Positions 1-64,000 of a stretch of 64,000 bases of DNA are shown here, one piece after another; positions within the stretch are counted from its first letter, which is position 1, and each line of letters begins with the position of its first letter. A program made the translations under genes and the position numbers. This DNA comes from Calothrix sp. PCC 7103 (lineage in GTDB: Bacteria > Cyanobacteriota > Cyanobacteriia > Cyanobacteriales > Nostocaceae), in assembly GCF_000331305.1 (NCBI RefSeq), contig NZ_KB217483.1, positions 1,344,356 through 1,408,355 on the forward strand, given 5' to 3'. The notes below the pieces were generated by a model, which saw only the letters and a program-made list of their open reading frames with translations, was not told the origin of the DNA and made no database searches.

Positions 1-1
1 C

Positions 2-448
2 AACGCTCAAGCTGATGAAACATTAGTAAAAGATGCTTTTGCAGCTGGCGCCGACTCTTGCTGTACTAATAGATTAACTAAAGAGAAATTAATAGAAGTG
101 GTTGATACAACTTTTAAAGGAGAAACATGGATAGACCCAGCTATTGGTAAAATAGTTATTCAAAATATGCAGCCTCAGCCAGTGCAGTTTAAAATTAAAA
201 AAGTTTGTAGTTTGACAAAAGCTTTACTTACTTCTAGGGAAATGGAAGTTCTGCAAATGATTGCTTCAGGTTACAAAAACCGTCAAATTGCACAAAATCT
301 ACATTTAAGCGTTGGTACAGTAAGGTCTCATGTTCATCGTATCTTAGGAAAACTAGATTGTGAAAGTCGCGGTCAGGCTGCTGTTAAAGCAATTACTGAA
401 GGACTTGTTGATAATTATCAACTAGAGGAAATTAGATTACCAGCATAA
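2..448 (+). CDS. LuxR/NarL-type response regulator, 5' end outside window
   Basis: The reading frame is open from base 2, so this is the C-terminal part of a longer gene. The first residues (ADETLVKDAFAAGADSCCTN) look like the last helices of a receiver domain of the NarL/FixJ family. A LuxR-type helix-turn-helix follows, with LTSREMEVLQMIASG, then IAQNLHLSVGTVRSHVHRIL as recognition helix. Proteins of this family bind DNA as dimers after phosphorylation of the receiver Asp, which lies outside the window. A GTG at 98 could be read as a start but would cut the receiver domain, so I treat the gene as continuing leftward. Target and partner kinase are unknown. Confidence 0.85.
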   Translation, partial: NAQADETLVKDAFAAGADSCCTNRLTKEKLIEVVDTTFKGETWIDPAIGKIVIQNMQPQPVQFKIKKVCSLTKALLTSREMEVLQMIASGYKNRQIAQNLHLSVGTVRSHVHRILGKLDCESRGQAAVKAITEGLVDNYQLEEIRLPA

Positions 449-584
449 GTAATGCATGGTTAAACCTGTAAGATTGGAGCGTTGTTAGCATTATAAGCTA
501 ACAATTCTTCAATTCTCATACTTATATCTTGTATAATTATTGTTTCGCCATACATTTCTATTTCTTCCCAGTTGTTATAAACAT

Positions 585-824
585 TTAATCATCAAAGCTC
601 ACTCCTAAATCAACACCCAAAGCTTTCTCAATACCTCGTAATGTAGCAATTGGTAATTCTCGAATTTTTTCATTCTCAACCCTGTTCCAGTGGGGAACGC
701 TAATCCCTGCGGCAGCTGCTAGTTCTGCAAGAGGCTTATTTGAGGCTTGCCGATAGTTTCTTATACGCTTGCCCAAACCCGGAAACTCTTTACTAAAGGT
801 AACTCGCATTAATGTTGATTCCAT
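585..824 (-). CDS. XRE-family HTH transcriptional regulator
   Basis: This is a short protein (79 aa from the ATG at 824, or 86 aa from an ATG at 845). It is almost entirely one Cro/CI-type helix-turn-helix: GLGKRIRNYRQASNKPLAELAAAAGISVPHWNRVENEKIRELPIATLRGIEKALGV spread over residues 15-75. The ATG at 824 is preferred because a GAG-rich stretch precedes it. Such small XRE proteins are plasmid regulators or antitoxins. It is divergent from the gene at 972, and the 125-bp gap holds three CTT(A/G)TCA-type motifs that could be its operator. No toxin partner is evident. A short frame downstream (minus, about 460-545, 28 codons ending in IEELLAYNANNAPILQV) has no convincing start. Confidence 0.75.
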   Translation of the reverse strand: MESTLMRVTFSKEFPGLGKRIRNYRQASNKPLAELAAAAGISVPHWNRVENEKIRELPIATLRGIEKALGVDLGVSFDD

Positions 825-866
825 AAGTATCTCGCTCCATATCATTTCATATATATATTAGTATAA

Positions 867-921
867 CTTATCAAGAATTACATTGCTAGTATTACTTGTC
901 ATGTAATATAATGATAACAAG
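867..921. promoter_or_regulatory. Candidate operator motifs between divergent genes
   Basis: Three related motifs are visible: CTTATCAAG at 867-875, CTTGTCATG at 895-903, and CTTGTTATCAT on the minus strand at 921-911. They lie between the XRE gene and the divergent gene at 972, where an autoregulatory operator would be expected. Function is inferred from position and repetition only. Confidence 0.3.
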
Positions 922-957
922 AAAGGCGCCCCCGTCTCGCAAACCAAAGCGCCTTTC
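921..957 (+). repeat. GGCGCC-type hairpin in leader of gene at 972
   Basis: GAAAGGCGC (921-929) pairs with GCGCCTTTC (949-957), a 9-bp stem with a 19-nt loop, ending 14 bp before the next ATG. There is no T-run, so it is not a classical terminator. Similar GGCGCC hairpins occur in the next two intergenic gaps (1287-1320 and 2199-2235). Confidence 0.5.
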
Positions 958-971
958 CCTCCAAAATAAAC

Positions 972-1280
972 ATGGATATTACGATTATGACATTTTCAAC
1001 GATTGAACCTCAAGCAATCGCTCCATTTGTGCTGGAGCAAGATTCTGATTCTTGTTTTCCACGGGAATTAGAGATTGATGGAGTTTTGGATAAAGTCTTT
1101 GGGACATTATACCGAGTTTGGCTTGGTCATCATTACATTGGTAGCCTTTACCAAGATTTAGATGATAAGTGGATTGCTCAACCTGTATATGGTGTAGTTA
1201 ACGGTAGGTTTAATACTGATACTCAAGCAATCTTGATAATCCTGTTTTTAACTGGAAACTTGGCTGCAACCGTAGTTTAA
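972..1280 (+). CDS. Hypothetical protein (102 aa)
   Basis: A small acidic protein with no family I can name. The middle, YRVWLGHHYIGSLYQDLDDKWIAQP, looks like a compact beta fold, with the pattern 'W..G..IG.L....D..W.A' seen in small cyanobacterial plasmid proteins. The C-terminus (AILIILFLTGNLAATVV) is hydrophobic but too short to be sure of a membrane segment. It sits between two GGCGCC hairpins and upstream of the KilA-N/BRO-like gene. No clear Shine-Dalgarno precedes the ATG. Function unknown. Confidence 0.6.
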   Translation: MDITIMTFSTIEPQAIAPFVLEQDSDSCFPRELEIDGVLDKVFGTLYRVWLGHHYIGSLYQDLDDKWIAQPVYGVVNGRFNTDTQAILIILFLTGNLAATVV

Positions 1281-1286
1281 CAACTG

Positions 1287-1320
1287 GAGGGCGCCTGATA
1301 TTATTCTGCGGGCGCCTTTC
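1287..1320 (+). terminator. GGCGCC hairpin after gene 972-1280
   Basis: GGGCGCC at 1289-1295 and GGGCGCC at 1310-1316 are self-complementary and can pair across a loop of about 14 nt, followed by TTTCCT. The T-run is weak. It could be a terminator or a leader structure for the gene at 1367. Confidence 0.4.
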
Positions 1321-1366
1321 CTACCGCTTCAGCAGTACAAGTGCAGATAAACAGGGGCATATTGCT

Positions 1367-2191
1367 ATGAGTAGTTTAAAAGTTCTAAATTACGGTTACA
1401 TTCGTGAAACAGAAGACGGACGATACAGCGTGTACGATACTATCGAAGTTCTAGGAGGCAAGAAAAATCCCCGTGATGCTTGGAAATCTATCTGCGAGCA
1501 ATATTCAGAGGTTGTCGGGAAAACAGACAACTTCCAATTTGATGGGAGAGGTCAACGCCCGACTCCAGTAGCTACCAAGGAAAACATCCTTTATTTAATC
1601 GGTTTGTTACCTGGCGCTGTTGGTAGAGCATACCGTGAAGATGCAGCCAAAGTGATGTTAGAGAAGCTGGAGGGTTCCGCAGAATCATCACAATATCAAT
1701 CATCACAACCTGAACAACCACAACCCGAACCACCAGTAAATAATGCTCCTAGCATCAATCAAATTACAGAAGCTGTGCGAGCAGTGCTTAGTATAGCTGG
1801 CATTCATCCGAACTTAATTGCAGGAGTTGCAGCCAATGCCATATGTCGAGAATATCCGATGCTAAATCCAGTGATGGAAGAAGCTAAAAAAGCACTACTA
1901 TTACCTGTTGAGGATAAGCTCCTCGCACCAAGTGAACTTGCAGAAATTTATTATGAGCGCACTGGCACCAAGTTAAGCAAGTTGGGTACACCGATTGCGG
2001 AAGCGCGTGCGATGAATAAACTTTTGGAAGAAAAAGGTTTACAGGCTAAAGGTTCTAGTAAAAAGCAGCCTTGGCTTGCTACTGAATCTGGTGCTGAACA
2101 TAGTCAATTTACTCTTACTACAGGTCAACATAATGATGGTACATATCAGCAACTACGGTGGTTTCCATCCGTTGTTGACTTGTTAGTGTAG
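1367..2191 (+). CDS. KilA-N/BRO-like (phage antirepressor-type) protein
   Basis: The N-terminal 110 residues (NYGYIRETEDGRYSVYDTIE, then NPRDAWKSICEQYSEVV and TPVATKENILYLIGLLPG) resemble the BRO-N/KilA-N DNA-binding fold of phage antirepressors. A Q/P-rich linker follows (about residues 108-128). The C-terminal half has a helical segment (LLAPSELAEIYYERTGTKLSKLGTPIAEARAMNKLLEEKGLQ) like the antirepressor C-terminal domain, which often reads 'S.tEIg...G.s...vN..L...Gl'. Such proteins control lysogeny or plasmid gene expression. It is 274 aa long, near the family's usual size. The assignment rests on motif shape, so the exact family is uncertain. Confidence 0.55.
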   Translation: MSSLKVLNYGYIRETEDGRYSVYDTIEVLGGKKNPRDAWKSICEQYSEVVGKTDNFQFDGRGQRPTPVATKENILYLIGLLPGAVGRAYREDAAKVMLEKLEGSAESSQYQSSQPEQPQPEPPVNNAPSINQITEAVRAVLSIAGIHPNLIAGVAANAICREYPMLNPVMEEAKKALLLPVEDKLLAPSELAEIYYERTGTKLSKLGTPIAEARAMNKLLEEKGLQAKGSSKKQPWLATESGAEHSQFTLTTGQHNDGTYQQLRWFPSVVDLLV

Positions 2192-2198
2192 GTTTCGT

Positions 2199-2235
2199 GG
2201 CGCCTTCCCTGTAGGGGAATCTATTAAACGGCGCC
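2199..2235 (+). terminator. GGCGCC hairpin after KilA-N-like gene
   Basis: GTGGCGCC (2197-2204) pairs with GGCGCCAC (2230-2237). The inner CCCTGTAGGGG can form a second short stem. No T-run follows, so its role as a terminator is not certain. Confidence 0.4.
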
Positions 2236-2433
2236 ACTTCACAAGTACTCAAGTATTTAAATACGTATGTTCTTTGAAGCTTACAACTTTAGTACGATGC
2301 CTCAGTCAACAAAAAGCACAGCCACTAATTCCAGCTAATTTCCGATGTGTTGAAACTATTAAAACCCCTACTATTAACTTACTGAAAGCGAAACAAGCTT
2401 TCAAATCTAAACAATATACTTAAGGATAAAGTC

Positions 2434-2676
2434 ATGAATAACGAAATTAATGCAGTTGAACTATCTAACGACGAACTTGATACAGTAGCTGGTGGCTTGG
2501 CTATTACATTAGGCGATGTAGGTGGGTTTGCTTCGGATGCATCCAACAGTTACTCGCTGAAGCAACTCCAAGTGGGTCAACAAACTTTCGCAGGTCTTGG
2601 TGGAAGTTACACAGGTTCTGTAACTAACCTTACAGATATCTTTAGCAAAGCTGGTCAAGCAATTACTGCTAAGTAA
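2434..2676 (+). CDS. Double-glycine-leader peptide (bacteriocin-like precursor)
   Basis: An 80-aa precursor with an acidic leader ending in ELDTVAGG at about residues 15-22, the classical cleavage site of C39-peptidase ABC transporters. The core (about residues 23-80) is Gly/Ser/Thr-rich and uncharged with no Cys, unlike a lanthipeptide. An AAGGA Shine-Dalgarno precedes the ATG by 8 nt, and a strong terminator follows at 2727. No transporter gene lies nearby; the only PCAT in the window is 23 kb away at 25343. A second GG-leader gene is at 24897. Export by that PCAT is inferred. Activity is unknown. Confidence 0.75.
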   Translation: MNNEINAVELSNDELDTVAGGLAITLGDVGGFASDASNSYSLKQLQVGQQTFAGLGGSYTGSVTNLTDIFSKAGQAITAK

Positions 2677-2726
2677 TAATCTTAATCCCTTCAATCTTCC
2701 GTATCTTTTTAACATCACTGGGAATG

Positions 2727-2749
2727 GGCGCCGCAATGGCGCCTTTTTT
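2727..2749 (+). terminator. Rho-independent terminator of GG-leader peptide gene
   Basis: GGCGCC (2727-2732), loop GCAAT, GGCGCC (2738-2743), then six T. The short perfect stem and T-run are diagnostic. It is placed 50 bp after the stop codon of the peptide gene. Confidence 0.85.
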
Positions 2750-2807
2750 AGTTGCCTGGTGGATATATTGAGTGGACGTTGCTAGCGCCTTAAAACAAGC
2801 ATCGTTT

Positions 2808-3422
2808 TTACTTTCTACGCGAATGCCCATTATCGGGAACAACCCGTATAACACATTTACCTTTTAACTTTTCTATTTTAGAGCGGCACACGTTAAGGTC
2901 AAAGCTGTTCCACTTAATAATATCTTTTGCAAATTGCCCTTCTTTCGATAATGCCCATTTTAAGGTTTCTCTTTCTTGAGCGGTGAGGCTAGCTGGTTCT
3001 GTTGAATTTTTTCCCTTCCAATTAGGAATCATATAGCCAAGAAAGATACCTATGCAAAAGGCGCCTGATAAAATTAAAATGGTTGGTAGAGTAAAATTAA
3101 AACTTACTTTAGTTTTTTGTTTTTCGACTTTGTTTAGTAAAGTTTGAGCCGCTTTAGCTATTGCACTTTTTTGCTGAACTAAGGCTACGCTTGCTGCTTT
3201 ATCTAGTTTATCATCTATCTCTACTGTCCAGCTTTCCACAACTGTATCTAGCTTTCCTGGCATTTCTTCCATTAGAACCTCGAATTTACCAAGGGAAGCT
3301 AATACTAAAAATAATGGGTCTTTGGTGTTGATGCCAGACCGTCGAACTACGTCAATAACCTTTTGTTTAAAATTGTCTGAACGTCCTTCTAAAGCTACAT
3401 CTAATGTATCTTCTCCACTCAT
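2808..3422 (-). CDS. DUF6753-type plasmid membrane protein
   Basis: A 204-aa protein starting DVALEGRSDNFKQKVIDVV and continuing DPLFLVLASLGKFEVLME, then a helical stretch and a single membrane segment at about residues 110-132 (LPTILILSGAFCIGIFLGYM). The tail holds LTAQERETLKWALSKEGQFAKDI, NVCRSK and CVIRVV. This order matches the cyanobacterial DUF6753 family found on plasmids. It is the last gene of the partition operon, after the second ParA-like gene with 21 bp between. Role unknown; coupling of partition or transfer to the membrane is a guess from context. Confidence 0.7.
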   Translation of the reverse strand: MSGEDTLDVALEGRSDNFKQKVIDVVRRSGINTKDPLFLVLASLGKFEVLMEEMPGKLDTVVESWTVEIDDKLDKAASVALVQQKSAIAKAAQTLLNKVEKQKTKVSFNFTLPTILILSGAFCIGIFLGYMIPNWKGKNSTEPASLTAQERETLKWALSKEGQFAKDIIKWNSFDLNVCRSKIEKLKGKCVIRVVPDNGHSRRK

Positions 3423-3443
3423 AATACTTTTTATATATTAAAG

Positions 3444-4220
3444 TTAAAAATCAATTAATGACGATTGCGATGATTTTGATAATCCTAGTAACCCGCGCGC
3501 TGCTTGATTATTCTGAATTTGCACTATTAGCTCTTCCTTCCAATTAAAAATCCTTGAACGGTTCATTAAGTCTATTTCTGGATGCTGGATAGCTTTACTG
3601 TAAGGTAGCACCATAGACTCGACTAATTCATATGTATCTTTCCATAGCGTTTCTAAAGATAGCTCTAATCCACCAGTGGCTAGAACACGCTTTTGGATAT
3701 TCGTTCCATCATAATAAGGAAAATAATTGCCAAAATGTAAATTTTTAACTACCACATAATCAGCGTTGTTACCACAGTAATCAAGTAGTTCTTGAAGATA
3801 ATCAGTACAATCTTGTCGATGAGAAATAGGGTTGATAAAGGTAATGCGGTATCCTAAAGTAGCTATTGAATCAAATAAGAGCGTTTCTTGAGAAAATTCT
3901 TTAAAATTGTCTATAAACTGCCCTGGCATATCAGTAATAGCTACGTGAATATCTGAGCAGCGTTCCAAATCTATTAGTAATTTATCGGCGCCACCTTGCG
4001 TCATGGTTAACTTATTAATAGGTACAAGTGAATTATAAGGGTAAAGTTTGTTGCGAGAACCGTTGTAGTAGGCAAGAACTTTAAAGTTTAATTCCAAGTA
4101 AAGTTCCAGCAGTAACCTTGCCATCGTAGACTTCCCTACTCTGGCATCACCAACTGTAATTACGAGACGTTTGGGACTAAAAGTACTTTCATTTAAGGTA
4201 TCAAGCTGCTTCGGCTGCAC
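3444..4220 (-). CDS. ParA/MinD-related P-loop ATPase, variant Walker A
   Basis: A 258-aa P-loop protein with GDARVGKSTMARLLLELY near residue 24. This is a classical GxxxxGKS loop that lacks the signature lysine (KGG) of true ParA proteins. Switch-like residues follow in IHVAITDMPGQFIDNF (about residue 90). The later NNADYVVVKNLHFG matches VDYVVVKNLFHG in its neighbour, so the two are tandem paralogues. The start codon is GTG and overlaps the upstream gene by 20 bp, which indicates translational coupling. Probably involved in DNA positioning or regulation of the segregation operon; the missing signature lysine suggests a changed dimerisation mode. Confidence 0.7.
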   Translation of the reverse strand: MQPKQLDTLNESTFSPKRLVITVGDARVGKSTMARLLLELYLELNFKVLAYYNGSRNKLYPYNSLVPINKLTMTQGGADKLLIDLERCSDIHVAITDMPGQFIDNFKEFSQETLLFDSIATLGYRITFINPISHRQDCTDYLQELLDYCGNNADYVVVKNLHFGNYFPYYDGTNIQKRVLATGGLELSLETLWKDTYELVESMVLPYSKAIQHPEIDLMNRSRIFNWKEELIVQIQNNQAARGLLGLSKSSQSSLIDF

Positions 4221-4962
4221 TATTCTCTATCCCCAACAATGTTTCAGCGACTAACATATTTTGCTCAAATTCCTTCATCCAAGCTCCAATCCGCGATTTA
4301 ATTGTAATGTCGGCGCCTGGGTCTTTGCTCGTTGAGACATCGCCAAAAGATAAATTTTTGTTGTCCACAAAGTCAAAAGGGCGGTAGAACAAATCGGGCA
4401 TCAAAATCTCAATGCCACCTTGTTCTAAAATTTGAGAACGAGTATCAGAATCTTCGTAGCGCTCAAATTTATCTGCATCGCCGTGGAACAAGTTTTTTAC
4501 CACTACATAGTCCACGCGGGCGCCACAGTATTCATATAGTACCCGTAAGGCATTCACTGAGTCTTTCACTCTGGATAAAACGCTTACCATTGTGACACTG
4601 TAGCCTAACTCCTTGAGAGCATCAAACACGCCCAGGTCTTTTTCAAACCGTTCAAAAAACATTCCTGACTGGGCAGGTAAGTCAACTAGCGCTAATCGCG
4701 GCCGCTTAGTATCTAAATCAATCAGTAGGTCGTCGGCTCCTCCCCTTGTAAATATGTCTATTAGGTTGACTCCAGGCGCCACTGAGTTATAGTGCCTGTA
4801 CAACTGAGCGTTACGGTTGTCTGAGTCATAAGCAAGGTAATTTAATTTTCTATTTATATATAGTTGTAGCAAGCCCCTAGCAAAGGTACTTTTTCCCACG
4901 CCGCCTTTATCACCAGTGACAATTACTACTCGCTGGTTCAGTGTAGATGTTTCGTTAGTCAT
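4201..4962 (-). CDS. ParA-family partition ATPase
   Basis: Has the deviant Walker A GDKGGVGKSTFARGLLQLY close to the N-terminus with the ParA signature lysine, then RPRLALVDLPAQSG as switch II/Walker B and VDYVVVKNLFHGDADKF. At about 253 aa it is of the small ParA/MobD size class. ParA ATPases bind DNA non-specifically as ATP dimers and move plasmid cargo. The ATG at 4962 is chosen because AAGGAA precedes it by 7 nt; an ATG at 4986 is also possible. It lies between parM-like and the second ATPase, so this operon has both a type I-like and a type II-like motor. Confidence 0.8.
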   Translation of the reverse strand: MTNETSTLNQRVVIVTGDKGGVGKSTFARGLLQLYINRKLNYLAYDSDNRNAQLYRHYNSVAPGVNLIDIFTRGGADDLLIDLDTKRPRLALVDLPAQSGMFFERFEKDLGVFDALKELGYSVTMVSVLSRVKDSVNALRVLYEYCGARVDYVVVKNLFHGDADKFERYEDSDTRSQILEQGGIEILMPDLFYRPFDFVDNKNLSFGDVSTSKDPGADITIKSRIGAWMKEFEQNMLVAETLLGIENSAAEAA

Positions 4963-5000
4963 GTTTGATTTCCTTTTCTTCTTCATTAGTTATTAATCAA

Positions 5001-6263
5001 TTACAATTTTTCGGGCATATCCAGAAATCCTTTTGGCTTTTTCCGTTCCTTTGAATGAACGGCACCGACTAATAATTTATGCTGTTGGTCTACAGGAAAA
5101 CTTTTATTGGAAGTACTTTCATCCGCGTTGCTTGTTTGTTTACGGTTTTGCAGTAGATTAATCCGAGTTATGAATGCTTTGTACAATGCCAGTACATCAC
5201 CAATTCTTGAACCCATACCAGCGGTGTCCAATTGCGGTGGAATCTCAATGCCCCCATTCCAAATAACATAAGTATGTGACCAGTGAGCTACCAGTTCTTC
5301 TTTGAGATACTCTGCTGTACCACCGCAAAAAATAATCTCATCTATATCTACAGGTATCTGCTGAGATAACCAACGCACTAACGCGCGGAAGTAATCATCG
5401 CGAGAAAGTTTTAAAGCTTCTGCCATACGAATTGCTTCCGCTTCTATTTCCAACGGGTTTTTCTTTCTAACTAAACGAGTTAAAGGCTCATGTAAACAAC
5501 TAGCCCCAGCTTCTACAATAGCTGGAATAAGTCGCGGGTCTTCTTTGTGTAATCCTGAAGTGCGTCGCACAAAGGCATCTACCATCCATGCCATGCCAAA
5601 CTCACTCGTAAGACCAGGACTAACCGTACCCCTCACACTCATCAGCACCGATGCATTGCGGTATCCGACCATTGCAATTGCCAGCGCGCGATTATTAATG
5701 TCATCTCCCAAAACCGCGCGACGGTGAAGATACATACCAGCACCCTCGGACTTTGCATCGAACAACAACAGCTTGACTCTCATCTCTCCTGTGGGAGTGC
5801 GAAAACACTCAAGAGCAGATGTCAATTTAACTAACAGCGACTCTTTATCTTGATACTCACTTGGAGGTAGCAGCACAGTGAGCGCTACTTTTAACTTGTT
5901 ATCTAACCCCAACTTTTCCCGCAATACCCACAAGGCGCCACAGATTTTAGGAATTGCGCTAGCTTCTTTAAGTTGTTTTAACAGCGAGTTCCCACCATAT
6001 TTATGCTGTGCTAAAAATCCCACAGCATGGTAATCATCACCCACACCAATCCAACAAGTATCTTCTGGTTCCGATGTACCAGATTTATTTTGCTCGTAGT
6101 CTTGGAGCGATGCGTAAGACACATCTGCTACCTCTGGCTCCATGCACAAAAGTACTGGCTTGGCGCCGCTAGCATATGCAACTGCGATGGCTTTTGTTTT
6201 GCTCCCACCCAAATCGATAGCTAATACTAAATCTGGAGGAGGTATGCGCGCTATTTTTGACAT
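5001..6263 (-). CDS. parM: ParM/StbA-like actin-type ATPase
   Basis: Phosphate-1 motif LVLAIDLGGSKTKAIAVAY at the N-terminus, a second Gly-rich loop (VDIDEIIFCGGTAEYLKEEL) near residue 310, and the overall length (420 aa) fit the actin-like ParM/Alp family of plasmid segregation filaments. Cyanobacterial versions are longer than R1 ParM (320 aa). The ATG at 6263 is preferred over 6284 because AAGGAG lies 8 nt upstream. The gene follows the ParR-like gene by 40 bp and both lie downstream of an 11-bp repeat array, the gene order of type II partition loci reversed (adaptor before motor). Confidence in the motor family is high, in the name moderate. Confidence 0.75.
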   Translation of the reverse strand: MSKIARIPPPDLVLAIDLGGSKTKAIAVAYASGAKPVLLCMEPEVADVSYASLQDYEQNKSGTSEPEDTCWIGVGDDYHAVGFLAQHKYGGNSLLKQLKEASAIPKICGALWVLREKLGLDNKLKVALTVLLPPSEYQDKESLLVKLTSALECFRTPTGEMRVKLLLFDAKSEGAGMYLHRRAVLGDDINNRALAIAMVGYRNASVLMSVRGTVSPGLTSEFGMAWMVDAFVRRTSGLHKEDPRLIPAIVEAGASCLHEPLTRLVRKKNPLEIEAEAIRMAEALKLSRDDYFRALVRWLSQQIPVDIDEIIFCGGTAEYLKEELVAHWSHTYVIWNGGIEIPPQLDTAGMGSRIGDVLALYKAFITRINLLQNRKQTSNADESTSNKSFPVDQQHKLLVGAVHSKERKKPKGFLDMPEKL

Positions 6264-6303
6264 TTTTGTTTCTCCTTGATTCATTTGATAAGTAGTAAAT
6301 TAT

Positions 6304-6798
6304 TTAAACTTGGCTCCAGCCCGTTTCTTCCAATAACCTCAGAGTTTCTTCATCTAAATCTTCTTCTTCCTCCTGTTTATCCAACTCATATTTTTGGCTA
6401 ACTTCTGCTTCTAAAACAGGAGAGTCAAAGTTAGTAGCCACCTCAAGGCAAGGTGTGACTGGACTTTCAGTATTTAGTGTATTTTCTACACTAGTTATAG
6501 GATGTGTACCATTACTTTTTGAGTGCAAATTTACTGTCAAAACTTGCTTGATTAAATTAATTTGCTTCTCTAGCTGTGCAATAGAAGTTAACACTGCGTT
6601 TATCAGTTCTTGACCAGTTACTCCTTTCGCTTCCAAAGCAAATGGCATCCAAAAAGCTGCCAGTGCTTGCACTACTATCTTTGAACCGTGACTGCCTGAT
6701 GGATGGTTTAACAGATATTCCAGCAACTTCCCCTCTGGCAGCGCAACGCTTCTTCTAATTCTTAGCTCTATATCTCTGTCTCCCTTTTTAATAGCCAT
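6304..6798 (-). CDS. ParR-like centromere-binding adaptor
   Basis: A 164-aa protein. The N-terminal part DIELRIRRSVALPEGKLLEYLLNHPSGSHGSKIVVQALAAFWMPFA (spread over residues 9-55) has the basic strand then two helices of a ribbon-helix-helix protein. A coiled-coil-like segment (QLEKQINLIKQVL) and a long acidic C-terminal tail ending EEEDLDEETLRLLEETGW follow. In R1 ParR the acidic C-terminus engages the ParM filament. Its place directly between the repeat array and parM supports the adaptor role. No direct family match can be claimed from sequence reading alone. Confidence 0.6.
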   Translation of the reverse strand: MAIKKGDRDIELRIRRSVALPEGKLLEYLLNHPSGSHGSKIVVQALAAFWMPFALEAKGVTGQELINAVLTSIAQLEKQINLIKQVLTVNLHSKSNGTHPITSVENTLNTESPVTPCLEVATNFDSPVLEAEVSQKYELDKQEEEEDLDEETLRLLEETGWSQV

Positions 6799-6877
6799 AA
6801 AAATTAACTACATATAAACTACATATCTCATACATTTTTTTACAGTTTTACAGTATAAATACTCAAAAAACCTAAGC

Positions 6878-7022
6878 GGGAGTAAAACGGGAGTAAACCG
6901 GGAGTAAAGTGGGAGTAAAACGGGATAAAATACGATATTTAGTGAATTTGTATTAATATACTGTGATGTTATGCTCTCGATTTAGTCCCGTTTTGATCCC
7001 GTTTTGATCCCGTTTTACTCCC
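6878..7022. repeat. parC: Opposed 11-bp repeat arrays: candidate parC centromere
   Basis: Five direct 11-bp units begin at 6878, 6889, 6900, 6911 and 6922 (GGGAGTAAAAC type, last one GGGATAAAATA). Four units in the other orientation cover 6979-7022 (minus strand: GGGAGTAAAAC, GGGATCAAAAC twice, GGGACTAAATC). The 46-bp spacer 6933-6978 is AT-rich. An 11-bp pitch in two blocks around a promoter is the architecture of R1 parC, where ParR binds. The arrays start 80 bp upstream of the ParR-like ATG. Confidence 0.75.
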
Positions 7023-7587
7023 TCTCTCGATTTGTTGTTTCTAGTTTCACACCCTTTACTTAAAAGTGACAAGATATCAATTGGTATAAAAAAGGTATAA
7101 TTTTACTCGTATCTACCTTATACTTTTCTATATAGTCGTAGATACATCATATTAAACAGCCTTCAACAACAATTGTTCTTGACCAAATACAGCAATAGCA
7201 AGCAATGTAACTGTCAGACAACGTTTGATTCTAAATTCATCTCAAGTTTGCTAAACCAATTAATATATTGGTTGTTTAGTGATTGTCTCAAAGTTGTAAT
7301 ATTTTATATAGCTATTCTAAGTAATTAGCGAAGTTTTATGATTAAATAACGAACCGCAAAGAGCGCAAAGGACGCAAAGGAAGAGAGAAGGAGAGAACTT
7401 TCTCTTCTCTTGACTCTGTGTTCTCTGTGTCTCTGTGGTTAGTTTCTTGACGGATATAAGATTGCTATATCAAATGATAGTAGCGAAATCTACTAAACAA
7501 TATAGTGACGTTCATTGTTTACAGCAGTAAAGTGAAGTTTTATTAATTAGACCTAATCCAGTAAAGAATTAATTACCCACTAGGAAT
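7023..7587. other. Non-coding stretch upstream of mobC, possible oriT region
   Basis: No plausible gene. It holds an inverted repeat AACCAAT/ATTGGTT at 7254-7273 and a dispersed repeat at about 7347-7442. Origins of transfer usually sit just upstream of mobC/relaxase operons, so this is the most likely place for one, but no nick motif can be recognised by eye. Confidence 0.4.
7347..7442. repeat. Dispersed imperfect palindrome (GCAAAG/CTCTGTG type)
   Basis: TAACGAACCGCAAAGAGCG at 7347 and the tail TCTGTGTCTCTGTGGTTAG near 7423-7442 form an imperfect inverted repeat. The same sequence family recurs in the opposite orientation at 18115-18160. Comparable repeats are common between genes in Nostocales. 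Confidence 0.6.
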
Positions 7588-7914
7588 ATGAAAAATAACA
7601 GAATTACAATAAGGTACGACTCGGAAGAGTACCAAACTTTGATAACGCTTGCCCACTCTACGGGATTACCAGTCAGCGAGTACGTCAGAAAAACTTCATT
7701 ACATAGACATATTACAGTAGCTCATCCACCAATCAATATTGAAACCTACCGCGCGTTATTGAAAATTGCCGAATCTCTCAAAAAGTTGGAAAGTGAGGTT
7801 CAGCGCGCGACATCCCAAGGGCAAGTAATACCAAATCTTAGCTGTGAGGTTATAAATGACCTTTATAAGGTAGTAAGACAAATTAGAAAAGAAATTGCTA
7901 TTAATCAACGATGA
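7588..7914 (+). CDS. mobC: MobC-like relaxosome accessory protein
   Basis: A 108-aa protein beginning ITIRYDSEEYQTLITLAHST, then LPVSEYVRKTSLHRHI: a ribbon-helix-helix N-terminus as in MobC/TraY-like relaxosome proteins. The C-terminal half is helical, with INDLYKVVRQIRKEIAINQR matching the MobC C-terminal pattern (NlNQia..lN). It overlaps the relaxase gene by ATGA (7911-7914), so the two are translationally coupled. It is expected to bind oriT and help the relaxase open the nic region. Confidence 0.75.
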   Translation: MKNNRITIRYDSEEYQTLITLAHSTGLPVSEYVRKTSLHRHITVAHPPINIETYRALLKIAESLKKLESEVQRATSQGQVIPNLSCEVINDLYKVVRQIRKEIAINQR

Positions 7915-9065
7915 TACTTAAACAAGTAACTGGCTATGACTTTTACCCATGCCTAAACTACGTTCTCTCCAAGCAAGATGCCGTACTGTTGGGTGGCAAC
8001 ATGGAAGGAGATACAGCCTCTGAGCTAACCCAAGAATTCCAATTATCAGTGCAGCAGCACTACCGCTTGAAAGCTAAAACCGGAACCAGACCGACTACAA
8101 AGGCGGTTTATCATGCTACCCTAAGCGTGCCAATTAGCCAAAGATTATCAGATGATACATGGCAGTCAATTACCGAAGATTACCTCCAGCAAATGGAGTT
8201 TGATGATAACCAATATATATTAGTAAGACACCAAGATACTCAGCACGACCATGTACACATTGTTGCTAGTGTGTTGAAATTAGATGGTAGTACCGTAAAC
8301 ACCTCATGGAATTACTATAAAGGTCAAGCAGTAGTGCGGCAGTTAGAACTTGCTTACAACTTAGAATCTGTTGCAAATAGTTGGGAAATTGATAAAGCGG
8401 CGCCTAGCACTGGGCAGATGCAACGATTTAAAAATGAACAACACCTTTATGAGAACGGGTTTCGCGATACTCCACCAGCAGAACCAGCAATGCTACAACT
8501 GCAAAAACTTATTGATGGCGCCGTAAAAGATTGCCCGTCACTCCCACAGTTAATAGATAAACTTGAAAAATCTTCAGTCACAGTCCGCACCAGGAGTGAT
8601 AAGGACAATAACCCCACAGGTATTAGCTTTTGCTTTGAAGGAGTATGGTTTGCTGGGCGCCAACTAGGACGCGCGTATTCTCTACCAGGACTGCAAAAAT
8701 ATCGAGGTGTAGTTTTAGAAGACAGTATTGCAAAGCCAGAAGCGGAAGTACAACTTCTTCGTACTCAAAAAGTGGCGCCGATAGTAGCTGCTTATCTTAA
8801 GAGTATAAATCGCGCTGAGTATCAAGGTAATAACTATGCCGCGCGCTGGGAAAGTAACCAACTAGTGCTTGAGCGTAGTTCTCAGGATGAGCATCGCGCG
8901 CGGTTAATGAAAGCTGCTTATATAGAAGGAGAATGGCAACCAGTCGAACAAAGTCAACTTAGCAATGAGGATGTGTCACACTTTGAAAAATTGATACCCA
9001 TTATCCAGCATTTGAAGAAAGAATTATCTGGCGAAGCTGAAAATGAAATGCTTGATAGAACTTAA
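7911..9065 (+). CDS. Relaxase (MobA/VirD2-type mobilisation nuclease)
   Basis: The three-histidine metal motif is visible as H107-x-D109-T-x-H112-x-H114-x-H116 (RHQDTQHDHVHIVAS). The N-terminal GYDFYPCLNYVLSK supplies candidate nucleophile tyrosines. The enzyme nicks oriT, stays bound to the 5' end and is carried into the recipient. At 384 aa it has a relaxase domain (about residues 1-180) and a C-terminal region without a helicase or primase domain, typical of mobilisable plasmids. With MobC it forms a minimal MOB module. The nearest candidate coupling protein is the FtsK-like ATPase at 15839. Confidence 0.85.
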   Translation: MILKQVTGYDFYPCLNYVLSKQDAVLLGGNMEGDTASELTQEFQLSVQQHYRLKAKTGTRPTTKAVYHATLSVPISQRLSDDTWQSITEDYLQQMEFDDNQYILVRHQDTQHDHVHIVASVLKLDGSTVNTSWNYYKGQAVVRQLELAYNLESVANSWEIDKAAPSTGQMQRFKNEQHLYENGFRDTPPAEPAMLQLQKLIDGAVKDCPSLPQLIDKLEKSSVTVRTRSDKDNNPTGISFCFEGVWFAGRQLGRAYSLPGLQKYRGVVLEDSIAKPEAEVQLLRTQKVAPIVAAYLKSINRAEYQGNNYAARWESNQLVLERSSQDEHRARLMKAAYIEGEWQPVEQSQLSNEDVSHFEKLIPIIQHLKKELSGEAENEMLDRT

Positions 9066-9275
9066 ATACTATATTGCTAAAAACTCTGCTACAATCTTGT
9101 ACAATCTTCATTTTTATCGTAAATTATTTGGTGCCAAAAATTGCGTTTATCTTTAAACAAAATTATAAACTCTTTCTTTACACATAATCTACTTGTAAGT
9201 GGTTATCAAGACTTATTATTCGTAAACAAATCAAAATTATGTAAAAATAAATTATTGATACTATGTTCCAGAGAA

Positions 9276-9344
9276 ATGATATTGACAGAAGAAAAAGCGC
9301 TACAATTTTTAGAGGAACATATTAGACGTTGGAGGCAAGGGTAA
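9276..9344 (+). CDS. Very small ORF ahead of coiled-coil gene
   Basis: ATG at 9276 gives 22 residues (MILTEEKALQFLEEHIRRWR, then QG), ending in TAA that overlaps the next ATG (TAATG at 9342-9346). The amphipathic helix and the coupling suggest it is translated. A TTG start at 9141 would extend it to 67 aa but the added part is Lys/Asn-rich and unconvincing. Confidence 0.35.
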   Translation: MILTEEKALQFLEEHIRRWRQG

Positions 9345-9610
9345 TGCAAGAACAAGTTAATAACCGAATTGAACAAGACCTGGAGCTTGAAGGTAATCCG
9401 TTTACTCTTCCCGAAGTTACAGACGAAGAAGTAATAAGACTAGGTAATTATTACTTAAGTGGCGAGTACCTGATTCGTAACTTAGAAATAGTACGGGAAA
9501 GGAAACAGAAAGCGCTCTTAGGGCTTGCTCACTTAGAAGCAGCAGAAAAAGAAATACTAGAAAGGATGCTGAAGATGCAAATAAATCATAAATCAGAACA
9601 AACTCAGTGA
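9344..9610 (+). CDS. Small coiled-coil protein, paralogue of 56728 and 57043 genes
   Basis: The ATG at 9344 is preceded by GGAGG (9331-9335) at 8 nt, better than the TTG at 9329. The 88-aa product is acidic at the start, then IVRERKQKALLGLAHLEAAEKEILERML, a charged coiled coil. The same pattern (RERKQ...L..L...EK...E.L) appears in the proteins at 56728 and 57043. Function unknown; perhaps regulatory partners of plasmid proteins. Confidence 0.55.
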   Translation: MQEQVNNRIEQDLELEGNPFTLPEVTDEEVIRLGNYYLSGEYLIRNLEIVRERKQKALLGLAHLEAAEKEILERMLKMQINHKSEQTQ

Positions 9611-9639
9611 GCCAAATTGTTTATTATAAAATAGGTGCC

Positions 9640-9660
9640 GTTTCATTAACACTGGCGCCA
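9640..9660. terminator. Possible hairpin between convergent genes
   Basis: GGTGCC (9633-9638) and GGCGCC (9653-9658) can pair imperfectly between the convergent genes ending at 9610 and 9678. Weak evidence; there is no clear T-run. Confidence 0.25.
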
Positions 9661-9677
9661 ATTATATAAACATGTTA

Positions 9678-9962
9678 TTAAATTGCTTCTACAACGGCAG
9701 GGTATCTGAATTTTTCAATAATATCTCCATCTCTTTCAAGTAAAACGCATTTTTGTACTATTAAATCATTCGTGATAGTACAATTTACAAAACTTATCCA
9801 GTCATCCCAACTAGTATCCCAATCAAGTACTATTTCAACACTCCAAGTGTCATCGGAAAAATTTCTATTAATATCAACAGGATATCCTTCGTCTTCATCA
9901 AAATCATGTCCTAATGCAGCAAGCTGTGTTAAACAAGTACGCATTAATATTGTTTCGTCCAT
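9678..9962 (-). CDS. Hypothetical acidic protein (94 aa)
   Basis: An acidic, aromatic-rich protein (NRNFSDDTWSVEIVLDWDTSWDDWISFVNCTI) with no recognisable domain. The alternation of strands and the high Asp content recall small anti-toxin or immunity-like proteins, but nothing more can be said. It stands alone on the minus strand, convergent with the coiled-coil gene. Confidence 0.5.
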   Translation of the reverse strand: MDETILMRTCLTQLAALGHDFDEDEGYPVDINRNFSDDTWSVEIVLDWDTSWDDWISFVNCTITNDLIVQKCVLLERDGDIIEKFRYPAVVEAI

Positions 9963-10148
9963 ACCAATTCACCCTGTTACATAAGTAAGGTAAATATAAT
10001 TTTATCAAAAAATAAATACTATTATGTCTACAGATTATTATATTTAATATTGTTAATTTTATTACTCAAAGCGAGTAACTAGTATAACCGCGTAGTAAAT
10101 TAATATAATTATGAGAAAATATTTTTTGTAGCGTTTTGTTGTATTGGT

Positions 10149-10928
10149 ATGGCGCACAACTTGTTTAAAACCCAGAATAGTTGGACGTGCAGCGTATGCG
10201 GTTGGGAATGGAAAAGTAAACCATCAACCGAATGTCCTGATGTACCGCGTTACAATTGGTGGAATCAAAACGAACAGTATACACGCTCGGCTCCTGAGCA
10301 TCTTAAAACTAAAACTCAACTCGCATCTCTCAAACTGGCGCCGAGTAACGAAGATAAACCAGATGGTTGTATTTACATGCAAAGTCAGACTCGGTGGTTG
10401 TGGTTATATGACGTTAATAATACGGCGCTGCTTCCAAAGAAAAAACGTTCTCATAAAAGTGCAGAAGAACGACGTATAAGAAAGGAAGCGCTTTTATTGT
10501 GGGATAGCGGAGAGATATACACCGAAGTATATAAAGATATTGAAATATCCGCGTATGCTAGTTATCGAGATTGCGGGTTGAAAAGGGCTAGTCAATTATC
10601 AAAGGAGCGTCAACCTCATTTTTATGGTTTCTTATCAGAAGTTGTATTAACCGGACTTTCTATGATACCCTTTGATTCAGAAGTTAAAGCGGTTCTTAAT
10701 AGAAGTGTAGCCAATCATCTTCAAGCAATTGCTCATGGAAAAATATTAATTGACAAGTTACTTGATGTTGGTATTTCAAATGAAAATTACGCAAGCTTAG
10801 AACAATTTGGTTCAGGGTTTATCATGACAGACCCTGCAGGATATGGCTTTTGTTTGAGAAGACCGGATAGGACAACTATTGCTCGCCGTCTAGCTTCTTT
10901 GTTTGGTTGGGAAGTCATTGAGGAGTAA
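10149..10928 (+). CDS. Hypothetical protein with N-terminal zinc ribbon
   Basis: A 259-aa protein. Residues 10-30 (SWTCSVCGWEWKSKPSTECP) form a CxxC...C zinc-ribbon-like start with a W.W pattern as in short nuclease-associated ribbons. A basic linker (KKKRSHKSAEERRIRKEALLLW) follows near residue 100. The C-terminal half is helical and ends with PDRTTIARRLASLFGWEVIEE. It is followed after 5 bp by an XRE-like gene, so the two are likely one transcript. The combination suggests a DNA-binding or regulatory protein, but the function is not known. Confidence 0.6.
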   Translation: MAHNLFKTQNSWTCSVCGWEWKSKPSTECPDVPRYNWWNQNEQYTRSAPEHLKTKTQLASLKLAPSNEDKPDGCIYMQSQTRWLWLYDVNNTALLPKKKRSHKSAEERRIRKEALLLWDSGEIYTEVYKDIEISAYASYRDCGLKRASQLSKERQPHFYGFLSEVVLTGLSMIPFDSEVKAVLNRSVANHLQAIAHGKILIDKLLDVGISNENYASLEQFGSGFIMTDPAGYGFCLRRPDRTTIARRLASLFGWEVIEE

Positions 10929-10933
10929 ATACT

Positions 10934-11281
10934 ATGAATAATCCACACATGGGCGCCGATGTTTTAAAATACCTAAACTCCATCATTCCTGATACACCCG
11001 AAATGCAGCTTGTTGGAGAACAGGAAGCAATGCGTATTCAATTAACCCAAGTGTTAATAGACGCGCGTTTATCTAGTAATATGACCCAAGAGCAAATAGC
11101 AGCAGCAGTAAATAAAAATGTTGAATGGGTAGAATACGTTGAAAATTGCAATTATCCCATGTGTGTAGATGATTTTGTAACTTATATGCGCGCGTTAGGC
11201 GCCAACTTTGAGATTGCGGTTAATTTACCAAATGGTTCTTCTATCAAATTAGATAGTAATCAAATCAAACGATTAGTATAG
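10934..11281 (+). CDS. XRE-like HTH regulator
   Basis: A 115-aa protein with a helix-turn-helix LIDARLSSNMTQEQIAAAVNKNVEWVEYVEN in the middle (residues about 38-70), followed by DFVTYMRALGANFEIAV, the usual end of a Cro/CI-type domain in antitoxin-like proteins. The last 20 residues (GSSIKLDSNQIKRLV) are an extension. It is co-directional and 5 bp from the zinc-ribbon gene, which might be its partner. Confidence 0.65.
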   Translation: MNNPHMGADVLKYLNSIIPDTPEMQLVGEQEAMRIQLTQVLIDARLSSNMTQEQIAAAVNKNVEWVEYVENCNYPMCVDDFVTYMRALGANFEIAVNLPNGSSIKLDSNQIKRLV

Positions 11282-11522
11282 AAATTATCTATACTTATAC
11301 GATACGTTTGATTTTAAATGTCTAAAAATATTTGCGTTTGGGCACCATGTGTAACAAGAAGCCCACTATTAAAGCAATGTTTTTACTATATAAGTGCTTA
11401 TGAATAAGAACGAACATGATTACTACTGTCAGGCAGGAACGTGATTGGAAAGATAAAAAATTAATGCAATATAAAATTATTTTAATCTTACATCCCAACC
11501 TAAAACCGGGGCTTTTCATCCA

Positions 11523-11762
11523 CTAAGCAGACATTTCTACAAAACGACTTACATCGACATATCTCACGTTACGTTCTATCAAAAACTCAACCAAACCATC
11601 AATTCCATTACTGTTACGAATCGTTGCGTAGCCTTTTAATTTGCGATGCTGACAATACTTAACAAGCTTACGGATGTGTAACGATTTTAGTTGCTTTTTC
11701 TCGAAATCAACGTCTACGAGAGGTAATTGCTTTGTTTGTTCCGCACCCACGGGCATTGTCAT
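11523..11762 (-). CDS. Small SAP/Rho-N-like protein (79 aa)
   Basis: The middle reads LKSLHIRKLVKYCQHRKLKGY, then ATIRNSNGIDGLVEFLIE, which follows the SAP/Rho_N helix-turn-helix pattern (L..L...A...G..GYS.LRK.ELI..L). Such domains bind nucleic acid. No other domain is present. Adjacent gaps (11282-11522 and 11763-11992) show nothing convincing. Confidence 0.45.
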   Translation of the reverse strand: MTMPVGAEQTKQLPLVDVDFEKKQLKSLHIRKLVKYCQHRKLKGYATIRNSNGIDGLVEFLIERNVRYVDVSRFVEMSA

Positions 11763-11960
11763 CGGTTCAGTTTGAACTAGCGAAAAGGTAGATTCAGAGG
11801 GTATTTATAAAGTAAATCTTAAGAGAGATGAACAGTAATTCAGTACTAAGACTTCTCAATGGCAGTCAGCAGCGCATTATCGGAAAAAAGCCGACAGCTT
11901 TATTCATAGGTAAAAAAAAATTTATTAAATTCGCGAACAGTAAAGTAAGAGAGCGATTAT

Positions 11961-12364
11961 GATTATGTAACAGAATCATGCGCGTGTGTCCAATGAGTAA
12001 AGCGAAAAAAACTAAAAAATCTAAATCTGACTGGGGAGGATATAGACCAAATGCAGGCAGGAAAGCAACTTGGAACAATGAAGAAACTTGTACTATTCGT
12101 ATTCCAAAAGCTTTATCCGACGAAATTTTAAGGTTTGCACGGGCTTTAGATTCAGGAGAGATAATTGAATTTGTAACAGAATCAAATTGGGCAGAAGATA
12201 AAAATTATGATTATGTAACAAATTCAAATAATGCTGATGAGCAAAGCATATCAGGCAACTTTGATTTTGCAACAGAATCAAGTACGGGAGGATTAAATGC
12301 GCCTATGACATTTTCCGAGTTTGAAGATTACTTAAACAGTCTTGATAATGTTACAGAATCAAAT
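11961..12364. repeat. Five copies of a GATTATGTAACAGAATCA-like repeat
   Basis: Copies start at 11961 (upstream of the gene, in a different frame), about 12168, 12209, 12262 and 12343. The most conserved core is GTAACAGAATCA. Because the first copy is non-coding, the conservation is at DNA level. Confidence 0.55.
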
Positions 12365-12526
12365 TCCCAATGGATAACAATGCCAGATTTTGATGAAGCA
12401 ATTCAAATAGCAAGAAAAATAGTCAAGCAGAAGAAGTGTGCGCGAATATCTGTGGCACGACTGATATCAAAGTTATATTCAATACAAGTAAATGCGAATG
12501 CTTTAAAACCCGATAGGGGAAAGTAA
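11993..12526 (+). CDS. Predicted DNA-binding plasmid protein with internal repeats
   Basis: From ATG 11993 (177 aa; an ATG at 11978 adds 5 residues). A basic start (MSKAKKTKKSKSDWGGYRPN, AGRKATWN) is followed by TIRIPKALSDEILRFARALD, a ribbon-helix-helix-like segment. The middle carries degenerate repeats of the peptide (Y/F)VTESN at about 40-80-bp spacing. The C-terminus (FDEAIQIARKIVKQKKCARISVARLISKLYSIQVNANAL) is helical. The type resembles small cyanobacterial plasmid proteins with 'GRPxAGRKxxW' starts. The end lies 3 bp from a transposase remnant, so it may be trimmed. A related DNA repeat lies upstream out of frame. Confidence 0.55.
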   Translation: MSKAKKTKKSKSDWGGYRPNAGRKATWNNEETCTIRIPKALSDEILRFARALDSGEIIEFVTESNWAEDKNYDYVTNSNNADEQSISGNFDFATESSTGGLNAPMTFSEFEDYLNSLDNVTESNSQWITMPDFDEAIQIARKIVKQKKCARISVARLISKLYSIQVNANALKPDRGK

Positions 12527-12529
12527 TAT

Positions 12530-13357
12530 TTAACACACAAGACGATTTAACATTAATCTGGTCATTGCGGCGTATATCATTGCTTCGCTTACCTCTGGTA
12601 ACAATTCATAATCTTTACTTAAACGGCGGTAACGTCCCAACCAGCCAAAAGTTCTTTCCACTACCCACCGTCTTGGTAGTATTTTAAACCCCGAATCTCT
12701 ACGTTTTACGACCTCAACAGTGGCGCCACTAATCTCGTATACCGCGCGAGCAAAGCGTTCTCCTGTATACCCGGAATCTACCCAAATTAAATCTAAATCT
12801 TCTTTATCACAGTTGTCATCCATCAATATAACAACAGTTCCTACACGGTCACTAATATTGGCTTCCGTAACAACTACACCCAGTAATAATCCTTGTGTAT
12901 CTACCAATATATGACGTTTACGACCTTTAACTAGCTTTCCGCCGTCAAATCCAAATGTATCCACGCCAGTTGCTTCAAGTCGGCGAAGCCGCCCAACGCA
13001 CTGGCTCCCCTTTTTTCAGTCGTTTTAACCGACTGGCTATCTGCGATTGCTGCACTTGGAGAAGCATTCCTCCCTAACTGTATCCGTACTGCTTGCCGTA
13101 GCTCGTTATTTATTTCCTGCCAAATACCTTTTTTCTCCCACCTACGGAAATAATAATATACCGTTGATGACGGTGGGAAGTCGTTTGGTATCATCTCCCA
13201 TGCACAGCCAGTACGTATTACGTAAAATATCGCGTTTAAAATCTCACGTATGTCAGCAGTTCTTCGTCTGCCTCCTTCCGCGCGCTGGTGGTATCAATGG
13301 CTCTATAATTTGCCATTCATAGTCTTTAAGGTCTGTTTTATAAGCTTTTCTAATCAT
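12530..13357 (-). pseudogene. IS5-family transposase, broken by a frameshift and a 41-bp repeat
   Basis: Three frame segments together rebuild one DDE transposase. From the ATG at 13357: IRKAYKTDLKDYEWQIIEPL. Then, after a +1 shift near the GCGCGCG at 13279-13285: TADIREILNAIFYVIRTGCA, then YYYFRRWEKKGIWQ, DSQSVKTTEKRG. Then, after the repeat at 12965-13005: VDTFGFDGGKLVKGRKRHIL, DSGYTGERFA, WVVERTFGWLGRYRRLSKDY. This is the IS5 (IS1031/ISL2-like) pattern. Removing the 41 bases rejoins EKRG to VDTFGFDGG in frame. Terminal inverted repeats were not found, so the outer ends are not defined. Not functional. Confidence 0.85.
12965..13005. repeat. 41-bp small dispersed repeat inside the transposase
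   Basis: Begins GCCAGTTGC and ends GCACTGGC, so GCCAGT/ACTGGC pair at the ends, with an inner CGGCGAAGCCG hairpin. It matches the style of the small dispersed palindromic repeats known from Nostoc and Anabaena genomes. Its removal restores the reading frame exactly. Confidence 0.8.
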
Positions 13358-13434
13358 TAGCACCCTGTCCGGTATAACTACATCGAGTATATTACGAAAC
13401 TATTACTCCGTTATTTCCCGGCTTAAGATTTACT

Positions 13435-13816
13435 TTATAAATGACCTCTAACTACTAAATTTCGGCAGCGGAAATAATGGACGTAAGATAAAAATCTTGC
13501 ATGTTCACCTAAATCAGGGATTTTATCTGAATCTTCAAGCAACACGCCAGCAAAACTAAATTCGTATCTACGATTTGTGTAGTCGTCCCAAATTAACACC
13601 CTATCATCGCCCTTAAAAATTGTAATTTCAGTCCCAACAAATTCGTCGTTGAGTCGGGCAATACGAGCATCATCCTCGAAAGCGTACAACACTTTTCGTT
13701 CATCCCATTGCTTGTCCGGGCACATATAACCTTCCCATCCTTCCAAATGCTTATTGCAAACAAAGCCGTTTCCGCCGTGCAAAAACCGACATCCAGCACA
13801 TGATTTTAAATAATCG
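13435..13816 (-). pseudogene. Small Cys-containing protein, 5' end cut off by ISL3 element
   Basis: The frame runs from the IS end with SCAGCRFLHGGNGFVCNKHL, EGWEGYMCP, then an acidic region and SFAGVLLEDSDKIP. The CxxC..LHGG...VC pattern is that of a common small cyanobacterial protein with paired cysteines. There is no start codon before the IS junction at 13817, so the N-terminus was displaced. On the far side of the IS, minus-strand bases 15255-15271 carry a candidate beginning (ATGGAAATGAAAATTAT, or the overlapping frame CARYGNENY). Which frame is original cannot be decided without a homologue. Confidence 0.6.
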
Positions 13817-15254
13817 CGGTTCTTCAGTAGTTGTTATGCTAAACTATTAATAAAAATGCCAAGCTAATAAGCATCGAACTCGAAAATTTTCAAAATTTCT
13901 AAACCCATAAGCGGAGCGCTTAATTAATTTAATTTTATTGTTTATACCTTCAACGGCACCGCTAGTTGTGCGATTATCAAAGTAAGCAATAATTTCGTCG
14001 AACCAACGAATAAAAGTATTATTGCTATTTGAGAAGTATGTTTTAGCTTTTGAAAGCCACATACCTAATTTAAAAACTGCTGGATACCAATGATTCGTTT
14101 TATTATAAATTTTTCTCAATTTTTCTTTTAATTCATGCATCGCTTTTAGAACTGGGGATACAGATTTTACTTGAATTAATTTATGTATTTGTTCTTCATT
14201 TAAGTCTCCTTCGTTTTTGAGTAAAGCATATTTACTATTTTTTATTCCTTCTAATATTTTTTCATATTCATCTTTTTCCTCAGATGTTTCTGCTAATTTA
14301 ATTAGTTGTTCTACTTTGTATTTTTCTCTCTTTCTTTGTGTATCTAATTCTTTATTTACTTGTACCATTACGTGAAATCTATCAGCGACGACTTGAACAT
14401 TAGGCATTAATTCTATCACTAAATTTTTGTACCCTTGCCATAAATCTATACTCACTTCTTTAATTTGCTCTAAGACATCAAAGCCCCAGCTTATAAGGAC
14501 TTCCGCGATTACTTCTTGTGTCCGCGCGCTTAAAATCGCAATTGGTTTAGATGTATCTAAATCTATTAAGACTGCACAGTAATTACCCTTTCCTTTTCTC
14601 AAAGCTATTTCATCAATTCCAAGCCTTTTTAAGTCTATAGGTTTTGTTAAATTTAGTTTTTCAGATGCATCTTTCAACATTCTTTCTATCTCTTCTGTTG
14701 TTACTATACCTTTAGATGCCACGCTATGTATGTCGTTTTCTAAAACTTCTTGTATTATTTTATTGGCAAGCCGATTTGTATAAGTTCTTTTCTTCCTGGC
14801 AAAGTCAAATTCTTCGCTAAAAGGTTTTTTGCAAATTTTGCATTTAAATTGGCGCCGATTTATCTCTAAAAAAACTTGTTTCTCGCCAAAAGGTAAATCT
14901 TTAATAATATGACGATGATTTTGATGTAGTTTATGACTTTCCGTACCACAAGATGGACATACACCATACAGCTTTATTGGCTCTGTTCGTAAAATCATTC
15001 CAATTTCGTTATAAATACTGTGCGATATAACTTTTACTTCATCTATATCCAGAATTTGTGATAATATTTTTATACCTTTTTTATTGACCATGACTGTAAA
15101 TGTACCCTAAAATACAATGAGCGTATATACAGTCAATAATAAATAATGCTTACAAGTCAATCCTATCAAGCATTTTTGTAATATTTTTAAAGAAAAGTTA
15201 ATAATCATTTACATCTGTGTTTAACAATTTAGCATAACAACTACTGAAGAACCG
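13817..15254. mobile_element. Complete ISL3-family insertion sequence
   Basis: The ends are perfect 27-bp inverted repeats: CGGTTCTTCAGTAGTTG... at 13817-13843 and its complement ending ...CTACTGAAGAACCG at 15228-15254. The element is 1438 bp with one intact transposase gene. ISL3 elements normally make an 8-bp target duplication; the flanks share only ATAAT (13810-13814 and 15255-15259), so the duplication is degraded or lost. Confidence 0.9.
13847..15091 (-). CDS. tnpA: ISL3-family transposase
   Basis: A 414-aa protein with an N-terminal zinc-finger-like part (YGVCPSCGTESHKLHQ, then FKCKICKKPF) and the DDE core: LGIDEIALRKGKGNYCAVLIDL, SIDLWQGYKNLVIELMPNVQ, VVADRFHVMVQVN, and the final E in SGAVEGINNKIKLIKRSAYG. 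All match the ISL3 family and the length is normal. The gene is intact and starts 163 bp inside the right inverted repeat, so the element may still be active. Confidence 0.92.
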   Translation of the reverse strand: MVNKKGIKILSQILDIDEVKVISHSIYNEIGMILRTEPIKLYGVCPSCGTESHKLHQNHRHIIKDLPFGEKQVFLEINRRQFKCKICKKPFSEEFDFARKKRTYTNRLANKIIQEVLENDIHSVASKGIVTTEEIERMLKDASEKLNLTKPIDLKRLGIDEIALRKGKGNYCAVLIDLDTSKPIAILSARTQEVIAEVLISWGFDVLEQIKEVSIDLWQGYKNLVIELMPNVQVVADRFHVMVQVNKELDTQRKREKYKVEQLIKLAETSEEKDEYEKILEGIKNSKYALLKNEGDLNEEQIHKLIQVKSVSPVLKAMHELKEKLRKIYNKTNHWYPAVFKLGMWLSKAKTYFSNSNNTFIRWFDEIIAYFDNRTTSGAVEGINNKIKLIKRSAYGFRNFENFRVRCLLAWHFY

Positions 15255-15386
15255 ATAATTTTCATTTCCATAGCGCGCGCATTCCAATAGCAGTAGCAAG
15301 AATCGAAACTTGCCTATCGCACTAATAAATGCAATATCTGCCACCAGATTACTGCTCAACTTGCTTTCACTACTAAACAGCAAGTT

Positions 15387-15842
15387 TTATTCTAAAAATC
15401 TATTAATTTTTTGTTGACACTCTTGTAGTGCGAAAGAGGAATACTTATTAGCGTTAAGAATATTCTCTAACAAAAAATCTGCTGAAGAGGATATTCTTAA
15501 AATTACGCCATTATCTTGACTACTACGGTGGTAGTAATGAAGTACTGGAGATTGTATTACCGTCAAGTTGTCGTTACGGACGGCGTGAGCGTTAGCCAGA
15601 CCATCCATGATGAATTTGCAGGCAGCAGCTACGTTATCAGCATCTCTTCCAAAGTTGGTAAGATACCAGTGAAATTCCAGCCAAACTTGACCCAGAAACT
15701 TAATGTCGCATTCAGCTACAAATGCTGTGATTTTGTTAGTCCACTGTTTCTTCATAGCAGCGCTTTTCTGCCAACTTTCACGCGCGGCATCAATAATCTC
15801 GTTTAATGTTGGAGGTAATTCCATAGTCAAAGTGTAAATCAT
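15387..15842 (-). CDS. RusA-like Holliday-junction endonuclease
   Basis: A 151-aa protein. LPPTLNEIIDAARESW at the start and GRDADNVAAACKFIMDGLA, then AVRNDNLTVIQSPVLHYY near residues 68-110 give the RusA pattern (RD.DN....K.i.DgL..a.vi.DDn). The acidic residues of RDADN, MDG and NDN correspond to the catalytic Asp set. RusA resolves branched DNA as a dimer. The gene overlaps the FtsK-like gene by 4 bp and is the last of the transfer-like operon, so it may process plasmid DNA before or after transfer. Confidence 0.7.
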   Translation of the reverse strand: MIYTLTMELPPTLNEIIDAARESWQKSAAMKKQWTNKITAFVAECDIKFLGQVWLEFHWYLTNFGRDADNVAAACKFIMDGLANAHAVRNDNLTVIQSPVLHYYHRSSQDNGVILRISSSADFLLENILNANKYSSFALQECQQKINRFLE

Positions 15843-18094
15843 AAATTGTCTTCTTCGTTCAATGAACGAATATAGCGCTCAACAGCATTTTTGAGTTTTG
15901 TAAACTTTCTATCACCATTACGACCTCCAGGTAAATCTCCAAATATCTCCTTAACTATTTCTTCAACAGTATATCCACGACGATGTAGTCCTAAAATCTG
16001 ATTCTTTTTCTCGGCATCAAATTCAACGTTAAAATCATAGTTAGCTCGAAATTCAACTTTTTCTCCATGCTTATACAAATCAGCATTATCTAATTGTTTG
16101 TTTTTAGTCGAGTCATGTATTTTTATTTGCTTGCTAGTCACAATTCTATCAACAGCATTTGGGTCAACTAATCCTTTGTTTAAGTATAATTGCTTGACAA
16201 AATCATCGAATGTTAGCCCAGATTCCCATGCTACATACGGGTCATGCTGATTTATTGCCTCAGAGAGTAAACAACGAAAATACTCTACGTCTTCATCATC
16301 TGCTAAGTACAAAGCTTGCAAGCGCTCATCAAATTCGTTTGTACGCAAAATAAAATCACCGCGACCAAGTAAATGGAACGCGCGTCTATCTTTATCATCT
16401 GCTAAGGCTATATAACTGTCTTCCGGTCGCGCGGCTGCAAATGCTGTTTTACAAGGAAAGTTAGACCGTATTTGTGGCTTAATTGCATCTTTATCAGGAC
16501 GCTGCGAATACACAAGTAGATGAATGCCAGCCGCACCAGCTTTCCTTAGCAATGTTGATAAAGCTGCCTCAACTCTCTCAGTATAAACCTCGTCAGCTAG
16601 CATCTCCGGCGCCTCATCAATCCAACAAATTATACGTGGCATTACCTTACTACCAAAATAAAAACGGTTGTACTGAGTAATATTTTCAATACCCTCGTCT
16701 TCATGAGCATCAAACTCTTGATAGCGCAATTCCATTTCCGCTACCAAAAATTCCAACATATCAGCTGTACTAGATGCGTCTTTACAAACAGGCGCAACCA
16801 GATGCGGTAAATTTTTGAATTTACCCAACGTTACCCGTTTCACATCCGATAATGCTAACCGTACAACTGATGGCGGGTATTTACGTACTAGATATAACAC
16901 CCCTCCCTTCAAAAACTGTGATTTACCACTACGAGTACGCCCTGAACCAATTACATGGGTAATATTATCGTCACAAAGATTTATCCAGTGGAATATTGCA
17001 TTTACATCCACACCACCAGGAATACAAATGCGGCTCACGTCAATGTCGTCATCAAAATCAACGTAGTCACGGAAGTAAGCAATCTCCCTGTCAACCCTTG
17101 GAATATCAATTGCAGTACGTCCACATATTGAACTTACCATCGGTGGAACCTTAATCCCCAATTCCAACCCCAATTGTTGTACCAAGTCATCGCCAAAATT
17201 GGCAACACTACTAAATTTTGTACCGCGCGCTAATTTTAATTCAATCCTGTTAAATGTTGGCCCAGAGTAGGCGCCAATAAACTCAGCCTCAATCTTAAAA
17301 TCTTTCAGCACGCCAACAACTAACTCACCAGCCTCATCCAAATTAAACTGTGATGATTCGATAATTTCATCGACAGCATCCGATGCTTCTAACGATTTCG
17401 GCGCCGAAGTTAAAGTAACACCACTAAGCGAAGTAACATCAAACTCCAATTGCTTAGAACTTCCGACCGCAATAATACTCGCAACACGCTTCAATCTATC
17501 TCGCACCCAATTATCAGCTATTTTCTCACGCGAATTGAGGAAATACTCAACAGGCTTTGATTCTAAATACAACTGATAAATATGACTATCCAACACCTTA
17601 CGAAGCAAATTGTTAAGGTACATATTCTTTAATCCTATAAACAATTCGCATACTACCTCAAACCCCAAAATAATCTTCTCGTCAACAATCCGCAGGAAAT
17701 TAGCTTGTTCGCTGTCAGATGGAATGCGGTTAACCAAAATATACTCAAGTGCTAGTTGGCAAAACGCAAAATCATCTAAATTACAATACTCACCGCATAC
17801 CCGAATAACATCGGCATCACTCATACCAGATAACACTGACTGGTAAATAGCATTAAATAAAAACTCACGGTTATAAGCAATTGTCGGACGATTCAGCTTC
17901 TCTAAAAATTCTATTTGATTAACAGTAGCAACTACATAATGATATCCAGTATCATCCCCTTTACACTCAGCAGCACGTTGCGCTTCTTGTATTATTTGTT
18001 GATTATTGTACCCTTGCTGCTTGGCGCCTAACACCACCGCAAGCAAGGGATTAACCTCACTCGTAATATTTGATTCATTAACAGGTAAATACAT
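15839..18094 (-). CDS. FtsK/HerA-like DNA translocase (candidate coupling ATPase)
   Basis: A 751-aa ATPase with Walker A GSGRTRSGKSQFLKG near residue 385, Walker B RIICWIDEAPEM near 490, and the FtsK-like stretch GAAGIHLLVYSQRPDKDAIKPQIRSNFPCKTAF, then LLGRGDFIL. The N-terminal 250 residues are helical and unlike FtsK membrane domains; I see no clear membrane segment. A helix-turn-helix-like tail (QILGLHRRGYTVEEIVKEIFG, residues about 695-715) could bind DNA. In conjugative elements of Gram-positive bacteria FtsK/HerA proteins (TcpA, Tn916 Orf21) act as coupling pumps, which fits the cell-wall hydrolases upstream. Substrate not known. Confidence 0.85.
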   Translation of the reverse strand: MYLPVNESNITSEVNPLLAVVLGAKQQGYNNQQIIQEAQRAAECKGDDTGYHYVVATVNQIEFLEKLNRPTIAYNREFLFNAIYQSVLSGMSDADVIRVCGEYCNLDDFAFCQLALEYILVNRIPSDSEQANFLRIVDEKIILGFEVVCELFIGLKNMYLNNLLRKVLDSHIYQLYLESKPVEYFLNSREKIADNWVRDRLKRVASIIAVGSSKQLEFDVTSLSGVTLTSAPKSLEASDAVDEIIESSQFNLDEAGELVVGVLKDFKIEAEFIGAYSGPTFNRIELKLARGTKFSSVANFGDDLVQQLGLELGIKVPPMVSSICGRTAIDIPRVDREIAYFRDYVDFDDDIDVSRICIPGGVDVNAIFHWINLCDDNITHVIGSGRTRSGKSQFLKGGVLYLVRKYPPSVVRLALSDVKRVTLGKFKNLPHLVAPVCKDASSTADMLEFLVAEMELRYQEFDAHEDEGIENITQYNRFYFGSKVMPRIICWIDEAPEMLADEVYTERVEAALSTLLRKAGAAGIHLLVYSQRPDKDAIKPQIRSNFPCKTAFAAARPEDSYIALADDKDRRAFHLLGRGDFILRTNEFDERLQALYLADDEDVEYFRCLLSEAINQHDPYVAWESGLTFDDFVKQLYLNKGLVDPNAVDRIVTSKQIKIHDSTKNKQLDNADLYKHGEKVEFRANYDFNVEFDAEKKNQILGLHRRGYTVEEIVKEIFGDLPGGRNGDRKFTKLKNAVERYIRSLNEEDNL

Positions 18095-18481
18095 TAATTA
18101 AAACTCCTTACCTTTTTCTTCTCTTTCTTTGTGTCCTTCGTGTCTTTGTGGTTCGTTATTAAAATTTCATTTTTTAACGTGAGTTTAGCTGAGTATTTTG
18201 ACCCCTCTCCAAACCTCTCCCCGAAGCGGAGAGAGGCTTAAAAGCTGATTGAATATGGCTAAAATGAGATTCATTCGCCCCTCTCCTTGCAGGATACTGC
18301 TGGCGATTCAGGGGTGGCGCCCATCATTTTATGAAAACAGGCGTGTAAAGACGCGAAATTTCGCGTCTCTACATTTGCGGAAATCACGCAAAATCGTGAA
18401 ACTGAGGGGTCAGACCTACTATTCGCTCTTCTGTATCCTTGCAGGAGAGGGGTTGGGGAGAGGTTTGTAGAACTCATTTTT
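18095..18481. repeat. Intergenic stretch made of dispersed palindromic repeats
   Basis: No gene. It carries a partial copy of the GCAAAG repeat (18115-18160), an inverted pair CCCCTCTCCAAACCTCTCC (about 18202) and GGTTGGGGAGAGGTTTG (about 18451), and a perfect 20-bp palindrome AGACGCGAAATTTCGCGTCT at 18349-18368. This last unit is a widely seen cyanobacterial intergenic repeat. It separates the FtsK-like gene from the lytic transglycosylase gene within the operon. Confidence 0.65.
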
Positions 18482-19096
18482 TTACAAATCAATTAGATTA
18501 CTATATTTACCTTTTATTTCAACTAACTGCTTATTATAATAATTCCTCAATTCCTCCACCGTCCTTGGATGTTGTTCGTAATCATTACAAGGAAACGAAG
18601 CCCATACCTTTCCTACTTTACATGCAGCCATTTCAAAATTACCCGACTCCACATCATCAACAGCTTTATTACGGCGAATATATTCAATTGCCATTTTATC
18701 TTGCGAAGGCGGAGAAAAATTTTTCAAACCTAATTTAGGTTGCAAATCATTCCATGATATATCTAACATCTGATAGGCGCCAGCAGCAGTTGAACATACA
18801 TTCCTACGATTAATTAGCTCACACTGCCTAACTCTCGGATGGGTAGAGAAATTCTTAAAAGTGCCATTAAACACTAATTTATGATAACTCGAATATCCAC
18901 TAGTACCTGTTTCTGCCCATCTTATAGTAGCAAGAAATGCAGCCATTCGAGGCGAATAATTAGTAACATTTGTTTTAGTCTTCGTATTGCTAATTATAGA
19001 AAATGCTTGATTGGTGAAACCATATAAGCCTAAAACAGCGACACTAACAATTGAAATTGCAGTTGGATGCAGTTTAAATTTAATTCGATGCAGCAT
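18482..19096 (-). CDS. Lambda-R-type lytic transglycosylase (endolysin fold)
   Basis: A 204-aa protein with an N-terminal signal anchor (AISIVSVAVLGLYGFTNQAF). The catalytic domain reads AAFLATIRWAETGTSGY (Glu near residue 60), FSTHPR, STAAGAYQMLDISWNDL, LGLKNFSPPSQDKMAIEYI and KVGKVWASFP. This is the order of phage lambda R endolysin (AFLDMLAWSEGT, SDHPR, TGAGRYQLL, LGLKDFSPKSQD, WASLP), GH104 family. It cleaves peptidoglycan glycan strands. In a transfer operon it would open the wall locally, like VirB1. A membrane anchor rather than release by a holin argues against a phage lysis role. Confidence 0.85.
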   Translation of the reverse strand: MLHRIKFKLHPTAISIVSVAVLGLYGFTNQAFSIISNTKTKTNVTNYSPRMAAFLATIRWAETGTSGYSSYHKLVFNGTFKNFSTHPRVRQCELINRRNVCSTAAGAYQMLDISWNDLQPKLGLKNFSPPSQDKMAIEYIRRNKAVDDVESGNFEMAACKVGKVWASFPCNDYEQHPRTVEELRNYYNKQLVEIKGKYSNLIDL

Positions 19097-19108
19097 TACT
19101 ATTTATTC

Positions 19109-19567
19109 TCAAGGATTAGGACTATAAACGCATTTATTGTAGTTAGCTATCACGTAGTTATAAATTGCTGGCAACGCAGAACGATACTTAATCGGATAAG
19201 GATTACTTAATTCTTGACTAGTCACTAAATATGCCCATCTACTTGCATATGTTTGTCCTTTCTCAAGTCTCAATTCATTTTTAGATGCATAAAAGCCAAA
19301 AGATTGATTATTGTAACAAGCGCTATCTGCTAGATTACGAATAGTTTGTAAACTTAACGTTTTTATGATCTTCTTATCCTTATAACTCAAACGCGATATA
19401 ACGCTATTCTTAATAGTAGATGCATCACTTGGCGTAAAATTAACCCGATTAACCACCTGCTCAAATTCTCTTTGAATTATCGGTACTTCAGGTTCAGCAA
19501 TAACAGTAGTTGATGGAACAAGTACTAATTCAGCAATTAACAAAGACCTAAAGATCAACTTATTCAT
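19109..19567 (-). CDS. Secreted protein of unknown function in transfer-like operon
   Basis: Start chosen at ATG 19567 (152 aa), 17 bp after the preceding stop; an upstream GTG/ATG would overlap more. The N-terminus (MNKLIFRSLLIAELVLVPST, cleavage near TVIAEP) is a signal peptide. The mature part contains two Cys (SACYNNQSFGFY and NKCVYSP) and helices, with no recognisable domain. Its place between a transglycosylase and an NlpC/P60 peptidase suggests a periplasmic component of the same apparatus. Confidence 0.55.
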   Translation of the reverse strand: MNKLIFRSLLIAELVLVPSTTVIAEPEVPIIQREFEQVVNRVNFTPSDASTIKNSVISRLSYKDKKIIKTLSLQTIRNLADSACYNNQSFGFYASKNELRLEKGQTYASRWAYLVTSQELSNPYPIKYRSALPAIYNYVIANYNKCVYSPNP

Positions 19568-19583
19568 AGGAAAACATCTCAAT

Positions 19584-20267
19584 TTAATAAACATGCGGAC
19601 GCACTGCAATAACGCGCGAGTTAGGAAAAGAACGTCGAATATTTCTTTGCCTCACAGGTTCGGAACGAGTACTTCTATCAATGAACTCACCATTACCCAC
19701 ATAAATACCAACGTGAGTAATTGCTCCAGTAGCGAAACTGCCATAAGTATTGGTCAAACCAATCAAATCACCAGGCAAGAATTGGTTTTGGTCAGTCATC
19801 ACCTTACCAATATCACTGCCAAAGAACGAGCGCGCCATTAATTCGCCATTGTTCGGTTGCTTGCCTGCATCCCAAGGTCGATTTGTAACTCCCACACCTT
19901 CAACCTGCGCTTCAGTGAGAATGTTACGTACAAAATCAGCACACCGCTCACCTTCACCCGGCTTGAAATCACGCCCCACCCACGCGTGCGCACGCTCCAA
20001 TACTCGAAGAGCTACCGGAGATATTGATGAAGTATTAGTTCTTGATAATGTGCCAACCATCGATTGAAGCTTTTGTACTATTGTTAAGGAATCAAGCCAG
20101 CCTGATACCGGAGATACCATCAACACAACCAATACAATAGACGCAATTGCATATCTCCATTCACCGATACTGAAAGAAACAGCATCATTTACACTCAATT
20201 GGTTGGCAGAAGCTTTGTGTTGATGTTGCTTGCTACTGCCTTCACCAATTTCAAAAATTATTCGCAT
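19584..20267 (-). CDS. NlpC/P60 cell-wall peptidase, membrane anchored
   Basis: A 227-aa protein with a membrane segment at about residues 35-55 (WRYAIASIVLVVLMVSPVSG). The C-terminal domain has the NlpC/P60 set: RVLERAHAWVGRDFKPGEGERCADFVRNIL (nucleophile Cys near residue 108), then ITHVGIYVGNGEFIDRS (catalytic His near 185). It should cut the peptide stems of peptidoglycan. Together with the lambda-R-type enzyme it provides the two activities combined in CwlT of Tn916. It lies 3 bp from the upstream gene. Confidence 0.85.
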   Translation of the reverse strand: MRIIFEIGEGSSKQHQHKASANQLSVNDAVSFSIGEWRYAIASIVLVVLMVSPVSGWLDSLTIVQKLQSMVGTLSRTNTSSISPVALRVLERAHAWVGRDFKPGEGERCADFVRNILTEAQVEGVGVTNRPWDAGKQPNNGELMARSFFGSDIGKVMTDQNQFLPGDLIGLTNTYGSFATGAITHVGIYVGNGEFIDRSTRSEPVRQRNIRRSFPNSRVIAVRPHVY

Positions 20268-20270
20268 TAC

Positions 20271-20558
20271 CTAACGGGTTTGCTGTTCACAGTCAATTCT
20301 CTGAATACGCGCCAATCTCTCAAAATCATTTGTCGGCGCCGCACAAGCTGTATCTATATCGTTATTATTCGTAGGAGGCTGTGTAGGAGTGGGTTTGTTG
20401 GCGTTTGCTTTAGAGCTATTTACAACACTAGACCTCATCACAACTGCTGCAACTTTTGTTAAAACACTCCTTGCGTCGTAAAATCTCATATATCCAGGTT
20501 GCAGAATATCTAAAATCCAAAGCACAAACAAACACCAAAATATAACCCGGCTCCACAC
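20271..20558 (-). CDS. Small single-pass membrane protein
   Basis: 95 aa: one N-terminal membrane segment (VIFWCLFVLWILDILQPGYM) and a Pro/Asn/Thr-rich tail with three Cys. No domain recognised. It is packed between neighbours (10 and 3 bp gaps), so it is likely a structural part of the operon's membrane complex. Confidence 0.55.
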   Translation of the reverse strand: MWSRVIFWCLFVLWILDILQPGYMRFYDARSVLTKVAAVVMRSSVVNSSKANANKPTPTQPPTNNNDIDTACAAPTNDFERLARIQRIDCEQQTR

Positions 20559-20568
20559 CGTACTACTC

Positions 20569-21096
20569 CTAATTCAATCGACGTACTACTGGTACTGCCA
20601 ACGAAGGTAAATTATCAGGAATAACTTTAATTTCCTTACCCGCAGCATAACCAGGTCCTGTAATTTGCGAATTAAGTACAAACCCAATCGCACTGACAAT
20701 CAAAAAACTAGCAGTACAAATAACTCCAACAGGCGAACCAAGAATATTGCCACACCATGTCACTGGATGCCAAAAATAGCGCCAGGGGTTCTGTGGGTGA
20801 AACCTATGTGCTTTGTAAGTCTCCACATAGTCAATTTCAATTTCTGGCACACGGCGCCGCATAGCCGAACGGTCTTGCATACGTACTCCCGGCATCGGTT
20901 GAGATACCCCAGAAGGATATATTGGTGTTGGCTGCGATACAGTCTGCGCTGTAGTGTTAACAACAGGGGCGCCATTCTGTTGCTGCATTGCAGAACCCAA
21001 CATAGTTGCTAAATTATTCATCGCGACTAAACCCCCACCTTGAGACAAATCTACATCTAATTCTCTTGTTCTATTTCCGCCACCGCGATTTGACAT
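20569..21096 (-). CDS. Membrane protein, disordered N-terminus
   Basis: 175 aa. The first 90 residues are Gln/Pro/Gly-rich and probably disordered and cytoplasmic; then YKAHRFHPQNPWRYFWHPVT, one membrane segment (SPVGVICTASFLIVSAIGFVL) and a short outer tail. No family recognised. It abuts the next gene directly (21096/21097). Confidence 0.55.
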   Translation of the reverse strand: MSNRGGGNRTRELDVDLSQGGGLVAMNNLATMLGSAMQQQNGAPVVNTTAQTVSQPTPIYPSGVSQPMPGVRMQDRSAMRRRVPEIEIDYVETYKAHRFHPQNPWRYFWHPVTWCGNILGSPVGVICTASFLIVSAIGFVLNSQITGPGYAAGKEIKVIPDNLPSLAVPVVRRLN

Positions 21097-21621
21097 TTAA
21101 TCCTCCTTATCACTCCAAAAATCTTCACAGTCTATAGCATTCCTAAATTCATCCGGCGCCAATTTCTCAGCTGGCACTACAAAATTAGTATTTGTATCAT
21201 GTGGTATTACGCCATCAGCAGTTGGACGCACTAATCGCAAATGCCTAGTCAAATTTGGTTGCGGCTCTAACTGCTGACTCGAAGGGTTAATATTCTCTAC
21301 CGCATAATCCGACTGCGCTTTTAGGTGGTCCTCGGACTGTTGCCCCAAAGTAGATTCCACATAAATACTTTCGTTGTATCCCTTCAGTCCTAAGTACAGA
21401 AAGTATATAAATCCTCCAAAAAATACAACACCACATAACAAGTGCAAATTTTTCCCCGGTGACGAAATCGCTACAATTCCAGTTCGGCTACTTTCTTGGT
21501 AAGTTGTCTCTACCAAATCCTGCTTAAACGAGTAGATGACATTGAAAATACTTAATCCCAAGCAAGCAACACCAACTATAAAACTAATTAAATATGTACC
21601 CCCTCTATTTCTTTGCTCCAT
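21097..21621 (-). CDS. Two-pass membrane protein
   Basis: From ATG 21621 (174 aa; an earlier GTG is possible). Membrane segments at about 9-30 (TYLISFIVGVACLGLSIFNV) and 60-80 (LHLLCGVVFFGGFIYFLYLG) with a charged cytoplasmic tail of about 90 residues. It overlaps the preceding gene by 17 bp. Function unknown, but topology is like small structural proteins of conjugation channels. Confidence 0.55.
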   Translation of the reverse strand: MEQRNRGGTYLISFIVGVACLGLSIFNVIYSFKQDLVETTYQESSRTGIVAISSPGKNLHLLCGVVFFGGFIYFLYLGLKGYNESIYVESTLGQQSEDHLKAQSDYAVENINPSSQQLEPQPNLTRHLRLVRPTADGVIPHDTNTNFVVPAEKLAPDEFRNAIDCEDFWSDKED

Positions 21622-22477
21622 TCCCACCACCACCTTTAATTACTGGTTTTGGCTCCGGCGTTGGCTTACGACGCAATTCTCTTAACTGTTGGCGCCGCAA
21701 TTGCTCCAATAATTCCAATTCTTCAACCGCTTTATTGGCATCGCTCATTTGTTTAAGCGGGTCAGAATATCCTTGCGCTCTCAATAATTGTTTTTGGCTA
21801 TCAACATAAGGCTTGTATCCACGTTGAATTTCGCTTAACATCCGAGTAAAATCGACATTTGGCTGGCTTTCGAGATTGTGCGCCAAATCAATCGCTTCGA
21901 GCTTACCCAACAACAAATACGCAACTGCACTCGCTGGTAATTTTTGCTTTACCTCCGTACCATCTGTGTCTGTGTAAGACAAATAAAATTCATTGTTACC
22001 ACCTGAAACTTCACCAAAAGTATCAAGAGTTCGTATCCTCTCAACCTCCAAACCAGGTGTCATATGCATCCGGTAAAATGGATTGCCCTGCTGGTTGCGA
22101 TTACGCTCCGATTCGATGTAGGTTTTAATATCTTGCGACCAACGCGATGCTGATAACTGGCGCCAACCTACCATTGATGTACCATCTGGATTATTAAGTC
22201 GCAAATTTGTTGAATAGTCAGTTCGGGATAGTTTTTCAAGTACAGCTTCGCGCGCGACTTGTAATTGTTGTTTGGCTGCAACTACCTCAGATTTGTCTTC
22301 GTTACCATTCACAGCGTTTACATCAACTCGTTGCTTTGATGCTGCAATTAACGAAATTGTCACCAAAACTAAAAATCCGGCTATACCCAACAATAAAAGT
22401 AAGGTATTTTGCGGTATTGGTTTTCGCCTACCTCCATCAACAACCCCATAACGCTCCTTTGGTGAAAGATGTTGCAT
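21605..22477 (-). CDS. Bitopic membrane protein, possible VirB8/TcpC-like component
   Basis: A 290-aa protein with a short cytoplasmic start, one membrane segment at 25-47 (TLLLLLGIAGFLVLVTISLI) and a large outer domain of about 170 residues, followed by a coiled coil (ELELLEQLRRQQLRELRRKP) and a Gly-rich end. This bitopic layout is that of VirB8/TcpC assembly factors, but no conserved NTF2-like motif can be claimed from reading. Start and stop overlap the neighbours by 1 and 17 bp. Assignment is inference. Confidence 0.5.
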   Translation of the reverse strand: MQHLSPKERYGVVDGGRRKPIPQNTLLLLLGIAGFLVLVTISLIAASKQRVDVNAVNGNEDKSEVVAAKQQLQVAREAVLEKLSRTDYSTNLRLNNPDGTSMVGWRQLSASRWSQDIKTYIESERNRNQQGNPFYRMHMTPGLEVERIRTLDTFGEVSGGNNEFYLSYTDTDGTEVKQKLPASAVAYLLLGKLEAIDLAHNLESQPNVDFTRMLSEIQRGYKPYVDSQKQLLRAQGYSDPLKQMSDANKAVEELELLEQLRRQQLRELRRKPTPEPKPVIKGGGGNGAKK

Positions 22478-22698
22478 TAATTAATACCCCCATCAATCAC
22501 CATAAAACAACGTTTCGGCTGTTCAATCGCGCGCAACATTGCTACAGTGGCGCCGCCTATCAACACTCCAGTAAGCATTAACAACGGATTGAACGCAAGT
22601 GACGTACCCACACCAGTTAAAATTCCCACAACTGAGGAAATAGTTACGTTTAAACCCAATCCAGCCAAACCGTTGACCAAAAAATTAATCGCCGCCAT
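22477..22698 (-). CDS. Small two-pass membrane protein (73 aa)
   Basis: Two hydrophobic segments (VNGLAGLGLNVTISSVVGIL and NPLLMLTGVLIGGATVAML) separated by a short loop. Size and topology resemble pilin-like VirB2 or VirB3-type subunits, but no signature is present. It overlaps the 88-aa gene upstream by 14 bp. Confidence 0.55.
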   Translation of the reverse strand: MAAINFLVNGLAGLGLNVTISSVVGILTGVGTSLAFNPLLMLTGVLIGGATVAMLRAIEQPKRCFMVIDGGIN

Positions 22699-22951
22699 TT
22701 CTTAACTCCCTGGTTCTATTTAATACAACACCTATACCAATCAAAAAACCAATCACAGTACCCCAAAGCCCACCAATCAATATTGGTTCGGGTTGGACTT
22801 CTACTTTTTGAGAGCTTGGCGGCTGGGTAACAAACCACCCAACCAACAGCCCCGAAAAAGTAGAAAATCCCATTACTATCAATCCCGTAAATGCACCGTT
22901 TCTCAAACCGATAAGCGCACGATTACGATAATCAGCCGCGATGGGCATCAT
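22685..22951 (-). CDS. Small two-pass membrane protein (88 aa)
   Basis: Two membrane segments (NGAFTGLIVMGFSTFSGLLV and LIGGLWGTVIGFLIGIGVVL) with a Pro-rich loop between and a basic C-terminus. Glycine-rich segments of this kind pack into oligomers. It overlaps the next upstream gene by 4 bp (ATGA). Unknown function. Confidence 0.55.
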   Translation of the reverse strand: MMPIAADYRNRALIGLRNGAFTGLIVMGFSTFSGLLVGWFVTQPPSSQKVEVQPEPILIGGLWGTVIGFLIGIGVVLNRTRELRNGGD

Positions 22952-23577
22952 TTTGCTGGCGAGTTCTTCGCTGATGTGGAAGTCTTCGGATTGGATGAAT
23001 TCAACTGTTTGGGCGGTTGTGTTGATATACCCAGCACCATTGGGTGTTCCCCTTCTCCCCAGTGGATATTCTCGAAAAAATTTACATCAATTGCCTGTAG
23101 TGCCCGTTCCTGTGCGGCGCCAAATTCTGCCGCGTTTTTCGTACATCCCGATGACGAACTACCATTAGTTAATCGGTCACGTAACACATGCGTCGAAGCT
23201 TCAATAATTGACATAAATCGTGTATCACCTAATTGATACGCAACTGGCATATCCCGGTAAAGAATCCCTACGAAGCTATCTTTTGACTCGCTCTCAGGGT
23301 CTTTACCAAACCGCTGCTTGATGTAAGAGCGCGCGTCAAACTTAAAACCTCCACTTTCTGATTGTTTAGCTGCATTACGCATTTCAACTACTTGTTTTGT
23401 GGCATCAAGTAATGAAATATTTGCAGACAGAGCAGCTTTATTAATATCTTTCAAATGTTGAGCCGTTTCAGCAGATAACTGGTTCCCATCAATTTCTAAT
23501 TCTAACAAAGCGCAACACGAGCGAATCTCATCAGGCTGCACTTTCAACTCGGAAACCATCTGATTGATATGAATCAT
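22948..23577 (-). CDS. Hypothetical protein of transfer-like operon (209 aa)
   Basis: ATG 23577 is chosen because AAGGAG lies 11 nt upstream; a TTG at 23586 is possible. Soluble, with SYIKQRFGKDPESE and FVGILYRDMPVAYQLGDTRF, then a Ser/Thr/Lys-rich tail. No domain recognised. The first 45 bp overlap the preceding gene, showing tight coupling. Confidence 0.55.
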   Translation of the reverse strand: MIHINQMVSELKVQPDEIRSCCALLELEIDGNQLSAETAQHLKDINKAALSANISLLDATKQVVEMRNAAKQSESGGFKFDARSYIKQRFGKDPESESKDSFVGILYRDMPVAYQLGDTRFMSIIEASTHVLRDRLTNGSSSSGCTKNAAEFGAAQERALQAIDVNFFENIHWGEGEHPMVLGISTQPPKQLNSSNPKTSTSAKNSPAK

Positions 23578-23926
23578 CGGCGCCAATTCTCCTTAAAACT
23601 TCTTGAACGATAGCATCTTCTTGATTTACATATTGGGGATTAAGCAGAAAATCTTTAAGCGATAGTTCATTCGCATCTAATAGAAATTCTGCTAATCCTC
23701 CCATCGGCAACACTTGGTGTTCATACTCCTTAAAACTTAAGTTTCTGTACCGAGTGGCAACATAAAAATAGTCCAAACTCTCAACATCTCTCTCCTTAAA
23801 AAATCCTCCCTTCTTTCGCGGTGGAATTACTCCCGCAGGCGGATACCACAACTTTAGAGCCGAAGTAGAAACGCCATAACGTTTCGCCAAAGTAGTTCTT
23901 GTGTGAAGCCTTGTTACAAACATCAT
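23531..23926 (-). CDS. MerR-like HTH protein, first gene of transfer-like operon
   Basis: A 131-aa protein whose N-terminus (RTTLAKRYGVSTSALKLWYP) is a helix-turn-helix of the MerR/excisionase kind, followed by RKKGGFFKERDVESLDYFYV. The rest is helical with no second domain. As the promoter-proximal gene of the operon it is a good candidate for its regulator. The AT-rich gap upstream (23927-24230) would hold the promoter. Confidence 0.6.
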   Translation of the reverse strand: MMFVTRLHTRTTLAKRYGVSTSALKLWYPPAGVIPPRKKGGFFKERDVESLDYFYVATRYRNLSFKEYEHQVLPMGGLAEFLLDANELSLKDFLLNPQYVNQEDAIVQEVLRRIGADDSYQSDGFRVESAA

Positions 23927-24230
23927 GTATCCATGAAAACATAATTAAACAATTAGATACTTAATTTAAACTTCAAACTAATTCATTCAAATTAGTAATT
24001 GTAATGATTATGAATAAATCACTAATTAAATTGAAGTCTGTTTTAAATAGCTAATAAGTACCTACTCGTTACTTGCCTCCTTTGCTATATGAAAGCAAGC
24101 TTACACTTCTAAATTTAGAATTGCAACATAAAAAGATAAATAGTCAGAAATTTCTGGATTTAAAATATTAATAAAAAAATCAATATTTTAAGTAAAGTAT
24201 CTAAAATATAATTTACCTAATTGCTTACTT
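23927..24230. other. AT-rich intergenic stretch before the transfer-like operon
   Basis: No gene seen. The sequence is very AT-rich and has partial inverted repeats such as ACTAATTCATTCAAATTAGT at 23979. It presumably contains the operon promoter on the minus strand. Confidence 0.4.
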
Positions 24231-24619
24231 TTGAACAAAAATTTATTAAAATCAGGCATCTCACTCGCCAATGCAGTTTTACATGATTGTGGCGTTGCAG
24301 CTTTAGCGAAGTCACAACGGTTAACATTCGAGCAACAAAATTACTACCAGTTTGTGTTTGGGAGCCAAAACTGGTACGTCGCCCTTCGGGTTCGCCAGTC
24401 GCCTACGGAGGGAAACCATCCTGTAGCGCTGGCTTACCATATGACAGCAGGACGTATAGCTCTTTCAGCAGCATTATTAGTTGGTTCTACACCCTCGACA
24501 TCAACAAACAACCATAATGCAGGTTTAACGTGTATAAAGCGAAAATCTAAACCAATAACTAAATAGAAGGGTAAATGCAAAAAATGCAAACCCAACCTGC
24601 TTGCAAAAAAAATATTCAC
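24231..24619 (-). pseudogene. IS66-type transposase C-terminal remnant, interrupted by a repeat
   Basis: Minus-strand segments from 24619 read DVEGVEPTNNAAERAIRPAVIW, the hallmark C-terminal motif of IS66 TnpC. After the repeat at 24394-24433 they continue SFGSQTQTGSNFVARMLTVV, TSLKLQRHN, as in IS66 (SFGTQS...FVERILTVVTTLKQQ). Both ends of the gene are missing. It is a decayed fragment. Confidence 0.8.
24394..24433. repeat. 40-bp small dispersed repeat inside IS66 remnant
   Basis: Begins GCCAGTCGCC and ends GTAGCGCTGGC, giving GCCAG/CTGGC ends with the inner GGAGGGAAACCATCC. It is a second palindromic repeat family of the Nostocales type. Extra bases on the left (CGTCGCCCTTCGGGTTC) may belong to it. 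Confidence 0.7.
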
Positions 24620-24776
24620 AATTTCAAAAATGAGTGAATAAAAATAAAAAGCAAACCAATAAGTAAACAGAAGGGTTCAGAAAGCAAAAAATGTCTCGTT
24701 TAAATACTTTAAATCACAGATAATTCGCTCTCTGTGTAGAAGTCAAAAAAGTAAACCAAGAAGTAAATAGAGCGGT
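24529..24776 (+). promoter_or_regulatory. Three copies of a promoter-like repeat upstream of GG-leader gene
   Basis: A 24-bp core of the form (A/G)AACCAAT...TAAATAGAAGGGT occurs at 24549-24572, 24653-24676 and 24753-24776, about 100 bp apart. The first is preceded by GTGTATAAAGCGAA at 24529. Further copies lie before the genes at 29198 and 35870. Confidence 0.65.
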
Positions 24777-24896
24777 TTATTGGACTGACTTAACAAAGAA
24801 GAAAACGAGAAAATCGCTTTACAAACAGAATAAATCACTGTTGAACCACTACTTTCCTTCTAACAATCAACAACACAAACTCTAAGGAGAAAAACC

Positions 24897-25238
24897 ATGT
24901 TAAACAATCAAAGCGCCTTACAAAACCTTGCTTTAGTTGAAGAAATTGACGAACAAGCTGCTGAAACAGTTAGTGGTGGAGAGAGATTTACCATTTATAA
25001 CGAGACTAATGTTCGGATACCTTACGCGGTTGATGGAAAACAAACAACCCGCCCATACGGTGGTTCGGGGTCAGTATGGACTACTGGAAAAGGAGGAACA
25101 ATTTCTTTTGACTATGATTTTGGCCGCTCAGGAGTTCAATCGCGCAAATATAATTTGGCCGATGGACGTAAATACGCATTTCGATACGACACCAGGACTC
25201 CTTATGGTCAAGATATCGAACTATTTGACATAACCTAA
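24897..25238 (+). CDS. Double-glycine-leader secreted peptide (bacteriocin/lectin-like)
   Basis: A 113-aa precursor. The leader ends QAAETVSGG at about residues 20-28, the cut site for a C39 peptidase. The core of about 85 residues (YNETNVRIPYAVDGKQTTRP, then GGTISFDYDFGR and KYAFRYDT) looks like a small folded beta domain, larger than a typical bacteriocin. AAGGAGA precedes the ATG by 7 nt. The PCAT and HlyD genes follow after a hairpin, so the whole forms one export cassette. Target and activity unknown. Confidence 0.75.
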   Translation: MLNNQSALQNLALVEEIDEQAAETVSGGERFTIYNETNVRIPYAVDGKQTTRPYGGSGSVWTTGKGGTISFDYDFGRSGVQSRKYNLADGRKYAFRYDTRTPYGQDIELFDIT

Positions 25239-25288
25239 TAGGATGTTAACTACTCAAAAATCTGAGCTAGCAAGCTAAACCTTCAATA

Positions 25289-25312
25289 TAGTCGGGTCAG
25301 CGGACCCGACTA
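25289..25312 (+). terminator. Hairpin between GG-leader gene and its transporter
   Basis: TAGTCGGGTC (25289-25298), loop AGCG, GACCCGACTA (25303-25312): a perfect 10-bp stem followed by ATATTTTAT. It likely terminates most transcripts after the peptide gene and lets a fraction read into the transporter. Confidence 0.75.
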
Positions 25313-25342
25313 ATATTTTATCAATAATAATTGCGCTTAAAA

Positions 25343-27562
25343 ATGAAATACCAGATTGTCCTTCAACATAGTGAAGAAGACTGTGGCGCCGCAAGCCTTG
25401 CCACCATTGCTAAACATTACGGACGCGCCTTTGCACTCAACCGCGTCCGGGAAGCTGTTGGCACTGGGTCAAGAGGAACCTCTCTGCTGGGTTTAAGCCG
25501 GGGTGCAGAAGCTCTCGGATTTAATACTCGTCAAGTTAAAGCGAATCCTCAACTAATCGACCAATTACACCAAGCTCCTTTACCAGCCATTATTCACTGG
25601 AAAGGCAACCATTGGGTGGTATTGTACGGGCAAAAAGGCAAAAAATATGTAATTGCTGACCCAGGTGTTGGTATTCGTCACTTGACTCGTAAGGAATTAA
25701 TGGCAGGTTGGGGTAATGGCGTGATGCTACTACTAATGCCAGATGAAAGCCGTTTTTATCAACAAGAATCAGATAAAATTGGCGGTCTTGGACGTTATAT
25801 CCAACGAGTTTACCCCTATCGCTTTATTCTTACCCAAGCAATCGCCATTAACATCGCCATCGGGCTACTTTCTCTAGTATCTCCCTTTATGATGCAACTA
25901 CTCACCGATGATGTTTTAGTGCGGGGAGATATTCAATTATTAACCACTGTGGCTATTGGCGCCATTTCCATGAACTTAATTAGAAGTGCCATTAGCTTAG
26001 TACAGTCTCACCTCATTGGTCACTTTGCTCAAAGATTCCAATTAGGACTAATTCTAGAATACGGACGCAAGCTGTTACATTTACCCTTATCCTACTTTGA
26101 AGGGCGCCGCAGTGGGGAAGTTGTTAGCCGCATTGCTGATGTTAATGCCATTAATAACTTAGTTTCCCAAATCGTCCTGGGATTACCCAGCCAATTTTTT
26201 ATCGCTGTAGTTTCTTTGGGTTTTATGCTCTTTTACAGCGTGCAGTTAACTCTAGCTTCTATAGTTGCATTTATTATTGTTACGGCTGTTAACTGGCTTT
26301 TTCTACCAGCAATACGCCAGAAAACCCGCAATTTGATTGTTTCTGGTACGGAAAACCAAGGCTTTCTAGTGGAAACATTTCGTGGTGTCCAGGTGTTAAA
26401 AACTACCCAAGCCACATCTCAAGCTTGGGAAGAATATCAAAGCAATTACGGGCGCCTTGCCAACTTGGGCTGGAGTAACATGAAGCTAGGACTTTACAGC
26501 AGTACAGTCACTGGGATTCTTTCCACGTTTATTAATATTGGCATCCTCTGGATAGGTAGCTATTTAGTAATAGATCGTACCTTAAGTATTGGACAATTGA
26601 TGGCGTATAATGGCATGAGTGGCAATTTTCTTGGCTTTTTAGGTGCAGCAATCGGCTTAGTAGATGAATTTATTACTGCTCAAATAGTCGTTCAACGTCT
26701 AACCGAAGTTATCGATGCTACCCCAGAAGACGAAAATGATTTTAAAAAGCCTTGGGCAGAAATTCCAGGTAATGCAGATATTAGCTGCACTGAACTGAAC
26801 TTTCACCATTCAGGTAGAGTTGATCTAATACAAGATTTTTCCTTAACTATTGCTGGTGGTCAAGTAATAGCTCTTATTGGGAAATCTGGCTGCGGTAAAA
26901 GTACCTTTGCTAAATTGATTACTGGTTTATATAAACTTCAGTCAGGCAATATTCGTTATGGTTTCTATAATCAGCAAGACTTGTCTTTAGAATGTTTGCG
27001 GCAACAAGTAGTATTAATACCACAAGAACCCCATTTCTGGAGTCGTTCTATTATTGATAATTTTCACTTTAGCTATCCTCACATTACATTTGAAGAAATT
27101 GTCAAAGCCTGCCAAATTGCTGGTGCAGATGAATTTATTAGCAAACTTCCCGATAAATATCAAACTATTTTAGGAGAATTTGGTGCCAATCTCTCTGGTG
27201 GACAACGGCAAAGATTAGCCATCGCTAGGGCTATAGTTACTAACCCACCCATCTTAATTTTAGATGAATCTACTGGCGCCCTCGACCCAGTAAGCGAAGG
27301 GCAAGTACTAGATAGACTTTTACACTACCGTCGGGGTAAAACTACTATTTTGATTAGTCACCGTCCCAAGGTGATACAGCGGGCAGATTGGATTGTATTA
27401 CTAGAACAAGGACGTTTAAAAATTGAAGGTAGACCAGAGGAATTACGGAAATTACCTGGCGAACATTTGGATTTCTTAGACGAATTTTTTTCCCATGAGA
27501 ATGCATTGACACTTACATCTTCACCCATTCATCGAAACGGCAAATCTGTCGCCATTAATTAA
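25343..27562 (+). CDS. Peptidase-containing ABC transporter (PCAT, C39 peptidase)
   Basis: From ATG 25343 (739 aa). The N-terminal C39 peptidase has Cys14 in LQHSEEDCGAASLATIAKHYG, His in PAIIHWKGNHWVVLYG and Asp in KYVIADPGVG, all present. Six membrane segments follow (about residues 155-440), then an ATPase with Walker A IGKSGCGKST, signature LSGGQRQRLAIARA and Walker B PPILILDEST. PCATs cleave GG leaders and export the peptide through HlyD and a TolC-like duct; no TolC gene lies in the window. The substrate is most probably the peptide at 24897, perhaps also that at 2434. Confidence 0.93.
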   Translation: MKYQIVLQHSEEDCGAASLATIAKHYGRAFALNRVREAVGTGSRGTSLLGLSRGAEALGFNTRQVKANPQLIDQLHQAPLPAIIHWKGNHWVVLYGQKGKKYVIADPGVGIRHLTRKELMAGWGNGVMLLLMPDESRFYQQESDKIGGLGRYIQRVYPYRFILTQAIAINIAIGLLSLVSPFMMQLLTDDVLVRGDIQLLTTVAIGAISMNLIRSAISLVQSHLIGHFAQRFQLGLILEYGRKLLHLPLSYFEGRRSGEVVSRIADVNAINNLVSQIVLGLPSQFFIAVVSLGFMLFYSVQLTLASIVAFIIVTAVNWLFLPAIRQKTRNLIVSGTENQGFLVETFRGVQVLKTTQATSQAWEEYQSNYGRLANLGWSNMKLGLYSSTVTGILSTFINIGILWIGSYLVIDRTLSIGQLMAYNGMSGNFLGFLGAAIGLVDEFITAQIVVQRLTEVIDATPEDENDFKKPWAEIPGNADISCTELNFHHSGRVDLIQDFSLTIAGGQVIALIGKSGCGKSTFAKLITGLYKLQSGNIRYGFYNQQDLSLECLRQQVVLIPQEPHFWSRSIIDNFHFSYPHITFEEIVKACQIAGADEFISKLPDKYQTILGEFGANLSGGQRQRLAIARAIVTNPPILILDESTGALDPVSEGQVLDRLLHYRRGKTTILISHRPKVIQRADWIVLLEQGRLKIEGRPEELRKLPGEHLDFLDEFFSHENALTLTSSPIHRNGKSVAIN

Positions 27563-27588
27563 TACATTTGAATCTTATTAAACTAAAT

Positions 27589-29091
27589 ATGGTTAGCAAC
27601 ACAGATTTTTTACCTCCAATTCAAACAAACGAATTTCTACCACCAATAAGTCGTTGGACAACCTTTGGCGGAATGTTTATTCTCTGCGTTTTAGGATTAG
27701 CTGCTCCAATTGCAGCCGTTACTAAATATAAAGAGACACTAAAAGGACAAGCAGTTGTGCGTCCGGCAGGGGAATTGCGAATTGTACAGGCGGCGATTGA
27801 AGGTCAGGTAAAAGAAATTTATGTTAAAGAAAATCAATCGGTGAAAAAAGGAGATGCGATTGGTACTATCGACGACTCCCGTCAGCAAACCAAAAAGAAC
27901 CAATTGCAAACTAGTATCCAACAAGCTAGATTACAGCAAGTGCAAATTAATGCCCAAATTAATGCCCTCAACAGTCAAATTCGCGCCGAAACAGATCGCA
28001 TCAACCGCATTATTACTGGCGCCGAAGCTGAATTGAGCGGGCGCCGTCGCGAATATCAAGATAAAAAAATTACCACTATCGCCGAACTCCAAGAAGCTGA
28101 TGCCAACGTCAGAATCGCTGGGGAAGAATTGCAGGTTGGAAAAGCACAGTTAAAAACAGCACAAGCAAACCTCCAAAGTACTGAAGCGACTTTAGTTACA
28201 GCTAGGTCAAAGCAAAACCGATATGAGAGTGTAGCTGCAAAAGCACCTAGGGCTTTATCTATAAATGAATTGGAGTCAGCACAACTGACAGCAAAACAGC
28301 AACAACAAGCAGTGGAAGCACAAAAAGCTGTTGTAGAGGCGCAACAACAAACAATTAAACGCTTACAGCAAGCGGTGTCTGCTGCCATTGCCAGAAGACA
28401 GCGTACCCAAGCTGCCTTAAATCCTAGTGATGCAGAAGTCGAAATTGCCAGCGCGCGTATTGCTCAGGAAAAAGCCGCAGGACTAAGTAACAAAGCGACT
28501 TTAGAAAAAGAACAGCAAGCATTAATCAAGCAACGAATAGAAATTGAAAAACAGCTAGAACGTGATACTAGCGAACTTAAACAAGTAGAAATCGACCTAG
28601 TACAAACCACAATCACAGCTACAGCAGATGGTACTATCTCCAAAATCAACCTGAGAAATTCTGGTCAAACCGTTCGTGCTGGAGAAGAAGTAGTACAGAT
28701 TGTTCCCAGTAATGCTGTTCAGGTTGTAAAAGCTGCAATCTCATCTGAAGATAAAAATAAGTTAAAAATCGATCAAGAAGTCAAAATGCGGGTGAGTGCT
28801 TGTCCTTACCCAGATTATGGTACTCTCAGCGGTAAAGTAGAGGAAATTTCTCCAGATGCGCTCGCTCCTCAAAAGAACGCTACAAATGAATCGACCACTG
28901 CTAGTCCAAAAGCGTCTGCTCCTAATGCTTTTTATGAAGTGACTATTAAGCCGAAAACTCTAGTTTTAGGTAAAGGTAAAAACCAGTGTCACATTCAACT
29001 GGGAATGGAAGGTAGGGTTGATATTATTTCCCGTGAAGAAACTGTGCTGCGATTCATTCTCCGTAAGGCAAGATTAATTGCTGATTTGTAA
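27589..29091 (+). CDS. HlyD-family membrane fusion protein (type I secretion)
   Basis: From ATG 27589 (500 aa), 26 bp after the PCAT. One N-terminal membrane segment (GGMFILCVLGLAAPIAAVTK), a biotinyl-lipoyl-like half (IEGQVKEIYVKENQSVKKGD), a very long coiled coil (about residues 90-340, rich in AQQQ/EAQ) and the second half (TTITATADGTISKINLRNSG, then EEVVQIVPS). This is the HlyD architecture that bridges inner-membrane ABC transporter and outer-membrane duct. The long hairpin suits the thick cyanobacterial envelope. Confidence 0.93.
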   Translation: MVSNTDFLPPIQTNEFLPPISRWTTFGGMFILCVLGLAAPIAAVTKYKETLKGQAVVRPAGELRIVQAAIEGQVKEIYVKENQSVKKGDAIGTIDDSRQQTKKNQLQTSIQQARLQQVQINAQINALNSQIRAETDRINRIITGAEAELSGRRREYQDKKITTIAELQEADANVRIAGEELQVGKAQLKTAQANLQSTEATLVTARSKQNRYESVAAKAPRALSINELESAQLTAKQQQQAVEAQKAVVEAQQQTIKRLQQAVSAAIARRQRTQAALNPSDAEVEIASARIAQEKAAGLSNKATLEKEQQALIKQRIEIEKQLERDTSELKQVEIDLVQTTITATADGTISKINLRNSGQTVRAGEEVVQIVPSNAVQVVKAAISSEDKNKLKIDQEVKMRVSACPYPDYGTLSGKVEEISPDALAPQKNATNESTTASPKASAPNAFYEVTIKPKTLVLGKGKNQCHIQLGMEGRVDIISREETVLRFILRKARLIADL

Positions 29092-29141
29092 CTAATGCTG
29101 TTGAGGTTTACCAATAATTTTAGACTTTTCTGGTGCGGGAA

Positions 29142-29184
29142 GTGTATTAACCGGGAAAACGAACCAATACATAAATAGGAAGGT
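29142..29184 (+). promoter_or_regulatory. Fourth copy of the promoter-like repeat
   Basis: GTGTATTAACC at 29142 then GAACCAATACATAAATAGGA at 29161, with the core ending at 29184, only 13 bp before the ATG at 29198. It therefore includes the ribosome-binding region (AGGAAGG). Confidence 0.6.
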
Positions 29185-29197
29185 TCAAAAGGATTTT

Positions 29198-29779
29198 ATG
29201 AAAAAATCAAACTGCCAAAATAGTGTTTTCCATTGTAAGAGGACACGACGAGATTTTTTGAAGTCGATGAAGATAGCTGGGTTAGGAGCAGTCGGCTTAA
29301 GTGCAACAAGCTTGCTTTATCCAACTTTAGCCCAAACAGTCAATCGTCAGGATCAATGGCGTTGGTGTAATAAATGTCAAGTACTACATTTTGCTGGTGG
29401 AGATTCTCTAGGAGCATGTGCTGCTGGTGGTTCGCATAATACCGAAGGTAGTGGTAACTATTCGCTCATATTAAATACAGCTAATCTGCGCGGTCAGTAC
29501 GGATGGCGTTGGTGTAACAAGTGTCAAGAACTCTTTTTTGCTGGTGGAGGTTCAAAAGGAGTTTGCCCTGCTGGTGGAAAACATAATTCAACAGGAAGCG
29601 GAGATTATTTGTTGAAGTCGAAAGAAGATTCCCCAAATTATTCCGGTCAAGCTGAATGGCGATGGTGTCGTAAATGCCAAGCGCTTAGTTTTGCTGGTGG
29701 AGATTCTCTAGGGGCTTGTCCTGCTGGTGGTTCTCATGACAACAGTGGCAGTGGTAACTATATTTTGCAAGAAAGATAA
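29198..29779 (+). CDS. Tat-exported protein with three Cys/Gly repeats
   Basis: The N-terminus KRTRRDFLKSMKIAGLGAVG is a twin-arginine signal; cleavage is likely after LAQT near residue 48. The mature protein is three repeats of about 45 residues, each with WRWC.KCQ.L.FAGG...G.C.AGG.H...GSG(N/D)Y. The CxxC...C pattern suggests metal-binding ribbons and Tat export suits a protein that folds with cofactor in the cytoplasm. Similar repeats occur in secreted proteins of Actinobacteria and cyanobacteria. Biochemical role unknown. Confidence 0.75.
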   Translation: MKKSNCQNSVFHCKRTRRDFLKSMKIAGLGAVGLSATSLLYPTLAQTVNRQDQWRWCNKCQVLHFAGGDSLGACAAGGSHNTEGSGNYSLILNTANLRGQYGWRWCNKCQELFFAGGGSKGVCPAGGKHNSTGSGDYLLKSKEDSPNYSGQAEWRWCRKCQALSFAGGDSLGACPAGGSHDNSGSGNYILQER

Positions 29780-29810
29780 CGACTGTATTTAGTTTTTTTG
29801 GAGAAATGTC

Positions 29811-30224
29811 ATGAACCATCTGCAACTCAAATTGTCTACGATCGCTACATCGATTTCGCTTATTACTATTTCCTTAATGCCTACTGCTGCCTTCGCAGTA
29901 CCGGGCTGGGGTCAAACCTTTAGAGATTTAAGGATACCTGCTTCAGGTTGTAAAAATTCGGTTGAAAAAGCCATCAACAAAGTAACTGGTAGCGCTGGCA
30001 CAATCAACCAACTTAATGCTACGACCTACATGATGACGACCTATCCCCAAGGGACAACGGGAGTTTTCATTTACTGTGCTAGTAATCCCGAACTAGCGTG
30101 CGGACAGCCTACTTCTACAGTAATGATTGTTGCATTTAGCGATCGCGGTTCCGGTGAGGCTGCAAACTGGAGCGATCGGTTAAATCGAGCTATTGGTAGT
30201 CCACAGTATATCGACTGTGGTTGA
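29811..30224 (+). CDS. Secreted protein of unknown function (137 aa)
   Basis: A signal peptide (LSTIATSISLITISLMPTAA, cut near AFA-VPG) precedes a 108-aa mature domain with four Cys (SGCKNS, FIYCASNPELACGQP, YIDCG). GGAGAAATGTC precedes the ATG. The pattern V..A......G......N......M......G......C, ending in DRLNRAIG, is found in small secreted cyanobacterial proteins; no function is known. One HIP1 octamer lies within the gene (30139-30146). Confidence 0.65.
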   Translation: MNHLQLKLSTIATSISLITISLMPTAAFAVPGWGQTFRDLRIPASGCKNSVEKAINKVTGSAGTINQLNATTYMMTTYPQGTTGVFIYCASNPELACGQPTSTVMIVAFSDRGSGEAANWSDRLNRAIGSPQYIDCG

Positions 30225-30314
30225 TACAGCATTAATTTTGGAACTCGACAAGATTCTTCAGTGGACATCTAAATTTAATCAAACTCAATCTCAATAGAGA
30301 AGGAAATCGAGATT

Positions 30315-33300
30315 ATGTCAGATGATCGAATTATTGATGGAATTGAATCTCTACTATATTCAGGGGAGCCTCGCTGGCGTTACCAACCAATAACTTATAA
30401 TTTCATGCCTAGCTTACCTGAAGTTTATGTTGCAGGTAAATATAACCCAGCAGTAATTTTTTATGATACCGATAAAATTCCAGGAAATAACTTTGTTCCA
30501 TTTGATAGCCGTCAGGAACAAGCTGCAAAAGATGCTCTACAACTTTGGGCTGATGTTGCAAATTTTGAAACTAAACTAGTATCCAATAAGGCACTTTCAA
30601 TAGGTGATGTTCTCGATCTAGGAATTATTGAGAAGGCTGCCAAAGCTGTCGGCTTATGGGATGATATTGAGAAACTTTTAGATGGCGCATTCAATAAGTT
30701 TTTAGGTATCTTTGGACTTCCTTCTGTGTTTCCTTTAGTAGAGGGGGCTGATATCCGCTTTGGTACAGCAGATTTAGGTACAGAAAAGGGAGGAAGCAGT
30801 CCGCCACCACGTAATGATATATGGGCAAGGTTTAATGAAGCTCGAATTAAACTTCTAGATGAGATTGACAGTATTATCAAACCCATAAATACCGCCATAG
30901 ATATTGCCAATAAAATTGCCAATCCTATTAATTTAGTTACTGGTTTGTTTGGTGGAGAAAATATTTTCGATCCGATTCCTAAGATTCCGTCGGCTTCAGC
31001 GCTTCTAAAGATTCCAAGAATTAAGCTTGATTTTGATGGAGATGTTTGGATTAATAATACGAATTCTCCTAATAACAACCCTGAGAACATTGGTAAGCGA
31101 GGCGCGTATGGGTTTAAAACCTTGGTGCATGAAATTGGTCATGCTTTAGGGTTGAAGCATCCAGGAAACTACAATGCAAGCGGTGGTGGCGCAGAGGGTC
31201 CTTATTTATTACCAGAAAAAGATACTTATCAATACTCAATCATGTCCTATGACTATTATTCGGTTAATGGTCAATACTTACTAGATTCTGCGGGAAACAA
31301 GATAAAGCGCGATAGGCTAGGTTATCCTCGGACACCAATGCTCTACGATATTAAGGCAATCCAGACGCTTTACGGCGTTAACAATAACACCCGCACTGGT
31401 GACACTACCTACGTCTACAGTGATTATGATGACCCCAAGTATCAATTAGACGAGAATGGTAATCCCATACTTCTAGATGAAAATGGTAAGGCTCGTCCTT
31501 TCATGGCAACAATATGGGATGCCGGAGGACATGATACGATTGACGCTTCCCATCATAAACGTGATATCACAATTAATCTCAACCCTGGAGAATTTAGTTC
31601 GGTAGGACCTGAAAATGGAGTAAGGAATGCTCCCAGTGATCCTCAATATAATGCTAGTCAGGATAAATACAATTTAGCGATCGCTTATGACGTAATAATC
31701 GAAGATGCAATTGGAGGAGATGGTAACGACATCCTAATTGGTAACAGTGTAGGTAATAAGCTCACAGGTGGGGCTGGCAAAGACACAGCTTCCTACAAAT
31801 ACTCTAGCATAGGCGTATTCGTCAGCTTAACCACAGGCAAAGGAATGTTCGGTGATGCCGAAGGAGATACACTCCAAAGCATTGAAGATTTAGAAGGCTC
31901 ACAGCAAGCCGACACATTGATTGGTGATGCCGCAAGGAACACGCTTTACGGCGGGGCTGGAAACGATAAATTGTTTGGTCAAGATGGGGATGACATCCTC
32001 AACGATCCAGATGGTGTTATTGAAGCCCAAGGAGGAATTGGTAATGACACCATAAACATAACTTTTGCTAGCAATTGGGACGACAACGACAATCTCAACG
32101 ATTCTCCCCGTTCTGATGGAAAAATAATCGGTGGTTACGGAGATGACAACATTACCGTAACTATGAATCGCAACGATTTTTCCATTAATCTTAAAGCAGA
32201 TGAAGATACTGTCGAAAACACTCAAGATGGTAATGACACCGTAACACTACAAGGAAACTACGCCAATTCAACAATTTATTTAGGTGGTGGTGTCAATACA
32301 TTTAACGGTGGTCTTGGCAAAGACACAGTATTTAGCGGTTCAGGTAACGATACCCTTTTTGGAAACACTGGTAATGATATCTTAATCGGTGGCACAGGTA
32401 TTAACCAAATTGATGGAGGTAGCGAAACTGATACTATTGACTACCAAAATTCATCTAATGCCGTAACAGTTAATATTGACGGGCAAATCAGCTACAAAAA
32501 TGTTGGTAGTCCATTTGACCTCGAACGAAGCTTTGAAATTAATGCAGGTAAAGCTTTTGACGATTTTAAAACTACGGATGATACGCTCGTAAACATTGAA
32601 GACATCATTGCCTCTAAATTCAACGATATTTTAATTGGTAATAGTTCCAGCAATAGTATTTTTGCTGGTTTGGGTGATGACCTGTTAATCGGTAATGCAG
32701 GGAATGACCTACTAGATGGTAGTGATGGTTTTGATATCGTCAGCTATCGCCGCGATCCAGGTAAAGTGTTAGTCAACCTACAAGAAAACACTGCTACAGA
32801 TGGTTTTGGCAACATCGATCGATTACTAAATATTGAAGCAGTCGTTGGTTCTGCATTTAGGGATCGCATTATTGGCAGTGACCTAGTTAATATTCTCTTC
32901 GGTGACGGGGATAATGATGTTATCGAAGCTAGAGGTGGAAAAGACACCATATACGGCAATGATGGAAATGACTCTCTGTTTGGCGAAAGTGACGATGATA
33001 AATTAATTGGTGGAATTGGTGCAGATATCCTTAATGGTGGTGATGGCAGCGATACAGCCTCTTATTTCAACGCCACATCTGGAATTTTCGCAAACTTATC
33101 TACTGGTCAAGGTACAGATGGTGATGCTAGCGGAGATATTTACCAGTTTATTGAAAATCTAGAAGGTTCCGAGTTTGGCGACAGTTTATTTGGTGACAAT
33201 CAAAATAATATCCTGATTGGTTTGGGTGGCGATGATTTCCTCGATGGATTTGGTGGTAACGATAAACTGCTAGGTGGAAAAGGAAGTGACACCTACAAAG

Positions 33301-33908
33301 TATATAGCGCAGGAGATATAGTCACTGAGTATGCCAATGAAGGTATCGATACAGTCAATGCTGCTGTTAATTACATCCTCGCTGCTAATTCTAATTTAGA
33401 AAATCTCAACTTAATTGAAGGTACAGCAGCCTTTGACGGTACAGGTAACGAACTCGATAACATCATCAATGGTAACTCCTTCAAGAACATTATTGATGGG
33501 GGAGCAGGGGACGATCGCCTTTTTGGTTTTGCTGGTGGTGACACCCTTATTGGTGGAGATGGTAGCGACTGGTTGACTGGTGGACAGGGGAACGATATCC
33601 TCACCGGGGGTAATGGCAATGACTATTTTGCCTACAGTTCCATAACAGATGCAGGCGATCGCATTACAGATTTTACAGTTGGTAGCGACAAAATTGTTCT
33701 TACAGAAGTTGTTAATAGCTCAGGTTTTCGTAGTTTTAACCCCTTAGCTGATGGGTTTTTCAGTGTTCGTTCGGCAGGATCGAGCATGGCAGCCATAATG
33801 ATTGACCCAGATGGTGCAGCAGGTGGTTCATTCAGACCAGCACCTTTCCTTCTCCTTAACAATGTTTCAGCCTCAGCATTAAACAACTCCAGTAATTTCG
33901 TGTTTTAA
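30315..33908 (+). CDS. Serralysin-like RTX metalloprotease
   Basis: A 1197-aa protein. Zinc-binding HEIGHALGLKH starts at residue 272 and the Met-turn SIMSYDYYS follows, as in M10B serralysins. From about residue 470 to the end run many GGxGxDxLxG calcium-binding nonapeptides (for example GGAGNDKLFGQDGDD), ending with the serralysin C-terminal domain (FAYSSITDAGDRITDFTVGS, DKIVL). There is no N-terminal signal, as expected for type I secretion. An unusual insert of about 170 residues (100-260) lies before the zinc site. It may leave by the neighbouring ABC/HlyD pair only if that pair accepts C-terminal signals; a dedicated exporter is not seen. Confidence 0.9.
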   Translation: MSDDRIIDGIESLLYSGEPRWRYQPITYNFMPSLPEVYVAGKYNPAVIFYDTDKIPGNNFVPFDSRQEQAAKDALQLWADVANFETKLVSNKALSIGDVLDLGIIEKAAKAVGLWDDIEKLLDGAFNKFLGIFGLPSVFPLVEGADIRFGTADLGTEKGGSSPPPRNDIWARFNEARIKLLDEIDSIIKPINTAIDIANKIANPINLVTGLFGGENIFDPIPKIPSASALLKIPRIKLDFDGDVWINNTNSPNNNPENIGKRGAYGFKTLVHEIGHALGLKHPGNYNASGGGAEGPYLLPEKDTYQYSIMSYDYYSVNGQYLLDSAGNKIKRDRLGYPRTPMLYDIKAIQTLYGVNNNTRTGDTTYVYSDYDDPKYQLDENGNPILLDENGKARPFMATIWDAGGHDTIDASHHKRDITINLNPGEFSSVGPENGVRNAPSDPQYNASQDKYNLAIAYDVIIEDAIGGDGNDILIGNSVGNKLTGGAGKDTASYKYSSIGVFVSLTTGKGMFGDAEGDTLQSIEDLEGSQQADTLIGDAARNTLYGGAGNDKLFGQDGDDILNDPDGVIEAQGGIGNDTINITFASNWDDNDNLNDSPRSDGKIIGGYGDDNITVTMNRNDFSINLKADEDTVENTQDGNDTVTLQGNYANSTIYLGGGVNTFNGGLGKDTVFSGSGNDTLFGNTGNDILIGGTGINQIDGGSETDTIDYQNSSNAVTVNIDGQISYKNVGSPFDLERSFEINAGKAFDDFKTTDDTLVNIEDIIASKFNDILIGNSSSNSIFAGLGDDLLIGNAGNDLLDGSDGFDIVSYRRDPGKVLVNLQENTATDGFGNIDRLLNIEAVVGSAFRDRIIGSDLVNILFGDGDNDVIEARGGKDTIYGNDGNDSLFGESDDDKLIGGIGADILNGGDGSDTASYFNATSGIFANLSTGQGTDGDASGDIYQFIENLEGSEFGDSLFGDNQNNILIGLGGDDFLDGFGGNDKLLGGKGSDTYKVYSAGDIVTEYANEGIDTVNAAVNYILAANSNLENLNLIEGTAAFDGTGNELDNIINGNSFKNIIDGGAGDDRLFGFAGGDTLIGGDGSDWLTGGQGNDILTGGNGNDYFAYSSITDAGDRITDFTVGSDKIVLTEVVNSSGFRSFNPLADGFFSVRSAGSSMAAIMIDPDGAAGGSFRPAPFLLLNNVSASALNNSSNFVF

Positions 33909-33944
33909 ATACCATTCCCCAACCTTTACAGAATTCAAACCAGA

Positions 33945-35711
33945 ATGAAAAGCTTTAATTTATATCTGTTGAGCGTTTTGCTGTGTCTCGGTGTGGCTAC
34001 CAAAGCAAATCCAGCCTTTGCTCAAACCGAAGTTGATGCATCTGGAAACACAAGCGAAAAAAACTCCCCAATTACCTCTGTATCGCAACTATCAGATGTA
34101 CAACCAAATGATTGGGCATATAGAGCATTACAATCTTTAGTGGAACGTTATGGTGCGATCGCAGGCTACCCGGATGGCACTTTCAAAGGAAACCGTCCCA
34201 TGACTCGCTACGAATTTGCGGCTGGTTTAAATGCTGCTTTGGATAAAGTCGATCGGTTGAGACAAGATGGACTTGCAGATAAAGTATCCAAGGAAGATTT
34301 AGCCACACTGCAACAATTACAGCAAGAGTTTTCCACAGAATTAGCGACTCTGCGGGGTCGAGTCGATAACCTGGAAGTTAAAGTCGCAGAACTAGAAGCT
34401 AACCAATTTTCCACCACTACAAAGCTTACTGGTCAAGCAGTTTTTGCCCTCAATGCTGGGACTCAATCTGGTGCAGACAATCCCAATGCAACTTTCTTTA
34501 GCCGCACCCGTATCAACTTAGAAACTAGTTTCACGGGTAAAGACAGATTACTTACCCAGTTTCAAGCAGGAACGGGAAATAATGGTGATGCAACTCAATT
34601 TCTACAAAGAGAAGAAGGAGATTTGAGAAATCGTTTGGTAAACTCCGGTGAGAAAATAATCAGGGAAAACTTTGAATCACTATTTTTCCCACTGGATGAA
34701 TTGGGAGTCAGCCTAGAAGATTTGGGTATAGGTTTGGCGGAGTATAAAACTGTTGATGAGGTTCGAGATGCACTAGTAGGAATTACAGCCACTCAACGTC
34801 TAGAAGCAGGAGTTTCGCAGGAAGAAGCGTTGCAAATGAGTCAAAAGTTAACTGAGAGAATTAACATCAGTAGGAAAGTTAATGATTTTTTGCAAGTCAA
34901 CAGCAAACTAGATTATTCCGGCGCTGATACGGGCTTAAAACTCAACCGACTCAGTTACAGTTTCCCGTTATCAGAAGATTTCCGGGTGTCCGTATTTCCC
35001 CAAGGTTATGCTTCCGACTACGTGGATGGAAACAGTTTCGCAAATAACAGCGCTAATAACTTCTCAACCTACGGATTGGTAAACAATCAGTTATTGCTAG
35101 CCAAAGATACCCCAGGTGGAGGCGCCGCAATTAGTTGGAACCCTGGTAATGGTGCATTTACAATTCGTGGAGTTTATCGCGCGGAGCAAGCAGCTTTTGC
35201 TGGTTCCAATAATACAAGCGATAAACAGGGAGGTTTATTTGCCGACTCAAATTTGGGTATAGCTGAAGTTGAATATGCACCTTCCAAAACTGTTGCGCTG
35301 CGACTTCAATATAGTGGAGGAACTCAAAATGGAGAAGAGTTTAGCGCAGTTGGCGCCAATGTAGAAGTAGCACTTAGCGAGAAAGTAGGACTGTTCGGTC
35401 GCTTCGGTCATGCTTTTAACTTCCCCGGTAATATTCAACCTTCCTCTTGGTCAGCAGGTTTTGTATTCAAAGATTTGTTCGCGAAAGGTGCTAATCTTGG
35501 GGTTTCTATGGGACAACCTCTCATCTTTCAAGATAAAGATGATATTCTTGGCTTGTTTAATAGTACCCAGACAAATTACGAAGCATTTTACAAATTACCA
35601 GTCAACGATAATATCTCCATCTCGCCAGTATTGCAGGTGATTACCGACCCTGGCAATACGCAAACTAGCACCATTTTTACAGGCACTCTGCGGACAGTGT
35701 TTTCATTTTAA
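33945..35711 (+). CDS. SLH-domain OprB-type outer-membrane porin
   Basis: A 588-aa protein with a signal peptide (LLSVLLCLGVATKANPAFAQ), one SLH domain at about 45-105 (LSDVQPNDWAYRALQSLVER, YPDGTFKGNRPMTRYEFAAG), a coiled coil (DLATLQQLQQEFSTELATLR, then VAELEANQFS) and a long beta-barrel with the typical ending TSTIFTGTLRTVFSF. This is the cyanobacterial iron-uptake porin/carbohydrate porin family. The SLH domain binds peptidoglycan-linked polysaccharide. Family known; substrate not determined. Confidence 0.92.
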   Translation: MKSFNLYLLSVLLCLGVATKANPAFAQTEVDASGNTSEKNSPITSVSQLSDVQPNDWAYRALQSLVERYGAIAGYPDGTFKGNRPMTRYEFAAGLNAALDKVDRLRQDGLADKVSKEDLATLQQLQQEFSTELATLRGRVDNLEVKVAELEANQFSTTTKLTGQAVFALNAGTQSGADNPNATFFSRTRINLETSFTGKDRLLTQFQAGTGNNGDATQFLQREEGDLRNRLVNSGEKIIRENFESLFFPLDELGVSLEDLGIGLAEYKTVDEVRDALVGITATQRLEAGVSQEEALQMSQKLTERINISRKVNDFLQVNSKLDYSGADTGLKLNRLSYSFPLSEDFRVSVFPQGYASDYVDGNSFANNSANNFSTYGLVNNQLLLAKDTPGGGAAISWNPGNGAFTIRGVYRAEQAAFAGSNNTSDKQGGLFADSNLGIAEVEYAPSKTVALRLQYSGGTQNGEEFSAVGANVEVALSEKVGLFGRFGHAFNFPGNIQPSSWSAGFVFKDLFAKGANLGVSMGQPLIFQDKDDILGLFNSTQTNYEAFYKLPVNDNISISPVLQVITDPGNTQTSTIFTGTLRTVFSF

Positions 35712-35768
35712 GGTTTTGTGTTGAATATTTTCGCCCTCCAAAATAAATTTTTAGTTTTTTTGTAGTTG

Positions 35769-35812
35769 GTGTATAAAGCGAACAAAGCGAACCAATTACT
35801 AAATGCAAGGGT
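35769..35812 (+). promoter_or_regulatory. Fifth copy of the promoter-like repeat
   Basis: GTGTATAAAGCGAA at 35769-35782 and the core GAACCAATTACTAAATGCAA from 35789, ending GGGT at 35812. The 20-bp distance between the two parts equals that in the copy at 24529. It lies 57 bp before the ATG at 35870. Confidence 0.65.
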
Positions 35813-35869
35813 TAAGAAGCTATTACTAACTCTGATGAATTATAGAACACATATCAGCACAGTATCGTT

Positions 35870-36406
35870 ATGACAAAACTAAGTAGCAATAAACTATCAT
35901 ATCTGATAAATACGTCAAAATTTATCATAGTTTTTTCCGCAATACTAGGAATTACATTTTTCAGTACAATGTTTTCCACACCAGCCCAATCCAGAGGAGA
36001 AATTCGCGGTCAAGGAAACAGGTGTATTGATGTTGCAGGAGGTGAAGTTAAGGATGCAAATAATAATCCTTCTCCTTTAATTTTATTTCCTTGCACGGGG
36101 GGTAAAAATCAAAAGTGGAGCTTTTTATCTAACGGAACAATTCGCGGTCAAGGAAACAGGTGTATTGATGTTGCAGGAGGTGAAGTTGAGGATTCAAATG
36201 GTAATTCTTCTCCTTTAATTTTATTTCCTTGTACAGGGGGGAATAATCAAAAATGGCGCTTTTCATCTGATGGCACAATTCGAGGTTTAGGAGACAGGTG
36301 TATTGATGTTGCAGGGGGAGAAGTTGAGGATTCAAATGGTAATCATTCTCCTTTAATTTTATTTCCTTGTACAGGGGGGAATAATCAAAAATGGCGTAGG
36401 AATTAA
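35870..36406 (+). CDS. Secreted ricin-B-type lectin (three QxW repeats)
   Basis: A 178-aa protein with a signal peptide (IIVFSAILGITFFSTMFSTP, cut near AQS-RGE) and three near-identical repeats of about 43 residues: RGQGNRCIDVAGGEV, then SPLILFPCTGG.NQKW. The QKW ends are the QxW signature of the ricin B/CBM13 beta-trefoil, one repeat per lobe. Such domains bind galactose-type sugars. The repeats are almost identical at DNA level, implying recent internal duplication. Confidence 0.88.
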   Translation: MTKLSSNKLSYLINTSKFIIVFSAILGITFFSTMFSTPAQSRGEIRGQGNRCIDVAGGEVKDANNNPSPLILFPCTGGKNQKWSFLSNGTIRGQGNRCIDVAGGEVEDSNGNSSPLILFPCTGGNNQKWRFSSDGTIRGLGDRCIDVAGGEVEDSNGNHSPLILFPCTGGNNQKWRRN

Positions 36407-36458
36407 CGTTAAAGCGGCAAAATTCATAGACTAATTTATTCGCATGGACAGTATCATC

Positions 36459-37181
36459 ATGAAAAAACTAACGAACAATCAACAGCCACATCCGAAATCT
36501 TTGAATGTAAAATATTTGTGGAAGCGTCGTCCTGCGATCTCGTTTCTCGGTGCTTGTGTTTTCATGCTTCTCCATCTCGGAATCCCACAAACTGTGCAAG
36601 GACAAGTTACCGATCTGCGTACTGCAAGTGCAATTGGTACAGCCTCCCTTGGCGATCGCATTTACGCTTTTGCTAGAGGATTAGGTGATAATCGCATCTA
36701 TCACACCTCTGCTGCGGATGGACAGCGATTTGGAAGATGGGTTGAAATGCCTGGTGGTGGATTAACCAATGCTGCTATAGCTTCTAGCTCTTTAGGAAAT
36801 CGTATCTATGTCTTTATAAAGGGGATGGATAATCGTATCTATCATACGTCAGCAGAAGATGGGCAGGCTTTTGGCGGATGGGTGGAAATGCCCGGTGGTG
36901 GATTAACCAATGCTTCTATAGCTTCTGCTTCTTTGGGAAATCGTATCTATGTCTTTATAAGGGGAATGGATAATCGTATCTATCATACGTCAGCAGAAGA
37001 TGGGCAGCCTTTTGGTTCTTGGGTGGAAATGCCTGGTGGTGGTACTACAAACGTACCTTTGGGCGCTGCTTCTCTGGGAAACCGTATTTATGTGTTTGCC
37101 AAAGGAATCGATGACAAGCGTATTTATCATACCTCTGCCGCAGACGGACAGCCCTTTGGAAACTGGTCTGTATTGAGATAA
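36459..37181 (+). CDS. Secreted beta-propeller lectin-like protein
   Basis: From ATG 36459 (240 aa; ATG 36444 also possible). After a signal-anchor-like segment (PAISFLGACVFMLLHLGIPQ) come four repeats of about 48 residues: SLGNRIYVFIKGMDNRIYHT, SAEDGQ.FG.WVEMPGGG. This resembles PLL/tachylectin-like propellers that bind fucose or O-methylated sugars. Repeats two and three are nearly identical in DNA. Seven or so blades are usual, so four may mean a dimer or a smaller propeller. A HIP1 site is at 36652. Confidence 0.75.
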   Translation: MKKLTNNQQPHPKSLNVKYLWKRRPAISFLGACVFMLLHLGIPQTVQGQVTDLRTASAIGTASLGDRIYAFARGLGDNRIYHTSAADGQRFGRWVEMPGGGLTNAAIASSSLGNRIYVFIKGMDNRIYHTSAEDGQAFGGWVEMPGGGLTNASIASASLGNRIYVFIRGMDNRIYHTSAEDGQPFGSWVEMPGGGTTNVPLGAASLGNRIYVFAKGIDDKRIYHTSAADGQPFGNWSVLR

Positions 37182-37288
37182 ACCAAGGGACAGAAAATAG
37201 GCAATCCACGATCGCACTGGCTATTTATGTTTAATGAGTTAGTGACGATATGAATATATAACTAAAATATTGAATACTCTTGGCTGAG

Positions 37289-37332
37289 AAACTGGCGTTT
37301 AAACCTAGATCGAGGGTAGCGCCAGTTTTTTT
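37289..37332 (+). terminator. Strong rho-independent terminator
   Basis: AAACTGGCG (37289-37297) pairs with CGCCAGTTT (37320-37328) and is followed by more T. It ends the transcript of the lectin-like gene. Confidence 0.85.
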
Positions 37333-37621
37333 GTTGCGCTTTAAACCAAGCATGTAAATCAGCAAAATTGCGATCGCGTATAAGCCAATAAATACAAACC
37401 AATTAATTAACGTACCGCAAAACACCAAATTTAGTACGGTGAATGGCTGATATCGGAAAATAACTATTGCTTTTAGTTACAAAGTAATATTTAATACTTT
37501 GAAATTCATTCGCAATTATGGTGCTTCTGTGTAATGTTTACCAACCCTACTTACGGCTTACAACAAGTTCAGTATTTTTTTGTACTTTATCCCACATAAA
37601 TATAAATAAGGATGGTAATCC
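37333..37621. other. Intergenic stretch before tpsB
   Basis: No gene. It has one HIP1 octamer at 37370-37377 and AAACCAATTAATTAACG at 37397, faintly like the promoter repeat. It presumably holds the tpsB promoter. Confidence 0.4.
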
Positions 37622-39442
37622 ATGAGATATTGGCGGTTTTTACCCAGCTTTGTAATTGTATGTGCGATCACGGTTCTAGACGGAAGTCTGGTAACAGCAA
37701 AAGCGAATTCTAGTAATACGAGCGATGACGGCAAGTACTCTCTGCGGGAAAGGATTATTCCTGTTTTGGATGAAAGCAAAAGTCAGCCATCGGACTTGAC
37801 TTTTCCATCAACTTATGAAACTTCTCAAACTCCAAATACAAAACCTGTCTCTGAAACCTCTTCTCCAGAAACTTCCAACCAGAAATCAGAGAGCAAACCA
37901 AAGCTATGTCCTAAACCTAAAAATTTAGTTAAACAGTTAAACCCTAACCCTATAACTGTTCGCAATATCAGCATCACAGGTAGTAGTGTTTTCTCTCAAA
38001 AGGATTTTGAAGAAGAGGCAAAGAAGCTTGACTTAAAAAAAATCCCTCAAGAAAAATTTCGTGAAAAACTTGCAGAAGCAATTATTCAACTCTACTTAGA
38101 TAACGGTTATATAACCTCGACTGCACTTCTGAATGCTGGCAAAAAAGACGAAATTCAAGTAATTGAAGGTCGGATTAAGGAAATTACGATTGATAAGAAT
38201 AAACGACTAAGTGAATCCTATATTTGTAATCGAATACTATTGGGTGTAGGTATTCCAATTAATACTAATAAGCTCGAAGAACAGCTAAAGTTACTGAGAA
38301 CAGACCCACTCTTAAAAAATGTTGAGGCAACCCTAATACCAACGGGTGAAGATGGTTTGAGTAATTTACAAGTTATAGTTCAAGAAGCAAATTCTTTTAA
38401 CAGCAGTTTTACTATTGATAACAACTCACCTCCTAGTGTTGGTTCTGAGAGATTTGGTGTTGATTTAAATTATCGTAATTTAACTGGAATTGGTGATGAA
38501 ATTACAGCTTCTTATTATCGCTCTTTAACTGGAGGTTCTGAAGTTTTAAATTTTAATTATCAAGTGCCACTGAATGCAAAAAATGGGACATTAAGCCTAA
38601 GAACCACATTTGATCGCAACCGTATTACTCAATCACCATTTGATGAATTAGGAATTCGGGGAAATCAAAAAGCTTACGAAATCAGTTATCGTCAACCATT
38701 AGTGAGAACTCCTAGAGAAGAATTTGCTTTATCTTTGGGTTTTGCTTATCAGGAAGGGCAAACTTTTATATTTAATGAGCTTCCCAACCCTTTTGGTGTT
38801 GGTCCCGATGAAAATGGAGCTAGTCGAACCAGTGTAATTAAATTTAGCCAAGATTATACCAAACGTGACCCACAGGGAGCTTGGTCATTGCGATCGCAAT
38901 TTAATTTAGGTCTTGGTTTGTTCAATGCAACTAGCAATAAAGAACCAATTCCCGATGGTAGTTTTATCAGTTGGGTTGGTCAAGTACAGCGAGTACAAAG
39001 GCTAAATGATGACCACTTATTATTAGTTTTAGCTGATATTCAATTAACACCAAATAGTTTGCTAGGTTCGCAACAATTTACCATTGGTGGTAGTCAATCG
39101 GTACGTGGTTATCGGCAAAATGCTAGGTTCGGAGATAATGGATTTCGTTTAACAGTTGAAGATAGAATTACAATCCAGCGTGATGCATCTGCATCACCAA
39201 CAATACAACTAATTCCTTTTGTTGATTTGGGTGCTATTTGGAATAAATCTGATAATCCTAATAAATTACCCGAACAAACATTTCTTGCTAGTGCTGGTAT
39301 GGGTTTTTTATGGAATCAGCCATTTGGAGTTAATGGTTTAACTTTACGACTTGATTATGGTTTCCCATTGGTCACTTTGAGCGATAAAGGAAATAATCTG
39401 CAAGACGATGGTTTGTTTTTTAGCCTTCGTTACCAACCATAA
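37622..39442 (+). CDS. Two-partner secretion outer-membrane transporter (ShlB/FhaC)
   Basis: A 606-aa TpsB protein. Signal peptide at the start (LPSFVIVCAITVLDGSLVTA), a Ser/Pro-rich linker, two POTRA domains (NPITVRNISITGSSVFSQKD, then VIEGRIKEITIDKN and RTDPLLKNVEATLIPT) and a 16-strand barrel with the FhaC motif VRGYRQNARFGDNG near residue 495 and a C-terminal strand ending LFFSLRYQP. It moves the haemagglutinin-like partner across the outer membrane. The partner gene lies convergent 120 bp away, not upstream as in classical pairs. Confidence 0.93.
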   Translation: MRYWRFLPSFVIVCAITVLDGSLVTAKANSSNTSDDGKYSLRERIIPVLDESKSQPSDLTFPSTYETSQTPNTKPVSETSSPETSNQKSESKPKLCPKPKNLVKQLNPNPITVRNISITGSSVFSQKDFEEEAKKLDLKKIPQEKFREKLAEAIIQLYLDNGYITSTALLNAGKKDEIQVIEGRIKEITIDKNKRLSESYICNRILLGVGIPINTNKLEEQLKLLRTDPLLKNVEATLIPTGEDGLSNLQVIVQEANSFNSSFTIDNNSPPSVGSERFGVDLNYRNLTGIGDEITASYYRSLTGGSEVLNFNYQVPLNAKNGTLSLRTTFDRNRITQSPFDELGIRGNQKAYEISYRQPLVRTPREEFALSLGFAYQEGQTFIFNELPNPFGVGPDENGASRTSVIKFSQDYTKRDPQGAWSLRSQFNLGLGLFNATSNKEPIPDGSFISWVGQVQRVQRLNDDHLLLVLADIQLTPNSLLGSQQFTIGGSQSVRGYRQNARFGDNGFRLTVEDRITIQRDASASPTIQLIPFVDLGAIWNKSDNPNKLPEQTFLASAGMGFLWNQPFGVNGLTLRLDYGFPLVTLSDKGNNLQDDGLFFSLRYQP

Positions 39443-39564
39443 TTTCAGACATCTGTTAGTTAGAAGCTTATAAATATAAAAATTTTGTAGAAACGTTAAA
39501 TTTAGCGCTTCTACATATTTTAGTACGGTAGCCAAGGCTAGGAATATTGTAATTGAATGAAAAT

Positions 39565-42500
39565 TTACCAAGGGCTACCAACCATTGTGAAAGCTGACCA
39601 ATAATAAGGATGTGATAAATCTTGGTTGGGAATATCTTTAAGCTGTGGTTCAAGACGGTTATTTGACCACTGCAATTGACCATTTATTATATTAATTTTT
39701 TTATTTATCATCGCTAATTGTGCTTCTCTTAATGCCTTAGCTTTGAGAGGCTTTGGTGCATTTTTGAGTTGTTCGTAAAATTCAACCATCATACCTAAGC
39801 TACCAGCATCATTAACTTGCCAGAGACTCGCTAGTGCAGATTTTACGCCTGCTTTAACAGCAAATCCAGCAAAACCTAGTTCAGCTTCTTTATTACCCAG
39901 TGTAGTTTCACAAGCACTTAAGACGACTAGTTCTACAGGTTCTTGTTTATTCCATCCCAAACTGCGGATATCTGTAAAGCTTAAATTATTATCTTTTTCA
40001 AGAATAATAAAAGAATTCTCATTTCCTCCGAAACTTGCATGAGTTGCTAGATGAATAATTGCTTCTCTGTCACGATTCATTAAGTTTTTTTTAGTAAAAT
40101 TTTCCTCTAACATTGGCTTACTTCCCCTACCCCATATTTTTTCTCTAATTATTGTTGCCTCTATAGCGGCTCCTGGTAGGGGTTTATGATCGGAAAATTT
40201 AGATTTACCCATCGCCAACATCCCTGCATCTTTGATATTTACATACCGAGTGTCGGTCAAACTTAAGCTGGGCATTAAGCCAATGCTATAATTTTCTTCC
40301 TTTTCTATGATGTATTTTTTGCTTTTGCCATCATAAAGTGCTGCTAGAGGAAAACTACGCAAACCATCATCAAGAATGAAAACTAAACTATTAACTTTTC
40401 TGTTTTTGACTTCTTCTTCTAAAGGTTTCAACAACCAGCCATACATGTTTTTTGATATTTCCAAGTGTTTCTCATCGTTGAGTTCTTTTTGAATTTCTTG
40501 AATCGCATAATTATCTTTATTGGGTTTATTGAATTCTTCGGTGTATCGCTTCAATGATTTTTGGTAATTTGCCATGAGTTTTCCAAATTCACCCACTTTT
40601 TCTTTTGCCTCTTCTTCTGAAACTCCTGCGGGGCGAAAAACAACGCTATCATTAGCTGTTACTAAAAACAGATTTAACTGTTTATTTTGGAAAACACCGT
40701 AAATTACTGCTGGTTTCACACCAGTTTCTGACTCTATTCTTCGTAATTGTTCTCTAGTTTCTCCTAGAGTATTTCCTGCACTCTCTTTGTTAGTTTTGAG
40801 TGAAAGAGTATTTTCAGATACATTACGATTAGAAGAATTAGACGATTCTGATGGATTATTTTTATACTCAGGTGCTTGATTTTGTGCTGTTTCATTAGTT
40901 GATGATGTTGGTATATTCGGATTTTTATTATTAGATGAGATTCCTCCAGGTTTATCAGGATTAATTATTTTTGGATTATTGCTAGCAACTAATTTACTTT
41001 TATTTGGGTCTTGAGATAATAGACCTGCTGGTGTATTAATTTCTAGTTTCAGACTATTGGCAAATTTTTGAGTAAGTTGTTTGTCGATTTCAACTATACC
41101 AAGGTCTAAAACAGGGGGGTTGGCAACAAAACGGGTAGGAGTAAGTTGTGGTTTTTTTGCGGGTTCCGGTTCCTTTTTAGCTTGCTGTTCTTCTGATGCT
41201 TGAGGTGGTGAGGTTGTTGCTGTTTGAATTTGAATATCACCTTGAGTTGAGTTTGCAAAAACTACTTTTGTTGGTGAGATTGTGTTTTCTCCGTTAGTTA
41301 TCGCTGCCGCAGTACCATTTCTATTGGCTTTACCAACAATTAAAGGAGCAGTTTTTGAACCTGTACGAATGATAATATTTCCTCCTCCTTGTCCTCCAGC
41401 AGTGGAAATACTTGCCAATCTACCATTATTATCTCTGAAACTTCCTAAAGCACGGAAATGTCGCCCGCTTGTAATGTCTACGCTACCACCATTAATACCA
41501 CCTTGAGCATTGATAAAATTTACTTCAATATCACTAATTGGGTCTAGGAAAACATTACCACCGCTACCAACACTACCACTACTATTAATATCTCCAGTCT
41601 TAATTCTAGTTTTGGCTATAACGTTAATTCCACCACCGTTAATTCCAGAAGTGTTGAGATTACCTGTGGAAATTACATCTCCAGCAGAAAGATTAATGTT
41701 TCTAGCTGTGGCAGTAATACTCTTATCTGTACCATTAAAATTTCTACCAGCAGCAAAAGAAATTGTACTTCCTGGTGTACCGGAAAAATTAAGAGATTGG
41801 TTCAGATTAATATCTCTATTCGCTTGCAAATTAGCATTACCAGTGTTTGTAATATTGCTATTAAGATTTATATCGCTACTCGCTTGTAAATCAATCAAAC
41901 CAGCGTTGATAAAATCAGTTATGATATTACCGCTACTCGCTGTGACGCTAAAATCACCAGCTTTTGTGCTATTTCCCGTATTCGTCAAAATCTGACCAAG
42001 ATTTACGTTTGCGGCTGAGATATTAATATTTTGACCTGGAGCAGTGATAGTTTGATTGGAGCTATCAAAATTTCTACCCGCAGTGAAAGTTACTTTGCTT
42101 TCTGGTGTCCCTATTAAATTAACTGAGGTGTTGAAATTTATATCTCTTGAAGCCTCAAAGTTAGTATCACTACCGTTGGTTGTAATATTCCCGTTGACAT
42201 TGATGTCATTGCTAGCTTTAACTGTTAAGCCGGAAGCAGGAGATGCGATATTAATATTACCTGTAGTAATTTGATTTGCTAGTAGATTAATAGAGGTATT
42301 ATCTGTAGCAGTGAGGGTAAAACCAGAAGTATTAATCAAACCAGATGGAGACTGTAATATTAATGGGTCTTTAAAAGTAGTATCCCCTACTAAATTAATC
42401 GAACCAGTTCCATCTGTTCGTCCAATGGTAATGCCGCGAAATCCATCTTGTAGTGCATTTATATCGGTAGCTGTAAAATTTAAAGCATCGCTAGCGTCGC

Positions 42501-45489
42501 TTGAACCACCTATTTCAATATTTTGGTTAGGAACGACGGGTTGGAGTAATAAATTACCAGTACCACTGACCGAATTAACTCCCCCAGCAAAGTTAATTTC
42601 TTGCCCTCTCAGGGTTAGAGCATTATTGCCTATGGCAAGGGTATTGTTGAAAGTTATATTTGGAGTTCCAGCACTGCCAAATACAGCATCACCAGTGAGT
42701 GCGACAGGATTGTTATAAACTTGGTTGACACCATCAGCTAGGATGACACCACCATTTATTTGAAGGTTGGATGCAGTGGTTGTCAAATTCGTTAGGGGTG
42801 TGGTTCCGCCAACTAAACCGTTGAGCGTAACTATACCAGTTCCAGCATTGAGTGTTAAACTTTGATTTCCGTTGACTGCCCCATTTATCTCGATATTACC
42901 TGCACCTGAACCCGTGGAGAAAGTGACTGGAGAAGTGGAGAGGTTCACCGAACCGTCGAGAGTGATATTACTACCTTGTGTTGTAATATTACCAGCCGCA
43001 ATTTGAGTCGCTCGCAAAGTTAGTGGACTAGCACCAGTTGTAGATAAAGTTGTGCCTGTAAAGTCAATGGTGTTCGCGGTAAGTGTTAACGGACTGTTGA
43101 AAGTAGTATCACCAGTGAAAATGATGCTGCCCTTACTTTCTGTGAAGCTGTCAGAAATGCTAATTTTTTTACCTTTTATGGTGAGGTTGCCAGATTCTGC
43201 TCTAACTCGAGAAAATCCCAAATCTCCGCTTGTACCTCGAATGCCTCCAATACTGACTGTGGAATTTATTTCTTCAAATCCTGCAAGTTTAACATTTCCT
43301 TCTAGTTCAACGTTCCCTTCTTTTGAGTCTATAAAACTGCCAATTGTGCCAGGAGATATAGCGAATACCTTAATACCATCATCGCGATTGTTTGTAACAA
43401 CACCTTGCAAACGAATATTGCCTTTGCCTGAACTAACTCCTGCGTTCCCATTTTCTCCAACTTGTATTCCATGACTACTGTTACCGAAACCACCAACTCC
43501 AGTTATAGTAATGTTGCCTTCTCCTGTTGATTCCACTCGACTACCATCTCTTATAAAAACACCTACATTACCTTCCCCAGAGATACTTCCACCTCTGCCT
43601 TCTAGGGAAATATTTCCGCTAGTAGAATTAATGATGCTGTTAAGGATTCCAATTCCATAATTACTATTACCACTGTTTCCCCCGACTCCTTTGAGATCGA
43701 TTGCTCCACTGCCAACATTAATTCTGCTTCTAGCGATACTTATACCAACTCCAAAAAGGGCATTCCCGGTACCACGACCGATAAAATCGCCCCCGTTAGT
43801 TGTGATGATAGTGGTAGTATTTTGAGTGCCCGCAATATTGAGGGTACCTCCACCCGTGTTATCTGCATCCGCAGTAAGAGTAAGATTAGCTCCATTTGTT
43901 TCAATGTTATTGGTGACATTAATATTGTTGCCTGCTTGAGCAGTCAACCCAACACCAGAAATATTAGAAGAATTAATTGTAATGGGAGCATTGAAGTTAA
44001 TATCTCTATCTGCTTGCAGGGTGATATTACCTCTTATTCCTGCCAATGCTGTGTTACTAATCTGAAAGTCTATTGCTGTACCACCATCACCAGATAAAAT
44101 TGACCCATCGGCAACTTGAGCATCGTCAGTACCTGTACCATCCACAATATTAATATCCCGTGGGTCAAACAATACCGTCCCTAATTTACCTGCAGATGCT
44201 CCAACATCAGCATTTCCGAAAAAGGCGAGGTTTTCTTTGCCTGATATTTCTATAAACCCACCATTACCAAACAGACTTCCACCCTTAGCGCTGGCATTTC
44301 CATCAAAGCGGGTTGCTTTATCTGCCCAAACGAAAATATTACCACCATTGCCATTGCTTGCTGCATCAGCGCTGATGCTTGAATCTTTACTAACCAATGT
44401 CCGCAAAGCATTTGGTACATTACCTTTTCCCTGATAATCCCCACCAACTCGCACTGTGCCACCGCCATTTGTCCCGGAAGCGTTAATATTGGCACTAATT
44501 ACCCCAACTTTATCCCCTAGTACATTTACATTACCTCCCGTGTTACCCGACGCATCTAAATTACCGGAGATAATATTACTTCCTGGTTCTGTAGGAATCT
44601 CTATCCCGCTACCTGATAACTTAACTTTGTTGTTACTATCAACTATTACCTTTGCTTGCCCATTGGCAATATTTCCTACAGTTAGCATCTGTGGCAAAGA
44701 TAAAGGTGAGAATGGCAAAGCATTTGGCACGTTGCTGGTTGGTTTTTCCAGTGCCAAACTTAACACGTTACCTTGTTGACTAATTTTGACTAAATTACTT
44801 CCCGGTATTGCGGTAACAGTAATATTCCCAGACGGTGTTTTGATGGTTCCTGTATTAACTACGGTTCCACCCAGCAACATCAAATTTTGCCCTTCTGCAA
44901 GTGTTAAATTCCCTGCATTTAAAATACTTCCTGGTTGGGACATGGTGAAGGCAAAACTGTTGGGATTTCCTACCAAAGCTTGATAATCGTTGCTACCGAT
45001 CGCATTAAACCAATTATTCCCAAAACCAATACCATTAGCAGTTGTCGCGGTAAAAGCTGCTGGAACATCTAAACGAGCGTTTGCACCAAACACTATCCCC
45101 GCAGGATTCATTAAATACAGGTTAGAGTTACCACCCGTTACTTGAATTAACCCATTAATTATGGAAGCATTACCACCAGTTACCCGACCTAAAATATTTT
45201 GAATTTGGGGGTTAGAAACAAAATTAGCGATTTCATTGGGGTTAAGACCAAATTTCTGGAAACTGTGGAAGAGGTTGGCTTTATCTCCTGAAAGGGTTCC
45301 TCCTTGGATGTTGATACGGTTTCTCTCTGTTGTGATACTTGTTCCTGTACCATCAGCAGCAGGGGTAATTGATTGAGCTTTTGCAGGTGTAATGGTATTG
45401 CTGAGAAAAATTATCGGCAAAGATAGGGATAATAAAATTCCACGTATATTTTTTGTTAGCGAGATAATGTAGGCTTTTTTCATAATCAA
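39565..45489 (-). CDS. TpsA filamentous-haemagglutinin-like exoprotein with C-terminal CHAT protease
   Basis: A 1974-aa protein. A signal peptide (residues 1-38) leads into the TPS domain: [29 protein letters not shown]-type box [20 protein letters not shown]. The middle is a long beta-helix of GN(I/L)...G repeats (about 300-1500). A Ser/Asn/Lys-rich linker follows and then a CHAT domain (about 1640-1974) with catalytic His1817 in [10 protein letters not shown] and Cys1860 in LSACETTLG, and the closing [28 protein letters not shown] is a caspase-like cysteine protease. The protein would put a protease on the cell surface or release it. Confidence 0.92.
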
Positions 45490-45567
45490 AAATTGTATAA
45501 ATTAAAGATGTTAGGGATGTGTGAAACCACCAATTCCCAACCTAAGAAATGGTGGTTCTGTTCGAGA

Positions 45568-46335
45568 TTATTGCTGTGCAGTACAACAAGGGGTTATTGG
45601 TTCCGAGTCAAAATCCTTTAAATTAACAGTGGAATATCCCAATAGTTCTTTCCAACTGGCTAGAAGTTGGGGATTTTTGGGGTCATTGCGTAATGCTTCC
45701 GCAAGAGTATTGAGCGTGTCGTACCAAATACCTTGTCCTGCGTATATTTTACTGAGATCGCTTGGTGATGCTTGCTCAATTTTTGTAACAACACTGGGGT
45801 CAAGGGGTACTCGTTTAACCCAACCCATGATTTCATCGGGTACTTTGCTGGAGACTCCCGTAACAATGCTGCAATCTACTGAAAAAGAGAATTGGTAATC
45901 TTTGTTAATTTCTAACGCAGGTATTTCTTTAGGTAAATTAATACTGATAATACCGGGAGATTTTATACCACCTGCAACTTTGATTGGATAATCTTTACCG
46001 CTTGGATCTTTCAAGTTAAACTTAAATGCGTTTTCGGGTACATCTTTATAAGGAACATAAATCCAGAAAGTTGGACGTTCTGATACGGTGGTTGGTGGAG
46101 TCTGTGGCGTAGTCGCTTTGTTGCCAGAAGTTTCGTTTACTAATAATTTCAGAGGTTTGTCTGTCAAATAACAGATATCACCACGACTTCCAGGTGTTTC
46201 CTTTTTTGGGGGTGTCCCTGTTCCCTGAAAGGTTACGTCAGCTAATGCTTGTAAAAATAAATTTGGGAGATTGCTTAAGATAAAAGCAAGTATACTCACA
46301 AATAAAAATGGGCGATATTTTGGAATCTGGGTCAT
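45568..46335 (-). CDS. DUF928 exported protein
   Basis: 255 aa with an N-terminal signal anchor (FLFVSILAFILSNLPNLFLQ). The domain reads ICYLTDKPLKLLV, RPTFWIYVPYKDVPENAFKF, LPKEIPALEINKDYQFSFSV, which is the cyanobacterial DUF928 pattern. It lies 78 bp upstream of tpsA on the same strand, so the two are likely co-transcribed. DUF928 genes often accompany CHAT/TPS genes. Function unknown. Confidence 0.85.
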   Translation of the reverse strand: MTQIPKYRPFLFVSILAFILSNLPNLFLQALADVTFQGTGTPPKKETPGSRGDICYLTDKPLKLLVNETSGNKATTPQTPPTTVSERPTFWIYVPYKDVPENAFKFNLKDPSGKDYPIKVAGGIKSPGIISINLPKEIPALEINKDYQFSFSVDCSIVTGVSSKVPDEIMGWVKRVPLDPSVVTKIEQASPSDLSKIYAGQGIWYDTLNTLAEALRNDPKNPQLLASWKELLGYSTVNLKDFDSEPITPCCTAQQ

Positions 46336-46737
46336 AACTGGAAGTCTTTATAATAAAGATGATTTTCTTTCAGAAGAGTTGGTTGTATATTTATCTTGGT
46401 TTGACACGCAATATTTATACAGTCTCAACTCATTTTTTTTGAAATATGTCGTAATTAAAGCGAAACTTCGGAGAGAAGTGGCAGGCGCCATCGCTTTTTT
46501 ATAATCAACGCTTCCAACTACACCCTTCACCAAATTAATGCGTTAAATCAAACTCTTACTAAGATAAAGTAAAAATAATCACCTCAGTTCAAACAAATTT
46601 TTAATAGCAGACCGTATCTCAATGCAATTCTGTAGTAAGTATAACAGTAACATCTGTGTATTATTCTAAAATACCTCTTAAATAACAATACTTAATTAAA
46701 TATAAAATATTATACTTGTATTTATGCAGTTCAGTCA
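46336..46737. other. Intergenic stretch, hairpin only
   Basis: No gene seen. AAAGCGA (46457-46463) pairs with TCGCTTT (46491-46497) followed by T, a terminator on the plus strand although no plus-strand gene precedes it. It may be a leftover of a lost gene. Confidence 0.35.
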
Positions 46738-49095
46738 TCATGGTAGGCGCCGAACCAAGGATTTTACAACTACAATACCTGAACTAGTGACTGTAAAAGC
46801 CATCAAAGAAGGAATTAGTGCTATCCAAGCACCACCGAGTAAAGCTGTGTAACATAATATATACAAGCTTACTAATGCTCCGCTTAAAATCAGTAATAAA
46901 TATAACTTTGGTCTTAAGTGTAAGACTAAAAACCCACCTAAAATTGACCAGAAGTAAATCCAGAGCGCGTCTGCCCACTGTGGTACAGTCTGAATCAAAG
47001 TTCGATTATTCAAGACTGCACTTATAATTTGACTTACCATGTGCGCTTGAATTTCTAACCCTGGTTTTTCCCCATAAGGTGTAAAGCGATAGTCGTTGTA
47101 GCTTCTTGCTGTTGTGCCTATAAGAATAATACGGTCTCTAATTAAATCTGCTAGCTGATTGTTTTTTGAACCATCTAGAACATCAGACAGTCGAACTTTC
47201 TCAGCTATTTGAGATGAAGCACGATAGTTAAGCATGACTTCGTAACCGCCTAATACAGGCTGATTATAACCGCTCGTGTTATTTTCAATATCAGGAAAAG
47301 CTTTGCTACCAATATATAAAGTACCTTGACTGCGACGTTCGGCTGCGGCTCGTACTCGCGCTAAGTAGCGAGACGCTAACTGAAAACTGAAAGATTTATC
47401 TGTTTTACAAACTTTAGAAGCATTCATCCCTATCGTGTGACGGCGAATTATATTATCAGGGTCGCGTGCTGTATTTGCAAAACCCATCTGTTTAACATCA
47501 ATTTCTGGAGGAGGTGATACTGCTGGAGAAGTCCCTTGGCGATCTTCTGCCGAGCAAATTGAAATTATCTGTTGTAAGCGTGCTTTCAAGTCACTTTGTT
47601 CTAAAGAAACAGCCCTATCGCGGAAAATATCCAAGCCAATAATAACTGGTTTATAAGGTTCTAACTTTTTTAATAGCTGATTCAAAGCCTCATCTGACAA
47701 CGAAGAACCCTGCCTTTTCATGCCATGCTGATTTTGATATGTCAAGTCTTCTTCATCAACTGCAATAATTAAAATTCGGTCATCTGGCTTTTCTGTATTC
47801 GGACGCGCGCGTATTAATGAGTCATAAGCTAAAAGCTCTAAAGGCTGTAGATATCCAGATAAGCGTAAACCCATCACAAAGCTAGTCGCAAGCGAACTCG
47901 CAAGCATTGCCAAGAACAAATTTTTACAAAACTTTCGCCATGAAAATTTAACTTCATCGCTATCTAGTTGTATATCTGCATTTGACTCTTGTACATATTG
48001 ATTCTGTACATCCCGATAACGCAAATCTTTCCAACTTAGGGGAGGTTGGACGGGGTTTTGAAAAATTATCGGCAACCAAGATGCACAAGGAAATTTATCT
48101 TCTAAACCTTGTAACTTTTCTCTTGCATCCCGCACAGCTACATAAAAACGTTTACCTTCAGCAAACCCAGTTAGCAAATGCTTCAAAAATTCCTGGGCAA
48201 CTTCATCGGGTACAGCTTCTCGCATCACAATTAGTTGAGGTAAGCATAATTGCTCAAGTTCGTATGCTAACCCCAAACCGTCACAGGAGTTAAAAATTGC
48301 AAGCTGTAACCCGTGTGAAATCGCTTGTCTCAAACCATATTTTAAATCCTCTATTGTTAAACTATCATTAGCATTGATATGTATACGTCCTGCTTCATCC
48401 TCAGTTTGACTGTGACCTGCGAAAAACAGAATATCCCAATGTTGATTCCAAAGCTGCTCATTAATTTGTTGCCGTGGTGGTTCTACAAGAAATACAACTT
48501 CTGTTTGTGGTAATTGTTCTAACAGCTTACGGTCAGCTTCAACGTTTATACCAGCGTTATTTCCCAAAATCGCCAGAACTCTAACTTTTTTCCTAGGTCT
48601 AGCAAGGTTCTTAACCTTACCTAATTGTAATACTGGCGCACTAAAAGCTATCTCTGATTTTGGATATCGTTCAATAAAATCCCAAAAATGCCAAGGCAGT
48701 AAATGTAACCGTTTATCTTGCGTGCGGAATATAACTCGAATTAGCTCTTTACAACTAACAATTTCACGTATTCGATTATCTATAACATGAAATGTACCCG
48801 ATGCTAACCAAACTTGCAAATGATGTCTTAACTCAGATGCTAATTGAATACAAGTTGCAGTTTGGTCAAGAGTTCCTGTTTCAACTGTTATTTCTTTAAG
48901 AGTAATACGAGTCGAATCAGAAAGTTTATGATAGTTCTGGCGCCACTCGTTTAAAAACTGAATTAATTCTGGAGATGGCGGTAAAAATCCAGCATCTTCA
49001 ATAGAGTGGACATTACCTTCTTCGCCTACCTCTAATGTTACTTGGAATCCTTGCTCTAGATTACCGTCTAGTCTGAGAATAGCTCGTTTACTCAT
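46738..49095 (-). CDS. CHAT-CHASE2 membrane protein
   Basis: 785 aa. The N-terminal half is a CHAT domain (about residues 165-370) with His228 in FFAGHSQTEDEAGR and Cys271 in FNSCDGLGLAYELE. A membrane segment (NLFLAMLASSLATSFVMGLR) leads into a CHASE2 sensor domain (LLAYDSLIRARP, ILIIAVDEEDL, VIIGLDIFRD, then HMVSQIISAVLNNRTLI) and three C-terminal membrane segments. CHASE2 senses an unknown extracellular signal; here it controls a cytoplasmic protease-like domain. Such proteins are typical of Nostocales. It neighbours DUF1822 and the sigma-like gene on the same strand. Confidence 0.92.
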   Translation of the reverse strand: MSKRAILRLDGNLEQGFQVTLEVGEEGNVHSIEDAGFLPPSPELIQFLNEWRQNYHKLSDSTRITLKEITVETGTLDQTATCIQLASELRHHLQVWLASGTFHVIDNRIREIVSCKELIRVIFRTQDKRLHLLPWHFWDFIERYPKSEIAFSAPVLQLGKVKNLARPRKKVRVLAILGNNAGINVEADRKLLEQLPQTEVVFLVEPPRQQINEQLWNQHWDILFFAGHSQTEDEAGRIHINANDSLTIEDLKYGLRQAISHGLQLAIFNSCDGLGLAYELEQLCLPQLIVMREAVPDEVAQEFLKHLLTGFAEGKRFYVAVRDAREKLQGLEDKFPCASWLPIIFQNPVQPPLSWKDLRYRDVQNQYVQESNADIQLDSDEVKFSWRKFCKNLFLAMLASSLATSFVMGLRLSGYLQPLELLAYDSLIRARPNTEKPDDRILIIAVDEEDLTYQNQHGMKRQGSSLSDEALNQLLKKLEPYKPVIIGLDIFRDRAVSLEQSDLKARLQQIISICSAEDRQGTSPAVSPPPEIDVKQMGFANTARDPDNIIRRHTIGMNASKVCKTDKSFSFQLASRYLARVRAAAERRSQGTLYIGSKAFPDIENNTSGYNQPVLGGYEVMLNYRASSQIAEKVRLSDVLDGSKNNQLADLIRDRIILIGTTARSYNDYRFTPYGEKPGLEIQAHMVSQIISAVLNNRTLIQTVPQWADALWIYFWSILGGFLVLHLRPKLYLLLILSGALVSLYILCYTALLGGAWIALIPSLMAFTVTSSGIVVVKSLVRRLP

Positions 49096-49260
49096 TGTAC
49101 TAGTTTTAACTTAATTTTGTTCCACGTTAAAATACCCACTCTTCACAAGATCCAGTAGTTTACTATACCTTTACGTATAATAAAAAAGGTGTTTTACCTA
49201 GGAAAATAGAAATTTATTAATGAATAAAGTAGTCACTGTTGCTACAAAGAGGAAGTGAGA

Positions 49261-50460
49261 TTAAATTACAAAATTCTCGGTGATTGTTTTGTTACCACAA
49301 GCAACCTCTATACTAAATCTTTCACCTGGTTGCCCACCAAACCGAAATTGAATTGTCTGAGTCGCACCTGCGCTAGCTTGACCTACCTCGGCACCATTTT
49401 CATCAAGCAACCGAACCCGAACTTCATTTGGCAAATAAGAAGCATCACCTATCGGGCAAACTTTTATACCAATCTCTACTTCAGCATTCTTAGATGTTGA
49501 TACTCCTACTAATAAAGCTACTTGTTGGCTACTTGGTTGAGAACCAAAATCCAATACTTTGACTCGATTCACATCAAATACTGAGTTTTGATTTTGACTA
49601 ATTAAGTTATTTGGATTGCGCGTATTTTGTCCTCTCCAAGCTGTAGCAATTTGTTGTCCAGATAACACATCTTCGAGAGTTTGCCACATCGCACCAAACG
49701 CACCATCAAACCATTCGCTCAACTGTGTTAACTGAAATACATTATTACCTCCCCGCGTTGCATACAATCGTTGGCGCCAGTTTTCATCTTCAATCAAAGC
49801 ACCCCAAATAGTGAAAGGCGCCGATAAATGAGGAAATACAAGCTCTGGATTACCTAAACGCTGTATCAAATTTTCGGCTTGGCTAGTTGGTAACTTCGGT
49901 AATTGAGGAACAACCGCACGTGTTTGTTCACTATAAAATCGGCGCCTTACCCACAGAGAATTCATATCTTGGTTCAAATCAAGAGCGTCAATGCAGTAAG
50001 TGCGGTCAGAAGCATCATAATCACCCTTAGTTTTGATTTCGTGATGCGTTGTATATCCCCATACACGTAGCCATTCTGCTTCTGGTTTTACTTGCACCAC
50101 AATATAATAATCTCCAACCCAACTTGGAATATCCACCCACTCTTGGGGCACTTCCAATCCATCATCATCGATTACTTCAGTAGGAATTAATACCAGCTTT
50201 GTTGTGTCTACTATAATTGCACTGCCATTAACAATATCCCATATAGCAGGCATTTGAGTCGTACTCAGCCAAGCAGTAGCTTCTGGGACATTATCAACTT
50301 TTATTCGTTCTAAAACAGTTTTTATACAAATTTGATTAATGTAAGCATTCCAGCGACTTCTAGGTGTTACATGTCGTTGGCTTTGTTCCCAAGATTGCGC
50401 GCGCGTTGGTGGTGGTACATCTAGCCACCATTCCTTTGGTTCTGCAAATATAAAAGTCAT
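49261..50460 (-). CDS. DUF1822 protein
   Basis: From ATG 50460 (399 aa; an ATG at 50478 would add six residues). MTFIFAEPKEWWLDVPPPTR, then WNAYINQICIKTVL, WVGDYYIVVQVKPEAEWLRVWGY and YCIDALDLNQDMNSL follow the DUF1822 pattern. The C-terminal 130 residues form a separate beta domain (VALLVGVSTSKNAEVEIGIK, VRLLDENGAEVGQA). The family is restricted to cyanobacteria and found with CHASE2/CHAT genes and divergent sigma factors. Function unknown; it lies 37 bp after the sigma-like gene. Confidence 0.88.
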   Translation of the reverse strand: MTFIFAEPKEWWLDVPPPTRAQSWEQSQRHVTPRSRWNAYINQICIKTVLERIKVDNVPEATAWLSTTQMPAIWDIVNGSAIIVDTTKLVLIPTEVIDDDGLEVPQEWVDIPSWVGDYYIVVQVKPEAEWLRVWGYTTHHEIKTKGDYDASDRTYCIDALDLNQDMNSLWVRRRFYSEQTRAVVPQLPKLPTSQAENLIQRLGNPELVFPHLSAPFTIWGALIEDENWRQRLYATRGGNNVFQLTQLSEWFDGAFGAMWQTLEDVLSGQQIATAWRGQNTRNPNNLISQNQNSVFDVNRVKVLDFGSQPSSQQVALLVGVSTSKNAEVEIGIKVCPIGDASYLPNEVRVRLLDENGAEVGQASAGATQTIQFRFGGQPGERFSIEVACGNKTITENFVI

Positions 50461-50496
50461 TCCATTATTTCTCCTCAACTTAATTTTTAGCCGATG

Positions 50497-51699
50497 TCAA
50501 GTAGGCCAAGTGCGAACTTGAAGCCATTCATCTAAAGCAGCGTTTCCATATTTTAATTGGTTTGAGCTTGAGGCAATATACAGTTCTTCTTGACTTTCTT
50601 GAGATGATTTTATCGATTTAATTAACTCTTGTAAGAGTAATTCCCGTGCTTTATTTAGGCGCCGAGACACCCAAGCTTGCGGTTTGTCGAACTTCTTCGC
50701 AATTGCAGCTTGAGTTAATTCCTCTTTGTAGTACATTCGCAACATATCTTGTAATTCTTTGTCAAGCTGTTTCAACGCGGCAAGCAAAACATCATATATC
50801 TGAGCTTTTTGGTTTTGGCGAGTGTGTAAATCTTCCTGATTTATTAATTCTGTTAGTAAAGACTCTGAAGACAGGTCTGGTAATTCAAATTCGACCGATG
50901 ACTCACTTCCTGGTTTGGGTGCATCCAGAGAACGAATTGGAGGATAAAGATAACTACGTACACAAACAGAAGCTTCTGTTAACCACTGCTCTATGGTTTT
51001 GGCGTTAACTTCGGCGCCAGAAGATGCTAACTGACTTTGCCGTTCAGTGTTATAAAGATTTGCAATTGCTTGCCATAACTTCAGGCCAGGTTCTGGTAAT
51101 TTCTCATTACCACCAGCTTGACTACATATATATAGAGCCTTAAAGCAATTCCAAGCCAACTGATAGCGAGCAACTTGTTCAGGAGATAGTCCCCTATGCT
51201 GCAAAGCTGCTACCAAGCGTTTTTTACTCACCTTACGCAACAGAGCATAGTTTGTACATATATCAGCTTCCTTACGTTGCCGCAACGAATCTTTAAGTAA
51301 GCTAGAGAATGCCATTACAGCATAAGCTTTTAAATTAGAATTTCTTTCTGGGTCGAAGTTTCTTAAGATTTTGTTAACTTTAACAATTGCCATTTGAAAG
51401 TAGTCAGCCAAGCGATACTGAGTACTCGCAAACCTATTAAGGGTGTGCCTTGCCGCAGAATAACACGATTCCTGCAAATAAGCTGATAAATGCATTGCAG
51501 CTAAATTACCAGACTGAGCTTGCCAAATTTTGTACCAGTAAAGTGCCCAAAAAGAATCCGGTGCTGTTTTCTCTGATTTTTCTAAACAATTTTCGATACT
51601 GCGACGTAGTTTACTATCCGTCAACCATTTCCCCTCACTATCGTTATCAAAGTGAGCGAAAGTAGAAAACATTTCGGTAATTTCTAAACGAGGGCGCAT
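50497..51699 (-). CDS. Divergent sigma-70-family factor
   Basis: A 400-aa protein. A region-2-like part (residues about 75-150: YLQESCYSAARHTLNRFAS, YFQMAIVKVNKILRNFDPER, then SLLKDSLRQRKE) and a region-4 helix-turn-helix (LTQAAIAKKFDKPQAWVSRRLNKARELLLQ, about residues 325-355) frame an unusual middle region. The C-terminal 45 residues are an extension. Such sigma-like proteins occur in cyanobacterial clusters with DUF1822 and CHAT. It likely directs transcription of the neighbouring genes, which is inference. Confidence 0.8.
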   Translation of the reverse strand: MRPRLEITEMFSTFAHFDNDSEGKWLTDSKLRRSIENCLEKSEKTAPDSFWALYWYKIWQAQSGNLAAMHLSAYLQESCYSAARHTLNRFASTQYRLADYFQMAIVKVNKILRNFDPERNSNLKAYAVMAFSSLLKDSLRQRKEADICTNYALLRKVSKKRLVAALQHRGLSPEQVARYQLAWNCFKALYICSQAGGNEKLPEPGLKLWQAIANLYNTERQSQLASSGAEVNAKTIEQWLTEASVCVRSYLYPPIRSLDAPKPGSESSVEFELPDLSSESLLTELINQEDLHTRQNQKAQIYDVLLAALKQLDKELQDMLRMYYKEELTQAAIAKKFDKPQAWVSRRLNKARELLLQELIKSIKSSQESQEELYIASSSNQLKYGNAALDEWLQVRTWPT

Positions 51700-52016
51700 A
51701 GGTTAAGATTAACTAGCCATAAAGGCAAGACAGGTTGGTAGAAAGAAAAATGTTTTTTATACTTTACCTTGATTCGTGTTCTACTGATACAGTTTGGGTG
51801 TTTTCGTTCAAATTGCTGGTGCCTATCCCGATATCAAAACTACGTACAAGAATTTCTTTAGCCTGCTTACCAACTTTTAACATCAGTTTCTTGCTTTGAT
51901 ACTTCTAAATTATTAAAAATCTCTCTCTTGGTAGATGCGAAAAAAATTATCAGTGTATTAACTAACGGTGCCTGCAAATTAGTTGAAATAGGAATGATAA
52001 ATACAATTAAGGTGCC

Positions 52017-52100
52017 ATGCTACAAATGAACCTGCCTCTAACAGAAGTTGAGCTAAGAAATTATGTTAAACAACATCCTGAAGATGAAGACGCAGATTAA
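52017..52100 (+). pseudogene. Truncated DUF6887-like small ORF
   Basis: MLQMNLPLTEVELRNYVKQH, then PEDEDAD. The pattern (L)..ELR.YV..H..DE is that of the short cyanobacterial DUF6887 proteins (usual about 70 aa, ending in a helix with YV). It stops after 27 residues, so it is a decayed copy. Confidence 0.35.
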
Positions 52101-52380
52101 ATTTTTAATATTTATCCTGACATACAAAATAGTTCTTCTTTCCACAACTCTGCTTGATGCGTAGTCAAAAATTTATTTCTAATAATTGTTCCCAATGAGG
52201 GAATGACACATTTTCTACCTGTGCCATGATAAATGCTCCTAACTGTTATTTTGCGGGGTGGCATGAAAGCGCAAGGGAGCGTGTATAATGCATACACCCT
52301 TGAATAAGTCGTCACGAACGGGAGCGTCATTCAAAATTACGCTCCTTGATGGTTTATATATATGGAAGATTTATACTGTT

Positions 52381-52492
52381 AACGGGTAAAATATAAACTT
52401 TGTCATGCTGAACGAAACGTAGTGCAGTGAAGCATCTTAGAGATTTTACCCTACGGTAAAAGCTACGCTCAGAATGACATTTCTTACCCGTT
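52381..52492. repeat. MITE-like palindromic repeat
   Basis: AACGGGTAA (52381-52389) and TTACCCGTT (52484-52492) form terminal inverted repeats; inside, TGTCATGCTGA (52401-52411) pairs with TCAGAATGACA (52469-52479) with one mismatch. It encodes nothing. The inner part resembles a widespread bacterial intergenic repeat. Confidence 0.6.
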
Positions 52493-53035
52493 TTGAGTAT
52501 AAAATCACAAACTCAGCACGAATTGTCATTGCCAGCTTTCTTACGCGCGCCAAGCTAGAGCCGCATTTGCTGCAAACAAACTTGTTCATGGTGGAGAATT
52601 GATGCAACAAGCACATGCGGCTAGTAGAAGATGTCAACAGCTAATACAAGAATATTAATCCTTGTTTAGCACAACAACAAGTATTAATGTGGAGTAATCG
52701 CACGCTGTGTATAGAAGATTTCTATCATCTGGCGCCAATTTCTGCATTTTCACATTAAAACTGCTCAAAGACCAAGTAAAAAACTACGCATGTAAGTGAG
52801 TGCGTTTATATTCGCTGAGTTATTTGTAATAATCACCCAAAACTGATAATTGAACTTAGTTCAGTTTGTGTCGCTGTTTTATACGGTGTTAAGTAAATAT
52901 TGTATAAAGTAAAACGGAGTCATCGACTACTAATAACTCCATTTAGCTACTATTTTTATTTTTGCTTATCTTTTAAGACGAGAATATCCGCTTACTATTT
53001 CTTATTACTTGCTCTTTACTCCCATTCCATAAGTA

Positions 53036-53365
53036 TTACAGCGAGCTAGTAAATTCACCAAGAGAGTTGAGGAACTGCTCACGATTATAATCAGCGCAAG
53101 CTCTGGAAGTTTCGGCAATCAGGGTATATATTGCAGGACTCGGCTTCTTAGTTGATACTAAGTATCCCAATGTTTTTATGTATAAATCATTTGGGTAGCA
53201 AGCAGAAAGCTTCTTAACTTCCTCTGATTCACCTTGATGGTAAAAAGCAAGCGCTGACTCCTGCTCTTTGTTTTGTGGGGCGCCTAACGTATCAAGAATT
53301 TTTTGATTATATTTAGCAATTTGTTCTGGAGTTGGAGACTTAGTTGGTGATTGTACAGCTGTCAT
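53036..53365 (-). CDS. Hypothetical plasmid protein (109 aa)
   Basis: From ATG 53365, 2 bp after the preceding stop. Soluble and helical: PTPEQIAKYNQKILDTLG, SEEVKKLSACYPNDLYIKTL, AIYTLIAETSRACADYNREQ. No domain recognised. Coupled to the 174-aa gene upstream. Confidence 0.55.
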   Translation of the reverse strand: MTAVQSPTKSPTPEQIAKYNQKILDTLGAPQNKEQESALAFYHQGESEEVKKLSACYPNDLYIKTLGYLVSTKKPSPAIYTLIAETSRACADYNREQFLNSLGEFTSSL

Positions 53366-53367
53366 AA

Positions 53368-53892
53368 TTAAACCCAATTTTCAAAATTTTCAGCAGCTAC
53401 TTGCGGAGCGTAAAGTTTGTCCCAGTTTCGGTCTAGGTGTTCTTTCACAATTCGAGAAATAAACCCAACGGCACCATCCCTATCGTAATAAACCCCAATT
53501 TTCAAAAATACCAAGTTTTGAATTCCAAGGGTTATGTAGTTTAGTTGCCTCCTTACTGTTGCATCAGGCGATAAAGTAACATCCCATAGAGGATTAGTAG
53601 GAAGATTCTTAATTTCCTGCTTATAAGGTGGCAATCCTTCAATGCCATCCTTAAAGACAGTCTCTCCCCACTGCCGGAACGAAATCTCCCTGGCAGCAGC
53701 GTCGATTCGCGATAGTTGTAAGTAATAATCCCTATTCTTCCCTATCCATCCCCGTACATACTGAGTAATCAAGCCTTTTTCAGAATCACCCGATAGTTCC
53801 CTAAAAGCTTCTATCCTCTCCGCATCCTGCGGGGAAACGTAGTAGTAAGAAAGCGGGTACTTGTTCATCGGGTTCTCTAAAAATGATTCCAT
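53368..53892 (-). CDS. Hypothetical plasmid protein (174 aa)
   Basis: Contains YYYVSPQDAERIEAFRELSG and LITQYVRGWIGKNRDYYLQL, then PLWDVTLSPDATVRRQLNYI, TLGIQNLVFLKIGVYYDRDG. The mixed helix/strand pattern with conserved aromatics is known from cyanobacterial plasmid proteins without assigned function. It is divergent from the gene at 54047; the 155-bp AT-rich gap must hold both promoters. Confidence 0.55.
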   Translation of the reverse strand: MESFLENPMNKYPLSYYYVSPQDAERIEAFRELSGDSEKGLITQYVRGWIGKNRDYYLQLSRIDAAAREISFRQWGETVFKDGIEGLPPYKQEIKNLPTNPLWDVTLSPDATVRRQLNYITLGIQNLVFLKIGVYYDRDGAVGFISRIVKEHLDRNWDKLYAPQVAAENFENWV

Positions 53893-54046
53893 CGTTAATT
53901 ATAAGTGGTAGATGTTCCCTAAAATTATGACATCTTTTATTACTTTTGTTATAAATCTATATTAAATAAATATTTTATTATTTTTGTTATATATTCTTAC
54001 TGCTGTGATATTATTCAAATAATCAACTACCCTTACATTAGGTAAA

Positions 54047-54646
54047 ATGAGTTACTGCGAACTCCTAGAAGTATTGCCACGCAAGGGATTGGAGCCAAGA
54101 CAGTTCCTACGTCTCTGTTTTGGAATCGCCGACCTTAGTCCAGAACGTCTGCTGGAAGAGGAAACCATGTTTAAGTACAGTAGTGCGTGTATCAAATTAC
54201 TATCAGAACTGCTTGGTGTCCAAAAGCAGACGGTTCGGAACTGGGGAGACAATCCCAGCTTCGACAAAATGCCTTACCATACAAGGTTGGCGCTAGCTTA
54301 TATCAACAGGTACAGCGAATTAGATAGAAAAACTATTTTCCAAATTGTTGAAGGGGAAAAGTTTACTCCACCCATCGCAAGTGCCGAGACTTTCCTAAAA
54401 GCAGTATTTTTCGAGGGGATGTCCTCAAACCAAAGATTAATTACAGTAACTCATATCAACTTCCGACCCCAATGCATTAAAACCTTGTCGCAAGTATTGG
54501 GAATAGCTCCTTCCGGAGTACAGGAATGGGGGCAAGATATCTCATTCAAAAAAATGCCCAAGTATCACCAACACACCTTGGGTTACGCTCTCGCCATCTT
54601 GCAGCAGCATCTATGTGAGCAACCAAGACTGGCTGTATCAGCATAG
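54047..54646 (+). CDS. Protein with duplicated HTH-like domain
   Basis: 199 aa built from two related units: residues about 48-87 (ACIKLLSELLGVQKQTVRNW, GDNPSFDKMPYHTRLALAY) and about 141-180 (QCIKTLSQVLGIAPSGVQEW, GQDISFKKMPKYHQHTLGYA). Each contains a helix-turn-helix like those of phage Cro/antirepressor-type regulators. Two DNA-binding units in one chain suggest recognition of direct repeats. It precedes the 405-aa gene by 78 bp. Function unknown. Confidence 0.6.
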   Translation: MSYCELLEVLPRKGLEPRQFLRLCFGIADLSPERLLEEETMFKYSSACIKLLSELLGVQKQTVRNWGDNPSFDKMPYHTRLALAYINRYSELDRKTIFQIVEGEKFTPPIASAETFLKAVFFEGMSSNQRLITVTHINFRPQCIKTLSQVLGIAPSGVQEWGQDISFKKMPKYHQHTLGYALAILQQHLCEQPRLAVSA

Positions 54647-54724
54647 TATTCCAAAACAGTCAAATTAGGGAATTTGGTCTGAAAAATAGACCAAAACATT
54701 TATAAAAGCAAAGGTAAATCTATC

Positions 54725-55942
54725 ATGAAAGCTACTCTCACATCAACTCCTTACTCCCAGCAGCATCAAGTAGATTCAAGTCCTACCAAGCATATTGAAG
54801 AAAGTACCCTCTCGTATCTACATACAAGCTTCTTGCTCTGGGAATATAAAACCAGCTACGACGCGCGTGAATATCGCCAACTACTAGATGATTACGGATG
54901 GGACAAAGGAAGCTCTGAAGAACAGCGCGCGCTCAAAATAGCTAAACACTTTCAACAGTTCGTAAATTGTCCAGAACAACTGGCGCCAATACCAGTAACA
55001 ATCCTTCTCAAGCTGTGTTCTAAAAACTACAGGTCAATAATCGATTTGCTCGTGAACTACCCGCCATCCGGATTAACCTGTCAAATCGTACTTGACTTAA
55101 TCGAAGAAAGAGAAGACCTCCTAAAAGCTGAAAAGCAGCAGCAACTTGAACTAGAAAAAGAAAAAGAAAAATTATCCATCTGGCGCCGGACACCCAAAGG
55201 CGAAAGGTATTGTCAATTCCCTCCTCAGTGGGATGAGAGTCAACAAACAGGTGTACTAGCGCAAGACCTAATTGACAATTATGGCTTAATTCCTCAAACC
55301 ATATTAAGAGAAGCAATAGCGGATTATCACGCCAAGATTACCCATCAGGAGCAATCCCAAATCGAGACTGCTGAATTGATGGTTGAGTCGGAAACATCGG
55401 AAACATTTTTGCAAGTTGACACACGTCCACTTGAGAATGAAAAAGCTAGCCAAGAAATTATCCCACAAGAGCAAGTATTATTTCCCCAAGTTCAAGGCGC
55501 CGACAGTGACAACCAAAAACAGTGTACTACTTCCTCAAATAACATAGAAACAGCTACTACCCTAGATAGCAATCTAACCAGTAGTACTGCTTCCACACAA
55601 CCAGTTGAGATGGATGAAGCATCTATACTAGTAGAAAAACTTAAATCAGCCACCAGCTATTATCAAATTAGAAGCGCAATATATCGCCACCTCAGCGTGA
55701 AAGATAAAGCTTGGGAGCAACTACCAATTACAGAAAAATCAAGAATTGAGAAATTACTGCCTCAAGAAATGTTACTTTTAAATCAAGCTAGAGATAACGG
55801 TTTAATTCTTGACTATTATGAGCTAGAAACTGGCTACTTTCAAATATTTATTGAATATGAGAACAAGCCTGTAAGCGTTAGTAAATCAAGTATAATTAGC
55901 TGGCTTAAAGAGCAAGAAACACTTAACTGCGTAACAGGTTAA
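54725..55942 (+). CDS. Hypothetical plasmid protein (405 aa)
   Basis: The N-terminal half (YLHTSFLLWEYKTSYDAREY, ILLKLCSKNYRSIIDLLVNY) is helical and then a highly charged coiled coil follows (EEREDLLKAEKQQQLELEKE). The middle from about 215 to 300 is low-complexity and Gln/Thr/Ser-rich. The C-terminal 100 residues (ILVEKLKSATSYYQIRSAIY) are helical again. No family recognised; proteins of this shape accompany replication or partition modules in cyanobacterial plasmids. Two GGCGCC sites lie within the gene. Confidence 0.55.
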   Translation: MKATLTSTPYSQQHQVDSSPTKHIEESTLSYLHTSFLLWEYKTSYDAREYRQLLDDYGWDKGSSEEQRALKIAKHFQQFVNCPEQLAPIPVTILLKLCSKNYRSIIDLLVNYPPSGLTCQIVLDLIEEREDLLKAEKQQQLELEKEKEKLSIWRRTPKGERYCQFPPQWDESQQTGVLAQDLIDNYGLIPQTILREAIADYHAKITHQEQSQIETAELMVESETSETFLQVDTRPLENEKASQEIIPQEQVLFPQVQGADSDNQKQCTTSSNNIETATTLDSNLTSSTASTQPVEMDEASILVEKLKSATSYYQIRSAIYRHLSVKDKAWEQLPITEKSRIEKLLPQEMLLLNQARDNGLILDYYELETGYFQIFIEYENKPVSVSKSSIISWLKEQETLNCVTG

Positions 55943-56112
55943 ACCACACCAACTAATACTTCCTCAATCAGGAACTCAATCATGAAAAAATCCCTAATTT
56001 TCTTGTGGAGTGGGCATCCTTGCCCGCTTCAAAACATAGGAAAAGCTTTAGAAAACCCATCTCACAAGATAGATAATTTAATTGTATAAAATCTCAAACA
56101 ACCAAATATATA
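55943..56112. repeat. Intergenic repeat GTGGAGTGGGCATCC...GCCCGC
   Basis: Bases about 56004-56029 (TGTGGAGTGGGCATCCTTGC then CCGC) match a common cyanobacterial intergenic repeat. An ATG-led frame of 35 codons covers it but is not convincing as a gene. Confidence 0.35.
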
Positions 56113-56706
56113 ATGAACATTTTCAGATATGTAGTAGGGCAATCAGTAGATTTCGCTCTTAATTTAGACGAATGGGCATCATTATCAGAAGATTACATAA
56201 ATCTCTATTTTGACGGGAATAGAGAAAATGTCCGCAATACTACCTTTGGCGATTGTATATCAAAGATACAATTCTTAATCAATTTATTTAGAGAACCAGA
56301 ACAAGGATTCACTATTGATGATTTTAGGGGCGTTGTAGATGAACAAGGAATTCTTCAAGCAATTGCTGTAATTCAAGACGTTGAATTATACAATGAAGGA
56401 GAAAGATTTCCAGCTATAGCGATCGAATCGATCTGCTCGGCGCCTTGGAACGTGATTGAACAAACACAAGTACAAACGCGCAAAGGTGGTCCAACGTCAC
56501 TGATAGAGGAAATTGTTAAGGAAAGTAAATTAAAACAATTTGGTGGTGTCGTCAAGTTGTTTACCATCCCGCGCGCAAAATCTCGCTACACTAAGATTGG
56601 GTTTGTAGATACTGATGGCTCAGGAGAAATGCTACTAACAGAAGCTGCTTCTGATGAATTTCTAGGTAGGCAACAACAGCGACGTGACTCGCAAACATTT
56701 GATTAA
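56113..56706 (+). CDS. GNAT-like acetyltransferase fold protein
   Basis: 197 aa. The order AIAVIQDVELYNEGERFPAI, AIESICSAPWNV, then KGGPTSLIEEIVKESKLKQF (motif A-like) and VVKLFTIPRAKSRYTKIGFV recalls the GNAT fold, including the late Y..iGF.. strand. The acetyl-CoA loop is degenerate. It may be an acetyltransferase antitoxin or toxin partner, or a catalytically dead version. It is followed after 21 bp by a coiled-coil gene. Confidence 0.55.
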   Translation: MNIFRYVVGQSVDFALNLDEWASLSEDYINLYFDGNRENVRNTTFGDCISKIQFLINLFREPEQGFTIDDFRGVVDEQGILQAIAVIQDVELYNEGERFPAIAIESICSAPWNVIEQTQVQTRKGGPTSLIEEIVKESKLKQFGGVVKLFTIPRAKSRYTKIGFVDTDGSGEMLLTEAASDEFLGRQQQRRDSQTFD

Positions 56707-56727
56707 CAACCTGATTAAACTAATGCC

Positions 56728-56979
56728 ATGAACCAAACTGACAGCACCCCAACACCCGAAACGCTTGAAATATGGCGCGCGCTTGATGAGGTTGACCAAG
56801 ACCCATGTATAGGGCGCCTAACAAAAGAAGAAAAAGACATCCTCTTCGACGAATTTTTCAGCAAAGAAGCTAAAATGGCACGTTTACAAAGGATACGCGA
56901 ACGCAAGCAAGCTCTAGAAGAAAAGCTCGCTTCATTATTAACAATGGAAAAACAATTAGTAGAAAGCCTGCAAGAATAA
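56728..56979 (+). CDS. Small coiled-coil protein (paralogue 2)
   Basis: 83 aa. Acidic head (TPETLEIWRALDEVDQDPCI) and coiled coil (MARLQRIRERKQALEEKLAS, then LLTMEKQLVESLQE). It shares the RERKQ...L.....EK..E.L pattern with the proteins at 9344 and 57043. The three are probably paralogues. Role unknown. Confidence 0.55.
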   Translation: MNQTDSTPTPETLEIWRALDEVDQDPCIGRLTKEEKDILFDEFFSKEAKMARLQRIRERKQALEEKLASLLTMEKQLVESLQE

Positions 56980-57042
56980 AACTACATATATACTTACATA
57001 ATTAGTTACATTTTTAATTATGAACAAGTAGAGAAAAAAATA

Positions 57043-57318
57043 ATGACAAATCAAAAATATCAGCCAACAACAGAAGATTTGAAGCGATGGCAAAGATTGG
57101 ACGAACTTGGTATGACCGCTATGTGTGGCACACCCATGTCAGATGAAGAATACGAACATCGACTTCAATCTGTGATTGATGGTAGCTGTTTTACTAAGTA
57201 TCTGGATAAAGTATTGAAGCGAAAGAAAGAACTTCAGGACAAGTTAAAAGGTATCGAACAAACAGAACAAATGTTAAGGGCGAAGATTGCAGAATTTCAA
57301 AACCAAAAGGTAAGTTAG
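57043..57318 (+). CDS. Small coiled-coil protein (paralogue 3)
   Basis: 91 aa. TTEDLKRWQRLDELGMTAMC matches TPETLEIWRALDEVDQDPCI of the preceding gene (T..L..W..LDE......C) and the end KRKKELQDKLKGIEQTEQML is the same coiled coil. Tandem duplication is evident. Followed by a long palindrome at 57329. Confidence 0.6.
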   Translation: MTNQKYQPTTEDLKRWQRLDELGMTAMCGTPMSDEEYEHRLQSVIDGSCFTKYLDKVLKRKKELQDKLKGIEQTEQMLRAKIAEFQNQKVS

Positions 57319-57328
57319 CATTACTTTG

Positions 57329-57358
57329 ATTGGAGTGCGTCTTGAGACGCACTCCAAT
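57329..57358 (+). terminator. 30-bp near-perfect palindrome after coiled-coil gene
   Basis: ATTGGAGTGCGTCT (57329-57342) pairs fully with AGACGCACTCCAAT (57345-57358) with a 2-nt centre. It lies 10 bp after the stop codon. No T-run follows, so termination may need another factor or the element may be a repeat. Confidence 0.7.
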
Positions 57359-58271
57359 ATACTAAAAAAGTACTAATGGATGGCACCTCTATTCAAAAGG
57401 AGTAGTTAGGGGTTGCAATAAAATCAAGTATCAGCTGGAGTTGAAGAAAATGATTAAAGATTGGCGCCTGTAATCAGTGCGTATGTATAAAGGCGCCTTT
57501 AAATCAAGCCTTTGGGGACACTTTTAAGTAAATACGTGCCTTATATTCAATATTGATTGCGGCGCCGAACGAATTAAATACTCCTCCTTATTTGACTCAT
57601 TAAACCAATACCTTTGCCGAGAGCTTAGAGGTAACTGCAATTTTAACGCTCATAATATGTCTAAAAAGTCAATACCTTATAGGCTCTCTGCCGCTTTAGT
57701 ACTCATGAAAATAAAAATCACCCACATGGGTACCATCGCAGTTTGTAGTATGCTTTACACTACAGGTTAGATGTTATACAAGCTAATATGAAAAAGCGCT
57801 CTTAATTCGATATAGGCGAATTCAAATTTTCGGCTCAAATACATGCAACAATATTTAAAAAATATTAAATTTTTGTATGTTTATACAGTATTGAGAATAA
57901 TATACCGGAAATTCATTGGTCACAAGTTAAGGTCATGATAGATTTGTCAATATATCTATAGAATGAAAAAGATGCTAAAAACCGTAATGGAAAACATCAT
58001 TTTTGGGTTAGCTAACGTCTAATTTTGTAACCATCGTTCATATTTTTGCTGAAACCTTAGTACAAAGCTAAGTTTTATGCCTTATTTTTTACTTTAGTTT
58101 CAGTATTATTTCTAATTGACAAAACTAATGTTATCTTAAGTTGTCACGAATGCCGGAAATTAGATATGTTACGATTTAGACCGCAAAGCTATCAGAGTGC
58201 ATCGTTGTAAGGTTATTGTAAACATTGCTTGATTTATTAATATAAAGCTATCTGCAATATCTGGAGAAAAC
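57359..58271. other. 0.9-kb non-coding stretch before the nuclease pair
   Basis: No gene. It has a GGCGCC hairpin (57466-57471 with 57493-57498, then TTTAAA), a GGCGCC at 57561, and an AT-rich part (57820-58270) that must hold the promoter of the EEP/EndoU genes. A small RNA cannot be excluded. Confidence 0.4.
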
Positions 58272-59267
58272 ATGACGGAATTTAAAGTCATGACTTGGAA
58301 TGTAGAGAATTTATTTCGCTTTGGTAGTGGATTTGGCGCCAAAACACAAGAAGATTACACGCAAAAGCTCTTAAGCTTGGCTAAGGTAATATTGCATCTC
58401 GACCCTCATGTATTGGCTATCCAAGAAATTGGTGATGTAGATGCATTGGAAGAACTCGTAACACTACTTGAAGGGCGTTATCCACATACGCTTGTATCTG
58501 AATTTTCAGACCCTCGTGGGATACGTGTTGGCTTTATTTCAAAATTAGAAATAGAAGAACATGAGGAAATAGTAAATTTTTCTGAAGGTGGTTTTCTAAA
58601 AGTACTTGCTCAAGAAGCACTTGAGAATGTAACTTCTATTAACCGCATGGGTCGAGCAGCTTTACGCATTATTATTAGACCATTACCAGACATTCCTATT
58701 CATCTTATCAATGCCCATCTAAAATCTAAGCTATTAACTTTTTCTTCAACAGCAAATCGACCACGGTTTACTCCAAAAGATGAAAATGAACGTACCCGAA
58801 CTGCTGGGTTAGCGCTTTTAAAAAGAACAGCAGAGGCAACCGCTTTACGTATCAGAGCAAATGAACTACTAGAAAATAATTCAAAGCAATCCCTCATTTT
58901 ACTGGGGGATATGAACGATGTACCATCTGCTGCCACTACTCAAATACTTCAAGGAGCTAGCGGTAGTGAAATTGGTACGCGCGGTTTTAATCAGCCAGAT
59001 AAAGGAGATGATACAAGATTATTTAATTTAGCTCCCCTAATTCCTGAAGAAAGGCGATATTCTCGTATTTTCCAAAACAATAAGGAGCTAATAGACCATA
59101 TTTTTGTTAGTCAAGAATTACTACCTGGTCAGCCTCGTAAATTACCACAAGTAGATAGCTATATAGACTTTACTGACGCATTACCCTCTATTAACGATGA
59201 CCCAAATTTAAGACGAGGAAAACCCGGCTCTGACCATGCACCAATCATCGCAATTTTTGACCTGTAA
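58272..59267 (+). CDS. Endonuclease/exonuclease/phosphatase (EEP) family protein
   Basis: 331 aa. The motifs of the DNase I-like fold are in order: FKVMTWNVENLFR, VLAIQEIGDVD (catalytic Glu), IHLINAHLKSK, ILLGDMNDVPSA (Asp/Asn), IDHIFVSQELL and the final GSDHAPIIAIF (SDH). All key residues are present, so it should be active on phosphodiester bonds; DNA, RNA or phospholipid cannot be told apart by eye. No signal peptide. It is followed by the EndoU gene after 66 bp, so the two probably work together. Confidence 0.88.
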   Translation: MTEFKVMTWNVENLFRFGSGFGAKTQEDYTQKLLSLAKVILHLDPHVLAIQEIGDVDALEELVTLLEGRYPHTLVSEFSDPRGIRVGFISKLEIEEHEEIVNFSEGGFLKVLAQEALENVTSINRMGRAALRIIIRPLPDIPIHLINAHLKSKLLTFSSTANRPRFTPKDENERTRTAGLALLKRTAEATALRIRANELLENNSKQSLILLGDMNDVPSAATTQILQGASGSEIGTRGFNQPDKGDDTRLFNLAPLIPEERRYSRIFQNNKELIDHIFVSQELLPGQPRKLPQVDSYIDFTDALPSINDDPNLRRGKPGSDHAPIIAIFDL

Positions 59268-59333
59268 ATAATTTAATCCAGTTTAGCTTAAATATCAGGA
59301 ATAAAGCAACAAATTAAAAGGAGTACGAACAAA

Positions 59334-60671
59334 ATGCTTGCTAATTCAATGATTTATGATCAGATTTGGAAAGCTGATAAAAATGGCTTTTCGGTAAGTG
59401 TACGTAAACCTGACGGAAACTGGGTTAACGATTCGGCTGATATTTTGCTCGACCATCAAGTAAAAGCTGCAGGAGATAAATGGTCTGACTTGGCAATTCG
59501 CCCTCTATTTAATAAAGTGAAAGAATCTCGTCTTCAGGAACCTACTTATGCGGCGATGATTAGACTATTCGATAATTATATAGTTAACTATCGTGACCCC
59601 GAAGACTTTACGGAGCAAGAAAAGCAGGAAACAGATGCTTTTTTGGATTTGATCTTAAATACCCAACCAATGCAATTAGCTTACGAGTATATAACATCCG
59701 GTTTGGGCAAGCGAATGTCTTTAGATGAGTTTAAAAAAGAACTTGAAATCATATGGTTTGAGCCTTATACCAACTATTTTGGTGAGGATGAAATCAACTA
59801 TTGTTCTGGTTTTGAACATGTATTTGTTGGTGAAGGTCAATTTAACCCACGGGTTGGGGGTGGTCCAAATTGGGGAAAAATTAGTGGCTACCACAATTGG
59901 GTAAAATTTTACTTGGACGAGTCTAAGGGGCGGGTAAATTTTCTTGGTACACAGTACAAGCTGCCTGGAGTATCAGAAGTATTAAATCCCCATGTGGTCA
60001 CATTACAGATGACCTGGACTTTGGACAATATGAATGGTGACCCCGTTGCCCAAGTTTTTAAAGAGCGTGGTGGTTTTTTTGTTGGCGCCAGTCCAGAGTG
60101 TGACTTAGCGTTAGCCACCGTTGCCTATTATGAGTCAGTTCAAAGATTAACTGTTAACGAACGGCGGGCAGTAACTATTCAAGGTGGAAATTACAACTTA
60201 GTTATTTACCGCGAGACAACAAAGGATAAAGAACGAGGCAAGCACATCCGCTCATTCTATCCCGAATTTCAGGGTGGTGGAAATTTTGAACCTCTACCTC
60301 GACCTGGTAGTACTCCTATATTAAAGCCAATTGGTGAGGTAACTACACAGAGCGGTCCAGTAGTTGTAGTAGCTGCTCTTCCTAATCCAGAAGGAGAGGA
60401 ATTAGGTGAATGGGTAGAGCTAAAAAATAACTCATCCGAATCAATTTCGGTAGATAATTGGTATCTTACAGACAAAGCGGGTCGGCGGAAAATGCTAGAA
60501 GGTACTTTAGCTGCATCGGAACAAAAACAGTTTATTATACGAACAAACAGCCCTCAATCGATGCAACTGGGCAACTCAGGTGGTCGAATCGTACTTTATC
60601 GTCCGGATGGAGAAATGGTTGCCTCAGTGTTTTATAAAAAAGCCGCTTCAGGAGAGGTTATCAATTTCTAA
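59334..60671 (+). CDS. XendoU-type endoribonuclease fused to a lamin-tail (LTD) domain
   Basis: 445 aa. The eukaryotic-type EndoU domain (about residues 5-280) has SGFEHVFVGEGQFN (catalytic His162), SGYHNWVKFYLDESKGRVNF (His187), and FFVGASPECDLALATVAYY. A hinge is followed by an LTD beta-sandwich (about 330-445: VVVVAALPNPEGEELGEWVE, LKNNSSESISVDNWYLTDKA, GNSGGRIVLYRPDG). EndoU cuts RNA at U residues; LTD domains often accompany secreted nucleases. There is no signal peptide. Fusion of EndoU to LTD is unusual. The gene is in line with an EEP nuclease and followed by a hairpin. Confidence 0.88.
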   Translation: MLANSMIYDQIWKADKNGFSVSVRKPDGNWVNDSADILLDHQVKAAGDKWSDLAIRPLFNKVKESRLQEPTYAAMIRLFDNYIVNYRDPEDFTEQEKQETDAFLDLILNTQPMQLAYEYITSGLGKRMSLDEFKKELEIIWFEPYTNYFGEDEINYCSGFEHVFVGEGQFNPRVGGGPNWGKISGYHNWVKFYLDESKGRVNFLGTQYKLPGVSEVLNPHVVTLQMTWTLDNMNGDPVAQVFKERGGFFVGASPECDLALATVAYYESVQRLTVNERRAVTIQGGNYNLVIYRETTKDKERGKHIRSFYPEFQGGGNFEPLPRPGSTPILKPIGEVTTQSGPVVVVAALPNPEGEELGEWVELKNNSSESISVDNWYLTDKAGRRKMLEGTLAASEQKQFIIRTNSPQSMQLGNSGGRIVLYRPDGEMVASVFYKKAASGEVINF

Positions 60672-60682
60672 CTAAACGGCGC

Positions 60683-60720
60683 CCGTTCCCCATGCACGCT
60701 ATAAAGCAAACGGGGAACGG
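60683..60720 (+). terminator. Hairpin after EndoU gene
   Basis: CCGTTCCCC (60683-60691) pairs fully with GGGGAACGG (60712-60720), 12 bp after the stop codon, followed by TTAATATTTA. Probable terminator. Confidence 0.7.
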
Positions 60721-60774
60721 TTAATATTTAAGTACTTATGCAATTATTAATATAGTACAAAGTGATTTTATGGA

Positions 60775-61026
60775 AACAAAGTTAGAGTAGAAGAGGCGCC
60801 GCAGTTTGTACCCCCACTACCAGATAATACTTGTTGGAATGCAGTGAGAGATTATTTAATTACCACACGGAAATTACCCGCAACTTTAATAGATTATCTA
60901 TACACGGCTGGGTTAATTTACTCTGATGCAAAACAAAATGCTGTGTTTGTCATGCGGTCATGGAGTGGGGAACCAGCAGTTAATTTTTATGAAATAGTTT
61001 TTGGTGGCGACATTCGCTGTAGGTAG
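60775..61026 (+). pseudogene. DUF3991/toprim (plasmid primase-like) remnant
   Basis: The frame after a stop reads GNKVRVEEAPQFVPPLPDNT, CWNAVRDYLITTRKLPATLI, DYLYTAGLIYSDAKQNAVFV, MRSWSGEPAVNFYEIV. This is the DUF3991 part of cyanobacterial plasmid DUF3991-toprim proteins. Both ends are missing and no ATG precedes it (only a GTG at 60844). Non-functional fragment. Confidence 0.7.
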
Positions 61027-61109
61027 CGATACCCCAACTAAGCGATAAACCCACCATTTTTTTAGCTGTATGGACTCTAGCTTCGCCATGTAGACTTTTT
61101 TGGTAAGGC

Positions 61110-62099
61110 CTAAATAATTTTCAATATTGATTTTCCTAGTGTCAATCTATTCTCTAAGTCTTGATGGGCTTGTCTGCAATTTTCTAATGTGTATTGATTT
61201 CCGACTAAAATCCTTATTTTCCCTTGTATGATATAGTTAAATAACGCATTAGTCTTAAATTTTAAAGCTTCTTGGTTATCAATGTAGTGCCGAATTACTG
61301 GACGTGTTACGTAAAAAGAACCACGTTGCTGTGTTCGATTACCTAATCGACTATTAAGGTCAATTGGTGGTATTACTCCACTAGATTGTCCAAAAGACAC
61401 TATAGTGCCTCGATTCTTTAAAACCTCAAAGCTGCGAGTAAAGGTAGTTGCTCCCACAGAATCATACACGACATCTACACCGACACCTTCTGTCCAATGC
61501 ATTACTCCTTTAACAAAGTCTTTTTCATCATAACGAATTAAGTAGTCAGCACCAGCTTCCTCTGCCAATTTTAACTTTCGTGCTGTAGATACTGTACCGA
61601 TAACTTTTGCACCTAGTAATTTAGCCATCTGTACTGTTAATAGACCAACGCCTCCTGCGGCTGCATGGATTAAAGCTGTATGTCCGGGTTGTAAATGGAA
61701 TGTATCATGGGTTAAAAAATAGGATGTTAAGCCTTGAAGTAAACAACTTGCTGCTATTACATCATCTACTTCTGGAGGTAAAGCTACCGCATGTTCTGCG
61801 TTAATAGCGATATACTCTGAGTAACTACCACCAGTAACATAAGCAAAGCCTACACGCTCACCAAGGGAAAATTGTTTAACTCTCTCTCCTTTGTTAATGA
61901 TTGTTCCTACACCTTCTTTTCCTAGAATAAAAGGTAGTGGAATTGGGTAAACTCCCATTCTTTCGTATATATCCACGAAGTTAATTCCAGCGAATGTTAA
62001 TTTGATGAGAATTTCATCAGGTTTAACTTCTGGCAATGGAACTTCTACTAAATTAATTTGGTCTAAGCCACCTTGCTTCTCTATGACTATTGCTTTCAT
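61110..62099 (-). CDS. Quinone oxidoreductase (zeta-crystallin-like MDR)
   Basis: From ATG 62099 (329 aa), preceded by AGAGGG at 7 nt; a TTG at 62105 is possible. Features of the NADPH:quinone reductase family: GINFVDIYERMGVYPIPLPF, ILGKEGVGTI, NADP-binding AAAGGVGLLTVQMAKLLGAK and VVYDSVGATTF, then LFNYIIQGKIRI. There are no zinc ligands, as expected. It reduces quinones one electron at a time. It lacks GGCGCC sites, unlike the plasmid-like part, so this end may be of other origin. Confidence 0.9.
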   Translation of the reverse strand: MKAIVIEKQGGLDQINLVEVPLPEVKPDEILIKLTFAGINFVDIYERMGVYPIPLPFILGKEGVGTIINKGERVKQFSLGERVGFAYVTGGSYSEYIAINAEHAVALPPEVDDVIAASCLLQGLTSYFLTHDTFHLQPGHTALIHAAAGGVGLLTVQMAKLLGAKVIGTVSTARKLKLAEEAGADYLIRYDEKDFVKGVMHWTEGVGVDVVYDSVGATTFTRSFEVLKNRGTIVSFGQSSGVIPPIDLNSRLGNRTQQRGSFYVTRPVIRHYIDNQEALKFKTNALFNYIIQGKIRILVGNQYTLENCRQAHQDLENRLTLGKSILKII

Positions 62100-62253
62100 A
62101 TACAACCCTCTGTAAAGACTTCTAATGAGTAAGTTGCTGGGATGGCTTACGCAAATAAACCTTGTAATCTCTATTATATTTAAGGAGCTTCCCAGCAGTT
62201 TACCCCTGTATTACATCTATTGTGCGTGGGTCTTAAATCACAAAAATCTGTAA

Positions 62254-63504
62254 TTAATTTTCTACTGATTTTCCTACTATATAAACTCTATGAATGGCAT
62301 TTTGAGCTTCAGTATCTTTTAAAGGTTCTAGAAGACTTATGGATGTAAATACGACATCTATCGCTGCAAATAAACCAATCACTTCTCGATAGGGTTCTGA
62401 CCATCCGGGATGACCATTATCTATATCTTGCTGCCTTGCAAAAATTCCATTTGCCCAATCATCCATACCTGGATGTCGATGATGGTAGTCGTGGCAAGAT
62501 GTATCCCCAACCAATATAAAAATCCGAACTGGGAAATGTAGGAAAAATAGTCTAAACCACCACCAAGACCATTGACGCAAGCGCTGCCAATATTGCAACT
62601 TTTTATCTGGAACAGGGTCTCCTAAGAATATACCTACAGTTGCTTTACTGTTATTATCGCGTTTGTTGGATTTGCTATCAAGTTCTAATTCTTGGGGTGG
62701 CCATAAATGCTCAGAACAAAGGCGTAGACATGTACTGATTTGATATAAAATTGTTAAGGGAAAAGCCCATGCAACTAAAAAGATGTTCCAAGTATGACTA
62801 ATCCCCGCTGATACTAGTAATATGAGGTAAAATACAGAGCATATTAGTTGGTGATAAGTATCCTTTGAGCCAAAGCATGAAACTAATCTTGCTGCCAAAA
62901 AACGAGTGTGAAATATGGGGGAGATTAAGCTTTTCCAGAGTCTTTGCCACAGTTCTTCTCTGCTTAAACCAGGTTGTAGATTTACCAAAAGTTGCAAAAA
63001 TTTAACAGTCTCGTCTTCAGCATCTAAAGGATTACGATGATGTCCTGGTCCGTGGCTTTTCTCGTATGAGTCAAAGTCTCTTAGTAAGATTAGTGCCGAG
63101 ACTATTTTCCCAATCCATCTATCAAGGTTGCGATTGGAAGTAAAGTTTTTATGGGCGCAGTGGTGGACAACTACTACTTGTAATTGGCGCAGTGCAGAAA
63201 CTGTAAGCATCCAGCCCAAGAGCAATAATAGTGACCACTTCTCTTGCAATGTTATGGCGATGATACTGGTATAAACTCCTATTCCTAGAAGGAATAAAAC
63301 TTTTGTGAAGTAAACCAAGGAGTTTTTTGGCTTGATTTTCTCATTTGTAGCTGCTTTACCTGTAATCCAAGTTAAAAAGCTTTGGATTACTTGTGGCAAG
63401 ACTTCCATAGAAACTCGGTGATCAAGCTGGCTGGTTCTTTGACTTGAGGGCAATGATTCCTTAAGCTTGCTCTCAAAAACTGTAATTATTTCCTGATTAA
63501 GCAT
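62254..63504 (-). CDS. Membrane fatty-acid-desaturase-like protein
   Basis: 416 aa. The histidine boxes are HHCAHKNF (about residue 115), HGPGHHRNPLD (about 150) and HDYHHRHPGMDDW (about 340), the di-iron set of the desaturase/hydroxylase superfamily. Membrane segments lie around 65-100 and 215-250 (HQLICSVFYLILLVSAGISH). The substrate cannot be told from sequence; the boxes differ from acyl-lipid desaturases DesA/B/C, so it may be a carotenoid or small-molecule hydroxylase. Confidence 0.8.
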   Translation of the reverse strand: MLNQEIITVFESKLKESLPSSQRTSQLDHRVSMEVLPQVIQSFLTWITGKAATNEKIKPKNSLVYFTKVLFLLGIGVYTSIIAITLQEKWSLLLLLGWMLTVSALRQLQVVVVHHCAHKNFTSNRNLDRWIGKIVSALILLRDFDSYEKSHGPGHHRNPLDAEDETVKFLQLLVNLQPGLSREELWQRLWKSLISPIFHTRFLAARLVSCFGSKDTYHQLICSVFYLILLVSAGISHTWNIFLVAWAFPLTILYQISTCLRLCSEHLWPPQELELDSKSNKRDNNSKATVGIFLGDPVPDKKLQYWQRLRQWSWWWFRLFFLHFPVRIFILVGDTSCHDYHHRHPGMDDWANGIFARQQDIDNGHPGWSEPYREVIGLFAAIDVVFTSISLLEPLKDTEAQNAIHRVYIVGKSVEN

Positions 63505-63710
63505 TAGTAATTTCTGTATCTAGTATTGTTGTTAGAACTTACGCACTGTACAATAAGTCGATGCTGTTTCAGCTTTTAAAATTATCTTTTTTGGTTGTGA
63601 TTGCTTGATTTGAAAGAAAAACCAAGCTCTACGTGCTGAAAACTATGACTCATATTTTTATTTTTCTACCAATGCGTAAGTTCTAAATATAAAAAGATTC
63701 GGACTTAATG

Positions 63711-63998
63711 TTACTTGGTGCCGTGGCAAACTAAGGCGTTACGAGTAATCTTAGCTTCGTAGTTACCCGTTGTTAAATGATGTACGTCAACCCCAAAATA
63801 TTGCTCCAAAAGCTCTATAGTTTTGTTTATTTCCTTACTTAGACCTGTTAGACCATACATTTTTATAACGTAGTTGGCTAATAACGATAATGCTTCAGCT
63901 TCTGTGGCTGCTTGTACTACAAATGGGTCTGAGATATAGTCTAATTTAACGTCCCGTAATCCTGCGTCCATAGCTAGTCCTAACATTTCTTCACAGGT
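63711..63998 (-). CDS. C-terminal part of a methyltransferase-like protein (start outside window)
   Basis: The frame is open to the window edge (TCEEMLGLAMDAGLRDVKLD), so the ATG at 63986 is not necessarily the start. The arrangement EEMLGLAMDAGLRDVKLDYI, DPFVVQAATEAEALSLLANY and a final KITRNALVCHGTK resembles the C-terminal lid of SAM-dependent (UbiE-type) methyltransferases, where 'GLrDV' and the terminal strand are typical. The SAM motif is outside the window, so this is tentative. Confidence 0.5.
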   Translation of the reverse strand, partial: TCEEMLGLAMDAGLRDVKLDYISDPFVVQAATEAEALSLLANYVIKMYGLTGLSKEINKTIELLEQYFGVDVHHLTTGNYEAKITRNALVCHGTK

Positions 63999-64000
63999 AA

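Follow-up and report, generated by a model that had tools for sequence, protein, structure and literature searches.

FtsK and SpoIIIE, which clear septa of chromosomes, combine a motor domain with an FtsK_alpha domain. Conjugation by Tn916 and pCW3 (TcpA) presumably resembles the operon analyzed here in its FtsK-like ATPase, wall hydrolases and bitopic protein. Streptomyces TraB/Spd, described with several small membrane proteins beside an FtsK-type motor (PMC12857230; PMC3158045), and the actinomycete AICEs share with it the use of one FtsK-type motor, of a hexamer-forming family, on mobile DNA of a multicellular bacterium. TdtA of the Thermus element ICEth1 is presented as a dsDNA-capable hexameric translocase on a small integrative element, required for DNA donation (PMC5365140). 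Among cyanobacteria, T4SSs (MPF_C; pCC7120alpha type) are reported from the same class of large Nostocales plasmids as this operon (PMC8600333; PMC3158045).

In the 64,000-nucleotide stretch of Calothrix sp. PCC 7103 that was analyzed (the window), 13 ORFs, all on the minus strand, tile the whole span from 15387 to 23926 and overlap at 7 of their 12 junctions, where a preliminary description had counted about 12 genes, many of them overlapping (Table 1). Literature searches returned no published description of this operon, of which the genome holds four copies. Relatives were gathered by taking the best 80 of 95, which gave 78 loci; before operon counts, 17 of these (L095 to L111, with FtsK from other phyla) were removed, leaving 61, of which 17 did not count as full (lone FtsK genes, short contigs, and copies that were variants or split by introns). 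The synteny comparison suggested by the preliminary description gave an identical gene order in all 44 cyanobacterial loci with full coverage (best 80 of 95 relatives). Against the relatives L034 and L035, dN/dS was 0.06 to 0.33 in the 11 genes whose dS was usable, p290 evolving most slowly, and 0.10 for merR with dS saturated, p166 lying outside the computation. Low dN/dS and the constant order put the arrangement beyond chance, and on these grounds we take the operon to be real, conserved and under purifying selection. The sequence data support a conserved operon of an FtsK-type motor, wall hydrolases and membrane proteins on mobile DNA, adjoining a relaxase; to this extent the earlier interpretation stands, whereas its view of the operon as a stand-in for a VirB4-type machine is not supported.

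Table 1. Features of the operon and its surroundings (positions in the window)
Feature	Coordinates	Strand	Basis
Plasmid-type maintenance genes	2808..6798	-	DUF6753 (1.5e-50), ParA-like ATPase (CbiA/ParA, 1.5e-7), neighbors read by eye as ParA-/ParM-like; no Pfam match for 3444-4220, 5001-6284 and 6304-6798
NikA/MobC-like protein and MobA/VirD2-type relaxase	7588..9065	+	Profile matches (MobC-type protein, NikA-like, 2.5e-12; relaxase, 5.2e-29)
Further downstream operon gene, remnant	11523..11762	-	C-terminal parts of L020:14133-14633, L021:12925-13341, L022:16721-17236
Two transposases among downstream remnants	12530..15091	-	DDE 12530-12964; ISL3 13847-15091
Next conserved operon gene, C-terminal remnant	13435..13782	-	43% identity to residues 225-336 of L021:11391-12665, E 3.6e-29
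RusA-like resolvase	15387..15842	-	PHROG 1682, E 1.2e-19
FtsK-type motor, 751 aa, conserved C-terminal region	15839..18094	-	PF01580 (E 1.7e-20), FtsK_alpha PF17854 (E 1.7e-8), 2ius, alignment A2
Lambda-R-type lysozyme/transglycosylase	18482..19096	-	PDB 1am7 (E 1.4e-16), PHROG endolysin (5.2e-37)
p166, signal-like N terminus, no known family	19109..19609	-	Homologue after NlpC in L034, L035
NlpC/P60 peptidase on common N-terminal anchor	19584..20267	-	PF00877 (E 3.3e-8); anchor alignment
p95, N-terminal TM-like segment	20271..20558	-	Hydropathy scan and homologous loci
p175, one TM-like segment near C terminus	20569..21096	-	Alignment A5
p178, two TM-like segments, tail with terminal conserved ED-x-W motif	21097..21633	-	Alignment A4
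p290, bitopic	21605..22477	-	dN/dS 0.06-0.07
p73, two TM-like segments	22477..22698	-	No Pfam match over cut-off
p88, two TM-like segments	22685..22951	-	No Pfam match over cut-off
p212, no TM-like segment, conserved	22948..23586	-	Alignment A6
Putative MerR-like regulator of 131 aa, first gene	23531..23926	-	MerR_1 E 0.0061; first in homologous loci too

The ATPase, proposed earlier to be of the FtsK/HerA type, is by its profile an FtsK-type motor: alignment A2, in which the Walker A lysine and serine are invariant, fits PDB FtsK (2ius, 1.8e-50) far better than 6o1z, a chain named DNA translocase coupling protein (1.3e-22). Its C-terminal region is conserved in A2, and the Pfam search gave no gamma-domain match. 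In contrast to FtsK and SpoIIIE, the window motor shows no N-terminal transmembrane domain (no TM-like segment in the hydropathy scan) and sits in a plasmid operon with wall enzymes.

The lambda-R-type transglycosylase had been described as membrane anchored; the enzyme was recognized, although without a Pfam match, while the anchor was not borne out, since the hydropathy scan found no TM-like segment in the window protein. The NlpC/P60 peptidase does appear to be anchored, with one TM-like segment and an N-terminal anchor shared among loci. Depending on the locus, this one anchor bears an NlpC/P60, an M23 or a YkuD-fold domain, which indicates that the wall enzymes are modular, with domains exchanged on a shared N-terminal membrane anchor; such exchange of three unrelated peptidoglycan-acting domains is notable in its own right. 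At least one recognized wall-enzyme type was present in all 47 tabulated loci (best 80 of 95 relatives).

TM-like segments were called by a simple hydropathy scan of the operon proteins. Two were found in each of p88, p73 and p178 and one in each of p175 and p95; p290, p166 and the NlpC protein have one each, and RusA, p212 and MerR none. With at most two such segments per protein, the scan revealed no VirB6-like polytopic protein in the operon. Most of the small proteins match no family; p212 gave none with Pfam, PHROG or NCBIfam profiles. For p290, an AF2 model reached a pLDDT of 63, and a structure search for a VirB8/TcpC fold gave no confident match. The regulator claimed at the head of the operon has a weak MerR_1 match under the Pfam cut-off, whereas the RusA-like resolvase was recovered with PHROG (Pfam gave nothing above noise), its slot being present in 34 of the 44 full loci (best 80 of 95 relatives). 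The p178 of L070 and that of L125 carry an inserted P-loop ATPase ahead of the ED-x-W motif.

Downstream of the window copy, the remnants and transposases in Table 1 indicate that further operon genes have been broken by transposons. The MobC/relaxase pair, placed about 7 kb away in the preliminary description, lies 6.3 kb from the operon end.

No VirB4-type ATPase was detected with Pfam among the 13 ORFs, consistent with what had been noted locally, and the nearest VirB4-like gene lies at a distance of 174,555 bases from the window copy. AAA_10, the Pfam profile for VirB4, had no match in the Calothrix sp. PCC 7103 genome; "VirB4-like" refers here to the query L122:572-3427, which matches NCBIfam TraC (1.6e-13) and VirB4_CagE (1.2e-10), both under the curated cut-offs, and had no PDB match. 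Its neighbors match TrbI/VirB10 (1.7e-9) and a VirD4-type coupling protein (TrwB_AAD_bind, 2.9e-37). A VirB4-like ATPase accompanies the operon on each of the 13 PLSDB plasmids that have it; on relatives the VirB4-like gene lies in a separate cluster. Of 104 VirB4 plasmids, 91 gave no p290 match; these 91 plasmids without a detectable operon indicate that the operon serves conjugative elements as an accessory and is not their engine. Among Nostocaceae genomes, a VirB4-like gene occurs in 55 of 55 that have p290 and in 137 of 162 that lack it. Plasmid C of Trichormus variabilis ATCC 29413 bears an intact-looking operon copy and an annotated VirD4-type coupling protein.

In filamentous cyanobacteria, the operon was found on conjugative plasmids as well as on integrated elements. 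With the filamentous or non-filamentous habit of the hosts taken as we presume it to be, Hydrococcus (Pleurocapsales) is the only non-filamentous host among the 44 full loci (best 80 of 95 relatives), and the 96.8% identity of its FtsK to that of a Trichormus plasmid suggests recent transfer or contamination. This bias among hosts may stem from the host range of the plasmids: the 21 VirB4 plasmids from Leptolyngbya, Pseudanabaena, Gloeothece and Picosynechococcus gave no p290 match, but neither did about 78 further VirB4 plasmids, many of them from Nostocales.

Tentatively, and with the balance of doubt still slightly against it, we favor an accessory module that would pump double-stranded DNA of the element through the envelope, most likely across the septum to the neighboring cell of the filament. 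A channel through the envelope would be built from the small membrane proteins, the wall would be opened locally by the anchored enzymes, and the motor would dock on the cytoplasmic side and drive the double-stranded DNA through. A T4SS would first bring the element into the filament, and the pump would then spread it to the adjacent cell, the septum being the most likely route. Overall, this would be the working of Streptomyces TraB with its Spd proteins, achieved with other parts. Against such a pump, no outer-membrane or recipient-side component was recognized in the operon, and one locus, that of Hydrococcus, is in a non-filamentous host.

Our best guess is that the operon would work like TraB/Spd while standing outside that system. 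Its motor matches FtsK (NCBIfam PRK10263, 1.7e-30) better than plasmid TraB (3.7e-9), it has dedicated wall hydrolases, and, in contrast to TraB/Spd or the AICEs, its motor is not free of a T4SS, given the VirB4-like gene on every operon plasmid. No clt-like repeat family was found near the operon in six stretches searched. From Tn916 and pCW3 it differs by the lack of VirB4 and of a polytopic VirB6-like protein, and by a separate T4SS on the same plasmids; operon profiles had no match in the T4SS regions fetched from the Calothrix sp. PCC 7103 genome, which sets it apart from the cyanobacterial T4SS as well. TdtA is likened to the operon by description rather than by sequence, and the enzymes named in the account of it are a nuclease and a restriction enzyme rather than wall enzymes (PMC5365140). 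That an FtsK-type pump, a small-protein channel and interchangeable anchored wall-cutters make up an undescribed class of cell-to-cell dsDNA transfer in multicellular cyanobacteria is possible but doubtful, and we are similarly reserved about the idea that the role of TraB/Spd in Streptomyces was invented a second time in a different phylum. If the pump is real, two unrelated groups of multicellular bacteria would share one answer to the spread of plasmids through a connected body, and the takeover of filaments by large plasmids would become testable with the plasmid C copy of T. variabilis, a laboratory strain.

An unlikely alternative is an aid to plasmid segregation, in which the motor would clear or pull large low-copy plasmids across closing septa while the wall enzymes adjust septal peptidoglycan. 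The true FtsK-type motor and the size of the host plasmids (215 to 395 kb) fit this, as do the ParA-like and DUF6753 genes, found beyond the relaxase in the window and, in L026 and L028, 7 to 13 kb downstream of FtsK. Moreover, Anabaena All7666 (plasmid pCC7120beta), a possible member of this family, is given in a review as the only FtsK identified in that organism and as interacting with the division protein ZipN (PMC7766704). Segregation as the function would still account for FtsK-type genes on cyanobacterial plasmids, such as the one noted in that review (PMC7766704), but it leaves the interchangeable wall-cutting domains unexplained, and 91 of the 104 VirB4 plasmids manage without the operon.

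We consider it distinctly unlikely that the operon is an accessory of the T4SS itself, supplying ordinary conjugation with an additional coupling motor and enzymes that open the wall. The constant company of a VirB4-like gene on the 13 plasmids speaks for it, together with the presence of one within 80 kb of 5 of the 10 copies on large contigs (P 0.0016 versus random placement, with contigs assumed circular, copies that are not independent, and a 24-residue fragment at C12:1055869 and a partial tandem copy on C7 left out). However, the T4SS regions have a VirD4-type coupling protein of their own and no proteins in common with the operon, most VirB4 plasmids lack the latter, and its VirB4-like companions are diverse, some 33 to 37% identical to each other and others near-identical.

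A wall-attacking or exclusion device, with swapped hydrolases and a small secreted partner aimed at neighbors or incoming DNA and the motor secondary, seems improbable. Hydrolase domains do differ among loci, and small secreted-looking proteins were confined to NlpC loci (5 of 6 tabulated versus 0 of 41 others among the best 80 of 95 relatives; adding the window makes 6 of 7), but the NlpC loci, small in number, come from two related groups, no homology was detectable between the two types of small protein (hhalign probability 0.6%), and the best-marked part of the operon is the FtsK motor.

A minimal machine in which relaxase and FtsK operon transfer DNA without any VirB4, raised in the preliminary description, would fit the window locally, with its relaxase close by and VirB4 remote, but is very improbable as a general model given that all 13 operon plasmids have a VirB4-like gene and that the downstream genes of the window copy itself are broken. 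A phage lysis or packaging module, named at the outset as what would overturn the transfer reading, is unlikely, since none of 176 phage records with a match covered 80% of FtsK and the viral contigs searched held no relative of the operon.

An FtsK-profile search of 11 genomes recovered two full-length members, one interrupted member and five other FtsK-like genes.

Thirteen consecutive minus-strand ORFs make up the operon in the window (15387-23926; see the table for the other coordinates), with overlaps at 7 of the 12 junctions, in a source genome of 11.58 Mb in 12 contigs, of which the window spans C12:1344356-1408355. The preliminary description had read these genes as combining an FtsK-type motor, wall enzymes, a resolvase and small membrane proteins. 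Profile matches confirmed the FtsK-type motor, the NlpC/P60 peptidase and the RusA-like resolvase, and a sequence match confirmed the lambda-R-type lysozyme. The assignment of a MerR-like regulator turned out to be weak, and the suggested VirB8/TcpC affinity of the bitopic membrane protein (p290; operon proteins are named by their length in amino acids) was unsupported, its structural model being of low confidence (pLDDT 63) and giving no confident structural match. A MobC/relaxase pair does lie nearby, as a NikA/MobC-like gene and a relaxase located 6.3 kb past the end of the operon. The window copy may be impaired, because two downstream operon genes survive there solely as remnants amid two transposases. 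Between the lysozyme and FtsK genes there is a 387-nt gap containing several inverted repeats, possibly a small mobile insertion; the corresponding gap in the homologous locus L020 measures ca. 67 nt.

The operon is a conserved unit. Four strong FtsK matches were found in the source genome, each inside the same operon. The copy on contig C7 has 65 to 93% identity to the window for most proteins, while the copy near 420 kb of contig C12 and that on the 45-kb contig C8 are at roughly 25 to 68%. A single scan of 84,980 species genomes provided 78 loci, taken from the best 80 of 95 relatives, and 61 of them were cyanobacterial. All six small membrane slots together with FtsK were present in 44 of these 61 (full loci), with an identical gene order in every one of the 44. 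The dN/dS values against the loci L034 and L035 ranged from 0.06 to 0.33 (11 genes with usable dS). By NCBI taxonomy, two of the full loci fall outside the Nostocales, in Hydrococcus and Plectonema; the remaining genera we take to be Nostocales. The FtsK from Hydrococcus and the one encoded on Trichormus variabilis plasmid C share 96.8% identity.

Within PLSDB, p290 occurred together with an FtsK match covering 80% or more of the protein on 13 plasmids, classified by MOB-suite as conjugative (10), mobilizable (2), or non-mobilizable (1). A VirB4-like gene, so labeled from TraC and VirB4_CagE profile matches below the cut-off, was present on all 13, each of which appears in the list of records for 104 plasmids bearing such a gene; the other 91 had no p290 match in the PLSDB search. 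Direct searches recovered this gene on all eight plasmids tested, including the plasmid bearing the variant described below, whose copy looks broken. On T. variabilis plasmid C it is followed by genes annotated as TrbI/VirB10 and a T4SS DNA-binding protein. Among 217 Nostocaceae genomes, p290 was found in 55 and the VirB4-like gene in 192, all 55 being within the 192 (hypergeometric probability of 0.0004, a value that ignores genome size and relatedness); p290 appeared in 2 of 388 genomes in a sample of the class. On large contigs, the VirB4-like gene was at most 80 kb away for 5 of 10 copies (P of 0.0016 versus random placement), and for the window copy it lies 174,555 bases off, beyond that distance. 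Given its co-occurrence with the VirB4-like gene on all operon plasmids, the proximity of half of the copies on large contigs, and the 91 plasmids without p290, the module therefore travels with conjugative elements, and these elements can do without it.

As for its function, a soluble FtsK-type motor depends on membrane partners; the small membrane proteins, which are conserved, and the wall enzymes on their anchors match the needs of an envelope-crossing pump, and within a filament the septum is the barrier to cross. Reasoning from these three points, we tentatively favor the proposal that the operon may mediate transfer of double-stranded DNA between adjacent cells of the filament, in a TraB/Spd-like manner. 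The main rival readings, a role in plasmid segregation and assistance to a T4SS, appear less likely, the former being marginally the stronger of the two. The proposed transfer between neighboring cells is likened to the double-stranded transfer of Streptomyces TraB/Spd (PMC12857230). No description of this operon was found in the open-access PMC literature; in PMC9426583, All7666 served as a putative FtsK in two-hybrid assays.

A variant appeared in L070 and in L125 (Calothrix PCC 7716 plasmid p2), where the homologue of p178, another operon protein, has a P-loop ATPase inserted between the N-terminal transmembrane part and the C-terminal ED-x-W motif. No FtsK gene was adjacent to the L125 operon in the annotated neighborhood. 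This architecture, as read from the sequence, suggests a relative of this machine whose ATPase is tethered to the membrane. Other ORFs interrupt homologous operons, and contig C7 holds an additional partial copy.

Coordinates of features in the window and in homologous loci
Sequence	Position	Strand	Feature
Window	13435-13782		Remnant of downstream operon gene
Window	11523-11762		Remnant of downstream operon gene
Window	18095-18481		Gap between lysozyme and FtsK genes
Window	24530-24776		43-nt repeat, three times, spacing ca. 100 nt
Window	24897-29091	+	Predicted bacteriocin-type export cluster
Window	46738-49095	-	CHAT-CHASE2 protein
L118 (C7)	8936-10878		Partial tandem copy p212-p88-p73-p290, ca. 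5 kb ahead of full C7 operon, adjoining masked stretches
L070	2865-4244		p178 homologue with P-loop ATPase
L125	14001-15344		p178 homologue with P-loop ATPase
L059	6303-7931		Reverse-transcriptase/maturase-like ORF within operon (group II intron type, by eye)
L070	7469-9241		As for L059
L071	7672-9444		As for L059
L073	7472-9244		As for L059
L020	7427-8791		TnpB-like ORF between hydrolase genes (Pfam OrfB_IS605)
L034	8149-9159		TnpB-like/IscB-like ORF between hydrolase genes (by eye)
L058	6701-7978		TnpB-like/IscB-like ORF between hydrolase genes (by eye)

Elsewhere in the window, the predicted export cluster comprises a peptide with a double-glycine-like leader, an ABC transporter with a C39 peptidase identified by Pfam, and an adaptor read by eye as HlyD-like; the 43-nt repeats lie upstream of this cluster. 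After the CHAT-CHASE2 protein come two large ORFs, likewise on the minus strand.
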